Shown here one piece after another: positions 1 through 64,000 of a stretch of DNA of 64,000 bases (the first letter of the stretch is position 1; the number at the start of each line of letters is the position of its first letter). Below the pieces are notes generated by a model, which was not told the origin of the DNA, did no database searches, and saw nothing but the letters and a program-made list of their open reading frames with translations. A program made the position numbers and the translations under genes. The stretch is from Truepera sp. bin119. GTDB lineage: Bacteria > Deinococcota > Deinococci > Deinococcales > Trueperaceae. Where the stretch lies: the NCBI GenBank assembly GCA_002239005.1, contig MPNL01000005.1:1-64000 (forward strand), read 5' to 3'.

Positions 1-134
1 GACCGGATAAGGCGAACTGGTTGTTGTATTAGGCGGAAACCCGACTTACGGGCTTCCAGCTAATGTCTCCTAAAGGATAGTATAGGGCTACGCGTCTAAG
101 GGGTCAAGCCCCTAACCGCTCATTCCGTACTTTT

Positions 135-665
135 ATGGGGAATTGGGGGGTATTCCTTGCCTCCCACCTGAACCTATTCGCCACGGTTCCGAGCAGAGCG
201 AGAAACGGATCTCTTTCCGAATTTGCACTTGAGTTCAGGGACTTCAGGAGAGCCGGTCAAAAAGCAACGGCTACCTATGTACAGTCCACCTTTCGGGCAA
301 TTACCGATTTTGCCGAGGAAAACGCACTGAGCAAGTGGTTGAATTGCCGTGACATGACCCGGTTGCGACAAGAATTTGTCATTGATGATTGCTATGAAGT
401 GGACAGCGCTTTTGTGATATGGATGAGCGGCCAAAGGCAGGACTTTCCTTGTGGGATTAACGTAGGCTCGGTCAATGTTCGCGACTATGAGGGAGATGAA
501 GTTCCCGCGAGGATCTATGGTGGAGAACGAGACCCCTTGACCAGTGACGAGGCGGGTGACGAAGTCACGCTTCAAACCGACGAAAGGATCAGAGGGGTCT
601 ATCTGCCAACGATGTTCTTCGGGGATATATCGTTCTCCACGGAACTCTCGGAATGTGGCGGCTGA
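135..665 (+). CDS. Hypothetical protein, uncertain strand
   Basis: A 176-residue open frame that I do not recognise. The predicted protein is acidic towards its C-terminus (segments such as RDYEGDEVPARIYGGERDP), which looks more like a real soluble protein than the overlapping 176-residue frame on the minus strand (174-704). Only one of the two can be real. There is no signal peptide, membrane segment or recognisable motif. Base composition here is clearly less GC-rich than in uvrC downstream, so the segment may be acquired DNA or the edge of an accessory region. No good ribosome binding site is evident before the ATG, so the call is weak. Confidence 0.3.
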   Translation: MGNWGVFLASHLNLFATVPSRARNGSLSEFALEFRDFRRAGQKATATYVQSTFRAITDFAEENALSKWLNCRDMTRLRQEFVIDDCYEVDSAFVIWMSGQRQDFPCGINVGSVNVRDYEGDEVPARIYGGERDPLTSDEAGDEVTLQTDERIRGVYLPTMFFGDISFSTELSECGG

Positions 666-801
666 GGAACCACTGCCTGCTCCTGAAGTTGACCCGCGCA
701 GCACCCTTTGAGCAAGACAGTTTCAAGAGGTTTCTAGCCCCTGAACCCCCTCCGTCTAGGGGCCTGCTGCACCTCGTTCCGTCACCTTGGCTCATATACA
801 G

Positions 802-839
802 TACAGTTCTTTGACATAACTGTATAAGAAGTGTACTAT
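802..839 (+). promoter_or_regulatory. Sigma-70-type promoter inside a palindromic operator
   Basis: TTGACA at 811-816 and TACTAT at 834-839 are separated by exactly 17 bp, a near-consensus housekeeping promoter pointing at the gene starting at 851. The -35 box sits in the loop of a perfect inverted repeat, TACAGTT (802-808) and AACTGTA (818-824), with a 9-bp centre. A dimeric repressor bound there would cover the -35 box. Transcription would begin around 845, leaving a very short leader before the ATG. Confidence 0.6.
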
Positions 840-850
840 AGGGGATAGAG

Positions 851-1114
851 ATGCCCGAACCCACCACCCAACAGCCCCGCCGATGCAACGTCCCCGGCTG
901 CGGCCGCCCCCACTATGCAAAGGACTACTGCCAGGCCCACTACCGCCGCCTCTGGAGACATGGCAATCCCTTCATCGGTATCAAGATAGGCGACCTGACC
1001 AACGGCCAGCGTCCCATCCGCCGCGACTGCTGCGAGGCCGGCTGCAACCGCCCGCACATCGCTCAAGGCCTCTGCATGGCGCACTATCAGCGGGCCCGTA
1101 GAGCCCGATCTTGA
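851..1114 (+). CDS. Small double zinc-finger-like protein
   Basis: An 87-residue basic protein made of two tandem copies of a cysteine/histidine module: CNVPGCGRPHYAKDYCQAH (about residues 12-30) and CCEAGCNRPHIAQGLCMAH (about 60-78). Each has the spacing C-x4-C-x8-C-x2-H followed by an arginine-rich helix (RRLWRHG, QRARRARS). The pattern suggests two small zinc sites and nucleic acid binding. Similar modules occur in phage and mobile-element proteins, but that comparison is from memory. A GGGGA ribosome binding site lies just upstream of the ATG, and a strong promoter with a palindromic operator precedes it, so the protein may regulate itself. Its function is unknown. Confidence 0.6.
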   Translation: MPEPTTQQPRRCNVPGCGRPHYAKDYCQAHYRRLWRHGNPFIGIKIGDLTNGQRPIRRDCCEAGCNRPHIAQGLCMAHYQRARRARS

Positions 1115-1231
1115 CGATAGTAGCTAGTACTCCTGATACACCATTCGCTACAGAGTCCTGCCAGCCCACGTTCACCCTTGGCGCAGCAACGTTGAAGCGC
1201 TGTCTGGTAGTGGCCTGAGTACAATACCTGG

Positions 1232-3019
1232 GTGACGCGCGACGATCTGCCGGTGCTGCCCACCCTGCCAGGCTGCTATCTATTCAGAAAGGGTGATGGA
1301 ACCGTCATCTACGTGGGCAAGGCGGTGAACCTCCGCTCGAGAGTCGGCAGCTACTTCGGTGCCGGCGCCGGCAAGAAGCCCCGCTTCATCGTCCGCGCCG
1401 CGGCCAGTCTCGAGTTCGTGGTGGTGAAGAACGATGTCGATGCGCTCCTCCTCGAAGCGAACCTCATCAAGCGGTACCGACCGCACTACAATATCCTTCT
1501 TAAAGACGACAAGTACTACCCCTTCCTCAAGCTCACTAACGAGACCTACCCGATGCTCCAGTTCACCCGCCGGGTGGTCGAGGACGGGGGAACGTATTTC
1601 GGTCCCTACCCGAGCATCGGCGCGGTGAGGCGGGTGCAGGAGTTGATCGCTTCGGTCTTCCCTCTGCGCCAGAATAGCGGCCTCCCCATGCAGAGGCGCA
1701 AGAAGCCCTGCCTCCGCTTCCACATGGGTCGCTGTCTGGCACCCTGCATTGGGGAGGCCACGCCCGAGGCCTACGCCCGGGTTGTCGAGCAGGTGCGGAT
1801 GTTCCTCGAGGGCCGGGTCGAGGAGACGGCGGCGAGCCTCGAGCAGGAGATGATGGCAGCAGCCGGGCGGCAGGACTTCGAGTTGGCCGCGACCTTCCGC
1901 GACCGAATCGGGGCGCTCCGGAGACTCACCGGCTACGACAGCACCGTGGTGCGCGTCTCCGGTGACCTCGACTTCCTGGGGCTGGCAGCAGGCGGAAACT
2001 TCGCCATGGTGCAGCTCTTCCAGATGCGCAAGGGCCGGGTGATCGGGCGCGACAAGCGCTTCTTCACCAATGCCGCAGAGGCCGCGCCCGGCGAGATCTT
2101 GGACCGTTTCCTGTTCGAGTACTACGCCCACGCCAGCTCTGTTCCGCCGCTCATCCTGGTCCCTGAAAGCGACCTGGATATCGATACCTGGACTACCTTC
2201 CTGAGCGGTCGTACGGACCGCAGGGTGGAGCTGCGCATCCCCCAACGGGGCGATAAGGTCGAGCTGATGGAGATGGCGGCCCACAACGCCCAGGCCGGTC
2301 TTGAGGCGGAGCTTGCGCTCCTAGAGCGTCGTGGCGAGGCACCCGGGGTCCGGGAGTTGCAGCAGCTCGTCGGTCTTGAGAATGCTCCCTGGCGCATTGA
2401 GGGCTTCGACATCTCCAACCTGATGGGCAGCCATACCGTGGCCAGCATTGTGGTGTTCGAGGGGGGGCGTTCCCGCAAGAGCGAGTACCGACGGCTGCGG
2501 ATCAGGGGGCTAGAGAGACCCGATGACTTCCGCAGCGTCCACCAGGCGGTCTATCGGCGCTTCACCGGTTCCCTGGCCGACAAGCTGCCGTTGCCGGACC
2601 TTCTGCTGATCGATGGTGGCAAGAGCCAGCTTGCGGCAGCGAAGCGGGCCTTGGTGGAGGCCGGCCTCGAGATCCCCCTACTCGGTCTCGCTAAGAGGTT
2701 GGAGGCCATCATCACCGAGGACAGGGAGGAGATCCTGGTGCCGGAGACGCACCCGGCGCTGCGGCTGCTCATCCATATCCGCGACGAGGCCCACCGCACC
2801 GCAGTCGGCTATAATCGCAAACTTCGTGGAGAGGCGATGACCCGCTCCATCCTCGACGACGTGCCCGGCATCGGTCCCAAACGACGCGACGCCCTGCTTA
2901 CCTACGCCTCGTCGGTCGACGAGTTGAGGGAGGCCACGGTGGAGGAGTTAGCTGGCGTACCAGGTGTCGGGCGGGCAGTTGCGGAGGCAGTCAAGGCCTT
3001 CTTCTCGGGCGACGGGTAG
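1232..3019 (+). CDS. uvrC: Excinuclease ABC subunit C
   Basis: UvrC makes the two incisions on either side of a DNA lesion in the UvrABC nucleotide excision repair system. The 595-residue product has the usual length. In order: a GIY-YIG nuclease domain (residues about 10-90, PGCYLF and VIYVGKA), the cysteine-containing segment KPCLRFHMGRCLAPC, a UVR motif that contacts UvrB (about 205-230, FELAATFRDRIGALRRL), the RNase H-like C-terminal nuclease domain (GFDISNLMG) and paired helix-hairpin-helix motifs at the end (DVPGIGPKRRDALL, AGVPGVGRAVAEAV). Start is GTG. The wording of the N-terminal domain resembles Deinococcus UvrC as remembered, which is the main basis for the taxonomic guess. It stands alone, with no operon partners. 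Confidence 0.96.
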   Translation: MTRDDLPVLPTLPGCYLFRKGDGTVIYVGKAVNLRSRVGSYFGAGAGKKPRFIVRAAASLEFVVVKNDVDALLLEANLIKRYRPHYNILLKDDKYYPFLKLTNETYPMLQFTRRVVEDGGTYFGPYPSIGAVRRVQELIASVFPLRQNSGLPMQRRKKPCLRFHMGRCLAPCIGEATPEAYARVVEQVRMFLEGRVEETAASLEQEMMAAAGRQDFELAATFRDRIGALRRLTGYDSTVVRVSGDLDFLGLAAGGNFAMVQLFQMRKGRVIGRDKRFFTNAAEAAPGEILDRFLFEYYAHASSVPPLILVPESDLDIDTWTTFLSGRTDRRVELRIPQRGDKVELMEMAAHNAQAGLEAELALLERRGEAPGVRELQQLVGLENAPWRIEGFDISNLMGSHTVASIVVFEGGRSRKSEYRRLRIRGLERPDDFRSVHQAVYRRFTGSLADKLPLPDLLLIDGGKSQLAAAKRALVEAGLEIPLLGLAKRLEAIITEDREEILVPETHPALRLLIHIRDEAHRTAVGYNRKLRGEAMTRSILDDVPGIGPKRRDALLTYASSVDELREATVEELAGVPGVGRAVAEAVKAFFSGDG

Positions 3020-3779
3020 AGTCGTCGAACTCCTTGGCGACGCTGGAGTGCGAGTCGAACGCGCTTTAAGCGATCATCGCGAAGGGCAGTGGGGTGAGCT
3101 TCGAGTTCATCGAAGGATGGTGCGATCAGGGTCTGGAGTCCTCCATGGACTCGAGAAGGGCCACCAGAAGGTTGCCTGAAGACCAAGCGATAGACTGGCC
3201 ACTGAAGCCGGGCAACTCCAGCCAGAGTTCTGAGTTTGGGCTTCGCCAATCACACGCCGATGAGCCTCCCTCTCCAGAACCCCCGGGCCCAGCCAGGCTC
3301 GCGCGGTCCTCGGCGCTGTGTGCGCTCTACCGCGCCTCCCACGCCGGTCAAGACGGAAGGGGCTGGCTGACCCATGCTCTGTTCGGTGGTGGCGCCCTCT
3401 CCGACGAGAACCATGATCGAGCGGGCCGTACACGGACCCCAGTGCTCGCGAGAATCTTCCTCCGGCACTGCGTTGTATTGTCGAGAGGCAGCAGGCCGAT
3501 TGTTGGCAGTCGCCTTCGCTACCGGGGCACTACGCCCGGGTCGAGCTTACGAGTGGTGTTGTAGTCCGGCTCAGGTGAGTGGCGCCGAAATCTGATTCTG
3601 GAACTGGATGTGTGATTGCGACTGCACCGCCGGGCCTCGTTGGAGGCTCCCACCCGCCTTCAAAACGCTGAGCGCCCCGCCAGAGCCTCCAGGCCCTATT
3701 GCCTGCCTGGCAGGACAGGTAGGGCTAGCAGGGACTTATCAGGACCGCCTTCCCGGCACCTCTGTAAGCCCTGTGGCCT
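3020..3779. other. Long intergenic stretch, no gene recognised
   Basis: About 760 bp between uvrC and the secreted protein. Several short frames exist on both strands (for example 3094-3564 plus and 3107-3433 minus), but none has a recognisable domain, a good ribosome binding site or a convincing composition. The stretch may contain a decayed gene. No tRNA cloverleaf or clear terminator was found. Confidence 0.4.
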
Positions 3780-3808
3780 CTAGGGTTGCTCCCACTCACA
3801 CCCCATTG
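3747..3808 (-). repeat. 3' end of secreted-protein gene, copy 1 of dispersed fragment
   Basis: Read on the plus strand, the segment runs TTCCCGGCACCTCTGTA, then TAGGGTTGCTCCCACTCACACC. It matches 12451-12512 (TTCCCAGCACCTCCGTA, TAGGGTCGCTTCACTCACACC) with small gaps. In this copy it covers the stop codon and last codons of the secreted protein gene plus downstream DNA. Confidence 0.45.
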
Positions 3809-4262
3809 TCACCACCAGCCAATTGTCCTCCAGGTACTCGGTCTCGTAGCTGCAACTCCCGGTAACATCGGCGAACTTGCCGGTGCCGCCTAGGAGTTGC
3901 CAGCGGCCTTCGCCCCCTTGCCCGGCCGCGATGCCGCCCAGGGTACGCTGCGCCAGCGAGAACAGTTTTTCGCCGGCAGCGTTAATGGTGACGGCCGGTG
4001 CCTCAAGCTCCAGCCCCGCTTCACTCTGCTTCACGTAGGCCATGCTGGTTATGCGGCCGTTCTCGCCCACCACGAACGGCCCGCCACTGCTTTCGAGGAC
4101 CGTGCTCGTTCCCTCGATCCTGCCACCGGTGATCGTCTGGCCCGCAAATTCGAAGGTGGTGTAGTCGTGCTGCCCGACTAGGATCATCCTGAAGGTACCG
4201 GTCTCGGCGCTGGCCGTCGCTACCAGAGAGAGGACCACGATCCCGGCTAGCGCTGCGATCAC
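3780..4262 (-). CDS. Secreted protein, possible allene-oxide-cyclase-like barrel
   Basis: A 160-residue protein with an N-terminal signal peptide (hydrophobic stretch in the first 18 residues, cleavage plausible after ATASA). The mature part is rich in beta-strand-like alternation and contains GRWQLLGGTGKFADVTGS, a glycine-rich turn seen in allene oxide cyclase-like and dirigent-like barrels. That assignment is by motif memory only. Two cysteines near the C-terminus (SCSYETEY, MGCEWEQP) could form a disulfide outside the cytoplasm. The gene is isolated. DNA resembling its last codons and 3' flank recurs near 12.45 kb, see the repeat entry. Confidence 0.55.
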   Translation of the reverse strand: MIAALAGIVVLSLVATASAETGTFRMILVGQHDYTTFEFAGQTITGGRIEGTSTVLESSGGPFVVGENGRITSMAYVKQSEAGLELEAPAVTINAAGEKLFSLAQRTLGGIAAGQGGEGRWQLLGGTGKFADVTGSCSYETEYLEDNWLVVTMGCEWEQP

Positions 4263-4549
4263 TGGGGCTCTTCGGGTCCGCTGTGCAGTTCTGGGGAAAA
4301 TCGGCTTGGCAGTTTTCGTCTTATCCTCCCGGGGGATGTTAGAAGTGCGAACTTGGTTTCTGGCGGCTCTATCTCTCGGCCCTAGGGTAGCACCTTGCTT
4401 GTCGTCGGGCCCGCCTTGGCCTGAGATGCTGCCGAGTTCGGCCTGCAGATCCTCAATGGCTGTCGTAAGAGCTTGTTCCAGAACGCCACCTTGTAGGATC
4501 CGTCTTGGACCGCCTGATGGAGCCGCTCACACCCCCCGTTCGACTGCGC

Positions 4550-5956
4550 TCAGTGCGGGTGGGGATGCGGATGGGGGGGCTCGGGGTCGAGGACCCCTTC
4601 AAGCTCATCTTCTGGCAGGCGAATGACCTGCGGGTCGGGGCGGCGGCGTTTGGGCGGGACTTTGGCTTCACCCCCACCGTGGGGGAACAGCTCGAGGCTG
4701 TCCATGGGCAGGACGTAGCCTTCCTTGACTACCTGCAGCACCCTGGTCATGACTCGGATATCTGCCAGCGGGTCGCCTTCGACGACAGCAATGTCGGCTT
4801 TCTTGCCGACTTCGAGCGTCCCCACCTCGTCGAGGACGCCCATGGCCTTGGCGCAGTAGCGGGTTGCGGAGAGGAGCACCTCCCGGTTGGGCAGGCCCGC
4901 TTCGGACATCAGTTCCAGTCCGATGGCGTAGTCCCCAAACTCGGAGATGGCGTCGGTTCCCATCAGGAAATTGCGGGCCCCCATTTCGTAGAGCTTGCCG
5001 GTGACGTATAGCTGCCCCTCCTGTTTCCAGGAGTAATAGCGGAGATCCTCCGCCTCTTTTGGCGTCAGCGGTCGCCGCTCCTGCAGCTGTGACAATCTCT
5101 CCTTGTTGCGGTAGCCGGTCTGGATGGTAGGACTCAGCCAGATGTCATTCTCGATCATCTTCTCACCCAGCGCCCGGTCGAAGCGTCGGGTGTCGTCGAT
5201 TTCCACGAATTCGTAGTGTTCGATGCAGTCGAATTCCGCCTCGACGGCGTTGGCGATCGAATCGGTGGGGATCGCGTGGATGGTGCAGATCTTGCCGTGG
5301 CGGTGAGTTTCGTCGGCGATGGCCCGCAATTCGTTCAGGGTGAACGAGGCGCGCCGGTTGTCAGTGATATAGGTGCCGCCGCCGGACCCCATCACCTTGA
5401 TGAAATCCGCACCCTCCTTGATGAGCTTGCGTACCGCCTTGCGGCATTCGGCCTCTCCGTCGGCCTCCTCGTTGCAGAAGTGGAAGTGGCCGCCGGTTAT
5501 GGTGATGGCGCGACCGCAGACCTGCAGGGTGGGGAAGCCTCGGAACAGTTCGGCGCTGGCGCCGTCCTTGAGGTCGAAGGTGATGCGGTTGCGGGCGCCC
5601 AGGTCGCGCATGGTGGTGACGCCCGCCTTCAGCAGGTGCCGGTAGGCATTGCGGACGCTGCGCACCAGCATGAGGCCATCGTGGTCCGTCTGGTTCACGT
5701 GATCGTACGATCTCGGCCCGCTCATGCGGTCGCCGGTGCCGTACATCAGGTGGGTGTGGGAATCCATCAGGCCCGGTAGGATGCAGCCATCGGGGAACTC
5801 CAGGATGCGGGCGCTTTCGGGTGCTTCCGGCGCCTCCACCCCGTAGATGCCCTGGATGCGGTCGCCCTCGATCCACACGCTGGCACCGTGCCAGTGTTCA
5901 CCGCCGGTAGCGTCGAAGAGCCTCGCCGCCCGAATGATGGTGAGTCGATCTTCCAC
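4550..5956 (-). CDS. Metal-dependent amidohydrolase
   Basis: A member of the amidohydrolase superfamily (imidazolonepropionase / Xaa-Pro dipeptidase-like branch), which hydrolyses cyclic amides or peptide-like bonds using one or two metals. Visible motifs in order: LPGLMDSHTH (metal ligands HxH, about residues 60-69), GHFHF, FIKVMGSGGG with the lysine position, TIHAIP and IEHYEF histidines, and GTDAIS with the catalytic aspartate. It ends in a charged, proline-rich tail finishing PHPHPHPH, which could bind metal. Start is GTG, supported by AAGGAGG eight bases upstream (5965-5971). It is the last gene of a minus-strand operon with the serine hydrolase and the M20-like gene. No signal peptide, so the enzyme is cytoplasmic. 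The exact substrate is unknown. Confidence 0.85.
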   Translation of the reverse strand: MEDRLTIIRAARLFDATGGEHWHGASVWIEGDRIQGIYGVEAPEAPESARILEFPDGCILPGLMDSHTHLMYGTGDRMSGPRSYDHVNQTDHDGLMLVRSVRNAYRHLLKAGVTTMRDLGARNRITFDLKDGASAELFRGFPTLQVCGRAITITGGHFHFCNEEADGEAECRKAVRKLIKEGADFIKVMGSGGGTYITDNRRASFTLNELRAIADETHRHGKICTIHAIPTDSIANAVEAEFDCIEHYEFVEIDDTRRFDRALGEKMIENDIWLSPTIQTGYRNKERLSQLQERRPLTPKEAEDLRYYSWKQEGQLYVTGKLYEMGARNFLMGTDAISEFGDYAIGLELMSEAGLPNREVLLSATRYCAKAMGVLDEVGTLEVGKKADIAVVEGDPLADIRVMTRVLQVVKEGYVLPMDSLELFPHGGGEAKVPPKRRRPDPQVIRLPEDELEGVLDPEPPHPHPHPH

Positions 5957-5987
5957 TCTCGCATCCTCCTTAGTCAGCCGTGGCCTG

Positions 5988-6854
5988 TCACGCGTCCGAG
6001 GGACGCTGTGTCAGGAATAGTGGTGAGATGCCCTGGCCGAAGAGGCTGGAGTCGTCCAGGGCGGCCATCGTTTCGTGGACCGTGCGGACGACCTCGAGCA
6101 CCGCATACTCCGCATCCAGGGGGTTGCCGAGGCCGTACTTCGTCATCACCGCGAGAGCGTAGGGGTGTCTCGGCAGGAACACGATGCCGGCGTCGCAGCG
6201 TACCCGGGTCATGCCGCCGGGCTTGCTGGCGACCACCTCGTTGGGGAGGCTGCGCTGGATGGGCCCGCGATTCGGCTTCTTCAGGATGGTGAGGCACTTC
6301 TCGGCAACGCCCGGAGTGGGTTTCCCCCGGTAGAGGTGCTCGAGCATTGCCACGCACTCCACCGGGGTGGCGACATTCTCTTCATTCCGCGCCACCGACG
6401 CCTGATCCTCCATCTTGCGCCGCAGCATCGTTCTGGTAAGGCCGAGGTCGCGCAGCATCGCATTCGTCTCCGCCATCCCGGCCAGATCGATGCAGAAGTT
6501 GGTGGCGGTATTGTCGGAGACGATGATCATGAGGTTCGCCAGATCCAGCAGGCTGAGTTCGACCTCACCGTCCAGGTGGGCCAGAACCCCGCTCCCGCGG
6601 GCGAGTATCTCCGGGGTGATGGCGATCTTTTGATCCAGGTCGAGTTCCCCGCGTTCGGCCCGGAGCAGGAGCCGGGTCAGCACGTGGATCTTGATGGTGG
6701 ACGCCATGGGAAAGACCTCATCGCCCCGGACAGCCAGGCTGTTGGCCCCCTCGAGTTCCTTGACAAAGACGCCCATGACGCCGGGGAAGGTGCTGCACAG
6801 GGTGCCGACCTTCGCTTCCAGGCGCTGCCAGAATGAGGTGGAGGGTTCGGTCAT
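5988..6854 (-). CDS. Class A beta-lactamase-like serine hydrolase
   Basis: A 288-residue member of the penicillin-binding/class A beta-lactamase fold. The catalytic MASTIK (SxxK), VSDN (SDN loop) and SKPGG (in place of KTG) are all present. The omega-loop glutamate is not obvious: KMEDQASVARNEEN has several candidates. There is no signal peptide, unlike true periplasmic beta-lactamases, so it probably acts in the cytoplasm on an amide or ester, perhaps of a peptide-derived compound. The ATG at 6854 was chosen because GGAGAGAGG lies just upstream; the open frame extends further but without a better site. It sits 31 bp from both neighbours, in an operon with an M20-like protein and an amidohydrolase, suggesting joint breakdown of one amide-containing substrate. 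Confidence 0.8.
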   Translation of the reverse strand: MTEPSTSFWQRLEAKVGTLCSTFPGVMGVFVKELEGANSLAVRGDEVFPMASTIKIHVLTRLLLRAERGELDLDQKIAITPEILARGSGVLAHLDGEVELSLLDLANLMIIVSDNTATNFCIDLAGMAETNAMLRDLGLTRTMLRRKMEDQASVARNEENVATPVECVAMLEHLYRGKPTPGVAEKCLTILKKPNRGPIQRSLPNEVVASKPGGMTRVRCDAGIVFLPRHPYALAVMTKYGLGNPLDAEYAVLEVVRTVHETMAALDDSSLFGQGISPLFLTQRPSDA

Positions 6855-6885
6855 CGGTTTCCTCTCTCCGCCCCTGGGGCCAACC

Positions 6886-8337
6886 TCAGGTGTCGGACCC
6901 GGGCATGGCGGCATACCTGTAGAGCAGATCTACGAACGACCCTTCGAGTTCAACAACCCCGCCGACCCTGCCATCACCTTCGGTGACGAGGAACTCATTG
7001 CCCTCGGAGTGGCCGCTAGCATAGCCCATCCCGGCACCGCCGAGCACCTTCAGCCCCAGCATCTGGCTGAAGTAGCCGCTGGGACCGCTCGCGCCCCGCC
7101 GTGGCCACAGCACCGGATCGAGATCCCGCGCCCGGTAGCTTTGCACCGCCGCCTGCGCCAGATCGTCGCGGAGGTCGATGGACTGGGCACCGACCGACAT
7201 GAGCACCTCGAGGTGGATGTCGTCATAGCCGTGGCGGTCGAGGTGCTCGCGGATCTTTTCGGTGCACCTCTCGGGGTCGAGGTCCGGAGGCAGCCGGTGG
7301 TCGATGGTGCATTGTGCGGACGCGGGCAGGGTCCATAAGGTCGTGCCGGGACCGGTGTAGCCGGCCCACAGGCCGTTGATGTTCATCGTCGGCAGAAAGC
7401 AGTAGCGCCGAAAGATCTCGGCATCGGCAGCGTCGCCCACCCACCGAGCGACACGTTCGGGATTGCCGATCCCGGGGATGGCACTCGCTTCCTGACCGGC
7501 GTAGCGCTCGGCCAGCGCGTCGATGAGGGCGAGATCGTCGTCGCTCGGTTCCCGCAGGCCGTCGCTAAAGCCGTCGACCAGGATGCGGTGTTCCTGTGGG
7601 TCGTAGAGGGTCGAAAGCGCGTGCACCAGGCGCCAAACCGGGTGGTCCACCACGCCCATGGTTGAGGAGTGGACGGGGCCACCCCTCGGGCCCCGCCCCC
7701 AATGATCGCCGGAGCAGGTGAGTTCGATGTGGAGGCAGCCCTTGTTGCCGAGCGGCAGCATGACCTCGCCCCCCTCGGACTGGCAGGGACCGGGCGACAC
7801 CAGTCCGTCTGCTCGGGAGAGGTGATGGCGGTAGCGGTCGATCAGTTGAGGAATGTGGACACTGCCGACGAACTCTTCGCCCTCGCAGAGGAACATGAGA
7901 TTCACCGGCAGGGTTCCCTCGACCGCTTTCATGGCGGAGAGGGCATTGAGAAAGGCGATGAGGCCTCCCTTGTTGTTGCCGCCGCGGCCGTAGAGCACCT
8001 CTTTGAAGGGGGGGCGTGGGGTCAGCACCCCCGCGTAGGGATCGTGATCCCAGCCCCCGCCGACGATGTTGGAATCGAAATAGCCATAGACCGCCAGCGT
8101 TTTGGGGGCGCCGGCATCGAAATAGGCCCACACCGCAGGCAGGTTCGGCGTCTCGGCGATCTCGGCCTCCTGGCAACCCAACTCCTGGAAATATGACAGT
8201 AGCAGGGCCGCGCACTCTCGGACCCCGTGGTTCTCCCGGCTGATGCTCGGCTGCATCAGGAAGGTCCTGAGGCGGCTCAGGTGGTCCTCCCGGTGCGCAC
8301 GGATGAAGGCGTGAATCTCGCTGGGTTGTATCGACAC
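6886..8337 (-). CDS. M20-like peptidase homologue with altered metal ligands
   Basis: An M20 (carboxypeptidase/dipeptidase) family protein of 483 residues, first gene of the minus-strand operon. The family needs two zinc ions held by H, D, E, D/E and H. Here the first histidine position reads VYGYFDS instead of a GHxD-type sequence, and the bridging aspartate region reads GRGGNNKGG instead of GRGxxDDKG. The catalytic CEGEE pair and a C-terminal SGHSEGNEF histidine remain. It may therefore bind metal differently or not at all. The GTG start at 8337 is preceded by GGGAGAG; the open frame upstream of it is low-quality. A paralogue with still fewer ligands lies at 36742-38217. No signal peptide. 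Confidence 0.8.
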   Translation of the reverse strand: MSIQPSEIHAFIRAHREDHLSRLRTFLMQPSISRENHGVRECAALLLSYFQELGCQEAEIAETPNLPAVWAYFDAGAPKTLAVYGYFDSNIVGGGWDHDPYAGVLTPRPPFKEVLYGRGGNNKGGLIAFLNALSAMKAVEGTLPVNLMFLCEGEEFVGSVHIPQLIDRYRHHLSRADGLVSPGPCQSEGGEVMLPLGNKGCLHIELTCSGDHWGRGPRGGPVHSSTMGVVDHPVWRLVHALSTLYDPQEHRILVDGFSDGLREPSDDDLALIDALAERYAGQEASAIPGIGNPERVARWVGDAADAEIFRRYCFLPTMNINGLWAGYTGPGTTLWTLPASAQCTIDHRLPPDLDPERCTEKIREHLDRHGYDDIHLEVLMSVGAQSIDLRDDLAQAAVQSYRARDLDPVLWPRRGASGPSGYFSQMLGLKVLGGAGMGYASGHSEGNEFLVTEGDGRVGGVVELEGSFVDLLYRYAAMPGSDT

Positions 8338-8921
8338 CGTGATTCTCTCCCGATCGACTCCGCCTCTGCGGAAGCCTTCCCCAGGCTGCCCGGCTGTGGC
8401 AGAGCGCGGGTTTCCGAGTGATGTACGGGGAAATCCCAAAGCCGGGATGCCAAAAAGCCCTGACGTCCCCTCATCGACGTATGGAAGGTATGCTACTATA
8501 TCAGACTGGCTACTAGGCAAGTTGCCGCTTGAGAACAGGCTGTCGTGCCGCTTTACCGGCACGGAGTTCTCGACGCTTTAGTTCCGGTGTGCTCTTCCCC
8601 TTAACCTGGTAGCCTCAGGGTTTTCTCGACACCAGCGAGCGGTTCGAAATCCATTTCTAAGGAGCGTTCCAATCTTCGATTCGCCAGCTAAAGAGTGTTC
8701 CCTCCAGTCTCCCGTCTGCGCCGGTGGTGTGTGGCGGCGATCTCCTCTGCTCTGCCCGCCCCGTGATCCGGTGCAGGTAAGGTTAGGTGATTGCATGGCG
8801 TAGCCTGAGGCTGGTATGGTGCCCCGCAATCGCTCGCTGCATTCCAGAGGGCACCGATCATTGCAAACAGATAATGGGGATTAGGCGACCTAGAGCGAAC
8901 TTTACGATAGAGGAGATATAG
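8338..8921. other. Divergent intergenic region
   Basis: About 584 bp between two divergently transcribed units, the M20 operon (minus) and ABC importer 1 (plus), so it should hold promoters for both. No protein-like frame stands out and I could not identify a convincing -35/-10 pair. The plus-strand gene has a clear GAGGAGAT ribosome binding site right at 8910-8920. Confidence 0.45.
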
Positions 8922-10547
8922 ATGAATCCAAGAGGTTATGGTGGCAAGCTTTTTCTCGGCCTGCTCCTGTTCACCTTCGGTCTGGTGAACACCGCTGCCC
9001 TGGCACAGGACACCGTGATCGTCGGCATGCACCAGGAGCTCGAATTCCTTAACGTGATCTACACCCAGGGAGGCAACTCGCTGTCCGCATCCAAGCTGGC
9101 CCAGCGCGGACTGCTGTTCCTGGACGAAGATTCCAACTGGATCGGCGAACTGGCCACGGAAGTCCCCTCGCTGGCCAACGGCGGCATCAGTGAGGACGGC
9201 ACCGCCGTCACCTACAACTTGCGCGAGGGGGTCACTTGGCACGACGGCACCCCGGTGACCTCGGCTGACGTCAAGGCCACCTGGGAGATGATCATGAATC
9301 CCGCCAACGCCGTCGTCACCAGATTTGGCTACGACCGCATCACCTCCATCGACACGCCTGACGATCTCACGGTGGTGCTCAACTTCGAAGAACCCTTCAC
9401 CTCTTGGCCGATCCTCTTCGACGCCATCGTTCCCCAGCACGTCATTGAGGCCAACTCCCCCGACCTCGACCGCTCCGAGGCGATGCGCACCCCGATCGGC
9501 TTCGGCCCCTTCCGCATCAGCCAGTGGCGGACGGGCGAGTTTATCGAATACGAAGCCTTCGATGACTACTGGCGCGGCCGTCCCAAGATCGACCGGCTGG
9601 TGATTCAGATCTACCCCAGCGTCGACGCGCTCATGCAGGCCGTGGCCGCTAAGGAGGTCGATATCGCTTGGTCGGTACCGGCATCGTATGTGCCACAGGT
9701 CCGCGAACTTGAGGATCAGGGCATCCGTCTTGTTACCGCTAGCCGCGCTACCGCTGAGCGCTACGTGATGAACGCCGACGCTAGCAAGGCGCCCCTGTTC
9801 GCCGACAAGCAGTTGCGCAAAGCGCTGCACCACGCCATCGACAAGCAGCTCATCGTCGACGAGCTTCTGTACGGCTTGGCCGACGTAGCCGTCAGCGAGT
9901 GGCAGGGCAGCCCCTGGCAGAACCCGGATCTGCCTGCCTACGAATACGATCCCGAACGGGCCAGCGCGATGCTCGATGACTTGGGGTGGGTCGTGGGCGC
10001 CGGCGGCATTCGCGAAAAGGATGGGCAGCGGCTGTCCTTCGGGCACAAGACCACGGTCGGCAACCTGCTCCGTGAGAACGTACAGTTGCTCGTCCAGCAG
10101 CTGCTCCGTGACGTCGGGGTAGAGATGATCATCGACAATCAGCGCACCGCCGACCTGTTCGGCACTTGGCATCAGGGTGGCCACTGGTCGCAGGGCAATT
10201 ACGAGATGGGCGGCTGGTCACACGGCTTGCGCGTGCCCGACCCAGAGATCTCTAACCGCTTCCTGTGCAGCGAGATCGCATCCGAAACCAACCAGGCGGG
10301 CTCGCAGTGGTTCCGCTACTGCAATCCAGACATCGATGCACTGCTCGAGGAACAGGCTGTGACCCTCGATGCCGACGCCCGGAAGCAGTTGCTTTTCGAA
10401 GCGCAAGAGATCTTCCACGATGACGCTTACGTGATCTACCTCTACGCTGCCCCCCTCATCTACACGGTCCGCGAGGAGGTCAGGAACTTCACGCTGCACC
10501 GCTTCGCCAACTTCTACTGGAATCCGCACGAGTGGGTGCTGGAATAG
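8922..10547 (+). CDS. ABC importer 1: peptide/nickel-type substrate-binding protein
   Basis: A family 5 extracellular solute-binding protein (DppA/OppA type, 541 residues) that captures a peptide-like ligand outside the membrane and delivers it to the permeases encoded next. An N-terminal signal peptide ends near ALAQD (about residue 29). Family features seen: VTYNLREGVTWHDGTPVTSADV, the GFGPFRISQW segment, and the C-terminal lobe with FEAQEIFHDDAYVIYLYAAP. Start ATG with GAGGAGATATAG upstream. The downstream permeases follow at 23 and 8 bp, forming one operon. No ATPase genes follow, so ATP-binding subunits must come from elsewhere in the genome. Confidence 0.92.
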   Translation: MNPRGYGGKLFLGLLLFTFGLVNTAALAQDTVIVGMHQELEFLNVIYTQGGNSLSASKLAQRGLLFLDEDSNWIGELATEVPSLANGGISEDGTAVTYNLREGVTWHDGTPVTSADVKATWEMIMNPANAVVTRFGYDRITSIDTPDDLTVVLNFEEPFTSWPILFDAIVPQHVIEANSPDLDRSEAMRTPIGFGPFRISQWRTGEFIEYEAFDDYWRGRPKIDRLVIQIYPSVDALMQAVAAKEVDIAWSVPASYVPQVRELEDQGIRLVTASRATAERYVMNADASKAPLFADKQLRKALHHAIDKQLIVDELLYGLADVAVSEWQGSPWQNPDLPAYEYDPERASAMLDDLGWVVGAGGIREKDGQRLSFGHKTTVGNLLRENVQLLVQQLLRDVGVEMIIDNQRTADLFGTWHQGGHWSQGNYEMGGWSHGLRVPDPEISNRFLCSEIASETNQAGSQWFRYCNPDIDALLEEQAVTLDADARKQLLFEAQEIFHDDAYVIYLYAAPLIYTVREEVRNFTLHRFANFYWNPHEWVLE

Positions 10548-10570
10548 TAACGGTCTTCAGCAACTAAGCG

Positions 10571-11536
10571 ATGAGTAGCTATGTGGTGCGCCGCCTGTTC
10601 CAGGCGGTGCCCCTCCTTCTCATCATCACCTTCATCGCCTTCGGCATCATCCAGTCGACCGGTGATCCGCTGGCAGCCTACACTGTGGAGGCCTCGCTCA
10701 CCTCCGACGATATCGCCCGGTTGCGGGCCTACTATGGGCTGGACCGCCCGCTGCCCCTCCAGTACCTGAGCTGGTTGAAGAACATGCTCACCGGCAACTG
10801 GGGTACCTCCTACTACACCCGTGAAAATGTCGTGGATATGGTGCTCAACCGGCTTCCCAACACGCTCCTGCTGGTCGCCGTGTCCTACGCCCTGACGTTG
10901 AGTGTGGCCGTGATCGTGGGCATCGCCACCGCCGTACGCCAGTACTCGCTGTTCGATCACCTGGTGACCGGCCTCACCTTCATAGGCATCGCCATACCCA
11001 ACTTCTGGCTGGGCCTCATGCTCATTATCGTCTTCTCGGTCCAGTTCAAGGGTGCCGGGCTGCCCTATTTCCCCGTCGGCGGGATGTACGATCACCGGGT
11101 CGGCCCCTCCTTCGGCCAGTTCCTGTGGCACGTGATCCTGCCCGCTGCGACGCTCTCTTTCGTGATGACAGCCCAATACATCCGCTACATCCGCTCGTCG
11201 GTGATCGAGCAGGTCCACCTCGACTACGTTCGGACAGCGCGCTCTAAAGGCCTGACCGAGATAGTGGTGCTAGGCCGCCACGTCTTCAAGAATGCTCTGC
11301 TACCCCTCATCACCCTGATCGCCCTCGACGTGCCCAACATCCTCTCGGGGACCATCGTGATCGAGTCGATCTTCGCCTGGCCGGGAATGGGTCGATTGTT
11401 CTGGTCCGCAGCTGAGCGGACCGACATCCCCGTGCTGATGGCCACCCTTGTCTTCGTTTCCACCGTGACGGTCATGTCCAATATGCTGGCCGATCTCTTA
11501 TACGCCGTCGTCGACCCGCGCATCCGCTACACCTGA
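10571..11536 (+). CDS. ABC importer 1: permease (DppB type)
   Basis: Inner-membrane permease of a peptide/nickel-type importer, 321 residues with about six membrane helices. The N-terminus MSSYVVRRLFQAVPLLLIIT is the typical amphipathic start plus first helix of DppB. The cytoplasmic EAA-type loop that docks the ATPase is seen as DYVRTARSKGLTEIVVLGRHVFKNALLP. The C-terminus ends AVVDPRIRY, the usual DppB ending. It lies between the binding protein and the DppC partner in one operon. Confidence 0.93.
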   Translation: MSSYVVRRLFQAVPLLLIITFIAFGIIQSTGDPLAAYTVEASLTSDDIARLRAYYGLDRPLPLQYLSWLKNMLTGNWGTSYYTRENVVDMVLNRLPNTLLLVAVSYALTLSVAVIVGIATAVRQYSLFDHLVTGLTFIGIAIPNFWLGLMLIIVFSVQFKGAGLPYFPVGGMYDHRVGPSFGQFLWHVILPAATLSFVMTAQYIRYIRSSVIEQVHLDYVRTARSKGLTEIVVLGRHVFKNALLPLITLIALDVPNILSGTIVIESIFAWPGMGRLFWSAAERTDIPVLMATLVFVSTVTVMSNMLADLLYAVVDPRIRYT

Positions 11537-11544
11537 GGTGCCTG

Positions 11545-12435
11545 GTGGAGATCCCACACGAGCCAACAACTTCCCAGGGAGGCCCACGTCTAGAGTCGCT
11601 GCCCGGGCTAATCTGGCGGCGTCTGCGCAGGCACCGCTTGGCCCTGGTAAGCGTCTTCATCCTTGCGGTGCTCATCATCATCTCGTTCGGTGTCCCGCTG
11701 TTTGTCTCGGAGGATGACGCCAACCGCCTGAACCTCCGGGCAAAGCTCGAGCCGCCCTCGCTGGCGCACCCCTTCGGCACGGATGACATCGGCCGGGATA
11801 TCCTGCTGAGAACGATCTTCGGAGGACGCGTCTCCCTGCGGATCGGGCTGCTGGCGGCACTGCTCAGCATGGCCATCGGGGTGAGCATCGGCGCCCTGGC
11901 CGGCTACCGCGGCGGTTGGCTCGACAATGTCCTGATGCGCTTCACCGACGCCCTGCTGAGTATCCCTACGCTGTTCATTCTCATCGTTCTGGCACAGGTC
12001 TTCGGGCGCAGTATCACTATCGTAACCATCGTCATCGGGGCTCTGTCGTGGATGCCGGTGTGCCGCATCGTGAGGGCCAATGTGCTGTCCTTGAAAGAGC
12101 GGGAGTTCGCCATGGCGGCTCGCGCTTTGGGCTCGCGCGACAGCAGGATTCTGAGCCGACACATTGTGCCCAACACTATTGCGCCGGTGGTGGTGGCCGC
12201 CACCCTGGGTGTCGGTCGAGCCATCATCATCGAAGCCTCCCTGAGCTTCCTCGGGCTCGGCGTCCAACCCCCCATCGCCACTTGGGGATCGATGCTCAAC
12301 CGGGCACAGGGATTCCTGGTGACCGCACCCTGGGTCGCCTTCTTTCCAGGCATCCTCATCCTGGTGACGGTCCTATGTGTGAACTTCATCGGCGACGGGC
12401 TCCGCGACGCGCTCGATCCCTACGCCCAGAACTAG
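11545..12435 (+). CDS. ABC importer 1: permease (DppC type)
   Basis: Second permease of the heterodimer, 296 residues. It has the DppC signatures HPFGTDDIGRDILLRTIFGGR after the first helix, the EAA-type loop REFAMAARALGSRDSRILSRH, and the ending GDGLRDALDPYA. Start GTG at 11545, 9 bp after the DppB stop; the alternative would shorten the cytoplasmic N-terminus. The operon ends here without DppD/DppF ATPases. Confidence 0.93.
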   Translation: MEIPHEPTTSQGGPRLESLPGLIWRRLRRHRLALVSVFILAVLIIISFGVPLFVSEDDANRLNLRAKLEPPSLAHPFGTDDIGRDILLRTIFGGRVSLRIGLLAALLSMAIGVSIGALAGYRGGWLDNVLMRFTDALLSIPTLFILIVLAQVFGRSITIVTIVIGALSWMPVCRIVRANVLSLKEREFAMAARALGSRDSRILSRHIVPNTIAPVVVAATLGVGRAIIIEASLSFLGLGVQPPIATWGSMLNRAQGFLVTAPWVAFFPGILILVTVLCVNFIGDGLRDALDPYAQN

Positions 12436-12450
12436 GAGATGGTGGCTTTC

Positions 12451-12512
12451 TTCCCAGCACCTCCGTACGTACGTCCTGCTACCTCTAGGGTCGCTTCACT
12501 CACACCACGGCC
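12451..12512. repeat. Copy 2 of dispersed fragment (remnant of a gene 3' end)
   Basis: Intergenic DNA resembling 3747-3808, which there is the stop codon region of the secreted protein gene. It lies immediately downstream of the importer operon. Only the 3' piece is recognisable, so this may be a remnant of a lost paralogue or of a small mobile piece. Confidence 0.4.
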
Positions 12513-12531
12513 TTTTTGACTCAAGCTTGAT

Positions 12532-13683
12532 ATGGAAAGGCATACCGAATCCGGTCCTATCACCGCAGCGTCGCGAATAACCAGCCTGGATCTCATCCGC
12601 GGTGTGGCGGTATTGGGCATCCTGCTAATGAACGCCGTTCACTTCAAGTTCGCGGCCGTACCGTACTTGAATCTCAGCGCGGGAGGATCGAAAACCTGGT
12701 TGGACTGGGCAGTAGGTGTCTTTGGGGAAATCCTCGTTGACCAGAAGTTCATGGGGCTTTTCTCACTGCTCTTCGGCGCCGGGGTCGTCTTATTCCTTGG
12801 TCGGGTTGAGGCCCGAGGTGGACGAAAGGTACTGCTAAGCCTCTGGCGCAACGGGCTGCTGCTCGCCATCGGCGTCCTCCACTCCCTACTGTGGAGCGGC
12901 GACGTGCTGACCGCCTACGCGATCTCCTCTGTCGTGCTGATAGCCCTGCGAAAGCTTCCAGCGCAAGCCCTCGTCATTATCGGCGCCGGACTCTTCCTGG
13001 TGCCGGTTGCCGTTGACTCCGTACTGCAGTCCGTTGTCAATGCGACCGACATCTCATTGGTCGGAATCTGGGTCCAGCCTGGAGCGGTGTCGGTCAGCGA
13101 GGAATCGACCCAAGAATTACTCGACTGGGTGACATTGAACTACTTCGTGCGCGGGCTGGCACTAATTCTGATGGGTGCTGGACTGTACCAGTTGGGATTC
13201 ATGAGCGGAGAGATGTCCACCGGGACTTACCGCAAGGTTGCCTTCATCGGACTCGGCGTCGGTTTGCCCTTGGCCGCTGCCGGCGTGATCATAACCGTGA
13301 TGAGCGACTTCTCCCGGGACGTGGCCTTCATCAGCCAGATTCCAAACCATCTGGGCACGATCCCCGCCTCCCTGGGCTACATGAGTGTCCTGATACTCTG
13401 GAACCGGGGATCGGACGGTTGGCTGAAGCGACGGTTTCGGGCGGCGGGCCGGATGGCGCTCACCAACTACCTGACCCAGACCATCCTGGGTGTGCTAGTG
13501 CTCGCTGTCTGGTTGGGCGACGCTGACGTGAATCGGAGTGGCATCGTGCTGTTCGTCGTCACGGTCTGGGTTTTGCAGTTGTGGTGGTCGCAGGCTTGGT
13601 TGTCCCGCTTCCGATTTGGCCCGGCGGAATGGCTGTGGCGGGTTGCCACCTATCGCCGCTGGCAACCGTTGCGTGGCTCCTGA
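12532..13683 (+). CDS. DUF418 (YeiB-type) membrane protein
   Basis: A 383-residue integral membrane protein with roughly nine to ten hydrophobic segments. The N-terminus RITSLDLIRGVAVLGILLMN matches the opening of DUF418/YeiB proteins (SLDxxRGxAxxGIxxxN), which belong to the same fold group as membrane acyltransferases. The C-terminal DUF418 block is seen as FRAAGRMALTNYLTQTILG and FRFGPAEWLWRVATYRRWQP. The biochemical role of the family is not firmly established. The gene stands alone between importer 1 and the palindromic element. Confidence 0.85.
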   Translation: MERHTESGPITAASRITSLDLIRGVAVLGILLMNAVHFKFAAVPYLNLSAGGSKTWLDWAVGVFGEILVDQKFMGLFSLLFGAGVVLFLGRVEARGGRKVLLSLWRNGLLLAIGVLHSLLWSGDVLTAYAISSVVLIALRKLPAQALVIIGAGLFLVPVAVDSVLQSVVNATDISLVGIWVQPGAVSVSEESTQELLDWVTLNYFVRGLALILMGAGLYQLGFMSGEMSTGTYRKVAFIGLGVGLPLAAAGVIITVMSDFSRDVAFISQIPNHLGTIPASLGYMSVLILWNRGSDGWLKRRFRAAGRMALTNYLTQTILGVLVLAVWLGDADVNRSGIVLFVVTVWVLQLWWSQAWLSRFRFGPAEWLWRVATYRRWQPLRGS

Positions 13684-13803
13684 GGCGGCCGTGATCGCGG
13701 AAGCTGACGGGTGGATTGTTGCCGCGGCGCTCATCTCCCGCAGGCCTCTCTCGCTCAAGAAACAGCTGGCTTGCGCAAGCCGGGTTTGGGAGACTTAAGG
13801 GCT

Positions 13804-13913
13804 TGTTCCATAAATCGAGTGGCCGCCCAAGGTGTGGTATTCCGAACGGTCTCACATACCAGACTTGGAGGACCACATGCTTTGGCACGAGACCACTCGC
13901 GACCTATGGAACA
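13804..13913. repeat. 110-bp nested palindromic element
   Basis: The ends TGTTCCATA (13804-13812) and TATGGAACA (13905-13913) are perfect complements. Inside them, ATCGAGTGG pairs with CCACTCGCGA (imperfect), and further in CCAAGGTGTGGTAT pairs with ATACCAGACTTGG (one gap and one mismatch). The whole would fold as one long hairpin with a roughly 25-nt asymmetric internal loop. It fills the gap between the DUF418 gene and the convergent GNAT gene, so it could end transcription in both directions, be a structured RNA, or be a miniature mobile element. Confidence 0.5.
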
Positions 13914-13919
13914 GAACTC

Positions 13920-14489
13920 TTAGGATGCGAGCGGCTGGCTGTTCGCCTCGGCCTGGGTGAGTCGCCGAAAACGCTCTAGCCAGCCCCCTTTGTGCAGCTC
14001 CATCTGCACATCGACGCGGCCCGACTCCTTGGCCGACACTCTCTGCACCTCTCGGAACCCCACTTTCGTAAAGGCGGCCTGGGCGCGCGGGTTATCGGCG
14101 AAGGTCGAAAGCTTGATCTGCATGAGGCCGAGGGTGTTGAAGGCGTAGTCGAGCAGGGCATGGATCGATTCGGGGCCGTACCCCCGGCTCCAGTGGCTCC
14201 GCTCCCCGATGATGATTCCCAGGGTGGCGGTGTTGTGCCTGATGCCGTAGAGTTCGATAGTGCCGATATAATCGTTGTGCTCATCGAAGATACCGAAGGT
14301 CTCTCGGTCGGAGCGGAGGCTGTCGGCCCGCAGCATCCGCTTGAGCAGCCACAGTGGCGTCCGATTGGGAAGGGTGCCGTTCAGGTGGGCGATCTCGGGG
14401 TCGCGGAGATGCCTGTGGACGCGCCGCCACGCTCGTGAGTCGAGTTCCGAAAGGGGCTTGAGCACGACACGGCCGAAGCTGGGCGACAT
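13920..14489 (-). CDS. GNAT family N-acetyltransferase (RimJ/RimL-like)
   Basis: A 189-residue acetyltransferase likely to transfer acetyl from acetyl-CoA to an amino group of a protein N-terminus, amino sugar or antibiotic. Typical features are an N-terminal substrate part (VVLKPLSELDSRAWRRVH), a beta-sheet core ETFGIFDEHNDYIGTIELYG, the acetyl-CoA loop ERSHWSRGYGPESIHALLDYAF, and the end motif FADNPRAQAAFTKVGFREVQ. The frame extends upstream to 14984, overlapping MoxR on the other strand; the ATG at 14489 (MSPSFGRVVL) fits the family length. It is convergent with DUF418 and divergent from moxR. Confidence 0.85.
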   Translation of the reverse strand: MSPSFGRVVLKPLSELDSRAWRRVHRHLRDPEIAHLNGTLPNRTPLWLLKRMLRADSLRSDRETFGIFDEHNDYIGTIELYGIRHNTATLGIIIGERSHWSRGYGPESIHALLDYAFNTLGLMQIKLSTFADNPRAQAAFTKVGFREVQRVSAKESGRVDVQMELHKGGWLERFRRLTQAEANSQPLAS

Positions 14490-14669
14490 GTCCGTAGTGT
14501 AGCGTGCGTTTTGTACTGTGTCGGGGGTGCGGTTCTGGGGAGCGGTCTCCCTCGGGTCGTTTTCCACACCCTGCCGGCTTCGGACGATAGGGGAACGATC
14601 AGAGGGTGAGACAGCCGTGGAACGTATCAGACGTATTAGTATGTAGCATCCTTCACCGAAGGGACTCGC

Positions 14670-15641
14670 ATGGACAGCAGCGGCACCCAACCGGACTACA
14701 CGACCTTCACTGAGAAATTCCAGGCCCTGAAGCGTGCCATCGGTCGCGTCATTCTGGGCCAGCACCAGGTCGTGGAGGATCTGCTCATCGCTGCTCTGGC
14801 CCGGGGACACGTGCTGATCGAGGGGGCACCCGGTCTTGGCAAGACCCGGCTGGTGCGCGCCTTTGCGGAGGCTATCGATCTCGAGTTCGGCCGGGTCCAG
14901 TTTACCCCCGACCTGATGCCCGCCGATGTCACCGGAACGACCGTGTTTATCGAGGAGGCCTCGACCTCCCGTTTCGAGTTCCAACGGGGCCCTGTCTTCG
15001 CGAACGTACTACTCGCGGATGAGATCAACCGGGCCACTCCGAAGACCCAGTCGGCACTGCTCGAGGCTATGCAGGAGCACGCCGTCACCGCCTCAGGCTC
15101 ACACTACGACCTACCCGAGCCGTTCATTGTCCTGGCCACCCAGAACCCCATCGAAATGGAGGGTACCTACCCCCTCCCCGAAGCACAGCTTGACCGGTTC
15201 CTGTTCAAGATCATGATCGATCGGCCTGACAGCGACACCCTCCGCCGTATCCTCGAGGCCACCACTGGGTCCACCGAGGTCGTCCTCGAGCCGATCTTCA
15301 GGCGCGAGGAGTTACTCGAGTTGCAGGATATGCTGCGGGCCGTTCCCATCGCCACGAGCGCCCTATTCGAGATCGTCCGTCTGGTCGAGGCCACCCATAC
15401 GCACCCGCTAGTCCGCCTCGGTGCCAGCCCGCGCGGGGCCCAGGCCATCACCCTTGCCGCCAAGGGCTACGCCCTGGCAGCGGGCCGTCCCAGCGTCGAG
15501 TTCGCAGACATTCGCCGCGCGATCCTGCCATCGCTGCGTCACCGGATCCTCCTCTCGTTCGAGGCGGAGGTCGAGGGGATCGATCCCGACCGGATCCTCG
15601 GTGAGGTCGTCGAAGCGACCATGGTTCAGGAGGATTCCTGA
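14670..15641 (+). CDS. MoxR-type AAA+ ATPase
   Basis: A 323-residue AAA+ chaperone ATPase. It has Walker A GAPGLGKT (about residues 50-57), Walker B LLADEINRATPKTQSALLEAMQE and the sensor/arginine-finger region with ATQNPIEMEGTYPLPEAQLDRF. MoxR proteins act together with a von Willebrand-type partner to mature or insert metal into client complexes. The next gene, 8 bp downstream, is that kind of partner (DUF58). A GTATGTAGCATCC leader and ATG at 14670 fit the family length. Confidence 0.94.
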   Translation: MDSSGTQPDYTTFTEKFQALKRAIGRVILGQHQVVEDLLIAALARGHVLIEGAPGLGKTRLVRAFAEAIDLEFGRVQFTPDLMPADVTGTTVFIEEASTSRFEFQRGPVFANVLLADEINRATPKTQSALLEAMQEHAVTASGSHYDLPEPFIVLATQNPIEMEGTYPLPEAQLDRFLFKIMIDRPDSDTLRRILEATTGSTEVVLEPIFRREELLELQDMLRAVPIATSALFEIVRLVEATHTHPLVRLGASPRGAQAITLAAKGYALAAGRPSVEFADIRRAILPSLRHRILLSFEAEVEGIDPDRILGEVVEATMVQEDS

Positions 15642-15648
15642 CCCGGCC

Positions 15649-16518
15649 ATGATTACCTCCCGAGGCCGCGCCCTGCTCGAGCGCTACGCCCTGGCCTCTG
15701 CATCGCTCAGTCGGTCGACCGGCGAGCGGCTTGCCACCGAGGCTGGCCAGTCCGTGGAGTTCTACGACTTCCGGCCCTACCAGCCCGGCGACGAGTTGCG
15801 CTATGTCGACTGGCGCGTCTACGCCCGGACCGGACGTCTCTACACCCGCCTCTATCAGGCCGAGCGGACCGTCGACCTTCACATCGTGCTCGACACCAGC
15901 CGCAGCATGATGCTCGGTGGCAAGTCGCTCTATGCTCGGATGGTTGCCGAGATCCTGAGCTTCGTGGCTCTACGCGACTCGAAGTGCCAGGTCCACCTCT
16001 TTAGCGGCGAGTCGAGCCGGCCGGCCTACGGCCTCACCGGGATCGCCCCAGCCTGGGCGTTCATCGAGGCCGCCCCGGTTGTTGAGGGGGCTGCTCCCAC
16101 TCCCATCGACGCGCTCAAGGAGTTTGCGCTCGGCATGCCCCCCACCCAGGGGGCCACACTGGTTCTGATCATCTCCGACCTGTTCGACGAAGGCCCGCTT
16201 CAACCTGCCCTGGCCGCCCTCCGGGCCCGCGGACTCGATGCCGGTTTCCTCCAGGTGATGGCCGAGGAGGATCTCAACCCCGATGAGGGGCAACTCGAGG
16301 TGGTCGACCTCGAGACCGGCGCCCGGCTGTTTGTCGGGCCCGAAGAGGTCGTCACCTATCGCCAATCGGTGCAGACCTTTGTGCGCCACACCCGGGGCGC
16401 CATCCTCCAGGCAGGATTCCGCCATAGCCTATTGGGGGCCACCGAGGGGGGGGGCGAGATGCTCGAGCAGAGAGCCTTCTCAGCACTGGTCAGAGAGGGA
16501 ATCCTGCAGAAGCGGTAG
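15649..16518 (+). CDS. DUF58 protein (MoxR partner)
   Basis: A 289-residue DUF58 protein with the hallmark SVEFYDFRPYQPGDELRYVDWRVYART, followed by a von Willebrand factor A-like domain whose metal-site start is HIVLDTSRSMM (DxSxS) and a later LIISDLFDEG. DUF58 proteins work with MoxR ATPases, probably as adaptors to a client. The open frame begins earlier at 15421 but overlaps moxR; ATG 15649 (MITSRGRALLERYAL) starts 8 bp after the moxR stop and is the natural start. No membrane-anchored partner genes follow, unlike in many MoxR operons. Confidence 0.9.
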   Translation: MITSRGRALLERYALASASLSRSTGERLATEAGQSVEFYDFRPYQPGDELRYVDWRVYARTGRLYTRLYQAERTVDLHIVLDTSRSMMLGGKSLYARMVAEILSFVALRDSKCQVHLFSGESSRPAYGLTGIAPAWAFIEAAPVVEGAAPTPIDALKEFALGMPPTQGATLVLIISDLFDEGPLQPALAALRARGLDAGFLQVMAEEDLNPDEGQLEVVDLETGARLFVGPEEVVTYRQSVQTFVRHTRGAILQAGFRHSLLGATEGGGEMLEQRAFSALVREGILQKR

Positions 16519-16900
16519 CCGGGACCTGCACACCCTTGAGCCGCTCTGTCACCACGTGCTTGAGCGACCCGTTACGGCAGGACCCCGCCCGGTGGCGGGG
16601 CAACATCGTCGGCGACCGGGGGGGGGCGATCCCTTGGGCGTCGTGCCGGGCGGGGGGCCTTGGGGCGGGGGGCGGGCGGGGGCCCGCCGGAGGTGCGCGA
16701 TCCCTTGGGCGTCGTGCCGTGCGGTGGTCTTGGGGCCGGTGCCGGCGAGGCTACTCGCAGAAGGTTCGGGGAGCGGTTGCGGGTGCCGCCTGGGCCTAGC
16801 ACCCTCTGTCTCCTACCGGTCACTCAAGCAGCTGCGGTCGGCTCATGAAGTCTGTCATGTGTCACAATCGCTCAAGTCAGGTTTGGGAGGTGAGGCCCGC
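16519..16900. other. G-rich intergenic region with imperfect 71-bp tandem duplication
   Basis: About 380 bp without a gene. Two copies of CGATCCCTTGGGCGTCGTGCCG start at 16627 and 16698 (71 bp apart). The first copy continues into a G-saturated sequence (runs of 5-7 G), while the second continues as ordinary-looking DNA. This may be a real low-complexity tract or an assembly defect; if the latter, promoter or coding sequence for the permease downstream could be affected. Confidence 0.5.
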
Positions 16901-19102
16901 GTGAACGAGCGTCTTGCGCTGCTGCTGCTCACCTTGCTAGCCCTGGTCGGTCTGTGGCTGGCCCCTTGGGCGGCCACAAACCGGGAGACCGGCGCCCGCA
17001 GCGCCCTCATTCTGCTGCCGAACCGCACCGTGGACTTTACCGGCCGGACCGACTTGGTCGACATTCCGGGGCAGGGGGTGGTGCTCGTTCTGAGCGCCGC
17101 ATCGCTGCTCGTTGTACTCGCCGGGGCGGCCCTGCGCGGCCGGACGCGGCGGTGGCTGTGGCTCGCTGGCGGGGTGGTGCTGATCGCTACCCATAGTTGG
17201 GGTTTCGACCGGTTCGGCGCGGCGGTGCGCGAGGCCCGGATCGGGGCCTTTGTCGACATCGTCCAGGCCCGGATCGACAGCCCCAGGGAGAGCACGGACG
17301 TGCCCGGTCTCGAGCGGGTCGTAGCGGACGCCTTCGAGCTGCCGCTCAGCAGCTCCATCGCAGCGGCGCGAGCGGCCGGCCTAAACGTTCGCCGGCTCCC
17401 CTATAACAACAGTGGGATGGGGCTCTCCGCCTTCCTGATGCTGGTCGTCGGCGGACTGGCGGCTCTGTTCAGCCTGCGTCTGTCGAGGCGGCTGAGCCGT
17501 GCAATCGACCAGATCCTGGCCACGGCTGCCGTTCCGGCCACGTCGATCCTGCTGGCGCTGGTGGCGGCCGCAGTGGTGATCCTGCTGCTGCAACCCACCC
17601 CGCTCGGCAGGGAGGTCGAGATCGCCGGTCTCTATCCCTATCTGGTGGGTCGCCTCGATACCCTGTGGCACGCCTACCTGACCCTGTTCGCCGACTCGCT
17701 CGGCACGGTCTCGGGGTTCATGGAGTCGCTAAAGTTCGCCACTCCGCTCATCTTCACCGGTCTGGCGGTCGCCTTCGGCTTCCAGGCGGGGCTCTTTAAT
17801 ATCGGCGCCCCCGGACAGATGGTGGTCGGTGCCGTCCTGGCGATGCTGGTCGGGGTCTACCTCCCCGGCCCGCCGATCCTGGTCCTTCCCCTGGCGGTGG
17901 TCGCGGCGGCGGTTGGTGGGGGGCTGTGGGGGGCGCTCCCGGGCTGGCTCAAGGCCCGCTTCGGCGCCAACGAGGTGATCAACACCATCCTGCTCAACTT
18001 CGTCGCGGCCTCGTTTCTCCTCTTCATTCTCTCGTCTAGTCCCACCTTCGCAGCACCCGCCGTGCGCATTATCCTGTTGCTGGCGCTGGCGGTGGTCGTG
18101 ATCACTATCCTCGCCTTCGTTCCCTGGGTCCGGGCTCAGGTCGGCCGCGCCCCGCGCGGGGTCTTCGCGGTGGTCGGAGTGGTCCTCCTGGTCGGGGTGA
18201 TCCTCGCTGGCCTGCCCCGCGCGGGCGATCAGGCGCTAGTGCTCAACCTGCCATTTAAGGTGCCCGGTTCAGAGCCCAAATCACAGGAGATCAGTGTGGC
18301 CTCGAGACTCCCCCAGCTCCCCCGGCTATTCGGTATCGATGTCAAGGAGAATCCTGGGACCAACGTGGTCCCGGTCAACGTCTCCCTGTACCTGGCGCTG
18401 ATAGCGGCCCTGGTCGCCCTCTTCGTGCTGCCGCGCTTCTCCCGGTTCCGGCTGTGGGCCTGGCGATTGGGCGGGGTGCTGGGAGTCGGGGTGGTCACCT
18501 TCGGTGTGACGGCGCCGTTCGGCCTCACCGCGGTCGACATCGGGGTTCCGCCGACGAAGCTGAACGCCTCTTTTCTGCTCGCCATCGTCACAGCCGTGTT
18601 TATGCAACTCTTCCTGTGGCGGACAAGGTGGGGCTACGAACTGCGCGCCGTCGGGGTCGCCCCCGAGGCCGCCGAGTACGGGGGTGCAAGCATCGCCCGC
18701 AACACCATCTTGGCTATGACCATCAGCGGGGCCTTCGCCGGCCTCACCGCCTGCCACTACGTGCTGGGCGGGGCCCTTGAGGATTTCTCGCTGCGTCAGG
18801 CACTACCGACGAGCGACGGCTTCGACGGAATTGCGGTGGCACTCCTAGGGGGTAACGCCCCGCTCGGGATCGTGCTGTCGGCGTTCCTGTTCGGGGTCCT
18901 CAAAAATGGTGGTTCGGTCCTCAACATCACCTTCCCGGATCTGACCCGCGATGTGGTGAGCATGATCCTTGCGCTGGTGGTCCTGTTCATCGCCGCCAAG
19001 GGATTCTTGCCTGAGAGGCTGGTCAATCCGCTGCGCCGGAGCAGGTCCGGTGAGCCGGCTGTGCCCGGTCGTGAGCTGGACCGGGGAGGGGAGACGAGAT
19101 GA
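16901..19102 (+). CDS. ABC permease, nucleoside/BMP type (NupP-like), extended
   Basis: Inner-membrane permease of the branched-chain/nucleoside importer class. The conserved core includes GLAVAFGFQAGLFNIGAPGQ, FGANEVINTILLNF and ELRAVGVAPEAAEYGG. At 733 residues it is about twice the normal length. There is an N-terminal extension of roughly 200 residues with extra membrane segments, and a mid-protein insertion (about residues 380-560) containing further helices and a soluble stretch. GTG at 16901 with GGGAGG upstream was chosen; the frame reaches back to 16283 over DUF58 and the G-rich tract, which is not credible. Its stop overlaps the start of the partner permease by 4 bp. No binding protein or ATPase is present nearby. 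Confidence 0.85.
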   Translation: MNERLALLLLTLLALVGLWLAPWAATNRETGARSALILLPNRTVDFTGRTDLVDIPGQGVVLVLSAASLLVVLAGAALRGRTRRWLWLAGGVVLIATHSWGFDRFGAAVREARIGAFVDIVQARIDSPRESTDVPGLERVVADAFELPLSSSIAAARAAGLNVRRLPYNNSGMGLSAFLMLVVGGLAALFSLRLSRRLSRAIDQILATAAVPATSILLALVAAAVVILLLQPTPLGREVEIAGLYPYLVGRLDTLWHAYLTLFADSLGTVSGFMESLKFATPLIFTGLAVAFGFQAGLFNIGAPGQMVVGAVLAMLVGVYLPGPPILVLPLAVVAAAVGGGLWGALPGWLKARFGANEVINTILLNFVAASFLLFILSSSPTFAAPAVRIILLLALAVVVITILAFVPWVRAQVGRAPRGVFAVVGVVLLVGVILAGLPRAGDQALVLNLPFKVPGSEPKSQEISVASRLPQLPRLFGIDVKENPGTNVVPVNVSLYLALIAALVALFVLPRFSRFRLWAWRLGGVLGVGVVTFGVTAPFGLTAVDIGVPPTKLNASFLLAIVTAVFMQLFLWRTRWGYELRAVGVAPEAAEYGGASIARNTILAMTISGAFAGLTACHYVLGGALEDFSLRQALPTSDGFDGIAVALLGGNAPLGIVLSAFLFGVLKNGGSVLNITFPDLTRDVVSMILALVVLFIAAKGFLPERLVNPLRRSRSGEPAVPGRELDRGGETR

Positions 19103-20034
19103 GCCTCGATACGGTCCTGCTTATCACCCTGATCGGTTCCACCCTCAGGGCCACCACCCCACTCCTCCTGGCCGCGTTGGGTGGGCTGTTCAGCGAGCGC
19201 TCCGGGGTGGTCAACATCGCGCTCGAGGGCATTATGCTTTTCGGCGCGCTGGCTGCCGCCGTCACGGCTCAGCTTATCGAGGCCCCCCTCCTGAGAGGTA
19301 ATCCCAACGCCTCGGTCCCCTTAGCGCCGGTGGTCGGGGTGTTCGCTGCCATGGGGGTGGGGGGCTTCATCGGCTGGATCCACGCGGTGGTATCGATTCG
19401 CTACAAGGCCGATCAGATCATCACGGCCACCGCCATCAACCTGATGGCGATCGGCGTCCCCCGGCTGATCCTCACAGGCCTCTACGACAACTCCTCGACC
19501 AGCGAGCCGCTGCGGAATCGACTGCCGCAATGGGGCTTCGGCGACTTCCACCTTAGCCCCCTTGTCTATCTCGCATTCCTACTGGTGCCCATCGTCTGGT
19601 ACGTGGTGTTCAGGACCCCATTCGGTCTCCGGCTGCGGTCGGTAGGGGAGCATCCCGAAGCGGCCGATTCCGTGGGTATCGATGTGCGCCGCATGCGCTA
19701 CTACGGGGTGATCCTCTCCGGGGTTCTTGCCGGCCTCGCCGGCGCCTTCCTGTCGATCGGCAACTTCAACCAGTTCATCCGGGAGATGTCGGGTGGGCGC
19801 GGCTTCATCGCCTTGGCGGCACTGATCTTCGGCAAGTGGAACCCCTGGGGGGTGCTCGGCGCCACGCTCCTGTTCGGTGCGTTCGAGGCCGCCGCGACCC
19901 TCCTCGGCGGTCGCCAACTGCTGCCGCCGACGGTGGTGCAGGCGATCCCATTTGTTCTGACCATGCTGGTGCTGGCCGGGTTCGTCGGGCGGGCGATTCC
20001 ACCCAAGGCGATAGGGAAGCCGTTCGAGAAGTAG
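19099..20034 (+). CDS. ABC permease, nucleoside/BMP type (NupQ-like)
   Basis: Second permease of the same importer, 311 residues with eight or so membrane helices. Signature segments are ATTPLLLAALGGLFSERSG and VNIALEGIMLFGALAAA near the N-terminus, and LRLRSVGEHPEAADSVGIDV plus GRGFIALAALIFGKWNPWG in the second half, as in NupQ/YufQ-type proteins. It overlaps the preceding permease by ATGA, implying translational coupling and a fixed stoichiometry. malQ follows 11 bp downstream, so the importer is co-transcribed with sugar metabolism and might carry a sugar or nucleoside. Confidence 0.92.
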   Translation: MSLDTVLLITLIGSTLRATTPLLLAALGGLFSERSGVVNIALEGIMLFGALAAAVTAQLIEAPLLRGNPNASVPLAPVVGVFAAMGVGGFIGWIHAVVSIRYKADQIITATAINLMAIGVPRLILTGLYDNSSTSEPLRNRLPQWGFGDFHLSPLVYLAFLLVPIVWYVVFRTPFGLRLRSVGEHPEAADSVGIDVRRMRYYGVILSGVLAGLAGAFLSIGNFNQFIREMSGGRGFIALAALIFGKWNPWGVLGATLLFGAFEAAATLLGGRQLLPPTVVQAIPFVLTMLVLAGFVGRAIPPKAIGKPFEK

Positions 20035-20045
20035 AGCGTGTAACC

Positions 20046-21590
20046 GTGCCCCTCGACCGCAGCTCCGGGATCCTCCTCCATCCCACCTCCCTGCCAGGAC
20101 CGTACGGCATCGGGGAGTTGGGTCCACACGCGCGGCGCTGGATCGACTTCCTTGAGGCTGCCCGTCAGCAGCTGTGGCAGTTGATGCCGCTCGGCCCCAC
20201 CGGCTATGGGGACAGCCCCTACCAGTGCTTCAGCGCCTTCGCGGGTAACCCCTACCTCATCAGCATCGAACGGCTGGTGGAGATCGACCTGCTGACTGCG
20301 GACGACCTTGCCGCTGCCCCCGACCTTCCTGCTGGCCACGTCGATTTCGGGGCGGTGATCCCGTACCGGACTGCGATCCTGGTTCGCGCCTTCGAACGCT
20401 TCGTGGCGGGGGCGAGGGAGCGCGCGGCGTTCGAAGCGTTCTGTGCCCGTGAAGCCTATTGGCTCGACGACTACGCCCTGTTCATGGCCCTTAAGGAGGT
20501 CCATGGCGGCCGAGCCTGGAATAGCTGGGAGGAGGGGGTACGGTCGCGCCACCCGGCTGCACTCAGCCGCGCTCGGAGGGAGTTGGCCGCGACGGTGGAG
20601 CGGCAGAAGTTCTGGCAGTATCTGTTCTTCGATCAGTGGCTTGCGATCAGACGCTACGCCAACGCCAGGGGCATCCGGGTGATCGGTGACATCCCGATCT
20701 TCGTCTCCTTCGACTCGGCCGACGTCTGGGCCAACCCGGAGCTCTTCCACCTCGGGCCCGAGGTCGCCCCCACCGTGGTAGCAGGGGTCCCTCCGGACCA
20801 CTTCAGCAAGACAGGACAGCGCTGGGGCAATCCGCTCTACCGTTGGGACCGGCTGGCCGCGCGCGGCTTCGACTGGTGGATCGCCCGTTTCCGGTCGGCC
20901 CTAGTGTTCTTTGATGTCGTCCGCCTCGATCACTTCTGCGGATTCGAGGCCTACTGGGAGATTCCGGCGACCGAGCCGACCGCAGTTGTAGGGCGCTGGG
21001 TGCGCGGTCCCGGCCAGGCTCTCTTCGGCGCCCTCCGTGAGGCGCTGGGTGAGCTTCCCATCATCGTCGAGGACCTGGGCTTCGTCACGCCCGAGGTGGA
21101 GAAGCTCCGCGATGATAACGGGTTCCCCGGAATGAAAGTGTTGCAGTTCGCCTTCGGGGGTGACGCTTCGCATCCCTATCAGCCTCACAACTTCCCCCGT
21201 AACTGCGTCGTCTACACCGGGACCCACGACAACAACACTGCCGTCGGCTGGTACGCGAGGGCGCCCAAGGTCGAACGCGAACGGGTGCGGCGCTACCTGG
21301 CCCCAGGGGATGAGGGGTTCGCCTGGAGGTTCCTGTTGCTGGCCTTCGCCTCGGTCGCCGACCTCGCGCTGGCACCCCTCCAGGATGTGCTGGGGTTGGG
21401 AACGGAGGCGCGCATGAATATCCCCGGGAAGGCCGCTGGGAACTGGAGGTGGCGCTTCCGATGGGAGGATATTCCGGAACGGCTGGCGCTGCGGCTCGGG
21501 GAGGTGACCGAGCTGTACGGGCGGGTGCCGGAGCCGAGTGGTGGCTACCGGTCGGCGGTGACCGCGACCGAGGCGCAGGAGGGCATTTGA
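20046..21590 (+). CDS. malQ: 4-alpha-glucanotransferase (amylomaltase)
   Basis: GH77 enzyme that transfers glucan chains between malto-oligosaccharides in the cytoplasm, for maltodextrin or glycogen use. The 514-residue product starts RSSGILLHPTSLPGPYGIGE, the typical opening. The catalytic nucleophile aspartate lies in VVRLDHFCGF, the acid/base glutamate in IVEDLGFVTPEV, and the third carboxylate in GTHDNNTAVGWY. GTG at 20046 fits this opening; the frame continues upstream inside the permease gene. The last bases overlap the TTG start of the next gene (TTGA). Confidence 0.96.
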   Translation: MPLDRSSGILLHPTSLPGPYGIGELGPHARRWIDFLEAARQQLWQLMPLGPTGYGDSPYQCFSAFAGNPYLISIERLVEIDLLTADDLAAAPDLPAGHVDFGAVIPYRTAILVRAFERFVAGARERAAFEAFCAREAYWLDDYALFMALKEVHGGRAWNSWEEGVRSRHPAALSRARRELAATVERQKFWQYLFFDQWLAIRRYANARGIRVIGDIPIFVSFDSADVWANPELFHLGPEVAPTVVAGVPPDHFSKTGQRWGNPLYRWDRLAARGFDWWIARFRSALVFFDVVRLDHFCGFEAYWEIPATEPTAVVGRWVRGPGQALFGALREALGELPIIVEDLGFVTPEVEKLRDDNGFPGMKVLQFAFGGDASHPYQPHNFPRNCVVYTGTHDNNTAVGWYARAPKVERERVRRYLAPGDEGFAWRFLLLAFASVADLALAPLQDVLGLGTEARMNIPGKAAGNWRWRFRWEDIPERLALRLGEVTELYGRVPEPSGGYRSAVTATEAQEGI

Positions 21591-23209
21591 CCCGGCGAGC
21601 GGTCGGGCCGCCGCCCGGAGCCACCGTCGCCGAGGTGCTGGCGCAGACTTTGGCCGAGGCCGGCGTCACCACCGTGTTCGGCCTCCCCGGAGGGGAGAAT
21701 ACGGCGGTGCTCGACGCCCTTCGCAGGGTGGACCTCGAGTTCGTCTTGGTTCGCAACGAGGGTTCGGCCGTCTTCATGGCCGATGTGACGGCGCGGCTGA
21801 CCGGGGCTCCGGGCGTCTGTCTCACGACGCTGGGGCCCGGAATCGCCAACGCCTTCTGTGGGGTGGCGCACGCGCACCTCGATCGAGCCCCGGTGCTGGT
21901 CCTGAGCGCCGAGTCACCACCGGGGGTGGTCGGTCGCCATACCCATCAGGTGCTCGACCTCGAAGCCATCTTCAGACCGGTCACCAAGCGCACCTCGAGC
22001 CTCTCCCGGTCGGGGACCCGCAGGGCGGTGCTCGAGGCGTTACGGCTGGCGCACCGGCCCCGGCCCGGCCCGGTCCACCTCAGGGTGAGCAGCGAGGTCG
22101 CGGCCCTCTCGACCCTCCCGGATGATTCCCCCCCGGTGAGGGAGTCGGCCGGAGTCTCCTTCGGTGGCGACCTCGTAGCGGCCGCCACGAGTCTGGCGAG
22201 GTCGCGGCGGCCGCTGCTCGTAGTCGGGCTGGGTCTCGAACCCGAACGGCCCTATCGGGCCCTCCGCGCATTTGCCGAAGCGGTCGGCGCCCCGGTCGTC
22301 AGCACCCCGAAGGCGAAGGGGAGCCTGCCAGACGATCACCCGCTGGCGGCGGGGGTCTTGGGGCTCACCTGGGCCGACCCCGCTTACCAGCTTCTGGACG
22401 AGTCCGATCTGATCATCGCGGTCGGACTCGATGTAGTCGAACTGGTGCGGCCCTGGGATCAGCCGCAGCCGCTGATCTGGTTAGCGACTTGGCCCAACGA
22501 GGATCCGAGAATTGCAGCGGAGGCGGAACTGGTGGGTCCTGTGGGCCCGACCCTCGAGCGGCTGCGGCAGGTCGCAGTCGCCCCTGCTCCCGGCTGGGGG
22601 GCAGCCCGGGTCGCGGTCTTCAGATCGGAGTTGGGGGCCGAGCCCCTGCCCGAGCCGGCGGTTGGCCGAATGCGTCCTCAGGAGGTCCTCCGGGCTCTGC
22701 GACGGGAGCTACCCCGCGACGCGTTCGTTGCTACCGACGTAGGCTCGCACAAAATCCTCGCCTCGCTGAGCTGGCCTGCGCTGGCACCGAACCGCTTCCA
22801 CCTGTCGAACGGCCTGTCGGCGATGGGCTTCGCCCTGCCCGCTGCGATCGCCGCCGCAAGGGTGCTCGGACGCCCGACTCTGTGCCTGACCGGAGATGGG
22901 GGGCTGGCGATGATGCTTGGCGAGGCGAGCCTGCTGACGGAGTCGCGACTGCCGGTACTCATCACGATGATGAACGACGGGGCACTCGACCTGATCCGCT
23001 CCAGCCAGCGCCGCGCCGGGAGGCCGGTGTTCGGCACCGAGTTCGCCAATCCCAGCTACCTCGAGGTGATGCAGGGGTACGGACTCGAGGCCTACCGGGT
23101 CGAGAGTGAGGAGGCCTGTGCTGCGGCCGTGCGGGCCACCCTGGTGGCGGGTGGCCCGGCGTTCATTGAGGCGATGGTCGATCCGGTGAGTTACCCCACG
23201 ACGCCGTAA
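21587..23209 (+). CDS. Thiamine diphosphate-dependent enzyme (acetolactate synthase-like)
   Basis: A 540-residue ThDP enzyme of the acetolactate synthase/benzoylformate decarboxylase family. The N-terminal domain has the cofactor-activating glutamate in FGLPGGENTAVLDAL. A central domain with LLVVGLGLEPERPYRALRAF follows. The C-terminal domain carries the ThDP/Mg site GDGGLAMMLGEA...MMNDGALDLI. It decarboxylates or condenses a 2-oxo acid; true acetolactate synthase cannot be told from a decarboxylase here, and no regulatory subunit (ilvN) or other ilv genes are adjacent. The start is TTG at 21587, overlapping the malQ stop by 4 bp. The location suggests a catabolic rather than a branched-chain amino acid role. 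Confidence 0.85.
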   Translation: MTRRAVGPPPGATVAEVLAQTLAEAGVTTVFGLPGGENTAVLDALRRVDLEFVLVRNEGSAVFMADVTARLTGAPGVCLTTLGPGIANAFCGVAHAHLDRAPVLVLSAESPPGVVGRHTHQVLDLEAIFRPVTKRTSSLSRSGTRRAVLEALRLAHRPRPGPVHLRVSSEVAALSTLPDDSPPVRESAGVSFGGDLVAAATSLARSRRPLLVVGLGLEPERPYRALRAFAEAVGAPVVSTPKAKGSLPDDHPLAAGVLGLTWADPAYQLLDESDLIIAVGLDVVELVRPWDQPQPLIWLATWPNEDPRIAAEAELVGPVGPTLERLRQVAVAPAPGWGAARVAVFRSELGAEPLPEPAVGRMRPQEVLRALRRELPRDAFVATDVGSHKILASLSWPALAPNRFHLSNGLSAMGFALPAAIAAARVLGRPTLCLTGDGGLAMMLGEASLLTESRLPVLITMMNDGALDLIRSSQRRAGRPVFGTEFANPSYLEVMQGYGLEAYRVESEEACAAAVRATLVAGGPAFIEAMVDPVSYPTTP

Positions 23210-23597
23210 CGCTGGCCCCGACACTCGCTGCCACAAGACTCTGGCCCCAAGCTGAGCCGGTTCGATCCTCCCGGGGCCACATGTTATAGAGCGGCGGGCT
23301 GAGGGGTTTGCTCATAAACCCCCGGTTAGGGGTTGCGAGGGCGAAGACGCGGGTCTCCAGGGTGTTGTGGCCGCTGTGTGGTTGCTCGGTACTGGCTCAC
23401 GCAAGTCTGGGCTAGTGGGGAGCGGCGACTCCTGACAGGTCCTGATATGCTGCGGAGTCTGAAGTCCTGGCAAGTAGGCAACTCTATCGAAGGGGTCGTG
23501 GGTCGGTGTAGCCAGCGAGCGCGACTAGTCGCCCTCAGGCAATCGGATCGGTTGGTGGCCGCTCCGGTCTCCGACGGGGCCGGTCGCGCCGTGGCGC
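23210..23597. other. Convergent intergenic region with hairpins
   Basis: About 390 bp between two convergent genes. TGGCCCC occurs twice (23213-23219 and 23242-23248), and both can pair with GGGGCCA at 23273-23279, giving two alternative stems. Another perfect hairpin, GGGGTTT (23303-23309) with AAACCCC (23316-23322), follows. No T-run follows any of them, so they are weak terminator candidates. No gene recognised. Confidence 0.4.
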
Positions 23598-24860
23598 TCA
23601 CCCGGGCAACGCCGCCTCGAAGCGGTCCATTCCCTCCCGGATCGTCTCCAGGGCGGGACAGAAGCTGATCCGCAGGTGCCCCTCGCCGACCTCCCCGAAG
23701 CTGCTCCCCGGGGCGACCGCCACCTGACCATGGAGTAAGAGGTGCCGAGCTAGCTCAAAGGAGGTCAGGCCGAGCCCGCGCACATCGGGGAACACGAAGT
23801 AGACCCCTTGCGGCCTGTTGCAAGTGATCCCGGGTAGGGCTTCGAGACGCTCCACCAGTTCGTCCCTCTTGGCCTGTAGGTTGGAGGTGCTGGCCTCGAG
23901 CCAGGGCCCCATCTCGCCGGTGAGGGTGGCGTAGGCTGCCCGCATGGCGACCGCAGGGCAGGCTTGGACGGAGAACCTGAGCAGGCTGTGGAAGTGATCG
24001 ATGAAGGGTGCCGGTCCGACCACATAGCCGATCCGGTAGGGTGTCATGGCGTAGGGTTTGGAGAAGGAGAAACCGGTGACGGTGCGCTCCTTCATGCCGG
24101 GCAGGGCGGCGATGCTGGTGTGGTCCACTCCGTCGAACAGGGTCTTTTCGTACTCCTCATCGGCGAAGACCCAGAAGTCGTGATCTCGGGCCAACTCGGC
24201 GATGGCCTCGAGCTCACTCCGACGGTAGACGATGCCGGTCGGGTTGCTGGGGTTGCTGATGATCAGCAGCTTGCTCCGAGCTGAGGCCCGGCGCTCGAGT
24301 GCTCCGATATCGAAGCGCCAGTCGCGTCCGTTCCAGTGGAGGGGGACCGGCACCACCCGCCCCCCGGAGAGGTGGACGGCGGGCTCAGTGCTGGCATATT
24401 CGGGGTCGAAGACCAGCACCTCATCGCCGGGGTCGATCAGGATCCGGCAGGTGAAGTCGATAACCTGTTGACAGCCGATCGCTGGCAGGAGTTCCTCCTC
24501 GGGGTTGGCCAGGATCTCGTTGTCGCGCTCGAGTTTCGCAGCGATGGCCTGGCGCAGATCCCGGTAGCCCCCCACCCCAGGGTAGTGGGGGTAGGAGTCG
24601 ACGGCGTCCCGGGCCGCGTCGCGGACGAAATCGGGTGGGACCATGTCGCCGATGGTCCCTCCGGAGAGGCTGACCGCCCCGAGTTCTGCCGCGAGGTCGC
24701 CCAGGTAGCGGCCCGCGACGACGGGGTTGGGGAGCCCCGCCTCCCGGTAGCGCGCAACGTCGACGGTGGCCCGCATGCGCTCGGCCAGCCAGGGGTAGTT
24801 GTCCGGGTTTGAAAGCCGCTCGCGGCGCGTCTCAGATCTTGATCGATTCAACTGGGGCAC
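23598..24860 (-). CDS. Class I/II PLP-dependent aminotransferase
   Basis: A 420-residue fold-type I aminotransferase of the aspartate aminotransferase family. Visible features are the cofactor loop AIGCQQVIDFTCRILIDPGDE, the substrate/cofactor motif NPSNPTG, the aspartate and tyrosine of FADEEYEKTLFDG, the Schiff-base lysine in GFSFSKPYAMTPYRIGYV, and the carboxylate-binding arginine in GHLRISFCP. It would exchange an amino group between an amino acid and a 2-oxo acid. It is divergent from the nitrilase-family gene at 25073, with about 210 bp between them, and the two may share control. The substrate cannot be read from sequence. Confidence 0.92.
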   Translation of the reverse strand: MPQLNRSRSETRRERLSNPDNYPWLAERMRATVDVARYREAGLPNPVVAGRYLGDLAAELGAVSLSGGTIGDMVPPDFVRDAARDAVDSYPHYPGVGGYRDLRQAIAAKLERDNEILANPEEELLPAIGCQQVIDFTCRILIDPGDEVLVFDPEYASTEPAVHLSGGRVVPVPLHWNGRDWRFDIGALERRASARSKLLIISNPSNPTGIVYRRSELEAIAELARDHDFWVFADEEYEKTLFDGVDHTSIAALPGMKERTVTGFSFSKPYAMTPYRIGYVVGPAPFIDHFHSLLRFSVQACPAVAMRAAYATLTGEMGPWLEASTSNLQAKRDELVERLEALPGITCNRPQGVYFVFPDVRGLGLTSFELARHLLLHGQVAVAPGSSFGEVGEGHLRISFCPALETIREGMDRFEAALPG

Positions 24861-25072
24861 CTTCGGATCGGGGTCGAGTGGGGGTGCGGGCTGATACTGG
24901 CACAGTAACCCTGGCGCTCTCGGTCGTCAAGCTTGCGCGAAGTGGCCTGGCAAGATCCTCTTTTCTAAGCCCCAGAAGGCTGCCCCGGGCAGCTTTACAG
25001 GGCCGCGCGGCTTGTGTTAAGGTCCCACCACTAGAGTTCCTGAAAGGAGTCGTTCCCATAGGCCGGTCCCTG

Positions 25073-25894
25073 GTGGTGGCAGCTGCCCAGTTCGAGCGCG
25101 AGCTTGGTCAGAAGCAGCGCAATCTGGCGCGCGCCTGTGACTGGGTCCGCCAGGCCGCCGATGGGGGGGCCGAGGTTGTCGGACTGCCGGAGCTATGCAC
25201 CACAGGCTATTTCCCTCGGGGAGGGAGAATGGAGCAAGGCTACTTCGCGTGGGCCGAGCCTATTCCCGGTCCGACCACCGATCGGTTCGCAGAGCTCACC
25301 TCCGAGCTCGGGGTCACCACCATTGTGCCCCTGTTCGAGCGGGACTCCGGCAGCGGCAAGCACTTCAACTCTGCGGCGGTCGTCACCCCCGACGGGGTGG
25401 CGGGCACCTACCGGAAGCGACACATCCCCAGCCTGCGGCCCCCGAACATGCTGGAGGAGCACTATTTTGCGGTCGGCGATCTCGGTTATCCCGTCTTCGA
25501 CCTCGGTCGGGTTCGCCTCGGCGTGTCGATCTGTTACGATCGTCACTTCCCCGAGACCTTTAGGCTGCTGACCTACCGTGGGGCCGAGCTGATCGTCAGC
25601 GTCAGCAACACCGGCTCTGACCGGAGCCGGTGCCTCTGGAACTCCGAGGTGCAGGTGAACGCCTCCTCGAACGGAGTGTATCTGTTGCAGGTCAATGCTG
25701 TCGGTGAGGAGGCCGGGTTCTTCGGACTGTCACTGCTGAGTGATCCCCAGGGTAGGATCGTCTCCCAACTGCCCCAGGATGAGGAAGGAGTGTTGATCGC
25801 GGAGGTCGATCTGGAGCAGATTGTTACGGCCAGGAGACACTACGGTTCCATTCGAGACGCACACTGGGAGGATTTCGGCTTCGTTGAGGCGTAG
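25073..25894 (+). CDS. Carbon-nitrogen hydrolase (beta-ureidopropionase / N-carbamoyl amidase-like)
   Basis: A nitrilase-superfamily amidase of about 273 residues with the complete catalytic set: glutamate in GLPELCTTGYF, lysine in YRKRHIPS and nucleophile cysteine in GVSICYDRHFPE. The best family fit is beta-ureidopropionase or N-carbamoylputrescine amidase, which release ammonia and CO2 from N-carbamoyl amines. The start is uncertain. GAAAGGAG at 25042-25049 is a good ribosome binding site, but the codon at proper distance is ATA (25058). GTG at 25073, used here, is the first standard in-frame start after it. The gene lies just upstream of ABC importer 2, suggesting it processes the imported ligand. 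Confidence 0.88.
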   Translation: MVAAAQFERELGQKQRNLARACDWVRQAADGGAEVVGLPELCTTGYFPRGGRMEQGYFAWAEPIPGPTTDRFAELTSELGVTTIVPLFERDSGSGKHFNSAAVVTPDGVAGTYRKRHIPSLRPPNMLEEHYFAVGDLGYPVFDLGRVRLGVSICYDRHFPETFRLLTYRGAELIVSVSNTGSDRSRCLWNSEVQVNASSNGVYLLQVNAVGEEAGFFGLSLLSDPQGRIVSQLPQDEEGVLIAEVDLEQIVTARRHYGSIRDAHWEDFGFVEA

Positions 25895-25938
25895 CGCGCC
25901 ACCGGGGCCAGAGTCTTTAAGCTTTAAGGAGGAGAAAG

Positions 25939-27465
25939 TTGAAACGAGCCCTTCGACCAGTCATCGGCCTGATCGCCACCCTCGGTCTCATGCTCCCTCT
26001 GGGGGGCCTAGCCCAAGAGGTCGAGCCCGAGGTTCGCGCGGCCTACTTCCGGGACTTCCGCAATCTGGATCCGGCACACCTGCCGGGCTCGCCCGATTAC
26101 CAGATCGCCATGAACGTTTACAGCGGGCTGGTCCGCTACAAGCTCGGCTCGACCGAGGTCGAAGCAGACCTGGCCGAGGTCTGGGAGATCTCCGACGACG
26201 GCCTGGTCTACACCTTCTACCTGCGTAACGATGTGCAGTGGCACCACGGCTACGGGCGGTTCACCGCCCACGACGTCAAGTACACCTTCGAGCGGGTGCT
26301 CGATCCTGCGGAGGAGTCTCGCTACCGGGCCGGCATGTCTCTCATCGAATCGGTCGAGGTCATCGACGACTTTACGGTTCGGCTCACCCTCAGCAAGCCC
26401 TCCGCCTCGTTCCTGACCACCCAGCTGGCGTTCCGGCCCGGTTATATGGTCAACCGGCAGGCGATCGAGGATTTCGGCGAGGACTATTCGTTCAATCCGG
26501 TCGGGACCGGGCCGTTCCAGTTCGTCAGCTACACCCCGAGGGAGAACCTGATCCTGGAGGCCTTCTCGGACTTCTACCGGGGTGAGCCGGCGGTCAAGAG
26601 GATCGTCTGGAACATCATACCGGACGAGACCGTCGCCGCTCTGGCCCTCCAGCGTGACGAGGTGAACTACATGATCCCCCGCGACGTGGAGGTGTGGCAG
26701 AACCTCAAGGCCGCTACCGGGATCGCCATGACCGAGACCGTCACCACCGGCTACTGGCACTACACCTTTAACACCTCGCGGTCGCCCTTCGACAACGTCC
26801 TGGTAAGGCGGGCTGTCGCCCACGCGATTAACAAGCAGCTCTTTGTCGACGCCCTGCTGGAAGGGCTGGGGGCGCCGGCCAACACCGTCATCGCCAACGG
26901 CATGATCGGCCACACCGACGATGTAGCCACCTACGACTACGATCCCGAACAGGCTCGGCTTCTCCTCGCCGACGCCGGTTACCCCGCTGGCCTCAGTGCG
27001 AACGTCGTCTATGATGGCGGCAGCCGGTTCGCGGCGCTCCTGGCTACGGCCCTGCAGGGGTGGCTGGCCGAGGTCGGGATCGAACTCGAGTTGATCGGCG
27101 TCGAGGCGGGTGCCTGGACCGCCAGGCGTCAGTCGGGCGACTACGACATCACCATCAGCGGTGTCACCCGCGCCGATCCGGACCAGATCCTGACCGAGCA
27201 GTTCCACTCCACTAACTTCCCGCCCGGCGGCAACCAGTCGTTCTACGGGGCTATCGACGACCTCATTGAGGCCCAGCGGGTGGCGGTGAGCAACGAGGAG
27301 CGGGCCTCTATCCTGGTCGAAATCCAGCAGCGGATCGCCGAGGATGTGCCCGAACTGCCGGTGTTCCAGCCGGTGTACGTTACCGCCTACGCCGACTACC
27401 TCTCCGGGGACGCCCCCAATCACATCCACTGGATGACGCTGTTCGAACATCTCGAGTTCCAGTAG
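25939..27465 (+). CDS. ABC importer 2: peptide/nickel-type substrate-binding protein
   Basis: Family 5 solute-binding protein (508 residues) with a signal peptide ending at GGLAQEVEPE. Typical segments are VYTFYLRNDVQWHHGYGRFTAHDV, NPVGTGPFQFVSY, and a C-terminal lobe ending in NHIHWMTLFEHLEFQ. The TTG start is supported by AAGGAGGAG just upstream. It precedes its two permeases (121 and 28 bp gaps). It is only distantly similar to the importer 1 protein, so the ligand is probably different. The upstream nitrilase-family amidase gene is 44 bp away and likely in the same operon. Confidence 0.93.
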   Translation: MKRALRPVIGLIATLGLMLPLGGLAQEVEPEVRAAYFRDFRNLDPAHLPGSPDYQIAMNVYSGLVRYKLGSTEVEADLAEVWEISDDGLVYTFYLRNDVQWHHGYGRFTAHDVKYTFERVLDPAEESRYRAGMSLIESVEVIDDFTVRLTLSKPSASFLTTQLAFRPGYMVNRQAIEDFGEDYSFNPVGTGPFQFVSYTPRENLILEAFSDFYRGEPAVKRIVWNIIPDETVAALALQRDEVNYMIPRDVEVWQNLKAATGIAMTETVTTGYWHYTFNTSRSPFDNVLVRRAVAHAINKQLFVDALLEGLGAPANTVIANGMIGHTDDVATYDYDPEQARLLLADAGYPAGLSANVVYDGGSRFAALLATALQGWLAEVGIELELIGVEAGAWTARRQSGDYDITISGVTRADPDQILTEQFHSTNFPPGGNQSFYGAIDDLIEAQRVAVSNEERASILVEIQQRIAEDVPELPVFQPVYVTAYADYLSGDAPNHIHWMTLFEHLEFQ

Positions 27466-27585
27466 CGGCTAGGCCGGCTTGGCTAAACCGACCCGGGTCG
27501 GGATGAAGCGACCGGGTGAATCGGGGGGCGGGGCAACGGTGTCGGCGTTGCCCCGCACTCTGGATTGGCAGGGTGTCGAGAGGGT

Positions 27586-28533
27586 ATGTGGAAGTACGTA
27601 CTGCGTCGATTCCTGATCACCGTCCCCACCATCTTTGGGGTCATCACGCTCGCTTTCTTGATGATCCGGCTGGCACCCGGCGACCCCGCCGAGTTGTTGC
27701 TCGGAGACTATGTGGGGATCAGCGCCGAGGTGCTCGAGGACCTCCGCAGGAAGATCGGGGTCGACCGACCCTGGTATGTCCAGTACCTCTTCTACCTGCG
27801 GGATTTCCTGACCGGCGATCTTGGGACCTCATTCCGCACCGGCCGACCGGTGCTTCAGGAGATCGTCTCCCAGTTCCCCTTCACCCTCATGCTGGCCGTC
27901 GCCGGGGTGGTCTTTGCCGTCGTTATGGGGGTGCCGACGGGCGTCTTGGCGGCCATGCGCCGCAACAGTTGGCTCGACTATATCTCCACTACCCTGGCGA
28001 TGGTCTGGGTCTCGAGCCCCAGCTTCTGGTTCGGCATCCTGCTCATCTATGTGTTCGCCTTCCTGCTGGGTTGGTTCCCGGTCTTCGGCGCCGGCAAGGG
28101 GGGCAACTGGGGGAGTCTGGCGCTGCACTTGGTGCTCCCGGCGATCGCGGTCGGGGCCCGGTCAGCGGCCCTGATCACCCGCATCTCCCGCTCCGCCATG
28201 CTGGACATTCTCAGCCTCGACTACATCCGCACGGCCCGGGCCAAGGGGGTGGTCGAGCGACTGGTGGTGTATAAGCACGCGCTGCGGAACGCTCTGATCC
28301 CCATCATCACCGTGATCGGTCTCGACATGGCCTACCTGCTAAGCGGCACTGTGATCATCGAGACCGTCTTCTCCCGCCCGGGGCTCGGCAAGTACGTTAT
28401 CGACGGGGTCTACGCTCGGGACTATTCCACCGTCCAGGGCGGCATTGTCGTCTTCGCCATCTTCGTCCTCTTGGTCAACCTCCTCGTCGATCTGAGCTAC
28501 GCCGTGATCGATCCCCGGATCCGCTACGCGTAG
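27586..28533 (+). CDS. ABC importer 2: permease (DppB type)
   Basis: Inner-membrane permease of 315 residues. It starts MWKYVLRRFLITVPTIFGVI (typical DppB start, with GAGAGGG upstream of ATG 27586) and continues with APGDPAELLLGD. The ATPase-docking loop is DYIRTARAKGVVERLVVYKHALRNALIP, and the end is SYAVIDPRIRYA. About six membrane helices. Partner of the DppC-type gene 28 bp downstream. Confidence 0.93.
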   Translation: MWKYVLRRFLITVPTIFGVITLAFLMIRLAPGDPAELLLGDYVGISAEVLEDLRRKIGVDRPWYVQYLFYLRDFLTGDLGTSFRTGRPVLQEIVSQFPFTLMLAVAGVVFAVVMGVPTGVLAAMRRNSWLDYISTTLAMVWVSSPSFWFGILLIYVFAFLLGWFPVFGAGKGGNWGSLALHLVLPAIAVGARSAALITRISRSAMLDILSLDYIRTARAKGVVERLVVYKHALRNALIPIITVIGLDMAYLLSGTVIIETVFSRPGLGKYVIDGVYARDYSTVQGGIVVFAIFVLLVNLLVDLSYAVIDPRIRYA

Positions 28534-28561
28534 TGAGAAGTCGGCCGGGCGCGTCGCCAAG

Positions 28562-29428
28562 ATGCTAGATCTCCTGCGCAGGATCTGGCTCCGCAAGAGC
28601 GCGGCCATCGGTTTGATAGTAGTTCTGCTGATCGTGCTGGTCGCCCTGCTGGCACCGCTAATCGCTCCCGAAGACCCGAATCGCCAGGACCTGATGGGGA
28701 GGCTCCAATCGCCGAATTGGGAACACTGGCTCGGCACTGACAGTTTCGGTCGTGACCAGCTCAGCCGGCTCATCTTCGGTGCCCGCATCTCGCTGATGGT
28801 GGGGGTGGTGGCGGTGGCTTTGGCCGCCTTCCTCGGCGGTGCGATCGGTCTCCTTGGCGGCTACTATGGTGGTGGGATCGATAACGTACTGATGCGGCTG
28901 ATCGACGTGCTCATGGCGTTCCCGACCCTGCTCCTGGCGATCGTGTTCCTGGCGATGCTGGGCGAGCGCCTCGGGGGGCTATCTAATATCATGGTCGCTG
29001 TGGGGGTGGCCAGCACCCCGCACTTCGCCCGCTTGGTGAGGGGGCAGGTACTCAGCATCAAGGAGCAGGATTTTGTCGAGGCGGCGCGGGCGCTTGGAGG
29101 GTCGGCCGGGCGCCTGATGGTGCGGCACATCCTGGTGAATAGCCTCTCGCCGGTGATCGTATTCGCCACGCTGCGGGTGGCGACCGTGATCCTGACCGAG
29201 GCCAGCCTGAGCTTCCTCGGCCTCGGGGTACCCCCACCGACTCCGACTTGGGGGGGGATGGTTGCGGAGGGTACCAGGTTCCTGCAGCGGGCGCCCTGGC
29301 TATCCCTGATCCCCGGGGTGGCCATCATGGTTACGGTGCTGGCCTTTAACCTCTTCGGGGACGGCCTCCGCGACGCCCTCGATCCCAAACTCAGAGGGGT
29401 CGGTGACGTCTCGGCCCGCGAGTACTGA
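28562..29428 (+). CDS. ABC importer 2: permease (DppC type)
   Basis: Second permease, 288 residues, with WLGTDSFGRDQLSRLIFGAR, the docking loop QDFVEAARALGGSAGRLMVRH and the ending LFGDGLRDALDPKLRG. Again no ATPase genes follow; the next 630 bp hold no clear gene. The importer would need ATPase subunits encoded elsewhere. Confidence 0.93.
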   Translation: MLDLLRRIWLRKSAAIGLIVVLLIVLVALLAPLIAPEDPNRQDLMGRLQSPNWEHWLGTDSFGRDQLSRLIFGARISLMVGVVAVALAAFLGGAIGLLGGYYGGGIDNVLMRLIDVLMAFPTLLLAIVFLAMLGERLGGLSNIMVAVGVASTPHFARLVRGQVLSIKEQDFVEAARALGGSAGRLMVRHILVNSLSPVIVFATLRVATVILTEASLSFLGLGVPPPTPTWGGMVAEGTRFLQRAPWLSLIPGVAIMVTVLAFNLFGDGLRDALDPKLRGVGDVSAREY

Positions 29429-30057
29429 GGTTCGCCTGCAGGGCCGGTCTTCCGGTCGCTCTACTACCAAGTCGCGACCGTTCGCGAGGGTGCCACTCTG
29501 GCGGTCGGCCTCCTGCACTGAGCGTCAGGATGTTGAGGGGAAGCGACCTTGGCAAGACTCCTCGCCGCATGGGAGGGTGAGAGTATCGAGACTCCGTTTG
29601 GGATTGTCGAGGCCGATATAGCGTCGAGCTTGGCGAACCGGTCGTTACCGACGAAGGGGAGGAGTTCTTGAGGTCGTAGGTCGCGACCGCTCCGTCTCGA
29701 ACTCGCTCCTGGGGAGGAGGACCGAGAAGGGTGGGGGCGAAGGTGTGGTGACTGTGACTGCACCGATGTCACTGCGCTCGCACGGTTCGGAGAGCTAGCG
29801 AGGATGGTTCTGCAACGCTGTCTCTCCCAACTGACGAAGATCCCCGAGTTGCCCGGGGTCAGGCTGATCGCTATCCGCCCCCATTGGGGGGAGGAACGGC
29901 TATTATATGAGCGGCAGGCGACCTAAAACGGGACCACCTTCGGCGCTTGAGGAGATGCTGGCCCTGAGTGGAGGTCCAGGATATCGATCAATCCCCTATC
30001 CTAAGGGGACGCCCCCAGACCATCTTTTAAGGTCTCGGCCAGGGAGAGGAGCTCAAG
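29429..30057. other. Intergenic region upstream of the large gene cluster
   Basis: About 630 bp. A short frame from ATG 29907 (MSGRRPKTGPPSALEEMLAL...) runs into the following gene in another frame and could be a small leader peptide or chance. A perfect GCCCCC/GGGGGG hairpin lies near 29877-29892 and CCCCT/AGGGG near 29995-30006. ATTATAT at 29902 could be part of a promoter. A strong ribosome binding site (AGGGAGAGGAG) precedes the GTG at 30058. The promoter of the 19-kb cluster is probably here. Confidence 0.4.
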
Positions 30058-31338
30058 GTGCGCGAAATCGCCTTTCGTCCGGTGGTTACCCAGGAGATGA
30101 AAGAGGCTGTGATCCGGGCACTCGAGAGCGGCCGCTACATCCGCACCGACCCGGACAGCGACTCTGAAGGGAAGCGGTTCGAGAGCGAGCTCGCAACCTT
30201 CTTTAGAGCCCCCGACGGTCGGGTCCCCAAGATTGCCAATCTGAGTTCCGGCACCGCAGCCATGCACCTCGCTTGGCTGGTCTACGGCGTGGGGCCCGGC
30301 GACGAGGTGATCATCCCTGCCAACACCTTTAGCAGTGTGGCCGATTGCGTCTGGCTGGTAGGTGCCGACCCGGTAGCGGTCGATGTTGAGGAGGATACCT
30401 CGAACCTCGACCCGGACGCCCTGGAGGTGGCGATCACCCCTCGCACCCGGGCTGTCATGCCGGTCCACACCGCCGGTCACCCGGCCGATATGGACCGGAT
30501 CATGGCGATTGCGGAGCGCCACGACCTGCTGGTGATCGAGGATGCCTGCCAGGCGGTCGGTGCCCGCCACCTTGAACGGGCGGTAGGCACCATCGGAGCT
30601 ATGGGCTGCTACAGCTTCGTGCAGAATAAGGCGATGACCACCGGGGGCGAGGGGGGTGCCGTCGGGTCGTTCGATACCGAGAAGGTCCAGCGGGTGTTCG
30701 ACCTCGCCAACCACGCCCGGGGCAAGGGCTTCCGCCGGGGGGGGCGGGGCGGCGTTTCGGTACCGAAGAGGTCCAGGGGGGTTTCCGCCTCGCCAACCCC
30801 CGCCGGGGGAAGGGCTTCCCGCGGGGGGGGGCGGGCCGGCGACGCCTACCGTTCGGTCGAGCACGATGGGGTCGGCTACCTCTACCGCCAGTCCGAACTC
30901 CTCACAGCCGTCGGCCGGGTGCAGCTTCGCCTCCTCCCCGGATGGATCGAAGAGCGCCGTCGCTGGGCGGAGCAGTACCATGAGCGGCTCGCCGACCTCG
31001 ACATCGAGATCGGCCTGCCGGCCGAGCGCGACTACGCCTACCACGCCTACGTCCGCTTCCAGATCCGGGCTCCAAGGCGCGACGACCTGAAGCGTTTCCT
31101 CATGGAGCGGGGCGTCCAGACCAAGGTCCACTACCCGACCCCGATTCACTTGGACCGCCTCTACCGGGAGCGTTACGGCGCCCGGGAGGGTCAGAATCCT
31201 GTCACCGAGAGGCTGGCGCAGCACACCCTGTCGCTACCCCTCTACCCGCAGATGAGTGAGGACGACGTCGACTATGTGGTCAGGGCCATTCGTGAGTTCT
31301 ACGCGAAGATTCCGACCCCGGTCTCAGCATCGGTGTAA
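30058..31338 (+). CDS. DegT/DnrJ/EryC1 aminotransferase 1, with an inserted degenerate duplication
   Basis: Fold-type I PLP enzyme of the sugar aminotransferase (SMAT) family, which aminates keto-sugars (or, in some members, related substrates). It has NLSSGTAAMHLAW, the PANTFSSVAD segment, VIEDACQAVGARHL with the PLP aspartate, and the lysine in CYSFVQNKAMTTGGEGG. Residues about 231-260 form a garbled, G/R-rich insertion that copies the preceding 29 residues in another frame (DNA offset 86 bp). Without it the protein is of normal length. The total insertion keeps the frame, so the gene reads through. GTG start with AGGGAGAGGAG upstream. First gene of the large cluster. Confidence 0.85.
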   Translation: MREIAFRPVVTQEMKEAVIRALESGRYIRTDPDSDSEGKRFESELATFFRAPDGRVPKIANLSSGTAAMHLAWLVYGVGPGDEVIIPANTFSSVADCVWLVGADPVAVDVEEDTSNLDPDALEVAITPRTRAVMPVHTAGHPADMDRIMAIAERHDLLVIEDACQAVGARHLERAVGTIGAMGCYSFVQNKAMTTGGEGGAVGSFDTEKVQRVFDLANHARGKGFRRGGRGGVSVPKRSRGVSASPTPAGGRASRGGGRAGDAYRSVEHDGVGYLYRQSELLTAVGRVQLRLLPGWIEERRRWAEQYHERLADLDIEIGLPAERDYAYHAYVRFQIRAPRRDDLKRFLMERGVQTKVHYPTPIHLDRLYRERYGAREGQNPVTERLAQHTLSLPLYPQMSEDDVDYVVRAIREFYAKIPTPVSASV

Positions 31339-31349
31339 GGGGGCTGGTA

Positions 31350-32231
31350 GTGAGCAGCGGTGCCTGGCGCGAGCGGTACGTCGATATCGACGGAGTGAGG
31401 ACCCACTACCTTGAGGCCGGTGAGGGGGAGACCATCCTGCTCATCCATGGGGGCGGGGTGTGGAGTTGTGCCGAGCTTAACTACGGTCCGGTATTCCCCT
31501 GCCTGAGCGACCACTTCCGGGTCGTTGCGGTGGACGTTCCAGGCTTCGGACTCACCGACGGCCGGGCGCCCCAGCATTTCTCCGAGACGGCCAGGGGCGA
31601 CTTTCTGGTCAGATTCCTGCGCAGCCTCGGAACGAAGGTCCATCTCGGCGGGAACTCGGTCGGCGGCTGGCTGGCTCTCTACCTCGCTCTCGAGGTGCCT
31701 GAGCTAGTCCAGAGCCTCCACCTGATCAACAGCGGCAGTGTCGTGGTCAGCGACCGCAGAGACGACGACGAGACCCGTTACGACCCCCGCTGGGCGGTTC
31801 CGGCGACCCGTCCTACCGCCGCCTGGGTCCGCCGGGAGTTGCGCGAGTTCTACCTTAACAGCGCTGTCATCACCGACGAACGGGTCGAGCTCACCCTGGC
31901 GATGGCCAGTCGCAACTACGACTTCGCTGTGGCACGTCAGCTGGCGACCGGCACCACTTCCGAGGAGCGCAACCGCTACCTCTGGTATCGGGGCAGGCCC
32001 ATCTCTGAACATGTGGGGACTTTGGCCATGCCGGTTCTGGTCAGTTGGAGTCGGGAGAATCGGGGGGCCTCGGTGGCCCAGGCGCTCCCCACTTTCGACC
32101 GGCTCGCCGCCGCTGAGATGCACGTCTGGGTGGGGGCGGGCCATCATGTGCAGGTCGAGTACCCCGAGAGTTGGTCGGCAGTGGTGAGGACCTTCATCGA
32201 GACCCGGGCTGGGCCTGGTGGGCGGCGGTGA
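31350..32231 (+). CDS. Alpha/beta-fold hydrolase
   Basis: A 293-residue alpha/beta hydrolase of the C-C bond hydrolase/haloperoxidase-like class. It has the oxyanion-hole HGGGVWS, nucleophile elbow GGNSVGGW (serine), a cap region in the middle, and the catalytic histidine in VGAGHHVQVEYP. It resembles meta-cleavage product hydrolases in layout. The GTG start lies 11 bp after DegT 1, and the stop overlaps the next start (TGATG). Its place between two DegT genes suggests it removes an ester or acyl group from the same intermediate. Confidence 0.85.
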   Translation: MSSGAWRERYVDIDGVRTHYLEAGEGETILLIHGGGVWSCAELNYGPVFPCLSDHFRVVAVDVPGFGLTDGRAPQHFSETARGDFLVRFLRSLGTKVHLGGNSVGGWLALYLALEVPELVQSLHLINSGSVVVSDRRDDDETRYDPRWAVPATRPTAAWVRRELREFYLNSAVITDERVELTLAMASRNYDFAVARQLATGTTSEERNRYLWYRGRPISEHVGTLAMPVLVSWSRENRGASVAQALPTFDRLAAAEMHVWVGAGHHVQVEYPESWSAVVRTFIETRAGPGGRR

Positions 32232-33346
32232 TGACTGCCCCACGCCGCGTTGAGCAGCGCCTGACCGTCATCGATGATCAGATCCGGAATAAGGTCCTCG
32301 AGGTCCTCGAGCAGACCCCCTACTACGCCGGGCCGGAGACTGCGGCCTTCGAGCGGGAGGTGGCGGCCTATTGCGAGACGGGCTGCGGGGTCGCCGCCAA
32401 CTCGGGCACCTCCGCCCTGCTTCTCGCTCTGATGGCCCTCGGTGTCGGTTCGGGCGATGAGGTCATCCTGCCGACCCACACCTTCGTTTCGGTCCTCGAG
32501 TCGGTCCTGGCGGTCGGTGCCACACCGGTACTTAGCGATGTTGAGCAGGATGGCAACTTGAGCCGAGACATTGTCGAGCGGCACCTGAGCGGCCGGACCC
32601 GGGCGCTGATCCCCGTGCACATGTACGGTCATCCGGTCGAGATGGATCCGGTCCTGGAGTTGGCGCGGGAGCGCGACCTGTTGGTAATCGAGGACGCTGC
32701 CCACGCCCTGGGTGCCCGCTACCGGGGGCGGCGCGTCGGGGGGCTGGGTCACGTCGGCTTCTTCAGCTTCGCCGGCAAGTCGATCACCGTCTGCGGCCAG
32801 GCCGGCATGGCGGTCACGGGAGCGGCGGAGTTGGCCGAGACCATGGCGTCGCTGCGGGTCCACGGCTGGCGGCAGCGCCTAGGCAACGTCTGGCACGTAG
32901 CCGAGCACGTCGGCCTCAACTTAAGGACCAGCGAACTCCTCTCCGCCATCGGCCGACTGAATCTCACTAGACTAGACGGCTGGACCGCGGCCCGGACCGC
33001 CAACGCCACCCAGCTCTCGGCGCTGCTGGCCGAGCGCGAAGTCCCGGTCGAAATCCCCCGAGCCCGCGACGGTTGTGAGCCCGGCTGGCTCCACTACGTG
33101 ATCCGGGCGCCGCAGCGCGACGAACTGAAGGCGTTCTTAGCGGAGCGGGGCGTCGAGACCAACATTCACTACCGGCTGCCGCTGCACCGGCAGCCCGCCT
33201 TCGCGGAGTTCTCACCCGGGCCGCAGGCGTTTCCCGTCGCGGAAGGGCTCTTGCGCGAGATCCTGACGCTGCCTTCGCACCCCTGGCTGTCCGGCGACGA
33301 TCTCCACTACATAGCCGATATGGTCGCGGCCTTCTACCGCAGCTGA
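32231..33346 (+). CDS. DegT/DnrJ/EryC1 aminotransferase 2
   Basis: A 371-residue DegT-family PLP enzyme, complete. It shows CGVAANSGTSALLLALMALG, LPTHTFVSVLESVLAVGATP, VIEDAAHALGARYRGRR and the lysine in FFSFAGKSITVCGQAGM. The ATG at 32231 shares one base with the upstream stop. Sequence divergence from DegT 1 and 3 is large, so the three are not a recent duplication and probably act on different substrates or form a mixed complex. Confidence 0.92.
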   Translation: MTAPRRVEQRLTVIDDQIRNKVLEVLEQTPYYAGPETAAFEREVAAYCETGCGVAANSGTSALLLALMALGVGSGDEVILPTHTFVSVLESVLAVGATPVLSDVEQDGNLSRDIVERHLSGRTRALIPVHMYGHPVEMDPVLELARERDLLVIEDAAHALGARYRGRRVGGLGHVGFFSFAGKSITVCGQAGMAVTGAAELAETMASLRVHGWRQRLGNVWHVAEHVGLNLRTSELLSAIGRLNLTRLDGWTAARTANATQLSALLAEREVPVEIPRARDGCEPGWLHYVIRAPQRDELKAFLAERGVETNIHYRLPLHRQPAFAEFSPGPQAFPVAEGLLREILTLPSHPWLSGDDLHYIADMVAAFYRS

Positions 33347-33416
33347 GCAGGGAGAGTTCTAGGCTGCCTGCACCGAGCACGCCCCCTACCGGCTGTCGCT
33401 GGCGAAAGGAGTAGCG

Positions 33417-33590
33417 ATGAAGAGAGTCCGTATATACCCCGCTCCTCATCCTGGCCTGTCTAGTCCAGTTCGAAACCCTGCTCGACCTCGACCGCTGCGG
33501 ACTATGTTCCCCCTGAGCGGCCCTGCTAAGTTTCCGGGCGGGTGCGGAGTCGGAATCGACTCGGCACCCGCTTCGCGGCGGGGCTCATGA
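33417..33590 (+). CDS. Candidate small protein translationally coupled to DegT 3
   Basis: A 57-codon frame with a strong GAAAGGAG ribosome binding site five bases before its ATG. Its TGA stop overlaps the ATG of the next gene (ATGA). These two features argue for translation. The product (MKRVRIYPAPHPGLSSPVR...) is proline/arginine-rich and unlike anything I know. In a neighbouring frame the same DNA reads TPLLILACLVQFETLLDLD, which resembles a signal-peptide start, so this may instead be a decayed gene with a frameshift just after codon 6. Either reading is uncertain. Confidence 0.3.
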   Translation: MKRVRIYPAPHPGLSSPVRNPARPRPLRTMFPLSGPAKFPGGCGVGIDSAPASRRGS

Positions 33591-34747
33591 ACGTCCCGAT
33601 CCGTTACCGGGTGACCTGGACCCCGTTCGACGCGGAGATGCGCGAGGCGCTGCTGCGGCCGGTCCCGGGGCCGATCCACTACGACGGTCCCGAGGTCGAG
33701 GCCTTCGAGGCCGAGGCGGCGGCCTACCTGGGAGTCGACCACGCCGTGGCGGTTGCCTCGGGCACCGCCGCTCTCCATCTGGCGCTGCTGGCCCTCGACA
33801 TCGGCCCGGGCGACGAGGTGCTGATGGGGGCCAACGCCTATGTGGCCCTGCCCGAATGCACACTCCAACTCGGGGCGCAGCCGGTCTACTGCGACGTGCA
33901 CGCGGAGACGGCGAACCCCGACCGGGAACTCCTCGAGCCGCTGGTGAGCGACCGGAGCAAGGCGATCCTGATCGTCCACTACTTTGGCAACCCCGTCGAC
34001 CTCGATCCGATCCTCGAGCTGGCGCGTGAGCGCGACCTGTTCGTCATCGAAGATGTCGCCCACGCCCTCGGCGGGGAGTACAAGGGACGGAAGCTGGGCA
34101 CCCTTGGCGACATCGGCTTCGCCAGCTTCGCCCGCAAGATCATCCACGTTGCGGGCCAGGGGGGGATGGCCTTTAGCGGTCGTGCCGACCTAGCCGACCG
34201 GATGCGGAGGCTGCGCAAGCACGGTTGGGAGCTTGGCGATGAGGAGCTGACCCGGATCAGTGAACTCGGCTACAACTATTCGTTCAGCGAGTGCCTCGCC
34301 GCCGTCGGCCGGGTCGGCCTCTCCCGGATCGAGCGGTACTGGCAGGAACGGGAGCGGAACGCGCTGCGCTTTAGTCGCGCCCTGGAGGGGCTCGGGGTTC
34401 CGGCGCGTCCCCTGCTCGCCTCCCCCTGGGGCCGCCATGGTCGACTCCACTACGTGATCCGGGTGCCGCGGCGGGATGAACTCAAGAGCTACCTCGCCGA
34501 CCGGGGGGTCGAGTGCAAGGTCCACTACCGGCAACCCGTCTACCGGCTACCCCACTATCTGGCCCGGTCGGGGCGGGACCCGGGCCCTCGGCCGGTAACC
34601 GACCGCCTTGCCAGGGAGATGATCACCCTCCCCAGCCATCCCGATATGGGAGAGGGGGTCGACGAGATTGTGGATATGATAGCGGAGTTCTACGCTACGA
34701 CCTCAGGCGAGAGCTGGGGAGAGGAAGGGAGAGTACGAGATGGATGA
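33587..34747 (+). CDS. DegT/DnrJ/EryC1 aminotransferase 3
   Basis: A 386-residue DegT-family enzyme. It shows AVASGTAALHLALLALDIG, LMGANAYVALPECTLQLGA, VIEDVAHALGGEYKGRK and the PLP lysine in FASFARKIIHVAGQGG. ATG at 33587 (MNVPIRYRVTW) was preferred over the upstream GTG because of the ATGA overlap with the small frame and family length. It ends inside the start of the M28-like gene (8-bp overlap). It probably transfers an amino group to a keto-sugar or similar carbonyl. Confidence 0.92.
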   Translation: MNVPIRYRVTWTPFDAEMREALLRPVPGPIHYDGPEVEAFEAEAAAYLGVDHAVAVASGTAALHLALLALDIGPGDEVLMGANAYVALPECTLQLGAQPVYCDVHAETANPDRELLEPLVSDRSKAILIVHYFGNPVDLDPILELARERDLFVIEDVAHALGGEYKGRKLGTLGDIGFASFARKIIHVAGQGGMAFSGRADLADRMRRLRKHGWELGDEELTRISELGYNYSFSECLAAVGRVGLSRIERYWQERERNALRFSRALEGLGVPARPLLASPWGRHGRLHYVIRVPRRDELKSYLADRGVECKVHYRQPVYRLPHYLARSGRDPGPRPVTDRLAREMITLPSHPDMGEGVDEIVDMIAEFYATTSGESWGEEGRVRDG

Positions 34748-36419
34748 GTCGGGAGTACTGATTCACGAAGAGTTGTCGGGTGAGCGGGCCCAGGAGATCA
34801 CCGCAGAGATCACCCGCTACCACCGGCCCCCCGGCGCGGCGGGCTACCACGCGGCCACCTCGTACGTCGCGGAGTGCCTGCGCGCGGGGGGTGTTACCGA
34901 GGTCTCCGAGGAGACCTACCCCCTCGACGGCGAGACCCCGACCCCGGGCGGCGGGGCTCCGTTACCGCCGTCCTGGGAGCCGTACGGGGCTGAGGTGAGG
35001 GTGGTCACGCCCACCCCCGAACCGGTGGTCGACCTGGCCACCGCCCCGTCGAGCCTGGCCTGGTGGTCGTGGCCGACCCCGCCGGGGGGGGTTACGACCG
35101 AGCTCGTCGACGTGGGGACCGGTATGGAGGAGAGCGATTTCGAGGGCAAGGAGGTGCGTGGCAAGGTCGTATTCATCGGCCATACCGATCGGCGGGCCTC
35201 CTGGGTCTATGCTGCCAACCAGGCGCTCGAGCGAGGGGCAGCGGGCATCCTCACCGACTATCTGCTCTACACCTCCGAGCCCTACCGCACCCGCGAGAAG
35301 CTGCCGGACGCGGTCCAGCTGCTCCGGATGCCGAGCCGGATGGGCAAGTACCGGGCCTGGACCTGCGCGGTCTCGCACACCACCGGCCAGCGGCTCCGGC
35401 AGCTACTCAGGCTGGGCCCGGTACAGATCCATGCCGATATCCGCTGCCGCGTCTTTAAGGGTGAGGGCCGCAACCTGCTCGCCTCCATCCCCGGGCGCGA
35501 ACTGCCTGAGGAGTCGGTCTACTTCGTGGCCCACACCTCCGCCGCCACCTGCCCCTGCGCCAACTGCGCCGCCGGCCCCGCGCTGATGGTCGAGATCGCC
35601 AGGACGCTCCAGCGGCTGATCGACAGCGGGCGGCTCCGGCGCCCGCGCCGGTCGATCAAGTTCCTGTTCATCGTCGAGGGGAGCGGTTCGAGCACCTACG
35701 TCAAGACCCACCCCGACGAACTCCCCAAGATCAAGACGGCCTTCTGCTTCGACAGTGTCGGGCACGATCAGGACAAACTCAAGTCGGTGCTGCTCTTCTA
35801 CCGTCATCCCGACTCCAGCCCGTCGTTCATCAACGACTATTTCGCCGAGGTGATGGAGCGCGCCCCCCGGGATGCCTCGTGGGTGTTCAGAGATGGTAAC
35901 GACATCTCGCTGGTGCAGTTCGTCCAGGCCCCCTACACACCCTGGAGCGACAACCATACCCTGGCCGCCTACGGGATTCCGAGTCCGCTGATCATGTCCT
36001 GGCCCGACCGCTATTTCCACACCCAGCTTTTGACCGCGGACAAGACCGACCCGCAGGTGTTTCGGCGGGCGGGGGTGACCTCGGCGCTCGCCGCCTATGA
36101 GATCGCCGATGCGGGGTCCGAAGAGGCGCTGCGGATCGGTCGCACGGTAGCCGCTAGGAGCCGCTTCCGACTCGAGCAGTTGGCCACGGCTGGCGAGCGG
36201 AGGCTAGCCGGGCGCCGTGGTGACGGTTCGGGAGCGGCGCTGGAGCGGCTACGTCGGGAGCTCGACTATTTCACCCGGCGGGACATAGAGGCGCTCCGCT
36301 CCGCCCTCGGTCTCATTCCCGGCGGGGCCAGCCCCGAGGCGAGGGAGGCACTCGAGGCCGAGGAGCAGATGCTTAACGGGACCGCAGAACGCCTGCTCGC
36401 CAGATTGGGGGATAACTGA
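34740..36419 (+). CDS. M28-like protein with PA domain and altered metal site
   Basis: A 559-residue protein laid out like M28 aminopeptidases with a protease-associated insert (EVRGKVVFIGHTDRRASWVY, about 140-160). At the zinc site, where M28 enzymes have AHxD...NDxASG, this reads VAHTSAATCPCANCAAG (about residues 262-278): the histidine is kept, but the aspartates are replaced and three cysteines are clustered. Later motifs are FIVEGSGSS (glutamate region), CFDSVGHD and YFHTQLLTADKTDP (second histidine). It may bind metal through cysteines, or be a non-enzymatic binding protein. A charged C-terminal helix of about 120 residues follows. Its stop overlaps the PqqD-like gene. No signal peptide. 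Confidence 0.75.
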   Translation: MDESGVLIHEELSGERAQEITAEITRYHRPPGAAGYHAATSYVAECLRAGGVTEVSEETYPLDGETPTPGGGAPLPPSWEPYGAEVRVVTPTPEPVVDLATAPSSLAWWSWPTPPGGVTTELVDVGTGMEESDFEGKEVRGKVVFIGHTDRRASWVYAANQALERGAAGILTDYLLYTSEPYRTREKLPDAVQLLRMPSRMGKYRAWTCAVSHTTGQRLRQLLRLGPVQIHADIRCRVFKGEGRNLLASIPGRELPEESVYFVAHTSAATCPCANCAAGPALMVEIARTLQRLIDSGRLRRPRRSIKFLFIVEGSGSSTYVKTHPDELPKIKTAFCFDSVGHDQDKLKSVLLFYRHPDSSPSFINDYFAEVMERAPRDASWVFRDGNDISLVQFVQAPYTPWSDNHTLAAYGIPSPLIMSWPDRYFHTQLLTADKTDPQVFRRAGVTSALAAYEIADAGSEEALRIGRTVAARSRFRLEQLATAGERRLAGRRGDGSGAALERLRRELDYFTRRDIEALRSALGLIPGGASPEAREALEAEEQMLNGTAERLLARLGDN

Positions 36420-36745
36420 TGGAAGCCCGTCTCGACGACATCCCGCGCCGGCTCGCCGGCGGAGTCGGCTCCGCACTCGAGGGGCTCGACTACTTCGCGC
36501 AGGACGCGATCTACCGGTCGATGGTGGCTCAGGATCCGAGCTTCATATTCGACTCGCTGCGGCCGATCGGTGACGAGTTCTGGAATCTCATCAATGGCGA
36601 GCGGACCTTCGCCCAGATCGCCGACGCCCTTAGCTTCCAGTTCGATTTCGAGCTGGATCAGGAGCTGTTCTTGCCCCTGGCTGCCGGCCTGCTCCGGGAG
36701 GGACGTATCGAACTCTCGCCCCGCGAAGCGGAGGGGGAGGCATGA
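36419..36745 (+). CDS. PqqD-like small protein (RiPP recognition element fold)
   Basis: A 108-residue acidic protein. Residues about 45-95 fit the PqqD pattern: FDSLRPIGDEFWNLINGERTF, then AQIADALSFQFDFE, then LFLPLAAGLLREGRIEL (a hydrophobic residue, xGxxTxxEIAxxLxxxFD, and a final L-xx-GLI). PqqD-type domains bind leader peptides for modifying enzymes. No radical SAM or other classic RiPP enzyme and no obvious PqqA-like peptide is nearby, so the role here may be to recruit a substrate for the flanking M28-like and M20-like proteins, with which it overlaps at both ends (1 and 4 bp). The assignment is by pattern, not by search. Confidence 0.6.
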   Translation: MEARLDDIPRRLAGGVGSALEGLDYFAQDAIYRSMVAQDPSFIFDSLRPIGDEFWNLINGERTFAQIADALSFQFDFELDQELFLPLAAGLLREGRIELSPREAEGEA

Positions 36746-38217
36746 CCGTCGACCTCGATCGGGTGTTCGCCCACATCGACGGCGCCATCGAGGATCATAT
36801 CGCCGAAGTGCAGGCCTGGGTGCGCCAGCCGAGCGTGAGCTGGGACAGCCTGGGGGTAAGCGAGTGTGCCGAGCTGGTGGCCCAGTCCTACCTCGACCTC
36901 GGCTGCTCGGAGGTAGAGGTTATCGAGGGGCGCCACCACCCCGGGGTGTGGGCCTACTACGACGCCGGATCCCCGGTTACCGTTCACAACTACTGCATGT
37001 TCGACACCCGCACCGTCAGGCCTGACGAGTGGTCGTTCGACCCCTGGGGAGGGGAGTTGATGGCGCAAGGCCCCTACCCCAGGGTCTTGACGGGGCGGGG
37101 CGCACTGTCTGCCAAGGGGCCCTACGTGGCCTTCCTCAACGCTCTGCGCAGCATCATCGCCGTCGAGGGGGATCTGCCGGTCAACATCATGTTCCTGGCC
37201 GAGGGCGAGGAGATCATGGGCAGTCCCAGCTACCGCGACTTCGTGGCCCGCTACCAGGACCGGCTGGCCACGGTCGCCGCCAGCTACTGCCTGACCAGCA
37301 GCCAGAGCGCCGCCGGGGTCGTCTCGGTCGGACTGGGGCTCAAGGGGATGATCGTGCTGGAGCTGTCGGCCTCCGGTGCCGCCATGGAGCGGGGACCGGG
37401 CGCCACCATCCATAGCTCCGCGGCCTCGCTGGTCGACAGCCCCCCCTTCCGGCTGGCCCAGGCGCTCGCCACCCTTACCGATGAGCAGGGGCGGGGCTGC
37501 CGGGTGCGGGGCCTGGAGGGGGTGATGGCCTACCGCAAACCGCTGGACCAGGAGGAGCGTCGGCTCCTCGACGACCTGGCCGAGCGCCAGGCCGGGCGCG
37601 ACTGGCGCGACGTCCTCCCCGTCGGCGGGAGCGGGAACGTCGACCGGCTGGTCGGGGGCAGCGAGGGGATCGATCCGCTGCTGAGTTTCCTCTACGGACC
37701 CAGCTTCAACCTGGCCGGCCTGCGCAGCGGCTTCCTCGGTCCGGGCAGCGCCACCATCCCCTTCATCGTGCCCCAGCGGGCCACCGCCACCCTCGACATG
37801 CGGTTGGTGGTCGAGTCCTCACCGGAGGAGATCATCGGTCTGATCCGCGATCACCTGGACGCCCACGGCTTCGCCGATATCGAGATCGAGGTGTACGCCG
37901 CCTTCAGCCACCACCAGACCCCCGCCTCGCACCCCTACATCCAGACCGTGCTCGGTACCCTTGGGGACTGGGGTGTGGAGGTGGAGTTATGGCCGATCCA
38001 GGCAGGTGGAGGCCCCTGGACCGTGGTTCCCAACAGCTTCGGGGTGCCCTGTCTCCGGGGCGGCGTGGTCGGCGGCGGCTCCGGCGGCAAGGGGGGGACG
38101 GACGAATACCTGATCATCGAGGGGGACGGCAAGATGGCGGGCCTCGCCGAGGTCGAGAAGCTGCAGGTGGCCCAGCTTAGCGCTTTCGCCCAGGCGGCGG
38201 CAGCCGAGGCCCCTTGA
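36742..38217 (+). CDS. M20-like protein lacking zinc ligands
   Basis: A 491-residue paralogue of the M20-like gene at 6886-8337 (shared segments VWAYYDAGSP, VAFLNAL, LPVNIMFLAEGEE). Zinc ligands are largely gone: VHNYCMFDT replaces the GHxD motif, GRGALSAKGP replaces GRGxxDDKG, and the C-terminal histidine region reads GGKGGTDEYL. Only the EGEE pair persists. It is likely a pseudoenzyme or has a changed chemistry. It is coupled at both ends by 4-bp overlaps to the PqqD-like gene and the isochorismatase-fold gene, implying a shared complex or pathway. Confidence 0.8.
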   Translation: MTVDLDRVFAHIDGAIEDHIAEVQAWVRQPSVSWDSLGVSECAELVAQSYLDLGCSEVEVIEGRHHPGVWAYYDAGSPVTVHNYCMFDTRTVRPDEWSFDPWGGELMAQGPYPRVLTGRGALSAKGPYVAFLNALRSIIAVEGDLPVNIMFLAEGEEIMGSPSYRDFVARYQDRLATVAASYCLTSSQSAAGVVSVGLGLKGMIVLELSASGAAMERGPGATIHSSAASLVDSPPFRLAQALATLTDEQGRGCRVRGLEGVMAYRKPLDQEERRLLDDLAERQAGRDWRDVLPVGGSGNVDRLVGGSEGIDPLLSFLYGPSFNLAGLRSGFLGPGSATIPFIVPQRATATLDMRLVVESSPEEIIGLIRDHLDAHGFADIEIEVYAAFSHHQTPASHPYIQTVLGTLGDWGVEVELWPIQAGGGPWTVVPNSFGVPCLRGGVVGGGSGGKGGTDEYLIIEGDGKMAGLAEVEKLQVAQLSAFAQAAAAEAP

Positions 38218-38906
38218 GATTGAGGCACCCGCTCCCGCTGCTGACCCGCGAGGTTCCCCCCCTCGAGCTTCGCCTGGGCGACTCCTGTCTGCTGCTGCAG
38301 GACCTGCATGCACCGTTCGCCGACCCGGAGCAGGGGTGGCTGGCCCGCCGCGCCCGGGCCAAGGTCCTCGGGGCGGAGTTTAGCGAATACTTCCGGGCCG
38401 TGAGGGAGCTGGCCCCCAACGTCGTGAAGCTGCTGGCGGCCGCCCGCGGGGCGGGCCTGACCGTGCTCTATAGCTGCTTCGGGTTCCGCCCCCCCGTCTC
38501 ACCTTCGCCGCTGCAGGCCGCCCTGGGCTGGGAGTGGGACCTGTCAGGGCCCGAAGGCCGCTTCCCACCCGCTCTGGAGCCGGTGGCGGGGGAGGGGGTC
38601 TATCCGCGGCCGGGCTGGGGCGCCCTCTCCGAGCCGGGGCTGGCCCGCTTCCTGCAGGAGCGTTCGATCCGTAGCGTGGTACTGGTCGGGACCCTGCTCG
38701 ACTTCGGCCTGCGCCATAGCTGCTGGCAGCTGGCCGATCAGGGGGTGGGCAGCCTGGTCGTCTCCGACGCGGTGGCGCCGCTCACCCTGGCGGGCGAGGC
38801 CTGCACCCACGGCAACCTCGCCTGCGGCCTCACCAAGTTCCGCACCACCGCCGAGCTACTCGATCTGCTGCCCCCCCTGGCGGTGGGCGGCGTCGTCCGG
38901 ATCTAG
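38214..38906 (+). CDS. Isochorismatase-fold hydrolase
   Basis: A 230-residue cysteine-hydrolase/isochorismatase fold protein, related to nicotinamidase and N-carbamoylsarcosine amidase. The catalytic aspartate is present in LLLQDLHAPFADP. The usual catalytic cysteine (GxxTxxCVxxT) is replaced: VLVGTLLDFGLRHSCWQLADQG, with glycine at that place. Isochorismatases proper also lack the cysteine, so it could act on a vinyl-ether or be inactive as an amidase. TTG start overlaps the previous stop by 4 bp. Confidence 0.8.
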   Translation: MRLRHPLPLLTREVPPLELRLGDSCLLLQDLHAPFADPEQGWLARRARAKVLGAEFSEYFRAVRELAPNVVKLLAAARGAGLTVLYSCFGFRPPVSPSPLQAALGWEWDLSGPEGRFPPALEPVAGEGVYPRPGWGALSEPGLARFLQERSIRSVVLVGTLLDFGLRHSCWQLADQGVGSLVVSDAVAPLTLAGEACTHGNLACGLTKFRTTAELLDLLPPLAVGGVVRI

Positions 38907-38916
38907 GGAGGCGCCG

Positions 38917-39882
38917 ATGATCCAGAGCGTTCTGGGCCCGGTCCGACCCGCTGAGTTGGGGGTCTGTCTGCCGCACGAGCATATCTGGTGCGATCAGCTG
39001 CTGGCGCCCCGGCGTGAACTGCTGGGTACCCGCACCGGCTCCGGGGTCTTCATGCAGCTGCTCGACTTCGAGGCGATGGTGGCGGAGCTGGGCGCCTTCC
39101 GGGAGGCGGGGGGTGGTGCCGTGGTCGAGGTGACCTGCGACGGCTGGGGCCGGGACCTGGAGGTGCTGGCCCGCCTCTCCGAGGCGAGCGGGGTGCATAT
39201 CGTCGCCACGGCGGGGTTCTACATCGAACCGTGCATGCCGGCCTACGTCGCCGAGCTGTCGGCCGAGCAGCTCGGCGACCGGCTGACCCGGGAGCTGCTC
39301 GAGGGGGTGGGGCCGGCCCGCCGTCGCTGCGGGGTGCTCAAGTCTGCCATCCACCGGGCCCGGGTCGAGGGGCTCGAGCGCAAGGCGTTGCTGGCGGTGG
39401 CGGCGGCCCAGCGGCGGACCGGGGTGGCCATCACCACCCATACCACCGGCCGGCGGCGCCAGGAGGTCAAGGGGGGGACCGTGGGGGTGGAGCAGCTGGA
39501 GATCCTCAAAGAGGAGGGGGTGCCGGCCTCGCGGCTGATTGTCGGGCACGTCGATGAGCGCCCGGATGTCGATATCCTCACCGGGTTGGCGGCGCAGGGC
39601 TGCTTTATCCAGTTCGACGTCATCGGCAAGGAGCACTGGCTGCTCGACCAGACCCGAGCCGAACTGATAGGGGAGTTGATCCGGCGGGGCCAGCTCGAGC
39701 AGCTGCTGCTATCGCACGACGTCAACCGGGAACATGAGCTGCTCCGGGGTGGCGGCGGTGGCTACTGTCACATCTTCACATCGTTCCTAGGGCGCCTTGA
39801 GGGGGTAGGGGTCACCCCGGAGGAGATCCGGACCATGATGGTGAGCAATCCGGCCAGGGCCCTCACGCCGGCACCGGTTTAG
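38917..39882 (+). CDS. Phosphotriesterase-family metal hydrolase
   Basis: A 321-residue amidohydrolase-superfamily protein of the phosphotriesterase/lactonase branch. The metal ligands are all visible: CLPHEHIWCD (HxH), the bridging lysine in CGVLKSAIH, histidines in AITTHTTG and IVGHVDERPD, and the aspartate in LLSHDVNREHEL. Such enzymes in metabolic clusters often open lactones or hydrolyse sugar phosphates. With complete ligands it is probably active, unlike the M28- and M20-like neighbours. AGGGAGG precedes its ATG, 10 bp after the previous stop. Confidence 0.9.
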   Translation: MIQSVLGPVRPAELGVCLPHEHIWCDQLLAPRRELLGTRTGSGVFMQLLDFEAMVAELGAFREAGGGAVVEVTCDGWGRDLEVLARLSEASGVHIVATAGFYIEPCMPAYVAELSAEQLGDRLTRELLEGVGPARRRCGVLKSAIHRARVEGLERKALLAVAAAQRRTGVAITTHTTGRRRQEVKGGTVGVEQLEILKEEGVPASRLIVGHVDERPDVDILTGLAAQGCFIQFDVIGKEHWLLDQTRAELIGELIRRGQLEQLLLSHDVNREHELLRGGGGGYCHIFTSFLGRLEGVGVTPEEIRTMMVSNPARALTPAPV

Positions 39883-39894
39883 GGGGCGAACCGG

Positions 39895-40881
39895 GTGAGG
39901 GTGATGGTGACAGGTGGGGCCGGTGTGGTCGGGAGCTACCTGGTCCGCGAGCTCGTTAAGCGAGGCGACCGGCCCCTGGTCCTCGACACCCGGGCGGGGC
40001 CGCGCTTCCTCGCAGAGTTCGGAGGGGGGGCCGAGTTGGTAGCGGCGGACGTGACCGAACTCGCCCCCCTGATCGACCTGTTCAGGCACCTTCGTGTCGA
40101 GGTGGTCGCCCACCTGGCGGCCCTCACCGGAAGCCGGGCCCCCGACCAGCCCATGGTGCAGTTCCGGGTCAATATGGAGGGCACCATGAATATCCTCGAG
40201 GCGGCGCGGCTCGCCGGCGTCCGGCGGGTGATCATGGCCAGTACCCGAACGGTCTATCCGGACTTCGAGGGGTCGCCGTACGGCCCGCCGGAGTACCGGC
40301 CGGTGCCCGAGGATCACCCCCTCTGCCCCGACCGCCCCTACGAGATCTGGAAGCAGGCCGGCGAGCGGATCGGGCGTCACTACCGGGAGCGCTTCGGTAT
40401 CGAATTTGCCGCCTTCCGCTTCGCGCCCTACTACGCCGCCGAGTGGGCCGAGCGGGCCCGCCTGGGCGGCCAGCGGGTCATGGGCCAGGTCCACGGGCTG
40501 ATCCACCACGCCTCCCGCTCGCTCCCGGCGACGCTCCCCGGGGGGGCCGACCGACCCCTGGACCTGATCTACGTGCGCGACCTGGCTGCCGGCCTGGTGC
40601 GGGCACTAGACGCCAGGGAGTTGCCGTCGAGCGCCTATAACCTGGGCAGCGGCTCGCTGGTGACCGTGAGGGCGCTATGCGAGGCGCTGCTGCGCCTGCG
40701 GCCGCAGGCGCAGCTAGCGGTCGGCCCCGGGCAGGACTTCGCCGAGGGCCACTACTGCCTGCTGGACAGCTCCCGCGCCGCCAGCGAACTCGGCTTCCGA
40801 CCCCGCTTCCCTCTGGAGCGTGGGCTCCAGGACTGCCTCGAGCGGCTGGCGGGCTTCGGGTCGGTGAGGGGGTCCGCGTGA
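39895..40881 (+). CDS. NAD-dependent epimerase/dehydratase 1
   Basis: A 328-residue extended short-chain dehydrogenase of the nucleotide-sugar epimerase family. It has the Rossmann motif MVTGGAGVVGSYLVREL, VAHLAAL, the catalytic serine/threonine region MASTRTVYP, the YxxxK pair in RPYEIWKQAGE, and the substrate-binding C-terminal half with VRDLAAGLVRALDA. It oxidises/reduces a (nucleotide-)sugar or similar polyol. GTG start 12 bp after the PTE gene; the stop overlaps hyuA by 4 bp. Confidence 0.9.
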   Translation: MRVMVTGGAGVVGSYLVRELVKRGDRPLVLDTRAGPRFLAEFGGGAELVAADVTELAPLIDLFRHLRVEVVAHLAALTGSRAPDQPMVQFRVNMEGTMNILEAARLAGVRRVIMASTRTVYPDFEGSPYGPPEYRPVPEDHPLCPDRPYEIWKQAGERIGRHYRERFGIEFAAFRFAPYYAAEWAERARLGGQRVMGQVHGLIHHASRSLPATLPGGADRPLDLIYVRDLAAGLVRALDARELPSSAYNLGSGSLVTVRALCEALLRLRPQAQLAVGPGQDFAEGHYCLLDSSRAASELGFRPRFPLERGLQDCLERLAGFGSVRGSA

Positions 40882-42908
40882 GTGGTGGGCTCAAGTTCTG
40901 CGTCGAGGTAGGGGGCACCTTCACCGACTGGCTGCTGGTCGCCGGCCAGCAGGTGGTCGGTCGGGGCAAGGTCCTCTCCACCCCAAAGCAGCCGGCCCAG
41001 GGGGTGATGCAGGCGTTTGCCGAGGCGCTGGTGAGCGGGGACCGGGTGGCCGATATCATCCACGGCTCGACCGTCGCGACCAATGCCGTCCTGGAGCGCA
41101 AGGGGGCGGCGACCGGCCTTATTACCACCGAGGGATTCAGGGACCTGCTCGACATCCAGCGGCAGACCCGGACCAGACTCTTCGACCTCTTCTACCGCCA
41201 CCCGGAGCCCCTCATCCCCCGGGACCGGATCCTCGAAGTGGCCGAGCGGCTGGCACCCGGTGGTGAGGTCCGCAGGCCGCTTAGGCTCGCCGGCCTCGAA
41301 GGGCGGCTCGAGCGCCAGCTGGAGTGCGGGGTGGAATCGGTCGCGATCTGCCTGCTTCATAGCTACGCCAACCCAGGTCACGAGCGGGCGCTGGCCGAGC
41401 AGCTCCGCTCGCGCTTCCCCGACCTCTACCTGACGCTCTCCTCCGAGGTCCTGCCGCGCTTTCGCGAGTACGAGCGGGCGAGCACTACGGTGATCAGCGC
41501 CTACCTCAAACCGCAGGTCGACCGCTACGTCCGGGCACTCGAGCGGTCGCTGGAGGAGGGAGGGTTCGTCGGCAACCTCGCCATCATGCAGGCCAACGGG
41601 GGCACGGTGCCGGCCTCCGAGGTGCGGCGGCACGCGGCCAGGATGGTCCTCTCCGGCCCCGCCGCCGGCGTGGCCGGAGCCGTCGCCGCCGCCAGAGCGA
41701 GCGGGTTTGGCGACCTGCTGACCTTCGATATGGGCGGCACCAGCACCGATGTCTGCCTGGTGACCGGGGGGCGGGTGGGCTTCACCACCGACTACAAGAT
41801 CGGGGGCCTGCCGCTGTCGATCCCCATGTACGACATCGTGACGGTGGGGGCCGGGGGGGGTAGCGTCGCCACCGTCGACCCCGGTGGGGCCATGCGGGTC
41901 GGTCCCGAGAGCGCCGGGGCCGACCCCGGTCCCGCCTGCTACGGCAAGGGTGGGAGCGCCTTCACCGTGAGCGACGCCAACTTCCTCTCGGGGCTGCTGC
42001 GCCCCGGCGTCTTCCTCGAGGGCAGGATGAGACTGGTCGAAGGGCCCGCCCGGCTGGCGGCGGAGCGGCTGGCGGCGGCGCTGGCCCTAACCCCGGTCGA
42101 GGTCGCCAGCGGGGTGGTGAGGCTGGCGAATGCCACCATGGCCCAGGCGCTGAGGCTGGTCTCGATCGAGCGGGGTCACGACCCGAGGGATTACACCGTC
42201 GTGGCCTACGGGGGGGCCGGACCGCTCCACGCCGCCCAGCTGGCTGCCGAGCTCGATATCCCCCGGGTGCTCATCCCCCGGGACCCGGGGCTGGTATCGG
42301 CCTACGGTCTGGTACTGGCCGATACCCGTCAGGACTACCTGCGGACCCGGATCGTGAAGCTACCAGGGGTCAGTGGGGCGCTGCTGGAGCGGGAATTCGA
42401 GGCGCTGCGGAGCCAGGCCCGCCGGGAGTTCGAACGCTACGGCCCCCCCCGGGGGGCGCTCCGACTCAGGCACGGGCTCGACATGCGCTTCGAGGGTCAG
42501 GCCTACGAGCTGCTGGTCGATGTCGACCCGCTACTGGAGGCGGGGTCGGGGGCGGAGGCGTTGCTGGAGGCCTTCCGCTCGGCCCATCTGCGGCGCTACG
42601 GGCACGTACCGGCCGGTGATCATGTCGAGATCGTCAACTTCCGGCTCGGTGCCTGGCTGCCCAGCACCACCCGGCACCTCTCCTCCCCGCAGGCCGAGGG
42701 GGGAGCTACCCCCCGGCCCCAGGGGGGTGAGGTCTACTATCAGGGTCGCCAGAGTTCCTGCCGCTTCTTCTCGCGGGCCGACCTCCCCGTCGGCGGTCGG
42801 GTCGAGGGGCTGGCCGTGATCGAGGAGCCCACCGCGACCGTGCTGATCCCCCCCGACTGGCAGGGGCGGGTCGACGAGCAGGGCAACCTGATCCTGGAGA
42901 GGATGTGA
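40878..42908 (+). CDS. hyuA: Hydantoinase/oxoprolinase A subunit
   Basis: ATP-dependent hydantoinase/5-oxoprolinase A family, 676 residues, working with subunit B encoded next. It has the N-terminal ASKHA nucleotide fold VEVGGTFTDWLLV and HGSTVATNAVLERKGA, the ATP loop FDMGGTSTDV, and VGAGGGSVATVDPGG with GADPGPACYG. These enzymes hydrolyse cyclic amides such as N-methylhydantoin or 5-oxoproline, or carboxylate ketones (acetone/acetophenone carboxylase). GTG 40878 was chosen for its ATP-fold opening and 4-bp overlap with the epimerase stop; the frame continues upstream inside that gene. Confidence 0.93.
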   Translation: MSGGLKFCVEVGGTFTDWLLVAGQQVVGRGKVLSTPKQPAQGVMQAFAEALVSGDRVADIIHGSTVATNAVLERKGAATGLITTEGFRDLLDIQRQTRTRLFDLFYRHPEPLIPRDRILEVAERLAPGGEVRRPLRLAGLEGRLERQLECGVESVAICLLHSYANPGHERALAEQLRSRFPDLYLTLSSEVLPRFREYERASTTVISAYLKPQVDRYVRALERSLEEGGFVGNLAIMQANGGTVPASEVRRHAARMVLSGPAAGVAGAVAAARASGFGDLLTFDMGGTSTDVCLVTGGRVGFTTDYKIGGLPLSIPMYDIVTVGAGGGSVATVDPGGAMRVGPESAGADPGPACYGKGGSAFTVSDANFLSGLLRPGVFLEGRMRLVEGPARLAAERLAAALALTPVEVASGVVRLANATMAQALRLVSIERGHDPRDYTVVAYGGAGPLHAAQLAAELDIPRVLIPRDPGLVSAYGLVLADTRQDYLRTRIVKLPGVSGALLEREFEALRSQARREFERYGPPRGALRLRHGLDMRFEGQAYELLVDVDPLLEAGSGAEALLEAFRSAHLRRYGHVPAGDHVEIVNFRLGAWLPSTTRHLSSPQAEGGATPRPQGGEVYYQGRQSSCRFFSRADLPVGGRVEGLAVIEEPTATVLIPPDWQGRVDEQGNLILERM

Positions 42909-44636
42909 CCTTGGATCCCGTCACCACCAGCGTTATCGGCTACGCCATGAACGCCAGCGCCAGGGAGATGGGCGTCAACCTCTATCAGGCCGCCCACTCC
43001 ACCATCGTCCGGGAGATCCGCGATATCGGCACCGCCATCTTCGACGCCGACGGCAACACGGTGGCGATGGCCAACTGGATCCCCATGCTCTCCAACGCGC
43101 TCGAGCCGGCCATTCAGGCGATCAAGCGGCACTACGACCCCAGGGAGCTCGAACCGGGCGAGGCGCTCCTCACCAACGACCCCTTTGACGGCGGCCAGCA
43201 CGTCAACGACATCCTGCTCTATACGCCCGTCCACCACCGGGGGCGGGTCATCGCCCTCTCCTGCGCCAACGTTCACCACCTCGATGTCGGTGGCGGGGCT
43301 CCCGCCTCGAACGCTCGGGCCACCGAGGTGTTTCAGGAGGGGATCGTCTTCCCCCCCATCCAGATCCGGTTGGGGGGGCACCGCCTCCCCCCCCAGCAAG
43401 AGCGGGTTGGGGGAGGACTGGCCCCGCAGCCCCTTCGGCAAGATCCTGGCCGTCAACATCAGGGCGCCGGAGAAGACGATCCCCGACTTCGACGCCCAGA
43501 TCGCCGCCTGTCGCACCGGGGAGCGGCGGGTGCTGGAGCTGGTGGCGCGTTATGGGGTGGAGACCATCCTCGAATTTATGAGCGAGATCCAGGCTCACTC
43601 GGAACGGCTGGTCCGGGCCGCGATCGCGGAGATTCCCGATGGCTGCTACCGGGGTGAGGCCTTCATGGAGGACGACGGCTCGGGCGCCGAAGGGCCGTTC
43701 ACCATCAGGGTGGCGGTCTGGGTCGAAGGGGGGGGGATGAGGGTAGACTTCCGCGCTACCGATCCCCAGGCCCGCGGTTTTATCAACGTCCCGCTGGCGT
43801 CGACCTACTCGACGGTGCGGACCACCATCATGTCGATCCTGGGCATCGATATCCAGTTCGTCAACGCCGGCGCCTTCCGACCCATCGAGATCGAGGCGCC
43901 CCCGGGCTGCCTGGTGAACCCGCTGCGGCCGGCGGCCACCCGGGCGCGGACCAGCACCTGCTACAAGATCTTCGACGCCGTCAACTACGCCCTCGCCGAG
44001 GTATTGCCTGAGCGGGTAGCGGCCCCCGGCTTCGACGCCCAGACCGGCCTCTCCCTCGCCTACGGCGATCCCGAGGGGGCGATGTCTATCTTCAGTGAGG
44101 CCCTCGGGGCGGGTAACGGTGGACTCCACAACCAGGATGGGGCCGACGGCATGATCATGCACCTGACCAACGCCGCCAACACCCCGGTGGAGGCTGTCGA
44201 GATCGAGCACCCCTTCCTCGAACTGCTCCACTACCGACTGGTCCAGGACAGCGGCGGCCCCGGTCGCTACCGGGGCGGGATGGGGTTGGAGCGGGCCTTC
44301 CGCCTCCACGCCGACGGGGTGGTGGTCGGGCTGCACTCCGATCGGCACCGCCATAGCGCCGCCGGCCTGTTCGGCGGCCAGCCGGGCTGGCCGGGTCGCT
44401 GCGCGGTCGAGCGTAACGGCGCCGAAGAGGTCCTCGGCTCCAAGGTCCACGCCACCCTGCAGGCGGGGGATGTGCTCACGGTCCGTACCGGTGGCGGTGC
44501 CGGCTACGGCCCCCCTGAGGAGCGTGCGCTCGAGCGGGTGCTCGCCGACCTCCGCGAGGGGCGGATCTCGCAGGAGCAGGCCGATTCAGAGCGGGGTTAC
44601 CGCCTGGCCGGCCGCCGCTCGGTGAGGACGGACTGA
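42905..44636 (+). pseudogene. hyuB: Hydantoinase/oxoprolinase B subunit, frameshifted by a 37-bp imperfect duplication
   Basis: Partner of HyuA, starting MTLDPVTTSVIGYAMNASAR with the family's opening and overlapping hyuA by 4 bp. Frame 1 is good to EGIVFPPIQIR (about 43370) and then turns into nonsense. The family sequence resumes in another frame at FGKILAVNIRAPEKTIPDFD (about 43433) and runs to 44636. Between them, a C7...GGTTGGGGGGG segment is repeated imperfectly 37 bp later (C runs at 43351 and 43387, GGTT at 43368 and 43405). Either an inactivating duplication or an assembly error. If corrected, the product is of usual length. Confidence 0.85.
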
Positions 44637-44641
44637 GGGCG

Positions 44642-45867
44642 ATGCAGCGCGCAGCCGAGTGGGTCGAGGCGCTTCACCATCAGGGTGGCAGCGGCCCTGA
44701 CCTGGTGGCAGCGGTCGAGTTGCAGAGCGACGTCATCTACTTAAACTCGGGCGACCCCGACCGGATCGCCCCCCCCAACGTGCTCGAGGCAGCTGCGGCG
44801 GCGTTGCGGGCCGGCAAGACCCGCTATCAGCGCGGCCCCGGCCTGCCCGAGTTGCGCCGGGCGATCGCTGCCAAGCACCTCCGTGAGAACGCCTTCCGGG
44901 TCGATCCCGACCGGATAAGCATCACCAACGGGAGCTGCGAGGGCCTGGCGGTGGTCATGCGGACCCTGCTCGACCCCGGCGACGAGGTGCTCACTACCGA
45001 TCCCTACTACGGGGGGCACGTGAGCGCCATCCGCTACGCGGGCGGCCGGCCGGTCTTCGTTCCGACCGCTGGCGAGACGGGGTGGGAGCCCGATCCGGCG
45101 GAGATCGCCCGCCGCATCACCGATCGGAACCGGGCCTTCGGCTTTGCCCGCACGCGCCCGCCCGCGCCATCCCCGATCGGCCCCGGCCCGTCGTCTTCGC
45201 CTCGCCCGGCAACCCCACCGGGGCGGTCTACCGGCCGGAGCTGCTGGCGGAGCTGCTCAAGCTGGCCCGGCGGCACCGGTTTCTGCTGATCTCCGATGAG
45301 CTGTTCGAACGCTACGTCTACGCTGGGGCCGTCCACACCTCGGTCGCCTCCCTGACCGCTGCCGACGAACGGGTCGTGGTGGTCCACGGCTTCTCCAAGT
45401 CCTACTGCATGACCGGCTGGCGGCTCGGCTGGGTGACCGGCCCGGAGTGGTTCATGCGCCACTTCCACCGGGTTCGCTACAGCGCCAGTATGGCCGCCAA
45501 CACCTTTGCCCAGCACGGCGCCCTCGAGGCCCTAGCGGAGTCGAGCAGCGACTACTACCGGGAGGTCTATCAGGACTATGGTGCCCGGCGGGAGCTGTTC
45601 GTCGCGGCCTGGGAGCGCGCCGGGCTGGCGCAGCGGCCCGGCCCCGGTGCCTTCGTGATGATGATCGATGTGCGCGACCTCGGCCTGGCAGCCGAGGAGT
45701 TGGCCGGGATCATGGTCGAGCGGGCCCGGACGGTGATGTGGCCGGGCACCCGCTTCGGCGGCTGTGGCGAGGGCTATTTGCGGGTCGGCCTGGTGGTGCC
45801 GCAGGAGCGGCTGCGGACCTTCGCGACCCGCTTAGGCGAGGTCGTCCAGGCTGGGGAGCTGCTGTGA
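44642..45867 (+). pseudogene. Class I/II aminotransferase, frameshifted by an imperfect duplication
   Basis: Fold-type I PLP aminotransferase. Frame 1 gives YLNSGDPDRIAPPNVLEAAA, then TRYQRGPGLPELRRAI and ITNGSCEGLAVVMRTLLDPG up to ARRITDRNRAF (about 45138). The second frame resumes at RPVVFASPGNPTGAVY (about 45186) and continues with the lysine in HGFSKSYCMTGWRLGWVTG to the end. The junction holds an imperfect copy of the preceding bases: CGATCGG recurs at 45121 and 45174, and CGCCCGCC recurs. The intact version would be a normal aminotransferase, distinct from the one at 23.6 kb. ATG 44642 lies 5 bp after hyuB. Confidence 0.85.
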
Positions 45868-45880
45868 CTAGGGGGCGGCT

Positions 45881-46870
45881 GTGACGGTGCTGGTCACCGG
45901 CGCCTGCGGCCGGATCGGACGGCACGTCGTCCGGCAGCTGCTGGAGCGGGGGATTGAGGTCGGCGGCAGCGATATAGGGGCCTCCGCCGCCCGGCTCGGC
46001 GACCTCGCCGGCCGGGTCGAGGTGGAGGCCGCGGATGTCCGCGATCTGGCGGCGCTGGTGCAGAGCTTTCGCCGCCGCCGGGTCAGCCGGGTCGTCCACC
46101 TGGCTGCCCGCTTCGGTCAGGCCTCCGACCGTCACCCCCGGAGCTCGATGGAGGTCAATCTCGGCGGCACCTTAAGCGTCCTCGAGGCCGCTCAGCTGTG
46201 CGGGGTCGAGCGGGTCGTCATGGCCAGCAGCCATAGCCTCTACCCCCCGGCTGCGGGGGTCCACGGCCCCCCTGAGTGGGAGGCGGTAGCCGAATCTCAT
46301 CCCGCCGACCCGGCCCGGCCCTACACCATCATGAAGCTCGCTTGCGAGCAGTTGGGCCGGTTCTTCGCCCGGCGCCGCGGGGTCGAGTTCGCCGCCGTCC
46401 GTTTCTCGAGCTTCTACGGCGCCGAGCGAGCCGTCCAGCGCGGCAGTTCGCTCTCCGACGCCCTCAACCGGATGATCATCGACGCGCTGGAGGGGATCCC
46501 GGTCCGCTTCGAGCGGGGCGGTGAGCAGGTCTTCGATCCCGTCTACATCAAGGACTGTGCCCACGGCGTCGTCTGTGCCCTGCTGGCCGACCGGGAGCTC
46601 GACGGCCGCAGCTACAATATCGGGGGCGGCAGGCCGGTTACCCTCAACGAGGCCGCCGCCGCCGTCCGCGCTGCGCTGCCCGACGCCGATATCGAGGTCG
46701 GCCCCGGACTCGGGTTCGCCGGCAGCGCCGCAGGCCACCTCCCCTGGCTCGATATCAGCAGGGCCCGGCGCGAGCTAGGCTACCGGCCGCAGTACACCCT
46801 GGAGCAGGGGATCCGCGACACTGTAGGCGAACTCAGGGCCATGTCCGGTCGCGCCACCCCCGCCAGCTAA
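45881..46870 (+). CDS. NAD-dependent epimerase/dehydratase 2
   Basis: A 329-residue extended SDR with the Rossmann motif VTGACGRIGRHVVRQLLERG, VVHLAARFG, the active-site region MASSHSLYPP, the YxxxK pair in RPYTIMKLACEQ and a C-terminal half with YNIGGGRPVTLNEAAAAV. It is similar in order to epimerase 1 but clearly diverged. It most likely acts on a nucleotide-sugar or sugar acid. GTG start 13 bp after the aminotransferase stop. Confidence 0.9.
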   Translation: MTVLVTGACGRIGRHVVRQLLERGIEVGGSDIGASAARLGDLAGRVEVEAADVRDLAALVQSFRRRRVSRVVHLAARFGQASDRHPRSSMEVNLGGTLSVLEAAQLCGVERVVMASSHSLYPPAAGVHGPPEWEAVAESHPADPARPYTIMKLACEQLGRFFARRRGVEFAAVRFSSFYGAERAVQRGSSLSDALNRMIIDALEGIPVRFERGGEQVFDPVYIKDCAHGVVCALLADRELDGRSYNIGGGRPVTLNEAAAAVRAALPDADIEVGPGLGFAGSAAGHLPWLDISRARRELGYRPQYTLEQGIRDTVGELRAMSGRATPAS

Positions 46871-46928
46871 CCCCCTTCGCTCCGCCACCGGGTATGGTAG
46901 CGAAGAGCGAAATCGGAGGTGGAGTGAC

Positions 46929-48098
46929 GTGGACATAGCCCGAAAGGCACAGGCCCTAACCGAGGAGACCGTCGCGGTGCGGCGCGACCTTCATATGCAC
47001 CCCGAGATCGCTTTCGAGGAGACCCGCACCGCCGGGATCGTGGCCTCCCGACTAGCAGAACTCGGCCTCGACCTCCGCAGCGGCGTCGGCGGGACCGGGG
47101 TGGTGGCGCTGCTCGAGGGGGCTCGCCCCGGCAGGACGGTGCTGGCCCGCGCCGACATGGACGCCCTGCCGCTGCAGGAGGAGGGCGACCCACCCTACCG
47201 CTCGGTCGTGGACGGTGCCATGCACGCCTGCGGCCACGACGGCCATACCGCGGTGCTCCTAAGCGTTGCCAGGCTGCTGGCGGAGTGTCGGGCTGAGCTC
47301 GCGGGGCGGGTCGTCTTCGTCTTCCAGCCGGCCGAGGAGGTTGTTCAGGGGGCGCGGGCGATGCTGGATGATGGGGCGCTCGAGGGGCTGGCGGTCGCTG
47401 CCGGCATCGGACTGCACCTGACCAGCGCCTTCGAGACCGGCCGCGTGGCGCTGCGGCCCGGCCCCACCATGGCCTCGGCCGACACCTTCTCGCTGCGGGT
47501 CCAGGGCAAGGGTGGTCACGCCGCCAAACCGAATGAGACGGTAGATCCCGTCCTGGTGGCCGCTCAGATCGTCACCGGTCTGCAGGCGCTGGTCGCCCGC
47601 GAACAGAACCCGCTCGATCCCGCCGTGATCAGCATTACTTCGGTCCATGGTGGCACCGCGTTCAACATCATTCCCGAAGCGGTCGAGTTGGGCGGCACCC
47701 TCCGCACCTTCAACGACGCCACCCAGGCCCGCCTGCGGGAGCGAATTCTGGCGGTCGCCAGGGGTATAGCAGCTACCTTCCGAGCCGCGGCGACCCCTGA
47801 GTGGGGGGAGGGCTCCCCGGTCGTGGTGAACGACCCCGAGATGACCCGGCGCCTCCGCCCCGTAGTCGAGGGGGTCCTCGGCGAGGGGGGGCTCTTCGAG
47901 CGGGATCCGCTCATGGCTGGGGACGACATGGCCCTCTGGCTGCAGGAGGCCCCGGGCTGCTATTTCCATGTGGGGGCCGGCGACGCGGGGCGGGGACTCG
48001 ACTATCCGCACCACCACCCCCGGTTCGACCTCGACGAGGCGGCCCTGCCCCTGGCGGTCGAGTTACTGAGCAGGGGCATCCTCGAGTTCCTTCGCTGA
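46929..48098 (+). CDS. M20D amidohydrolase (hippurate hydrolase-like)
   Basis: A 389-residue amidohydrolase of the M20D group (N-acyl amino acid/hippurate hydrolases, HipO/AbgB-like). It has DLHMHPEIAFEE near the N-terminus, ADMDALPLQEE, the metal motif HACGHDGHTAVLL, the EE pair in FQPAEEVVQGA, and DYPHHHPRFDLDEAAL near the end. All zinc ligands are present, in contrast to the M20-like proteins at 6.9 and 36.7 kb. It removes an acyl group from an amino acid or related amine. Start GTG with GGAGGTGGAGTGAC upstream, 58 bp after the epimerase. Confidence 0.92.
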   Translation: MDIARKAQALTEETVAVRRDLHMHPEIAFEETRTAGIVASRLAELGLDLRSGVGGTGVVALLEGARPGRTVLARADMDALPLQEEGDPPYRSVVDGAMHACGHDGHTAVLLSVARLLAECRAELAGRVVFVFQPAEEVVQGARAMLDDGALEGLAVAAGIGLHLTSAFETGRVALRPGPTMASADTFSLRVQGKGGHAAKPNETVDPVLVAAQIVTGLQALVAREQNPLDPAVISITSVHGGTAFNIIPEAVELGGTLRTFNDATQARLRERILAVARGIAATFRAAATPEWGEGSPVVVNDPEMTRRLRPVVEGVLGEGGLFERDPLMAGDDMALWLQEAPGCYFHVGAGDAGRGLDYPHHHPRFDLDEAALPLAVELLSRGILEFLR

Positions 48099-48115
48099 GT
48101 TGCTCGAGGGGGGAT

Positions 48116-48803
48116 ATGGATCAGGAGTTGCAGGAGAGGACGGCGATCATCACCGGCGCCAGCCGGGGGATCGGCCGCGCGACCGCCCTGGCCTTGGGCG
48201 GCCGCGGAATGCGCCTAGGTCTCCTGGCCCGCTCCCGAGAGCGGCTCCAAGAGGGTGGGGCCGGGGGAGAGGGGCTCGGGGGGCGGGGGGGGGGGGGGGG
48301 GGGGGGGGTGGGGGGTGTCTCGGGGCTCGGTCGACCTGCTGGTCAACAGCGCCGGGGTCTTCCACGAGAGCGCCGTCGCCGAGCAGGAGCTCGACGACTG
48401 GGAGCGGGTGCTCCGGATCAACCTCACGGCACCCATGCTCCTCTGCCAGCTGATCCTGCCCCTCATGATCGCTGCCGGCGGCGGTCGAATCGTCAACATC
48501 GCCAGCAGCTCGGCGGTCCAGGGCTACGCCGGGCAGGCGGCTTACAGCGCCAGCAAGCATGGGCTGCTCGGACTGGCCCGCTGCCTGGCCCTTGAAGCTC
48601 GGCCGCACAATATCCATGTCCACACCCTGTGCCCAGGCGGGGTGGATACCGACCTGATCCGGGGGACGGAGGTAGGCCGCCGGTTCGAGGGTCAGCCGCT
48701 GATGGTCCCGCAGGATATCGCCGATCTGGTCCTCTTCTGTATCTCCCAGGCGGGGGATGTGGACATGCCGGAGGTGGTGTTGCGGCGCTTCATCCCCGGT
48801 TAG
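48116..48803 (+). pseudogene. SDR-family oxidoreductase, disrupted by a G-tract
   Basis: Classical short-chain dehydrogenase. Frame 1 starts MDQELQERTAIITGASRGIG (NAD(P) motif TGxxxGIG) and reads well to LLARSRERLQE. From about 48250 a nearly pure G stretch (uninterrupted run of about 22 G near 48286-48308) replaces the expected sequence. The frame then changes, and family sequence resumes at GSVDLLVNSAGVFHESAVAE, with the YSASKHG catalytic pair. About 30-40 residues of the Rossmann domain are missing. The pattern could be a real deletion with a poly-G tract or a sequencing/assembly failure. As written, the gene cannot make a working enzyme. Confidence 0.75.
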
Positions 48804-49222
48804 GATCTGGTCCCTCTGGTCCCTCCGGTCGACCTCCTCGGGGAGATTGTCGTGATAACCATGGAAGATTCCACTTAAGTGCTATCCAAAGATCTGGGGA
48901 TCGTAGTGTGGGATTGTCTCTTCCTCCCCCGGATAAGTGGGTGAGCGAAACTACTCCCGAATGCTCCAAATCTAATCGGTCAGTCCCGCAGCCATTGCTG
49001 GGGAACGCCTCTTATATAGCTGCCGCCTCTGCTGGTTGGAGCAGTGGTCGCCTGGGTGATCTACACTCTTCTGCCCAGTCGTAAACCAGCACTCCCCACG
49101 CCCCCAGAACCTAAGGACGGGCTCTCTAGGTCCGAGTCGCAGTAGTCTTGGCAACAGAGTTGGTATCCCACTAACTAATAACGTATAATTATCTAGATGA
49201 CTAAGAACTTCGGAGATACAGC
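48804..49222. other. Intergenic region between the metabolic cluster and the cas operon
   Basis: About 420 bp where the composition changes from very GC-rich to AT-richer towards the right, marking the start of the CRISPR island. No gene is recognised. The right end holds the cas promoter. Confidence 0.5.
49160..49189 (+). promoter_or_regulatory. Promoter of the cas operon
   Basis: TTGGTA (49160-49165) and a perfect TATAAT (49184-49189), spacing 18 bp, lie 34 bp before the cas6 ATG. A CGGAGAT ribosome binding site follows at 49211. All eight cas genes appear to depend on this one promoter. Confidence 0.55.
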
Positions 49223-49951
49223 ATGAGAATGAGATTTTTGGCTCCGCGTGGCGAACATGCAAGGGTGCGCTTTCTGGATAGCCTGCATGGTGCGCTTGTC
49301 AACGCCTGGACTGCGTGCGGGGCACGCGGGACTGATGTAGTTGGGAGTGATGCCAGCAACTGGTCTTTTGGTGCAGTGGGGACAGCGACACCCAAAGGCT
49401 TTACCGTGAAATCTGTAGTGGTCGGCACAGAAGGGGGACCACTGGAGCCGGTGCTTGGCCATCTAGTTCCCGAAACCGTTCGTAAGATGTCAACTAACGG
49501 AGACGTGGTGGACCTTTCAGCCTGGGACAGGACTGTTGAGGAGCTTCCAGTCGTCTGTCGACCGGGAGAAACTGCGACCCTGCCAGCAATTATGCTCTCG
49601 CCGCTTGTCCTTTCCGTGCGCGGTCGGAAAGGACGCTGGCACGATGATCTGATGAAAGTCGGGACCGATCTAGAGGATGCCGTGAACTTCCGACTGTCAC
49701 GCCTGACGGGTCGCGACGTGAAGCTGAAGGTCGAACCCGACAGATTGTATCTGCGAGCAAATCCGAGGCATTCGACGTTGGTGCGCACGCGCGCCGTGCG
49801 CGGTGGTAGGCCCGCTTTTGTGATCGGCCTGATGTGTCCGCTATCCATTAGCGGCCGATACGATGACCTGCATTCCGCCTGGACCCTCGGGATCGGTGAG
49901 AAAAACCGCTACGGCTTCGGCTGCATCGGGTACGCAGGGAGGCTTGCATGA
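49223..49951 (+). CDS. cas6: Cas6 crRNA-processing endoribonuclease
   Basis: First gene of the type I-D operon; a 242-residue RAMP protein that cuts the repeat RNA to make crRNAs. The C-terminal glycine-rich loop WTLGIGEKNRYGFGCIGY matches the Cas6 signature (GxGxxxxxGFG), and the two halves each look like a ferredoxin-like fold. The catalytic histidine cannot be assigned with confidence. The ATG lies after CGGAGATACAGC. The stop overlaps the cas10d start (ATGA). Confidence 0.88.
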   Translation: MRMRFLAPRGEHARVRFLDSLHGALVNAWTACGARGTDVVGSDASNWSFGAVGTATPKGFTVKSVVVGTEGGPLEPVLGHLVPETVRKMSTNGDVVDLSAWDRTVEELPVVCRPGETATLPAIMLSPLVLSVRGRKGRWHDDLMKVGTDLEDAVNFRLSRLTGRDVKLKVEPDRLYLRANPRHSTLVRTRAVRGGRPAFVIGLMCPLSISGRYDDLHSAWTLGIGEKNRYGFGCIGYAGRLA

Positions 49952-52917
49952 GCACCCAAGCAGCCGAGTTCGTGCACCAGACGGCCGTCGAAGTCTACGG
50001 TGCCTTCCTGGACGAGTGTGTTGTTTCACGAGTCATTGAGGATCGCACCGGCCCCAAGGGAAAGATCTCGCTCACAAGGATCGATGGTCGGCCTGTTCGC
50101 TTGGTGACGATAAGCGGCAAGGGGGGATACTCGACAGACCCGGAGTTGGCGGAGCGCTGGGGGCACAACGACAACATCAGCCTGCTCGATCATCTGCTCT
50201 CGGTGGCGCGTGGGGCACTGATGTTCTGGCTCGCTGATGCCCTACGTCCCTGGTCGGATGAGGAGCATGTTGCCGAGATCGAATGGCTGGCCTATGCGGT
50301 AGTCTGCATTGCCTTCCTCCACGACATCGACAAGGACCTTGACTTGCCACGTGGCAAGGAGATCGATGTCACTGACGTTGAAGAGCGGATGCACCGCTAC
50401 GGGATCGACAAGTTCCTGACAAGCCATCATATTAGTATCTCACCTGCCGCGATGCTCAACTACATTGAACAGGTTGAAGGCACTCAGGCAGCCCGGAGTC
50501 CCGCTGCTCCCGACTACGACCGACGAATCGCTGCGACCTGTCGTTACGTCGAGCTGGCTGACAAGCTCGAGGGTAGTTTTACTTCCGATGGAGTTGATGG
50601 CTTACTTTCTGAACTTCACAATCGAAACGCCCTTTTTCCTGTACTTCAGGACAGTGAATTGGGGGAATGGGCGAAGGTAGAGATCCACGATCATCTCCAT
50701 GTCTTCCTGCTGGACCGCTTCCAGCGAGCACTCTCCGAAACTTGCAAGGCGATCACCGGGTATTCGCCGTTGATCGAGATTGTCCACGACGGTCGGCTGC
50801 TCTGCCTAGTGCCACGAGAACAGGCGGACAAGGTAAAGAAAGTTGCCCTTGACAGTTTTCTCAGGGATCTCCCCTATGGTCTGCGCTTTGCGGTCAACAA
50901 CCGGTTGGCGTGCGAATTCGTTGGTGGTGCTGCGTCGTGGGAGGTGTGTCGGGATGTCATGTATCCTCGGCGGGGCAACTGGAGAGAGTTTGCCAATCTC
51001 TTGGCACTTCCCAGGTCTTTTGCGCGCGAGCGCTACAGGGAGATTGATGAGTTGTTCGAAGCTGCGGGCATGACGACATCCTGGAGCCCGCTCGACCCTG
51101 ACGCGTCTGGAGCGACCGTGAAGCCAGCGCTCGATCACCCAGGGGGAGACGCTGGTGACTTGGGCATGGAGCCAGCGCACGCCGTCGCGTTCCTCACGAT
51201 TGCCCTCAACCATAAAGATGCCTCGGTCAAGACGGCAGCCCCGGATGCGGATTGCCGCGAGCGGGAGTTAGTGGAGAACTTGCGGGCTAGAGGCAAGGAA
51301 CCGCCACCGGTTGTTGCGTCAGCTCCCGAGAAGGATGCACGTGCGCGTCGCGTTCTGCTGGCGCTGTGGACGATAGGAGAAGTTTGGCGGCTTTCCGAGG
51401 AGGACTCTGACGAGGCGAAGGTGATGCTGGACGCGATCCTCGGTCGAGAAGGTCTCGTCGGGCTTTGGTTAGAGGGCGACGATAGTCGCCGCGGTCTCCA
51501 ACATCAAGTCGAGGATGTTGCGAGTGACATCTTGAATGCCCTGTGCGCCCGTTTCTCCGCGTATCTGTCTGAACGCCCGGCGCTGCCATTTGATACCGAG
51601 ACTCCGGCGAAGCGCTGCATTCTGTGTAACGAGCCAGTCACTGTGAAACGACGTATCGATAGCGCGTCCCAGGCACACGGTGTCAAAGTGTCGGCATTTT
51701 CCGGCCGCGACGGTCGAAACGACCACTTGGCCTCCTCGAAGGGCGACACTCATTTATGTCTGGTCTGCCTTGCCGAGTTGCAACTGCGACAAAAGGCGCA
51801 GAGTGACTTCAAAGGAAGTGATGATCTGCCACCGCTCATCTCTTCGCCGGTGACCGTGGGGCTGTTTGGCGGGTTGGCCTTCGATCACGAAGACTCTGGA
51901 GTGTCCATGGGGTTGTTTGACCTCAATCGGCTGGAGATCAAGAAAGGCATCGTGTATAAGGGGCTCGATTGTCACATGCGGCGCATCCGCGTCGCGCGGC
52001 TGGAAGCGCTGCCGAATCGGGACGCCGAACTCGTTGTCCACCTGCATTTGGTGTTGAGGGCAATAAGACGCCTCGGACGCCCGATCCACATCTTCCGCGG
52101 GGCACCGCGCCGACACCCAGCAATTTTCTATTCCGATGCGTTACCCGCCTGGCTGGAGAAGTTACTGGATAAAGATTTCCAGCGCACGAATTCCTTGCGC
52201 ATTGAGCAGATTCCTAAGGCCATTTCCAGATTGGAACTTTTTGGACATCTGGCCGCTGCGACCGGGCTAGGAATCGAATGGGCCAAACAGCTGGCCTATT
52301 CCGACACCGAGCTCGGTGCTCTATGCGTCGCCTGGGCACTAGCGGTTGACCGACGAGGCGATGGAGACAAGGATCATGCGTGGTCACTGATCGAAAAAAG
52401 AACGCGCGAACGCATCAAAAATACCGGAGGTGAACCAGTGAATCTGAAGGACAGCCAGGACCCACTTAGCCGACTCGCGTGGCTCGCGAGTCGAATCCAG
52501 AAGCGTATCGGCATAGGTGCCTCTACTAGCAAGCAGCTTCTCTGCTGGAAGGCCGCTTTGGGCTTCTACCCGAGCACGCTACGTTCGATAACACAGGATC
52601 GGGATGCTTTAGTCCAGGGGCTTGCAGGCACGCTATATGAAGAACTCACGCGCAAGGGCGACCAAGGCGCCAACGAACATCGCGACAATCAACCGCTTGA
52701 TCAGGCTTGCATCGATTTCGCAGCCCACTTCGCGGATACAGTCTGGCCCAAGGTTTTCCGATCAAAGGAACCAACCTCGCAGGAGCAGCGCCGAACCGCG
52801 GCGATTTACCGCTTTAGGCTTCTGGAAGCATACCGTGAGCGTGACATCTCCGAAACGAGGGACGATGCACCCACCGATGACGAAACTTCGGAAGCCTATC
52901 TGGATGGCCAGAGCTGA
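49948..52917 (+). CDS. cas10d: Cas10d (Csc3), large subunit with HD nuclease
   Basis: Signature protein of type I-D, 989 residues. The N-terminal HD nuclease that in I-D replaces the HD of Cas3 is seen as SLLDHLLSVARG (H82) and AFLHDIDKDLDL (H125-D126). A zinc finger follows at about residues 557-610 (CILC and CLVC pairs). The C-terminal part from about residue 831 is the small-subunit-like helical domain, see the separate Cas11d entry. It serves as large subunit of the Cascade-like effector and supplies the DNA-cutting activity. It overlaps cas6 by 4 bp; csc2 follows 14 bp downstream. Confidence 0.92.
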   Translation: MSTQAAEFVHQTAVEVYGAFLDECVVSRVIEDRTGPKGKISLTRIDGRPVRLVTISGKGGYSTDPELAERWGHNDNISLLDHLLSVARGALMFWLADALRPWSDEEHVAEIEWLAYAVVCIAFLHDIDKDLDLPRGKEIDVTDVEERMHRYGIDKFLTSHHISISPAAMLNYIEQVEGTQAARSPAAPDYDRRIAATCRYVELADKLEGSFTSDGVDGLLSELHNRNALFPVLQDSELGEWAKVEIHDHLHVFLLDRFQRALSETCKAITGYSPLIEIVHDGRLLCLVPREQADKVKKVALDSFLRDLPYGLRFAVNNRLACEFVGGAASWEVCRDVMYPRRGNWREFANLLALPRSFARERYREIDELFEAAGMTTSWSPLDPDASGATVKPALDHPGGDAGDLGMEPAHAVAFLTIALNHKDASVKTAAPDADCRERELVENLRARGKEPPPVVASAPEKDARARRVLLALWTIGEVWRLSEEDSDEAKVMLDAILGREGLVGLWLEGDDSRRGLQHQVEDVASDILNALCARFSAYLSERPALPFDTETPAKRCILCNEPVTVKRRIDSASQAHGVKVSAFSGRDGRNDHLASSKGDTHLCLVCLAELQLRQKAQSDFKGSDDLPPLISSPVTVGLFGGLAFDHEDSGVSMGLFDLNRLEIKKGIVYKGLDCHMRRIRVARLEALPNRDAELVVHLHLVLRAIRRLGRPIHIFRGAPRRHPAIFYSDALPAWLEKLLDKDFQRTNSLRIEQIPKAISRLELFGHLAAATGLGIEWAKQLAYSDTELGALCVAWALAVDRRGDGDKDHAWSLIEKRTRERIKNTGGEPVNLKDSQDPLSRLAWLASRIQKRIGIGASTSKQLLCWKAALGFYPSTLRSITQDRDALVQGLAGTLYEELTRKGDQGANEHRDNQPLDQACIDFAAHFADTVWPKVFRSKEPTSQEQRRTAAIYRFRLLEAYRERDISETRDDAPTDDETSEAYLDGQS
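52438..52917 (+). CDS. cas11d: Predicted Cas11d small subunit from internal start in cas10d
   Basis: Inside cas10d, GGAGGTGA (52426-52433), a near-perfect Shine-Dalgarno, is followed by GTG at 52438, in the same reading frame (codon 831). This would give a separate 159-residue protein starting VNLKDSQDPLSRLAWLASRI, helical and without the HD domain. In studied type I-D, I-B and I-C systems, small subunits are made by exactly such internal initiation within the large-subunit gene. So the sequence signal and family knowledge agree, though translation is not shown here. Confidence 0.65.
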   Translation: MNLKDSQDPLSRLAWLASRIQKRIGIGASTSKQLLCWKAALGFYPSTLRSITQDRDALVQGLAGTLYEELTRKGDQGANEHRDNQPLDQACIDFAAHFADTVWPKVFRSKEPTSQEQRRTAAIYRFRLLEAYRERDISETRDDAPTDDETSEAYLDGQS

Positions 52918-52931
52918 TTAAGGAGGCAGTA

Positions 52932-53930
52932 ATGATTGACAAGTTCATGCAATACCTCAACGACGGCGATCTCATCGAGGAAGTGGTCGCAGCCAATGGC
53001 AAGGACACCTATCTGATGCCTGTGCGCCGCAATGCAGGACACGTAGCCATCGCCGTGATCCGCGAGATCGTGGCCCCCACGGTATTTCGCAATGCAGAGG
53101 AGGAGATCACGGACATTGAGGATCGCGACGGTGTGCGCCGTATACGGGCGACGCCGAGTAAGTTCAAGTTTGGCGAGCGTGGGCGGGGGTTGCTGGTGTT
53201 GCGCGCGTGGAATGTGGGCGGCCGGCTGCCACAGAACCGCACTGCGGTAGGTGAGCGCATGCCGATTAGTAGAGCGCTCGACTTGAACACGCTGGTGTTT
53301 GGGGACTCTGCCATGTCAGGGACTCGCGTCCTACCGGTGAAGGCTGCGGTGCAATACTCCGATGCATTAAGCACGGTGCCGTACCGTGACGGCGTGGGAG
53401 AGAGCTTCCACCACCGGGGAGATGAAACCGGAACACTGTGGGATGCGGAAGGGAAGAAGAACACTGAGAATCTCTTCACTCGCCACTATGTCCTGCCCGG
53501 CACTCTTCTAATACAGGTTCTAACCAGCAACGGTCGGCAACTCCCGCCCATCGGTTTCGATCACCTGTTGCTCAGTCTCGGGCTCGCTGGCTCCTACGGA
53601 GGACAGACATCCGTCACCGGTGTCAACGTGCGCACCCATATCGCCGGGATCTTCGCTGCACGCCTTGAGGTACCAATCTCCTCACCGTATGAGCTGTTGC
53701 GATCACTCCCAGAGACCAGTTCAGTAGACGATCTCGCATCTGCCGTCTTGCAGGAAATGTCGGGGCACTACCGGGTCCACGCGGATGCGAACGAAGCATC
53801 AGCCTATCAGCGACAACTTGTTGGGGCATTCGAGGAGGAGGATCTCGAACTGCAGGAACGGTATGAGGAAGCCGCTCCGAAAGTCGCTGATATGTTCGAA
53901 CGATACTTCGAACCCAAAAAGAGGGTGTGA
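52932..53930 (+). CDS. csc2: Csc2 (Cas7d), backbone subunit
   Basis: A 332-residue RAMP of the Cas7 family that forms the helical backbone on the crRNA spacer in type I-D complexes. Start MIDKFMQYLNDGDLIEE after AAGGAGGCAGTA. Family-like segments are RNAGHVAIAVIREIVAPTVF, then LDLNTLVFGDSAMSG, and a central block HYVLPGTLLIQVLTSNGRQL typical of Csc2. Its GTGA overlap with csc1 implies coupling. Confidence 0.88.
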   Translation: MIDKFMQYLNDGDLIEEVVAANGKDTYLMPVRRNAGHVAIAVIREIVAPTVFRNAEEEITDIEDRDGVRRIRATPSKFKFGERGRGLLVLRAWNVGGRLPQNRTAVGERMPISRALDLNTLVFGDSAMSGTRVLPVKAAVQYSDALSTVPYRDGVGESFHHRGDETGTLWDAEGKKNTENLFTRHYVLPGTLLIQVLTSNGRQLPPIGFDHLLLSLGLAGSYGGQTSVTGVNVRTHIAGIFAARLEVPISSPYELLRSLPETSSVDDLASAVLQEMSGHYRVHADANEASAYQRQLVGAFEEEDLELQERYEEAAPKVADMFERYFEPKKRV

Positions 53931-54598
53931 CAGGGGTGATCCATGAGTATCGACTGACCACGCTGGCACCTTGGGCATGGCATGGCCTCGCCGTGCCCTC
54001 GGGCACAGCGACCCTCAATGACATCGTGACCGATACGGCGATGGCGTTCGCGACTGCTGCCGCACTCGGTATGGTATGGCGTTCACCGTGTCTGCCGGTC
54101 GCGCCCGACTATCGCAGTCATCTAGCCTCCCTACCATTCAAGACGACTCTGTTCCTCGGGCACGATAACCGGCTCAACCGACCGTTGGCGCGCCGCCTCA
54201 ACCTGGATGCCGAGTGCGGTATGCCAAAGGCCATCCACGACGCGCGAAGTAGTGGCAACATCAAAGACTACTACCACATCCAGGAGGTTACCGCGGGCTC
54301 GGTCTTTCATGGTTTCTTCCTACACGCGGACCCACTCCGCCTCGCACAAGAAGCCTATGGTGAACGGGTCGACCGACTCGTCGTCAGGCTTGGTCTCGGC
54401 CGCGCTGGCGTCGGCCTCCTTGAACGCTGCGCGTCGCAGCACGATATCTGCCTCAACCTACACACGGCACGGCTGTTCGACCCCGATGTTCATTTGGAGG
54501 CGGGGCCGTACCGCCTCCATAACATTCAACCCAGCCGACCACTCGATCCCGACGAGGCGTTGCGGATCACTGCTGCCTGGTCAGGAGGGCAAGCCTGA
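53927..54598 (+). CDS. csc1: Csc1 (Cas5d-position) subunit
   Basis: A 223-residue RAMP in the Cas5 role, binding the crRNA 5' handle in type I-D complexes. The N-terminus reads IHEYRLTTLAPWAWHGLAVP, the Csc1-like opening strand, with YYHIQEVTAGSVFHGFFLHA in the middle. The start is GTG at 53927, overlapping the csc2 stop; another GTG at 53936 is possible. It overlaps cas3' by one base. Position between csc2 and cas3' and length support the call. Confidence 0.82.
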   Translation: MTGVIHEYRLTTLAPWAWHGLAVPSGTATLNDIVTDTAMAFATAAALGMVWRSPCLPVAPDYRSHLASLPFKTTLFLGHDNRLNRPLARRLNLDAECGMPKAIHDARSSGNIKDYYHIQEVTAGSVFHGFFLHADPLRLAQEAYGERVDRLVVRLGLGRAGVGLLERCASQHDICLNLHTARLFDPDVHLEAGPYRLHNIQPSRPLDPDEALRITAAWSGGQA

Positions 54599-56649
54599 TG
54601 ATTATCCGAGCTCACTCAGTACCGACATTGGCAAGCGGCTTGTCACCGATGCAGGAACGTCTACTTCGCTCCGAGAAGTTTGTACGCCTTGTATCTGCAC
54701 CGACAGGCTCTGGGAAGTCCTATGCCTTTATGCGGGCGGTGCTCAACGAGAACGCGTCTGTGCTGTTCATTGTTCCCACCAAGCGTTTGCTGCAAAACCT
54801 GATTGACGATGCGCACGAACAGGCAAAGGAGTTGCTGAGGAAAGAGAAGCGAGGTTGGACAGAAGCTCAGATCAATGCTTGGGCCAAGGAACGGATTGTC
54901 GAATGGTCGGGTAATCAAGATAAGGCTGGATATCAGAGTCTACAGGTTAGGCGAGTTAGGCAAGTGCTTGAGATGGGTGAAGGCTGGGGTGGCGGAGTCA
55001 TCTTCGCGATTCCCGAAGTGGTAGTCAAGATGATCTCTGGTGTTCATATCAAGGGGGCGAGTACGATCAATCCCTTCCATTACCTGCGCACCTTTGATCA
55101 TGTGGTCTTTGACGAATTCCACACCATTGATGGTCGATCTTTTGGGTTGGCAAGCCTGTTTTCACTGTTGGCTGTCACAGAGAGGCAAGGGAAGGTTTCA
55201 CTCCTGTCGGCAACTCCGATTGATGTGACCAAGATCCTCGAGCAACTAGGTGTTGATGCAGAGGACGTTGAGCAGATTGTCGAGAATGTTGTTGCCGGCC
55301 ATCCATCAGGACATCGCCCAATTCACGGGGACGTAACGCTTGAGCTACGTGAGTGCTCTCTGGCCGAGTCGTTCGCTCTAGGAATCGACGACGTGCGTGC
55401 GTCAATCGACCGTGGCCGCACTGTGGTTGTCATTTTCGATTCCTTGGCACGACTCAAGAAGGAGGAGTCGATAATACGGGGGGCGCTATCTGAAATCGGA
55501 GTTTGGGACGACAGGGTTCTTGCAATCAACTCAATTGATGATTCGGAGCGGAAATCAGGTGAGCCGCGCCGTGGACGACAATATGCAGACCCCCGGAAAT
55601 ACGATGTGCTGCTATGTACGTCTTCAGTTGAACTTGGGGTTACCTTTCAAAGCGATCTCATGTTTATAGACCCCGGTCACGAGATTGCCAGCTTTGTACA
55701 ACGCGTTGGTCGGGTCGCTCGCGGCAAATACAACGGGCGAGTCATTGTGTCACTGCTTGAAAGTCGGCGTAATCGCGATGCTTGGACTCGGATAATTGCC
55801 AGTGTCATTGAGAATCATGAAGAGTTGGATATTGAGATTTTCGTAGAGAAGATTCTCCGTGATATTCGACGCTGTCTTGAGCCGACACGAAAGGAGGTAG
55901 AGGCAGATCCCATGGTAGGGGGATCGACAATATCGTTTTTTCGGAAACCTTCGTGGCGGGGAGCGAACTGGGCTGCCCTGTTCATTGTTGCGCTTCAGCG
56001 GAAGGATCATCAGAAGGAAGCGAATAAGCGCTTGCGTAAGATATCGCCGAATATCGTAAAGTTTGTCGGTGCCAAGATCAGGGAGATATTGTCGGTCGAT
56101 GTGGTGGACGATTACCTACCGAGGAAGTCCCAACCGCACAAGCGATGGGTCACTGCGCTGCTTGAAAGTGCCCTCGCCTATCGCGATATCGGGGCAATGA
56201 TTGAGGTCTATGATCCGAATGGCACAAGTCATATGGTGACGGAGTCGCAGCTGCGTAGGGCAACGGATATTCTTGATCGGCACATTGTTTCCGATGAGGA
56301 TGAAGGACGAGTCGTCAGGCTTATGTCGCGGACACTCGATGAAGAGATCAGGGTGTTTACTGAGAAGCCTCGTGTTCAGATGATGGCGCTGTACGTTCGC
56401 TCACCAATAGGTGACAAGGGCTTCGAGCTTTTAATCCGGGAGCGAGATAAGGGGAAAGAGCGACTTTATCGAAGCCTAGTTGAAGAGTGGAAGCATCAAT
56501 TTCGCCGATACATTCCTGCGAGAGGAGATAATAGTAATGATCCTCGCAAGAAGGTAATGAGAGCAGCGACTGCCCTGGTGGAGCGTCTCGGCAGGCCACC
56601 CCTGGAGGAAGACTATGAGGGTATTGGAGAAAGCGCGATATTTGCGTGA
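54598..56649 (+). CDS. cas3: Cas3' helicase (no HD domain)
   Basis: A 683-residue superfamily 2 helicase that unwinds target DNA during interference. Motifs in order: Walker A VSAPTGSGKSYAF (about 33-45), DExH box VVFDEFHTIDG (about 170), SAT motif LLSATPID, and motif VI FVQRVGRVARGKYNG. No HD nuclease domain is attached, as expected in type I-D where it is in Cas10d. GGAGGG precedes the ATG. The 3' end overlaps cas4 by 35 bp. Confidence 0.92.
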   Translation: MIIRAHSVPTLASGLSPMQERLLRSEKFVRLVSAPTGSGKSYAFMRAVLNENASVLFIVPTKRLLQNLIDDAHEQAKELLRKEKRGWTEAQINAWAKERIVEWSGNQDKAGYQSLQVRRVRQVLEMGEGWGGGVIFAIPEVVVKMISGVHIKGASTINPFHYLRTFDHVVFDEFHTIDGRSFGLASLFSLLAVTERQGKVSLLSATPIDVTKILEQLGVDAEDVEQIVENVVAGHPSGHRPIHGDVTLELRECSLAESFALGIDDVRASIDRGRTVVVIFDSLARLKKEESIIRGALSEIGVWDDRVLAINSIDDSERKSGEPRRGRQYADPRKYDVLLCTSSVELGVTFQSDLMFIDPGHEIASFVQRVGRVARGKYNGRVIVSLLESRRNRDAWTRIIASVIENHEELDIEIFVEKILRDIRRCLEPTRKEVEADPMVGGSTISFFRKPSWRGANWAALFIVALQRKDHQKEANKRLRKISPNIVKFVGAKIREILSVDVVDDYLPRKSQPHKRWVTALLESALAYRDIGAMIEVYDPNGTSHMVTESQLRRATDILDRHIVSDEDEGRVVRLMSRTLDEEIRVFTEKPRVQMMALYVRSPIGDKGFELLIRERDKGKERLYRSLVEEWKHQFRRYIPARGDNSNDPRKKVMRAATALVERLGRPPLEEDYEGIGESAIFA

Positions 56650-57151
56650 GTTGGCGGAGGAGTTCAACCTTCACGGGCTCTACTTCCAGCATGCCGCTCT
56701 GTGTCGTCGGCGTGCTTGGCTCCATCTTATGGGTGCCACGCATGCCGTACGTGATCCGCGGGTACGCAGAGGGCTCGCGCTTCATAAGACAGAGAAGCGG
56801 TCCGGCGATGTCCCCAGGGGTCTTGGCATCGCACCGGATGGCATCAACTTTGAGCGGTGCATCGTTATAGAGAAGAAAGGCAGCGCTGGGGCGCGCGAAG
56901 CGGTTTCCCGGCAAGCCTTGTTCTACGCAGCATTCATGACTGCAGCCACCGGCGACCTTTGGCGCGCCGAAGTTCAAGTGTATGGATCGCGAAAAAAGAC
57001 GATCTACGATTTGACAGTAAGCATACTCGACCAGCTCATCTATGACGCGCAGGCCGGACGCGTTCTGATGGATGGGCCACCTCCCCAAGCGAAGCGGATT
57101 CCCCTCTGCCCTGCCTGTAGTTGTAACCTGCTCTGCTGGGATGAGGAGTAA
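56615..57151 (+). CDS. cas4: Cas4 nuclease
   Basis: A 178-residue RecB-like nuclease that trims prespacers and sets PAM and orientation during adaptation. It has a first cysteine in QHAALCRRRAWLHL, the active-site stretch CIVIEKKGSAGAREAVSRQA (ExK), and the C-terminal cluster CPACSCNLLCWDEE for the iron-sulfur site. It sits directly before cas1, as in adaptation modules. Start ATG 56615 lies inside the end of cas3'. Confidence 0.88.
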   Translation: MRVLEKARYLRELAEEFNLHGLYFQHAALCRRRAWLHLMGATHAVRDPRVRRGLALHKTEKRSGDVPRGLGIAPDGINFERCIVIEKKGSAGAREAVSRQALFYAAFMTAATGDLWRAEVQVYGSRKKTIYDLTVSILDQLIYDAQAGRVLMDGPPPQAKRIPLCPACSCNLLCWDEE

Positions 57152-57152
57152 C

Positions 57153-58121
57153 ATGGATGTAGTCATCATCCCGCGCGATGCACGCCTCAATCGGAACGAA
57201 AACGCGCTCGTCGTGACCTCTGATTCGGGGCGCAAGGTCATTCCCCTGAATGGCATCAAGCACGTCCTGTGCATGGGCAACGGCTCCATTTCCATCCGCT
57301 TGCTCAAAGATATGGGTCGAAAAGGAATCCGCTTCACAGTCCTTGATGGAGGTGGTGGTTTCCTGGGTGCTTTCGAACCGGAGGATGACAATCCTTCCGG
57401 TCGGGTACGCATCGGACAGGCCGCGTTGTTTTTGGATGAGACTGCGCGCCTGAGGATTGCCAGGGCAATCGTTAGTGCACAAGTGAGGTCGATGCGCGGA
57501 TTGCTGCAGCGCTATCGTCGCAACGGCACAACTGGCCTTGACTCGTCGCTAGGTGGCTTGGAGAGCGCAATCGACATGATTGGGAGAGGAGCTAGCATTG
57601 AGGCTCTGATGGGTGCCGAAGGACAAGCTCGGGCGTTTCTGCACGATGCCTTCGGGCGAATCTCGCACGATGCTAGACTGGAACGCAGAGTCCGTCGCCC
57701 GCCGCCGGACCCCGTCAACTGCCTGATGTCTTTCTTTAACATGCTGCTTTACTCCGCGTGTGCAAACGAGCTTGCCAAAACTCATCTCGACCGAAGTATC
57801 TCGTTTCTCCATGCGCCGGGAACGGGGCGACGTTCGCTCTCAATCGATATGGCAGAGACCTTCAGGCCAGTGATGTCGGACGCGCTCATCCTATCCGTGT
57901 TCCGGCGTGGTCAAGTCGATAGCTCCTGGTTCAGCAGGACTCCGGGGGTGTGCTTGCTCAGTGAGAAGGGAAGGATCAAGGCGACTGAACGTTTCTGGTC
58001 GCGCATTGAGGAGCGAAGTGATAATCGCACCCTCCGCCAAGCGATTCATCGGCAGTGCTTATCCCTGGAACGGGAGGCACTTGGTGTTGGGCAGTTCAAG
58101 CCGTTCGTCTGGAGGGGGTAA
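57153..58121 (+). CDS. cas1: Cas1 integrase
   Basis: A 322-residue Cas1 that integrates new spacers together with Cas2. Active-site positions are seen in GAEGQARAFLHDAF (glutamate), then SISFLHAPGTGRRSLSIDMA (histidine), then ETFRPVMSDALIL (aspartate). The open frame starts at 57072 inside cas4. ATG 57153 (MDVVIIPRDARLNRNENALV) with GATGAGGAGTAAC upstream and a 1-bp gap to cas4 is the natural start. Confidence 0.93.
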   Translation: MDVVIIPRDARLNRNENALVVTSDSGRKVIPLNGIKHVLCMGNGSISIRLLKDMGRKGIRFTVLDGGGGFLGAFEPEDDNPSGRVRIGQAALFLDETARLRIARAIVSAQVRSMRGLLQRYRRNGTTGLDSSLGGLESAIDMIGRGASIEALMGAEGQARAFLHDAFGRISHDARLERRVRRPPPDPVNCLMSFFNMLLYSACANELAKTHLDRSISFLHAPGTGRRSLSIDMAETFRPVMSDALILSVFRRGQVDSSWFSRTPGVCLLSEKGRIKATERFWSRIEERSDNRTLRQAIHRQCLSLEREALGVGQFKPFVWRG

Positions 58122-58124
58122 CAC

Positions 58125-58424
58125 GTGTTCGTGGTAATCTCTTATGACGTCCCTGCCAAGCGAACAGAAATTTACAAGAAAGTTCTGAAGGAGTTTCTTG
58201 TACATGAGCAGGCATCAGTTTTCATGGGTGACTTGCCGGAGTCGGAACTTATCAAGTTGGTGGCAAAGATCTCGGAGAAGATCGGTCCCGAAGACCGAGT
58301 GCTGAAGCTCGTGTGCCGAAATCGGCACAACGTAGAGGTACGTAGGCTCAGCAAGGATGCTCTTGGTGGACCAATGCGTCAGGACGAGGACAAGTGGCAT
58401 GGTCAAGACTGGTCTATTCTCTGA
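58125..58424 (+). CDS. cas2: Cas2
   Basis: A 99-residue Cas2, starting MFVVISYDVPAKRTEIYKKV (beta strand with the D of the ferredoxin-like fold). It bridges two Cas1 dimers in the integration complex. GTG start 3 bp after cas1. Last gene of the cas operon; the array starts 129 bp downstream. Confidence 0.92.
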   Translation: MFVVISYDVPAKRTEIYKKVLKEFLVHEQASVFMGDLPESELIKLVAKISEKIGPEDRVLKLVCRNRHNVEVRRLSKDALGGPMRQDEDKWHGQDWSIL

Positions 58425-58553
58425 CGGATTGCATGTGTGCTTGAGCGCAAAACTATCCTTGGTAGGGGGGTCAGGCGCATATTTTGGGGCCTGTACCGGC
58501 ATTTTGGCTCGTTCTACAGGTCATCCACACGAGAAAAGCCGTTGAAAGCGATG
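58425..58553. other. Spacer between cas2 and array, candidate leader
   Basis: A 129-bp AT-richer stretch with two CATATTTTGG/GCATTTTGG-like direct repeats (about 58478 and 58499). It could be the leader if the array is read on the plus strand. No strong promoter was identified. The other end of the array is an alternative leader location, see the array entry. Confidence 0.4.
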
Positions 58554-61437
58554 GTTTCCGATCCCCATGAGGGGTAATGAGAGGACGCCGTCTATGAAGA
58601 TCCCCGACAAGATCACCATCGCGTAGCCGACCCATGAGGGGTAATGAGAGGACGCCGTGACCGCCAGCGGCCAGGACCCCCGAAAGTTTCCGATCCCCAT
58701 GAGGGGTAATGAGCCGCACGGACCCTCTGTGGTATGTGGGGGATTCAGGAGTTTCCGATCCCCATGAGGGGTAATGAGGAGTTGGCCGGCAGCGGCGACT
58801 TCACCCTGGCCGAGACCCGGTTTCCGATCCCCATGAGGGGTAATGAGTCATATGTTTTGCCCGTGCCCCTGCCACCGTAGACGAGTTTCCGATCCCCATG
58901 AGGGGTAATGAGTTTTGGACCGGGGTAAATGGACCTCTGACAGGCAACCGAGTTTCCGATCCCCATGAGGGGTAATGAGCCTTGCAGCTCCCTGGCGGAT
59001 GCCAAAGAGTTGGCTGGTTTCCGATCCCCATGAGGGGTAATGAGTGGTCTACTGGCTCGGCTGGCTCAAGGCCGAACTGGAGGTTTCCGATCCCCATGAG
59101 GGGTAATGAGTGGCTCGACTACCTGGGCACCCGGCTCGGCATCCGGAGGGTTTCCGATCCCCATGAGGGGTAATGAGTTCCCATCCTTTGATGCTGGCCT
59201 CAGTGGAGGTGGACAGTTTCCGATCCCCATGAGGGGTAATGAGATCCGAGGTGGGCAGCTCCAGGGTGGGCCGGGAGGGCAGTTTCCGATCCCCATGAGG
59301 GGTAATGAGCATGCCCCCTGAGCGGACCAAGACCCACGCTAAGGCCGTTTCCGATCCCCATGAGGGGTAATGAGTCGGATGTTTGGAGGATACCGATAAT
59401 TTCATCTTCTGGTTTCCGATCCCCATGAGGGGTAATGAGTAATCTGACCGCCAGCGGCCTTCGTTCTGGGGAATCCGGTTTCCGATCCCCATGAGGGGTA
59501 ATGAGTACGCCTCTTTCGCGGAGTTTCCGATTGAGGCAGGAGTTTCCGATCCCCATGAGGGGTAATGAGCTGCTGTGAGACTCTTCATTATCCTCGCCCT
59601 GGTCCTGTTTCCGATCCCCATGAGGGGTAATGAGGTACTCGGTGTAGGTGGTGGAAGAGAAATTGGCCCCTGTTTCCGATCCCCATGAGGGGTAATGAGG
59701 GTGAACTCTCGGCCAACATCGCCGCGGCCGCGACCTGTTTCCGATCCCCATGAGGGGTAATGAGGTTTAGGACCAACTTCGAGCGCAATGCAGCTATTGA
59801 GAGTTTCCGATCCCCATGAGGGGTAATGAGACCGGAGGGAATAGGGTCTACGAGATTAGCCTAGGTAGTTTCCGATCCCCATGAGGGGTAATGAGGTCCT
59901 GACCGAGGACAACTTCCAGGTGGTCAATCGCGTTTCCGATCCCCATGAGGGGTAATGAGGACGGAGTGAATCACACGATCCTGATGAGTCGGGGTGCAGT
60001 TTCCGATCCCCATGAGGGGTAATGAGTCCAACCACCGGCCCTTCGTGGTCGAGGACCGCGACCCGTTTCCGATCCCCATGAGGGGTAATGAGCACGGATA
60101 GAGACTCGGTTCCGCGATTTCGTAGTACCGTTTCCGATCCCCATGAGGGGTAATGAGACTGGTGCAGATCGATCGTGCGGAGCCTCTCAACTGGTTTCCG
60201 ATCCCCATGAGGGGTAATGAGATGGTGATTGTGGGGCCTGATGGGGAGCACCTCACCGTTTCCGATCCCCATGAGGGGTAATGAGATCTACGGTGACATG
60301 GCCATCCTGGAGGCCATCTGATGTTTCCGATCCCCATGAGGGGTAATGAGTTAGAAGCCACCGTCGATCCCAGGGACAATAGCGCCTGTTTCCGATCCCC
60401 ATGAGGGGTAATGAGCAGGTGCGGATTGACCTCGACGGTGACGTAACGGCGGTTTCCGATCCCCATGAGGGGTAATGAGTGGATAGAGGCCGCTGGGTAG
60501 AAAGGATTAACGCATGGTTTCCGATCCCCATGAGGGGTAATGAGTCGACGGGCGTCACGACTCGCCGGCGACCACGATTAAAGTTTCCGATCCCCATGAG
60601 GGGTAATGAGTTCCGGGACCTGCTCACCAATCCGCTCTCGAGCGCGCGTTTCCGATCCCCATGAGGGGTAATGAGCGCTGTTCCTCGGCGAGGTCGACCC
60701 CACCGGCGGGCGTTTCCGATCCCCATGAGGGGTAATGAGTGCTCGAAGCGGCCGTGGTTGTAGCTGCGATTGGCGAGGTTTCCGATCCCCATGAGGGGTA
60801 ATGAGTGACACATTGTCAGGTGGTGAACTGTCAGGTGGTGTCGTTTCCGATCCCCATGAGGGGTAATGAGCGGACCATCCGCCAGCTCGAGACCGCTGGC
60901 TCGAATGGTTTCCGATCCCCATGAGGGGTAATGAGAGGTACAGCCCCGAGCCCAAGTGGTGCGACACTCTCGTTTCCGATCCCCATGAGGGGTAATGAGG
61001 TTTATGACCCTGATCTGCACTCCAGGGTTGCCCGGGTTTCCGATCCCCATGAGGGGTAATGAGCAGAACGAGGGGCTTGGCACTGTCTGGGTCTCCGACG
61101 GTTTCCGATCCCCATGAGGGGTAATGAGGTCTGACCTGTCACAACGTCACTCCCGCCTTGGCAGCGTTTCCGATCCCCATGAGGGGTAATGAGTTAGCCG
61201 CGTGCTTCGTTTTGAAGTACCCATGCCAGGGTTTCCGATCCCCATGAGGGGTAATGAGTTACGATAGACCTTATCCCCCGGCTCCGGTGGATCATGGTTT
61301 CCGATCCCCATGAGGGGTAGTGAGCGGTAGTAGTTCGTGGGAGGGCCCTGGATATTTACAGTTTCCGATCCCCATGAGGGGTAATGAGCAGTCGCCCTTG
61401 CTAAACCCTTCCCCTTTACTCGGAGTTTCCGATCCCC
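58554..61437. CRISPR. CRISPR array, 45 repeat units, 28-nt repeat
   Basis: Counted units start at 58554, 58623, 58686, 58751, 58820 and so on to 61361 and 61425. The repeat begins GTTTCCGATCCCC and ends GGGGTAATGAG, with a CCCC/GGGG hairpin around ATGA. Spacers are 36-41 bp where measured. Exceptions: unit 2 (58623-58648) is 26 nt and changed in its left half; unit 43 (61297) has one substitution (GTAGTGAG end); unit 45 (61425-61437) is cut after 13 nt. Orientation is unresolved. Read on minus, the repeat ends GGGGATCGGAAAC, like common 5' handles, and the degenerate unit 2 would be at the trailer. Read on plus, cas2 would be next to the leader and the truncated unit would be the trailer. Confidence 0.97.
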
Positions 61438-61617
61438 TTAGCAGGCAGCCTTTGCCGTGAGAGTTCCCCCAACTCCTCTGCTGCATCTTCAGACCCGGTG
61501 GTGCCAGCGACGATACCTTCCACCTCGGAGTCATCTATGGAGCGGACCTTCTCGCTTGCGTTTTAGGAAATTCCGTCCGAACATTGGCACGCTCCTGCGG
61601 CCCCCAGCGCTTTGGCC
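61438..61617. other. Array-aqp flank
   Basis: 180 bp right of the array. Read on minus, one frame gives SIDDSEVEGIVAGTTGSEDA then AEELGELSRQRLPAKG, running into the cut repeat. This looks protein-like and may be a gene remnant, but it has no start and is stopped upstream. Otherwise nothing recognised. It would be the leader if the array is transcribed on the minus strand. Confidence 0.3.
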
Positions 61618-61813
61618 TCAGTTGGGCCTCCACAGATAGCTCGCCGCCGCCGCGAGTAGGGCCCCGAGGATGGGGGCGAGCCAGTAGAGCCAGTGATCGG
61701 TCCAGAGGTTCGCCAGAAGGGCAGGGGCAAAACTTCTGGCCGGGTTCATGGACGCACCGGTGAATGCGCCCCCGGCGACCGATCCGAGGGCTACGGTGAT
61801 GACCTTGCCCCCT
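61618..61813 (-). pseudogene. Aquaglyceroporin gene, C-terminal fragment
   Basis: C-terminal part of a MIP channel, with the second NPA box in [20 protein letters not shown] and the last helix [20 protein letters not shown]. It is separated from its N-terminal half (63063-63539) by the IS element. The first codons of this fragment ([17 protein letters not shown]) join directly to the IS end. As an isolated fragment it cannot make a channel. Confidence 0.85.
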
Positions 61814-61867
61814 TGAACAGGACCACTCACCACTTCCGTCCTCTACACTCCAAGAGAGGACGAAACC

Positions 61868-62128
61868 ATGAAACGGAAACGCTACACCGAGACCCAGATC
61901 CTCAAGGTCCTCAAGGAATCCGAGGCTGGCCGAAGGACCGGCGACATCGTCCGTCAGTACGGCATCAGTGAGAAGACCCTCTACAACTGGAAACGCAAGT
62001 ACGGCGGCTTGGAAGCCAGCGACTTAAGACAGCTCAAGAACCTCGAAGAAGAGAATCGCAGACTCAAACAGATCGTCGCCGACCTAACGCTGGATAACCA
62101 AGCCTTGACCCGACGAGTCCGCCCTTAG
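61868..62128 (+). CDS. IS3-family OrfA, prematurely stopped by an 18-bp insert
   Basis: An 86-residue transposase regulator with the helix-turn-helix DIVRQYGISEKTLYNWKRKY and a leucine-zipper-like coiled coil (LKNLEEENRRLKQIVADLTL). It ends NQALTRRVRP-stop. Deleting the 18 bp at 62109-62126 restores NQALKDVLGKKW, the usual end of OrfA in this group, just before the A6G slippery run (62139-62145) used to make the OrfAB fusion. So this copy stops before the frameshift site and probably cannot make OrfAB. Confidence 0.85.
   Translation: MKRKRYTETQILKVLKESEAGRRTGDIVRQYGISEKTLYNWKRKYGGLEASDLRQLKNLEEENRRLKQIVADLTLDNQALTRRVRP
62109..62126. repeat. 18-bp insert, copy A (in orfA)
   Basis: CCCGACGAGTCCGCCCTT. 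It differs from copies B/D (written on the same strand as CCCGAAGAGTCCGACCTT) at two positions. Removing it exactly restores the expected orfA reading. Confidence 0.7.
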
Positions 62129-62145
62129 GATGTGCTTGGAAAAAA

Positions 62146-63051
62146 GTGGTGACCGCGACCGCCAAACGCAAAGTCGGTCACTACCTTCAACGGACACACA
62201 ACCAAGGTCGGACTCTTCGGGTTGGCCAACGCCGAGCCTGCCGACTCATGGGGATGAGCCGATCAAGTTATCGCTACCAGAGTCGGCGGGATGACTCCTC
62301 GCTCCTAGCTAGGTTGAAGGTCTTGGCTGAGCAGCGACCACGATTCGGGTACCGGAGATTGCATGCCCTGCTGAGTCGTGAAGGAAGGGTGGTGAACCAC
62401 AAACGGGTGTATCGGCTCTACCGTGAGGAGGGGCTCACCTTACCTTGGAGAGGACGAAAACGCCGGGCGGCAGCCAAGCGAGTGCCGCTCGAGCGGCCAA
62501 CTGGGGTGAATGAGCGCTGGAGTGTGGATTTCATTCATGATCAACTCGGATCTGGGTCAAGGTTCCGGGTGCTCAATGTGGTGGACGATTTCAGTCGGGA
62601 GTGCCTGGCCTGCGAGGTCGACTCGTCTCTACCTGGGGAGCGGGTGGTCCGGATCCTGGATCGGCTGGTCGACTCGCGGGGCAAGCCTGGCTCGATCGTG
62701 TTGGATAACGGGCCGGAGTTCGTGGGTAGGGCCATGGACCGGTGGGCGTACGGGCATGGGGTCAGGCTCTCTTTCATCCCCCCTGGGAGACCTTTGGAGA
62801 ATGCATTCGTGGAGAGTTTCAATGGTCGATTGCGCGACCCGAAGAGTCGGCTTGTCGAGTGCTTGAACTTGCACTGGTTCATGAGCCTGGCCGAAGCTAG
62901 GAGGGTGATTGAAGAGTGGCGCCTCGACTACAACCAGCAGAGGCCGCACAGCAGTTTGGGATACCTGACGCCAGCAGAGTTCGCAAGGTCGGACTCTTCG
63001 GGTCTGAACTCTCAAGCTCAGTGTAGGCTGGACTTGAGAACGGAAGTTTGA
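62146..63051 (+). CDS. IS3-family OrfB transposase (DDE), with inserts
   Basis: A 301-residue integrase-like catalytic half. DDE residues: D128 in ERWSVDFIHD, D187 in IVLDNGPEFVG and E223 in ENAFVESFNGRL, with the usual 35-residue D-E spacing. It contains three 6-codon inserts relative to the family wording as remembered: within HNQGRTLRVGQRRACRL, within RLRDPKSRLVECLNLHWF (expected RLRDECLN), and RSDSSG near the C-terminus. The DDE set is intact but the second insert lies just after the catalytic glutamate helix, so activity is doubtful. Confidence 0.88.
   Translation: MVTATAKRKVGHYLQRTHNQGRTLRVGQRRACRLMGMSRSSYRYQSRRDDSSLLARLKVLAEQRPRFGYRRLHALLSREGRVVNHKRVYRLYREEGLTLPWRGRKRRAAAKRVPLERPTGVNERWSVDFIHDQLGSGSRFRVLNVVDDFSRECLACEVDSSLPGERVVRILDRLVDSRGKPGSIVLDNGPEFVGRAMDRWAYGHGVRLSFIPPGRPLENAFVESFNGRLRDPKSRLVECLNLHWFMSLAEARRVIEEWRLDYNQQRPHSSLGYLTPAEFARSDSSGLNSQAQCRLDLRTEV
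62204..62221. repeat. 18-bp insert, copy B (in orfB)
   Basis: AAGGTCGGACTCTTCGGG, inverted relative to copy A and identical to copy D at 62985. Confidence 0.7.
62838..62855. repeat. 18-bp insert, copy C (in orfB)
   Basis: CCCGAAGAGTCGGCTTGT, same orientation as copy A, four differences from B/D. Deleting it gives RLRDECLN, the usual family wording. Confidence 0.65.
62985..63002. repeat. 18-bp insert, copy D (3' end of orfB)
   Basis: AAGGTCGGACTCTTCGGG, identical to copy B. It encodes RSDSSG after TPAEFA, where the family's conserved part ends. Confidence 0.6.
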
Positions 63052-63062
63052 AGTGGCCCTCA

Positions 63063-63539
63063 AAATGGGGCAGCCTCAGTGAGGCCGATATAGATCCCCG
63101 GATGAGTCCGCTCCTGCAGGACGCAACTGGCGATCACGAACATCAGGAAGAAGGTTAGCGTGACCTCGATGGCGATCCCCTGGATGAGGGAGATGCCCGG
63201 AGCGAGGGAGGTCGCGCCGTGGCCGACGGCTGCCAGCTGCTCGGGGCCGAGGAAGAGCTGCAGGCCCAGGATGGCGGCGATAGCCCCCGAGAGTTCGGCG
63301 CTCCAGTACAGCAAGAGCTCCCTGAAGTTGATACACCCCAGCATCAGGAAACCGACCGTCACAGCGGGATTGAAGTGTGCGAATGAGATCGGACCGACGG
63401 CCGCGATCATCACGGTCACGCTCAGGCCGAAGGCCGCAGCGGTCGCGAGACTTCCGGCTCCGGAGGCGATAGCGGCGATGCCTGCGAACACGAGGGCGAA
63501 GGTGCCGATGAACTCGGCCAGCCAGACTCTCGCGGTCAT
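63063..63539 (-). pseudogene. Aquaglyceroporin gene (AqpS-like), N-terminal fragment
   Basis: N-terminal two thirds of a MIP-family channel. MTARVWLAEFIGTFALVFAG starts the first helix, SFAHFNPAVTVGFLMLG holds the first NPA box, and IQGIAIEVTLTFFLMFVIAS is the fourth helix. The frame runs into the IS and stops at once. The ATG at 63539 overlaps the arsC stop (ATGA). In arsenic operons an aquaglyceroporin next to arsC lets arsenite, made by ArsC, leave the cell; this gene presumably did that before being split. Confidence 0.85.
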
Positions 63540-63988
63540 CGGGAATTCCGCGGTTTCAGCGCCGCTACGCTTAAGGGTTTGCCGGCCTTCAACCTGTAGA
63601 CCAGCTCTCTGCTGAATTCGCTCAGGGCGTCGCGCACCGCCCGCCACCGCTCCAGGGGCGAGCCGGAGGGGTCGGGGAAGGGGAGGTGCAGCCGCCTCGT
63701 CGCGACCGGGTAGACGGGACAGGCTGCCTGAGCGCTGTCGCAGACGGTTATCACGACATCGAAGTTCCAGCTGTCGGGCAGCTCATCCAGGGACTTGGAG
63801 GTGTGGTTGCCGATGTCGATGCCCACTTCAGCCATCACCGCAACGGCGTCGGGTTTCACGAAGGTCTTCTCGGTGCCCGCCGAGCAGACCTCGGCTTCGA
63901 GGCCGAACTCCCCCGCGTAGTGCCTGAGCCAGCCCTCGGCCATCTGGCTGCGGGCGGAGTTGTGGCTGCAGAGGACGAGCAGGCGCAC
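63536..63988 (-). CDS. arsC: Arsenate reductase (thioredoxin-coupled, LMW phosphatase fold)
   Basis: A 150-residue ArsC that reduces arsenate to arsenite. It has the P-loop CSHNSARSQ (Cys7, canonical CxxNSxRSQ) and the two redox cysteines C83 and C90 in VITVCDSAQAACP, the three-cysteine scheme of thioredoxin-dependent enzymes. No arsR regulator or arsB/acr3 efflux gene is visible in the remaining 12 bp of the window, so the upstream part of the operon is outside. Downstream and coupled is the disrupted aquaglyceroporin. Confidence 0.93.
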   Translation of the reverse strand: MRLLVLCSHNSARSQMAEGWLRHYAGEFGLEAEVCSAGTEKTFVKPDAVAVMAEVGIDIGNHTSKSLDELPDSWNFDVVITVCDSAQAACPVYPVATRRLHLPFPDPSGSPLERWRAVRDALSEFSRELVYRLKAGKPLSVAALKPRNSR

Positions 63989-64000
63989 TAGGTCCGCTCT

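Follow-up and report, generated by a model that had tools for sequence, protein, structure and literature searches.

The closest described counterpart of the locus reported here is CA_C2195 (PDB 3k9t), in which a one-zinc metallopeptidase-like domain has an insert derived from PA and is followed by a C-terminal winged helix engaged in trimer contacts (PMC4000134). Its domain make-up is DUF4910, DUF2172 and HTH_47, its zinc ligands are His, Asp and His, and its homologues have been found in sugar-modification operons (PMC4000134). With CA_C2195, a DUF4910/M28-like protein that ends in a winged helix is already known. A second point of reference is the RiPP recognition element (RRE), which is defined by three helices and a three-stranded sheet to which the leader peptide is added as a fourth strand; fusions of RREs to peptidases are known in lasso peptide pathways (PMC7470986).

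The window analyzed here, a 64,000-nucleotide stretch of Truepera sp. bin119 DNA, encodes a 108-aa PqqD-like protein between an M28-like and an M20-like gene (Table 1). We consider it reasonably probable that this protein is a separate, coupled winged-helix module of a DUF4910-type M28-like unit handling an imported peptide- or amide-like compound. The identity of the module, its fusion in relatives, the altered residues and the gene neighbourhood are all read from sequence.

Table 1. Features of the window that bear on the PqqD-like gene.
Feature	Position	Strand	Basis
108-aa PqqD-like winged-helix module, corresponding to the C-terminal domain that is fused in relatives; coupled in translation (TGATG, ATGA)	36419..36745	+	
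M28-like (DUF4910-type) protein, 559 aa: N-terminal part, PA-like insert, M28-like domain, helical C-terminal region	34740..36419	+	
M20-like pseudopeptidase, 491 aa	36742..38217	+	Pfam M20_dimer and Peptidase_M20; PDB 2pok, 4mmo
Isochorismatase-family amidohydrolase, recurrent neighbour	38214..38906	+	Pfam E 4e-17
Phosphotriesterase-family hydrolase, recurrent neighbour	38917..39882	+	Pfam PTE E 2.2e-61
Opp/Dpp-type transporter: solute-binding protein family 5 and two permeases	25939..29428	+	Pfam
Three DegT-family aminotransferases and an alpha/beta hydrolase, local context	30058..34747	+	
Second M20-like pseudopeptidase, adjoining a solute-binding protein family 5 gene	6886..8562	-	Pfam; 466 bits (M20-like profile)

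The PqqD-like module

The 108-aa ORF, which starts with ATG, is a real gene in a tight operon. The M28-like ORF ends in ...aacTGATGg, its TGA overlapping the PqqD-like ATG by 1 bp, and the PqqD-like ORF ends in ...gcATGAcc, giving a 4-bp overlap (ATGA) with the M20-like ORF. Its codon-position GC is that of the surrounding operon genes. Because the gene and its pairing with the M28-like gene are conserved in other phyla and in archaea, they are not due to chance. The initial annotation had described a 108-residue protein with the PqqD pattern and overlaps of 1 and 4 bp, and the ORF coordinates, both overlap motifs and the PqqD similarity agree with that description.

Taken alone, the window protein matches PqqD (PF05402) over residues 46-76 only, with E = 0.0016 and 19.2 bits, which is below the curated cut-off of 23.4 bits. 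The PqqD-type similarity is supported at the family level. PqqD was the sole Pfam family matched, in 11 of 19 domain sequences (best E 1.6e-5), and in a six-frame search of 13 genomes four family members exceeded the curated cut-off (24.4-25.5 bits), this domain being the sole PqqD-like match in most of those genomes. A comparison of the family profile with PDB sequences gave only the PqqD structures 5sxy, 5vrd and 3g2b, all weakly (E 0.06-0.97). The confident model predicted for the 108-aa protein (pLDDT 93.3) shows four helices with two strands of 4 residues each, and a three-stranded sheet is not part of the prediction. Fold searches with the 108-aa protein gave no significant PDB match, the weak matches including the RRE structures 5sxy, TruD, LynD and TbiB1. 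HTH_47 did not match the C-terminal domain in Pfam scans of the family and of its sister clade (described below) and was dropped as an identity for it.

The M28-like partner and its relatives

The M28-like protein of the window matches DUF4910 (PF16254) with E 4.4e-4 and 19.6 bits, under the cut-off of 26.6 bits. Its relatives match Pfam Peptidase_M28 (best 9.8e-10) and PA, the profile of the M28-like family finds 2ek8 (E 4.6e-12) and 3k9t (E 2.3e-4) among PDB sequences, and the predicted model of a fused relative resembles PA-containing M28 structures. A distant sister clade (L066-L072), from 400 Chloroflexota genomes searched, is approximately 30% identical to the window protein and passes the DUF4910 cut-off at 66.7-70 bits. 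The C-terminal domain of this clade is homologous to the PqqD-like domain (hhalign probability 96.3, E 1.6e-9). Both the PA-derived insert and the C-terminal winged helix of the CA_C2195 type are found here, the winged helix being a separate chain in the window.

A scan of a species genome collection yielded 17 real M28-like relatives, and one more came from a haloarchaeal plasmid; a Mycobacterium match (L030) of 27 residues was discarded. The relatives belong to Deinococcota, Chloroflexota, Thermomicrobiota, Armatimonadota, Clostridia, Acidimicrobiia and Halobacteria, and a strong-scoring M28-like protein was found in two of the 111 genomes searched in Deinococcota. Locus L013 is in a genome of the same family (G016, Trueperaceae bacterium bin86). 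This scattered taxonomic spread suggests horizontal transfer.

All 19 M28-like sequences compared are accompanied by the PqqD-like domain, although several are near-identical (L017/L018; L020-L022/L024), so that the independent lineages number fewer than 19, roughly a dozen. The domain is fused at the C-terminus in 15 of them (L004, L013, L016-L028) and is a separate gene in four (the window, L014, L015 and L029), where the split at L015 may be a frameshifted fused gene. The proposed coupling to the M28-like protein thus proved to be obligate in this set, and most relatives carry it as a fusion. When a tree is drawn from the M28 part, fused forms are intermingled with split ones, so that two changes or more are needed, and L013, a fused form from the same family (71% identical over tree columns), sits within the split clade. 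Fission of a fused ancestral gene, followed by re-fusion or a second fission, would be the simplest reading of this tree. A literature search found no paper on PqqD fused to M28.

According to alignments, the metal-site residues of the window protein are His265, Cys276, Glu313, Asp338 and His427. Invariant throughout the subfamily are His265 (the first metal His), Cys276 (at the position of the bridging Asp), the base Glu313 and the final His427. The position of Asp179 is occupied by Asp in most bacteria and by Cys in haloarchaea and Clostridia, that of Glu152 by Gly in nearly all members and by Glu in L015, and the Asp of HxD is lost. The subfamily accordingly lacks the full set of five metal ligands plus catalytic Asp and Glu of peptidase family M28. 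It also departs from the His, Asp, His zinc ligands of the CA_C2195 type, in that both His residues are kept and Cys takes the place of Asp in every member. In the sister clade the bridging residue is Asp (and Met stands where Glu152 would be), so the change from Asp to Cys looks derived within the subfamily. It is unlikely that the M28-like unit is a classical aminopeptidase; the unit appears to hold the residues for one metal site, without the second-metal Glu. The Cys may equally be read as metal loss.

The M20-like gene and other neighbours

In the M20-like protein of the window all five metal-ligand positions are replaced (His by Met86, Asp by Ser123 and Glu by Ile158, with the later Asp and His also gone), and the base-position Glu157 is retained. 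The ligands are intact in the canonical M20 proteins aligned with it. The five metal ligands of peptidase family M20 are missing from the neighbour and its close relatives, and judged from these replacements it is a conserved, catalytically dead pseudopeptidase. The initial annotation was right to regard both partners as peptidase-derived, because catalytic residues are altered in each.

An M20-like gene is adjacent to the M28-like gene in the window and at L004, L013, L014, L017, L018 and L029, lies about 8.5 kb away at L019, and is elsewhere in the genome for L016, L025 and L027. A strong member occurs in four of 11 M28-like genomes, versus one of 399 sampled Chloroflexota (Fisher p 1.4e-6, profile seeds excluded). 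This enrichment is no more than indicative, because a single phylum served as background and some of the rows are not independent. Neither L015, the L020-L022/L024 group, L023 nor L026 has a member of the subfamily; they gave only generic M20 matches. At L016, the M20 protein adjoining the M28-like gene has intact canonical motifs. With several genomes giving only generic M20 matches, a strict M28-like/PqqD/M20-like triplet was rejected; the suggested conservation of the triplet held as frequent M20-like linkage, but not as an obligatory M20-like gene.

M20-like genes also occur without an M28-like gene, often adjoining solute-binding-protein (peptide-transporter) genes. The second copy in the window lacks the metal ligands as well, and a third pseudo-M20 paralogue of the same genome (L061 8232-9674, +) is downstream of genes for OppB, OppC and a solute-binding protein. 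A further M20-family gene at 46929-48098 (+), with a strong Pfam match, has the motifs HMHPE and ACGHDGH, which we take to be typical of an active amidohydrolase-type M20.

Among the other neighbours of the M28-like gene, isochorismatase homologues occur at L013, L014, L019, L020-L022 and L029, and phosphotriesterase homologues (49-71% identical) at L014, L019, L020-L022 and L029. The closest solved relatives of the isochorismatase-family protein are biuret and cysteine hydrolases. Opp-type transporter homologues are near the gene at L004, L014, L015, L016, L019 and L029, and amidohydrolases at further loci. Apart from the PqqD-like module no gene is universal at these loci and the neighbouring enzymes vary, which leaves the pathway weakly constrained. 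A hydrophobic, signal-like N-terminus is present in the solute-binding protein but not in the M28-like, PqqD-like and M20-like proteins; the latter three therefore probably act intracellularly after import.

No conserved small ORF (18-120 aa, outside large genes) was found across the M28-like loci compared. The small ORFs that did match came from closely related loci or lay antisense to conserved genes, and a precursor peptide was rejected. As had been noted from the window, no RiPP modifying enzyme was found, and this extends to all neighbourhoods scanned.

Comparison with window genes revealed no HyuAB near other M28-like members. A creatinine/hydantoin-type pathway (HyuAB plus isochorismatase) was set aside in view of this absence. 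Hydantoinase B itself is in two overlapping frames, 42905-43657 and 43185-44636 (+), which cover profile positions 1-157 and 159-519; this is apparently one frameshift, from an assembly error or a pseudogene. Near it, a class I/II aminotransferase is also in two frames, 44642-45289 and 45082-45867 (+).

Proposed role, alternatives and known systems

Based on these observations, we infer that the PqqD-like module is the C-terminal winged helix (PqqD superfamily), encoded here as a separate, translationally coupled chain, and that the M28-like and PqqD-like chains most likely reassemble into a complex equal to the fused protein. The winged helix would mediate oligomerization, or would recognize a protein or substrate. 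Most likely the unit carries out an amidase- or transacylase-type step, or else binds substrate, and its substrate would belong to the peptide- or amide-like compounds imported by the Opp transporters. The isochorismatase and phosphotriesterase-family hydrolases would act alongside it, and in many genomes the dead M20 homologue may serve as a binding or scaffold partner.

Another reading, which we regard as unlikely, is modification of amino sugars or sugar amides: the M28-like protein, as has been proposed for CA_C2195, would make or break a modified sugar together with DegT aminotransferases and SDR epimerases. The window operon has, besides its three DegT genes, two SDR epimerase-type genes; the sugar-modification operons of CA_C2195 homologues point the same way, as does L016, from another phylum, where DegT, SDR and M28-like genes also occur together. 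Since DegT genes are common to the window and L016, this reading stays alive. However, L016 is the one other member near which DegT and SDR epimerase-type genes recur; other members were found without DegT nearby, the genes that do recur encode amidohydrolase-type hydrolases and peptide importers, and no glycosyltransferase or sugar nucleotidyltransferase was seen among the window genes scanned. The suggestion that the DegT aminotransferases, epimerases and hydantoinase are tailoring enzymes is for the same reason unsupported as a general feature, these genes not being conserved parts of the locus. The block common to Armatimonadota L016 (2799-19066) and the window (25939-46870) comprises the M28-like/PqqD pair (fused in L016), an Opp transporter, DegT (46-66% identity) and SDR genes, and it is possible that it is a transferred island.

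We give a small chance to the M28-like protein being a pure pseudoenzyme with a binding or regulatory role, like the transferrin receptor, its winged helix being regulatory or DNA-binding and controlling the island. The fold class is that of a winged helix, and the loss of the HxD Asp, the near-general loss of the Glu152 equivalent and the Asp to Cys replacement would all fit. In contrast, even distant members strictly conserve His, Cys, the base Glu and the second His and have either Asp or Cys where Asp179 would be, a pattern that points to a functional site. The sister clade retains Asp and other ligands. A comparably slim prospect is that a PqqD-type peptide-binding module outside RiPP biosynthesis passes imported peptide- or amide-like substrates on to an M28-type enzyme that is mononuclear and Cys-substituted, with help from the dead M20; if true, a two-pseudopeptidase processing complex would be common to bacteria and haloarchaea. 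Least probable of all, in our estimation, is the leader-peptide role first proposed, a true RRE presenting a leader or short peptide to the M28-like and M20-like proteins in an undescribed peptide-processing system: the sole Pfam match, the weak RRE fold matches and the lasso peptide fusions speak for it, but the two short strands, the small-ORF and modifying-enzyme results, an M20-like partner devoid of metal ligands and transporters of import rather than export type speak against it.

The 108-aa protein is thus most likely neither a free RiPP recognition element nor part of a peptide-antibiotic pathway. A PqqD-like gene beside peptidase-like genes need not mean a RiPP pathway, which is relevant to genome mining with RRE models. 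The locus also draws attention to an uncharacterized subfamily, conserved in haloarchaea as well as across bacterial phyla, whose M28-type metal site has Cys for Asp, and to a separate pseudo-M20 family, often adjoining peptide-importer genes.

Compared with PqqD/RRE (PF05402), the module shares a winged-helix core, a D-G-x-R-T-x-x-E-I-A type motif and four family members above the Pfam cut-off, but it differs in that no three-stranded sheet is predicted, in that neither precursor peptide nor modifying enzyme was found at its loci, and in being tied to an M28-like protein. The M20-like protein has the fold and dimerization domain of the M20 dipeptidase/carboxypeptidase family (2pok, 4mmo), whereas the subfamily adjoining the M28-like gene has all five metal ligands replaced. 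With PA-domain M28 aminopeptidases (2ek8, 6hc6) and the glutamate carboxypeptidase/transferrin receptor group, the M28-like protein has fold and PA insert in common; it departs from them in the bridging Asp, HxD Asp and metal Glu (now Cys, lost and mostly Gly) and in its additional winged-helix module. Like CA_C2195, it combines an M28-like domain with an incomplete, single-metal-type site, a PA-like insert and a C-terminal winged helix, it is no standard M28 peptidase, and in the window it has some sugar-enzyme neighbours. In contrast to CA_C2195, it has a DUF4910 match under the cut-off, PA in place of DUF2172, PqqD in place of HTH_47, a long helical region, Cys for the zinc-binding Asp, a winged helix that is sometimes a separate gene, a pseudo-M20 partner, and mostly peptide importers and amide hydrolases as neighbours. 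Taken together, these comparisons suggest that the window pair is most likely a variant of the known, functionally uncharacterized CA_C2195-type design.

What the first reader, a model, noticed from the sequence alone, without database searches (positions are those of the whole stretch)
52426..52917. Internal Shine-Dalgarno and in-frame GTG in cas10d predict a separate Cas11d
Seen: GGAGGTGA at 52426-52433, 4 bases, then GTG at 52438 in frame with cas10d (codon 831), giving 159 residues to the shared stop. Known: type I-D, I-B and I-C small subunits are made by internal initiation inside the large-subunit gene. Inference: this locus does the same, so annotation as a single protein would miss a subunit of the effector.
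Basis: partly seen in the sequence, partly recalled or inferred. Interest (0 to 1): 0.75.

Follow-up and report, generated by a model that had tools for sequence, protein, structure and literature searches.

The report
Hidden CRISPR small subunit inside cas10d
One CRISPR gene very probably makes two proteins, the large subunit and, from a second start site inside the same gene, a small subunit that annotation misses; the trick is already known from related systems, and here it is traced into a distant branch of them.

Summary
The reading is well supported by computation and untested by experiment. Among 35 Cas10d genes of this lineage (31 of the other 34 are 29-36% identical to the window's), all 35 carry an in-frame start with a Shine-Dalgarno match 18-22 residues before one invariant Gln. 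Over all landmark-and-offset windows tried, the best place elsewhere in the gene reaches 12 of 35. The product folds with confidence (pLDDT 90.9). Its five best PDB matches are all type I-D Cas10d or Cas11d (Z 16.0 over 129 residues), and its start lies about two residues from Met830, where Synechocystis Cas11d begins. Internal translation of Cas11d is published for type I-D, so this is a new member of a known kind.

The parts
49948..52917 (+). cas10d (type I-D large subunit, HD nuclease at the N-terminus, Cas11 domain at the C-terminus), 989 aa
   Evidence: PADLOC Cas10_Id E 2.6e-231; predicted fold best matches 7sba_I, Foldseek E 4.3e-12; H82, H125 and D126 invariant in 35 genes
52426..52433 (+). 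internal Shine-Dalgarno sequence GGAGGTGA
   Evidence: read; identical in L006 and L020 while most other synonymous sites have diverged
52438..52440 (+). internal GTG start codon of cas11d (codon 831 of cas10d)
   Evidence: start+SD 18-22 residues before the invariant Gln851 in 35 of 35 genes
52438..52917 (+). cas11d, nested in frame in cas10d, 159 aa small subunit (inferred product)
   Evidence: AF2 pLDDT 90.9; top five PDB hits are type I-D Cas10d/Cas11d; Z 16.0 to 7sba_I 835-975
49223..49951 (+). cas6
   Evidence: PADLOC Cas6d E 2.6e-67; Pfam Cas_Cas6_C above its gathering score
52932..53930 (+). cas7d / csc2
   Evidence: Pfam Csc2 42.0 bits, cut-off 25.5; NCBIfam TIGR03157 37.4 bits, cut-off 38
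53927..54598 (+). cas5d / csc1
   Evidence: PADLOC Cas5d E 1.2e-57; no NCBIfam or Pfam hit
54598..56649 (+). cas3' helicase (separate from the HD domain)
   Evidence: NCBIfam TIGR03158 73.7 bits, cut-off 69.1; PADLOC Cas3d E 4.6e-122
56615..57151 (+). cas4
   Evidence: PADLOC Cas4d E 4.6e-41
57072..58121 (+). cas1 (ORF as listed; the true start may lie further in)
   Evidence: NCBIfam TIGR00287 cas1 203.7 bits, cut-off 71.7
58125..58424 (+). cas2
   Evidence: NCBIfam TIGR01573 25.8 bits, cut-off 24.5
58554..61324 (+). CRISPR array, 28-nt repeat GTTTCCGATCCCCATGAGGGGTAATGAG, about 42 copies, spacing mostly 64-69
   Evidence: family of 42 copies; not all rows are printed

Best explanation
cas10d of this type I-D locus is a gene within a gene. 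Ribosomes starting at 49948 make the 989-residue large subunit. Other ribosomes bind GGAGGTGA at 52426 inside the same mRNA, start at GTG 52438 and make a separate 159-residue helical small subunit, Cas11d, which is also the C-terminal domain of Cas10d. Free Cas11d copies would stack on the Cas10d C-terminus along the crRNA-Cas7d filament and help hold the displaced strand during target recognition, as proposed for Synechocystis. Shown here: the sequence, its retention across the lineage, its placement at the domain boundary, and a Cas11d-type predicted fold. Inferred: that initiation happens, that the free protein enters the complex, and its role.
For: Exact SD, spacing and frame. Landmark test: start+SD 17-23 residues upstream of Gln851 in 35 of 35; at the same offset the best of 81 other landmarks has 5 of 35; with every offset from -60 to +60 at all 82 landmarks (9,922 windows), the best elsewhere is 12 of 35. 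Column test: start+SD at one column in 29 of 35 and within two columns in 34 of 35; best elsewhere 12 of 35. Synonymous constraint: of 96 amino-acid-conserved 5-codon windows in window/L006/L020, only 827-831 has at least 4 of 5 identical codons. SD strength over 35 loci: mean -9.19 kcal/mol, against -5.71 (sd 0.40, lowest of 1000 draws -6.91) when synonymous codons are resampled. Turnover with the signal kept: L007, 68% identical over Cas10d, has lost GGAGGTGA but has an insertion with AGGAG, eight bases and ATG two columns away. Fold. Profile match to nine canonical Cas10d: 203 columns, probability 80.2, E 1.4e-5, start region included. Positive control: Synechocystis Cas11d is residues 830-975 of its Cas10d, and the same scan finds AAGGA nine bases before that ATG830. 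The start region is more open than cas10d background (0.503 vs 0.396, sd 0.063; 2 of 45 background points as high).
Against: No expression data. The offset and SD rule of the landmark test were set after seeing the site, and no hold-out sample was found. Sequence searches found no PDB relative of either protein, so identity as Cas11d rests on fold and profile. Foldseek E for the small product is only 4.3e-3 (0 of 202 matches at or below 0.001), and helical bundles score high easily (note; archaeal Cas10d only Z 7.1-7.5). Against Synechocystis alone the profile probability is 5.6. The peptide G-G-E itself tends to encode an SD: window p is 0.034-0.041 when the protein is kept; singly, only 4 of 35 loci by match length and 6 of 35 by energy fall at or below 0.05. 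In three-codon windows the block is not unique: 3 of 213 are fully identical, 827 among them. A stronger SD for Cas11d than for Cas10d, as a 2:1 stoichiometry might suggest, holds in the window but in only 13 of 32 loci (the cas10d value was the best of several possible starts, which biases against).
Confidence: 0.92

Rival explanations
1. The SD-GTG is a chance by-product of a Gly-Gly-Glu linker; only full-length Cas10d is made, and its C-terminal Cas11 domain is the only copy.
For: Keeping the protein, resampled codons give an equal or better site in 3-4% of draws for the window, and most loci are singly unremarkable.
Against: 35 of 35 genes have start+SD at the place, against at most 12 of 35 anywhere else; the eight residues before the start are variable, no residue being in more than 17 of 35 at any position; L007 has another SD and ATG there; the identical five-codon block stands out.
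Confidence: 0.05
2. The conserved Met (31 of 35) is kept for protein structure or as a linker residue, and the purine-rich codons before it reflect conserved Glu/Lys, without internal translation.
For: In 28 of 35 loci the SD lies in the same phase, often over Glu-Glu or Lys-Glu.
Against: Four loci have Val and in all four the codon is GTG, though GTG is 27-42% of Val codons in those genes; three of the four are close kin, so this is two cases. Candidate starts in canonical Cas10d include TTG and GTG; the mean SD energy exceeds what the encoded residues give; the position lies in a loop of lower confidence between helices.
Confidence: 0.03
3. A small subunit does exist, but it arises by proteolysis of Cas10d or from another nearby start rather than GTG 52438.
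For: Fragmentation of Cas8b was once suggested for Methanococcus, as told in a passage of PMC11899642.
Against: No other in-frame ATG/GTG/TTG lies within 25 alignment columns of this site in the window; SD and start codon occur as a pair in all 35 genes.
Confidence: 0.04

Closest known systems
Type I-D Cas11d of Synechocystis sp. PCC 6803 (7SBA/7SBB; pSYSA)
   Same: In-frame internal start near the 3' end of cas10d; 146 residues starting at Met830; SD-like AAGGA nine bases before; same fold as the window's predicted product; start equivalent to about two residues.
   Different: The window uses GTG with a longer SD; the Cas10d sequences are too far apart for a PDB sequence hit; gene order differs (cas3' first and cas6 after cas5d in Synechocystis; cas6 first and cas3' after cas5d here).
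Cas11b and Cas11c made inside cas8b / cas8c
   Same: Small subunit from an internal start in the large-subunit gene (passages of PMC11899642, which also reports Cas11b in Haloferax).
   Different: Other large subunit (Cas8; no HD domain, recalled) and other subtype; not compared by sequence here.
Other type I-D loci of the same lineage (plasmids of Thiothrix fructosivorans, Roseomonas marmotae, Paracoccus liaowanqingii; genomes and MAGs such as Lamprocystis, Desulfamplus, Entotheonella)
   Same: Internal start with SD at the same place. Gene order cas6-cas10d-cas7d-cas5d-cas3'-cas4-cas1-cas2 fits the annotation of L003 and L004, and of L005 up to cas3'; gene order in the other loci was not examined.
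   Different: Mostly ATG instead of GTG, and SD matches of 4-8 bases; Cas10d is 'hypothetical protein' in the three annotated plasmid records.

Membership tests
[quoted passage not shown]
   PADLOC Cas10_Id E 2.6e-231; fold match to 7sba_I E 4.3e-12; H82, H125, D126 invariant (their role as HD residues is recalled)
[quoted passage not shown]
   TIGR03158 73.7 bits over its cut-off 69.1
[quoted passage not shown]
   Pfam Csc2 above its cut-off, NCBIfam Csc2 just below (37.4 of 38); PADLOC Cas5d E 1.2e-57, no NCBIfam or Pfam hit for Cas5d
Cas11d small subunit | internal in-frame start near the 3' end of cas10d with ribosome-binding site | tested here: met
   (sequence only)
Cas11d small subunit | small-subunit helical fold shared with the Cas10d C-terminal domain | tested here: met
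   (predicted model, not a solved structure)
Cas11d small subunit | sequence similarity to characterised Cas11d | tested here: inconclusive
   no PDB sequence hit to a relative; hhalign probability 5.6 against Synechocystis alone, 80.2 against a nine-member profile
Cas11d small subunit | made as a free protein and present in Cascade | not testable with these tools
   needs proteomics, ribosome profiling or complex purification

The most novel reading that the evidence does not exclude
The internal cas11d start is one homologous site inherited from before the split of the type I-D lineages, a relic of a once separate cas11 gene fused to cas10. It has outlived almost all sequence similarity of the protein around it, while the SD and start codon themselves are replaced locally (as in L007) under selection for two products from one gene.
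Probability: 0.5. Interest if true: 0.5.

Novelty: new member of a known kind. Interest (0 to 1): 0.38.

Why it matters
Anyone who clones or annotates this system as one cas10d protein may lose a subunit. PMC10212523 (passage) tells of editing in eukaryotic cells that failed without separately supplied Cas11, but also of a Microcystis type I-D system that edited human cells without it. The test across 35 loci extends the feature to a lineage whose Cas10d is 'hypothetical protein' in the three annotated records seen, and gives a position and a sequence rule by which Cas11d could be annotated automatically. It also bears on the published idea (PMC10212523) that cas11 fused to cas10 and kept its start site.

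Tried and rejected
Sequence search for known relatives: Pfam and NCBIfam gave nothing for Cas10d or its C-terminal part, and PDB sequence searches gave nothing relevant. Single-protein scans of genome and viral contigs, alignment scans of viral contigs and a search of phages with one relative, L028, found no relative; two more relatives as plasmid queries found only the same three records. Own class and phylum: 111 genomes each, the same listed rows, only the window's own genome matches, so no hold-out sample of relatives could be drawn there.

Stoichiometry idea (the Cas11d SD should be stronger than that of Cas10d): true in the window, true in 13 of 32 loci; dropped.

A second cluster of start+SD about 646 columns upstream (12 of 35; near window residues 284-289) is the best control and was not pursued further. 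At the fixed 17-23 offset no landmark other than Gln851 exceeds 5 of 35, but that offset was fitted to the site, so the fairer control is the 12 of 35.

Rows dropped before the counts: of 36 loci, L029, L035, L037 and L041 (C-terminus not held) and L033 (same plasmid as L003); with L003-L005 and the window this leaves 35. They form 18 clusters at 60% identity, so they are not 35 independent cases. L036 is the one miss of the column count, because the scan took GTGA first; it has an overlapping GAGG and counts. For canonical Cas10d I fetched 9 of the 13 records (left out: three near-identical Synechocystis records and Kovacikia, a partial match in a record without annotation).

Not read: McBride et al. 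2020 (not held); what I say of it comes from passages in PMC10212523, PMC9123187 and PMC11899642. Of PMC12669027 I saw passages only. Papers holding Cas11d with Shine-Dalgarno and cas10d: 0; Cas11d with proteobacteria: 0; none of the 10 listed of 29 holds Thiothrix. So I found no report on this lineage in that library, which lacks most subscription journals.

Full report
WHAT IS THERE. The ORF lies in a type I-D locus that looks complete: cas6, cas10d, cas7d, cas5d, cas3', cas4, cas1, cas2 and an array of about 42 28-nt repeats.

IS IT MORE THAN CHANCE? In the window alone the case is moderate. GGAGGTGA occurs six times on the two strands; only here does a start codon follow after 2-6 bases, and the copy at 16886 has GTG after 7. 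Gly-Gly-Glu favours such a motif: resampling synonymous codons gives as good a site in 3.4% (energy) or 4.1% (match length) of draws. The comparative tests are what decide.

RELATIVES. tblastn found three plasmid relatives of 30-34% identity, fetched as L003-L005. An alignment of four Cas10d retrieved 36 loci from genome records. After dropping four with the C-terminus not held and one duplicate, 35 Cas10d remain, the window included. Each has an in-frame ATG or GTG with an SD-like stretch within three columns of codon 831; the chosen starts are 31 ATG and 4 GTG. Counting start codon plus SD core over 33,559 internal codons gives 253 hits; 29 of 35 genes share one column, 34 of 35 fall within two columns, and the best cluster elsewhere holds 12 of 35. 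Because an aligner may pull Met to Met, I repeated the test with distances to residues conserved in at least 34 of 35 genes. At 17-23 residues upstream of Gln851 all 35 have start+SD; the best of the other 81 landmarks at that offset has 5 of 35, median over all 0.5. That offset was fitted to the site, so I then let the offset run from -60 to +60 at all 82 landmarks (9,922 windows): the site keeps 35 of 35 and the best place elsewhere has 12 of 35. The start-to-Gln distance is 18 in 22 genes, 19 in 8, 20 in 3 and 22 in 2. The genes are related (18 clusters at 60% identity), so the counts are not 35 independent events, and no hold-out sample could be drawn.

CONSTRAINT BELOW THE PROTEIN. Among window, L006 and L020, 531 codons (Met and Trp left out) keep the amino acid and 138 of them are identical in all three. 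Of 96 five-codon windows with the protein fully conserved, only 827-831 (GGA GGT GAA CCN GTG) has at least four identical codons; of 213 three-codon windows three are fully identical, at 75, 151 and 827. Over 35 loci the anti-SD energy averages -9.19 kcal/mol, against -5.71 (sd 0.40; lowest of 1000 draws -6.91) with synonymous codons resampled; singly, only 4 of 35 (match length) or 6 of 35 (energy) reach 0.05. L007 (68% identical over Cas10d) has lost GGAGGTGA, though a GTG stays at the column, and carries an insertion with AGGAG, eight bases, ATG two columns away, which looks like local replacement of the signal. All four Val residues at the site are GTG, though GTG is 27-42% of Val codons in those genes; three of the four are close kin.

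WHAT THE PRODUCT IS. The 159 residues, folded with 32 relatives, give pLDDT 90.9 and an almost wholly helical model. Foldseek's five best PDB matches are 7sba_I, 7sba_J (Cas11d itself), 7sbb_I, 6thh_C and 6yes_A, all type I-D (E 4.3e-3 to 0.28, probability 0.93-1.00; none at or below 0.001). VIA-align gives Z 16.0, rmsd 2.6, 129 residues, model 8-140 on 7sba_I 835-975; archaeal Cas10d give Z 7.1-7.5 and the first row outside type I-D Z 5.7. Full-length Cas10d (pLDDT 83.5) matches 7sba_I with E 4.3e-12. Synechocystis Cas11d in 7SBA is residues 830-975 of its Cas10d. The profile alignment places Met830 at the consensus Met of this lineage, two residues after the window's GTG (weak by itself, probability 5.6, E 0.0068; the same pairing), and the structural alignment extrapolates to the same place within about two residues. 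With nine canonical Cas10d as a profile the match over 203 columns has probability 80.2 and E 1.4e-5. Of those nine, 8 have an in-frame start with an SD match of 4-7 bases giving 144-169 residues; L045 does not (I picked these from the listed starts).

WHERE THE START FALLS. In the full model the start lies between helices 810-824 and 839-850, with lower confidence in the blocks 821-830 (64) and 831-840 (78). Local folding makes the region more open than cas10d background (0.503 against 0.396, sd 0.063, 45 points).

HOW IT WORKS. Shown: signal, conservation, predicted fold. Inferred: two initiation sites on one mRNA give Cas10d and free Cas11d; the copies line the belly of Cascade beside the Cas10d C-terminus, as in Synechocystis (two Cas11d per Cas10d, PMC9123187 passages). 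A stronger internal SD than that of Cas10d itself is seen in the window but in only 13 of 32 loci, so SD strength alone does not set the ratio.

KNOWN OR NEW. Internal translation of Cas11d is published (PMC9123187 passages; PMC10212523 passages and section 13; PMC11899642 passages, for Cas11b). PMC10212523 states that it appeared widely conserved across four Cas10d lineages, one mostly of 'other bacteria'; whether that includes this lineage I could not check, as the primary paper is not held. So this is a new member of a known kind.

Noticed in passing
L003, L004, L005 (plasmid records); window 49948-52917: Cas10d, and the gene in the Cas5d place, are deposited as 'hypothetical protein' in these three records; Pfam and NCBIfam miss the window's Cas10d while PADLOC finds it.
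   Followed up: partly
window 57072-58121: Cas1 scores best with the type I-B model (TIGR03641, 220 bits) and less with the I-D model (TIGR04093, 151 bits), both below their cut-offs, which hints at a different origin of the adaptation genes.
   Followed up: no
L007 around 8470-8510: In a Cas10d 68% identical to the window's, GGAGGTGA is replaced by an insertion carrying AGGAG and an ATG two columns from the window's GTG.
   Followed up: partly
window cas10d residues 557-560 and 604-607: The window has two CxxC pairs (a possible zinc site) of which Thiothrix, Roseomonas and Paracoccus keep only the first cysteine (alignment).
   Followed up: no
window genome G000: The Cas10_Id family is in 1 of 111 genomes of the window's class, its own; the nearest kin found are in other MAGs (Vicinamibacterales, Entotheonella, Binatia), which would fit horizontal transfer.
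   Followed up: no
window 58554-61324: CRISPR array of about 42 near-identical 28-nt repeats, the copy at 61297 with one change; the first two listed repeats are followed by the same 10 bases.
   Followed up: no
window 62146-63051: ORF downstream of the array that looks like an IS3-type transposase by eye; not searched.
   Followed up: no
cas10d alignment, about 646 columns before the internal start; near window residues 284-289: A second clustering of start+SD in 12 of 35 genes; cause not examined.
   Followed up: partly
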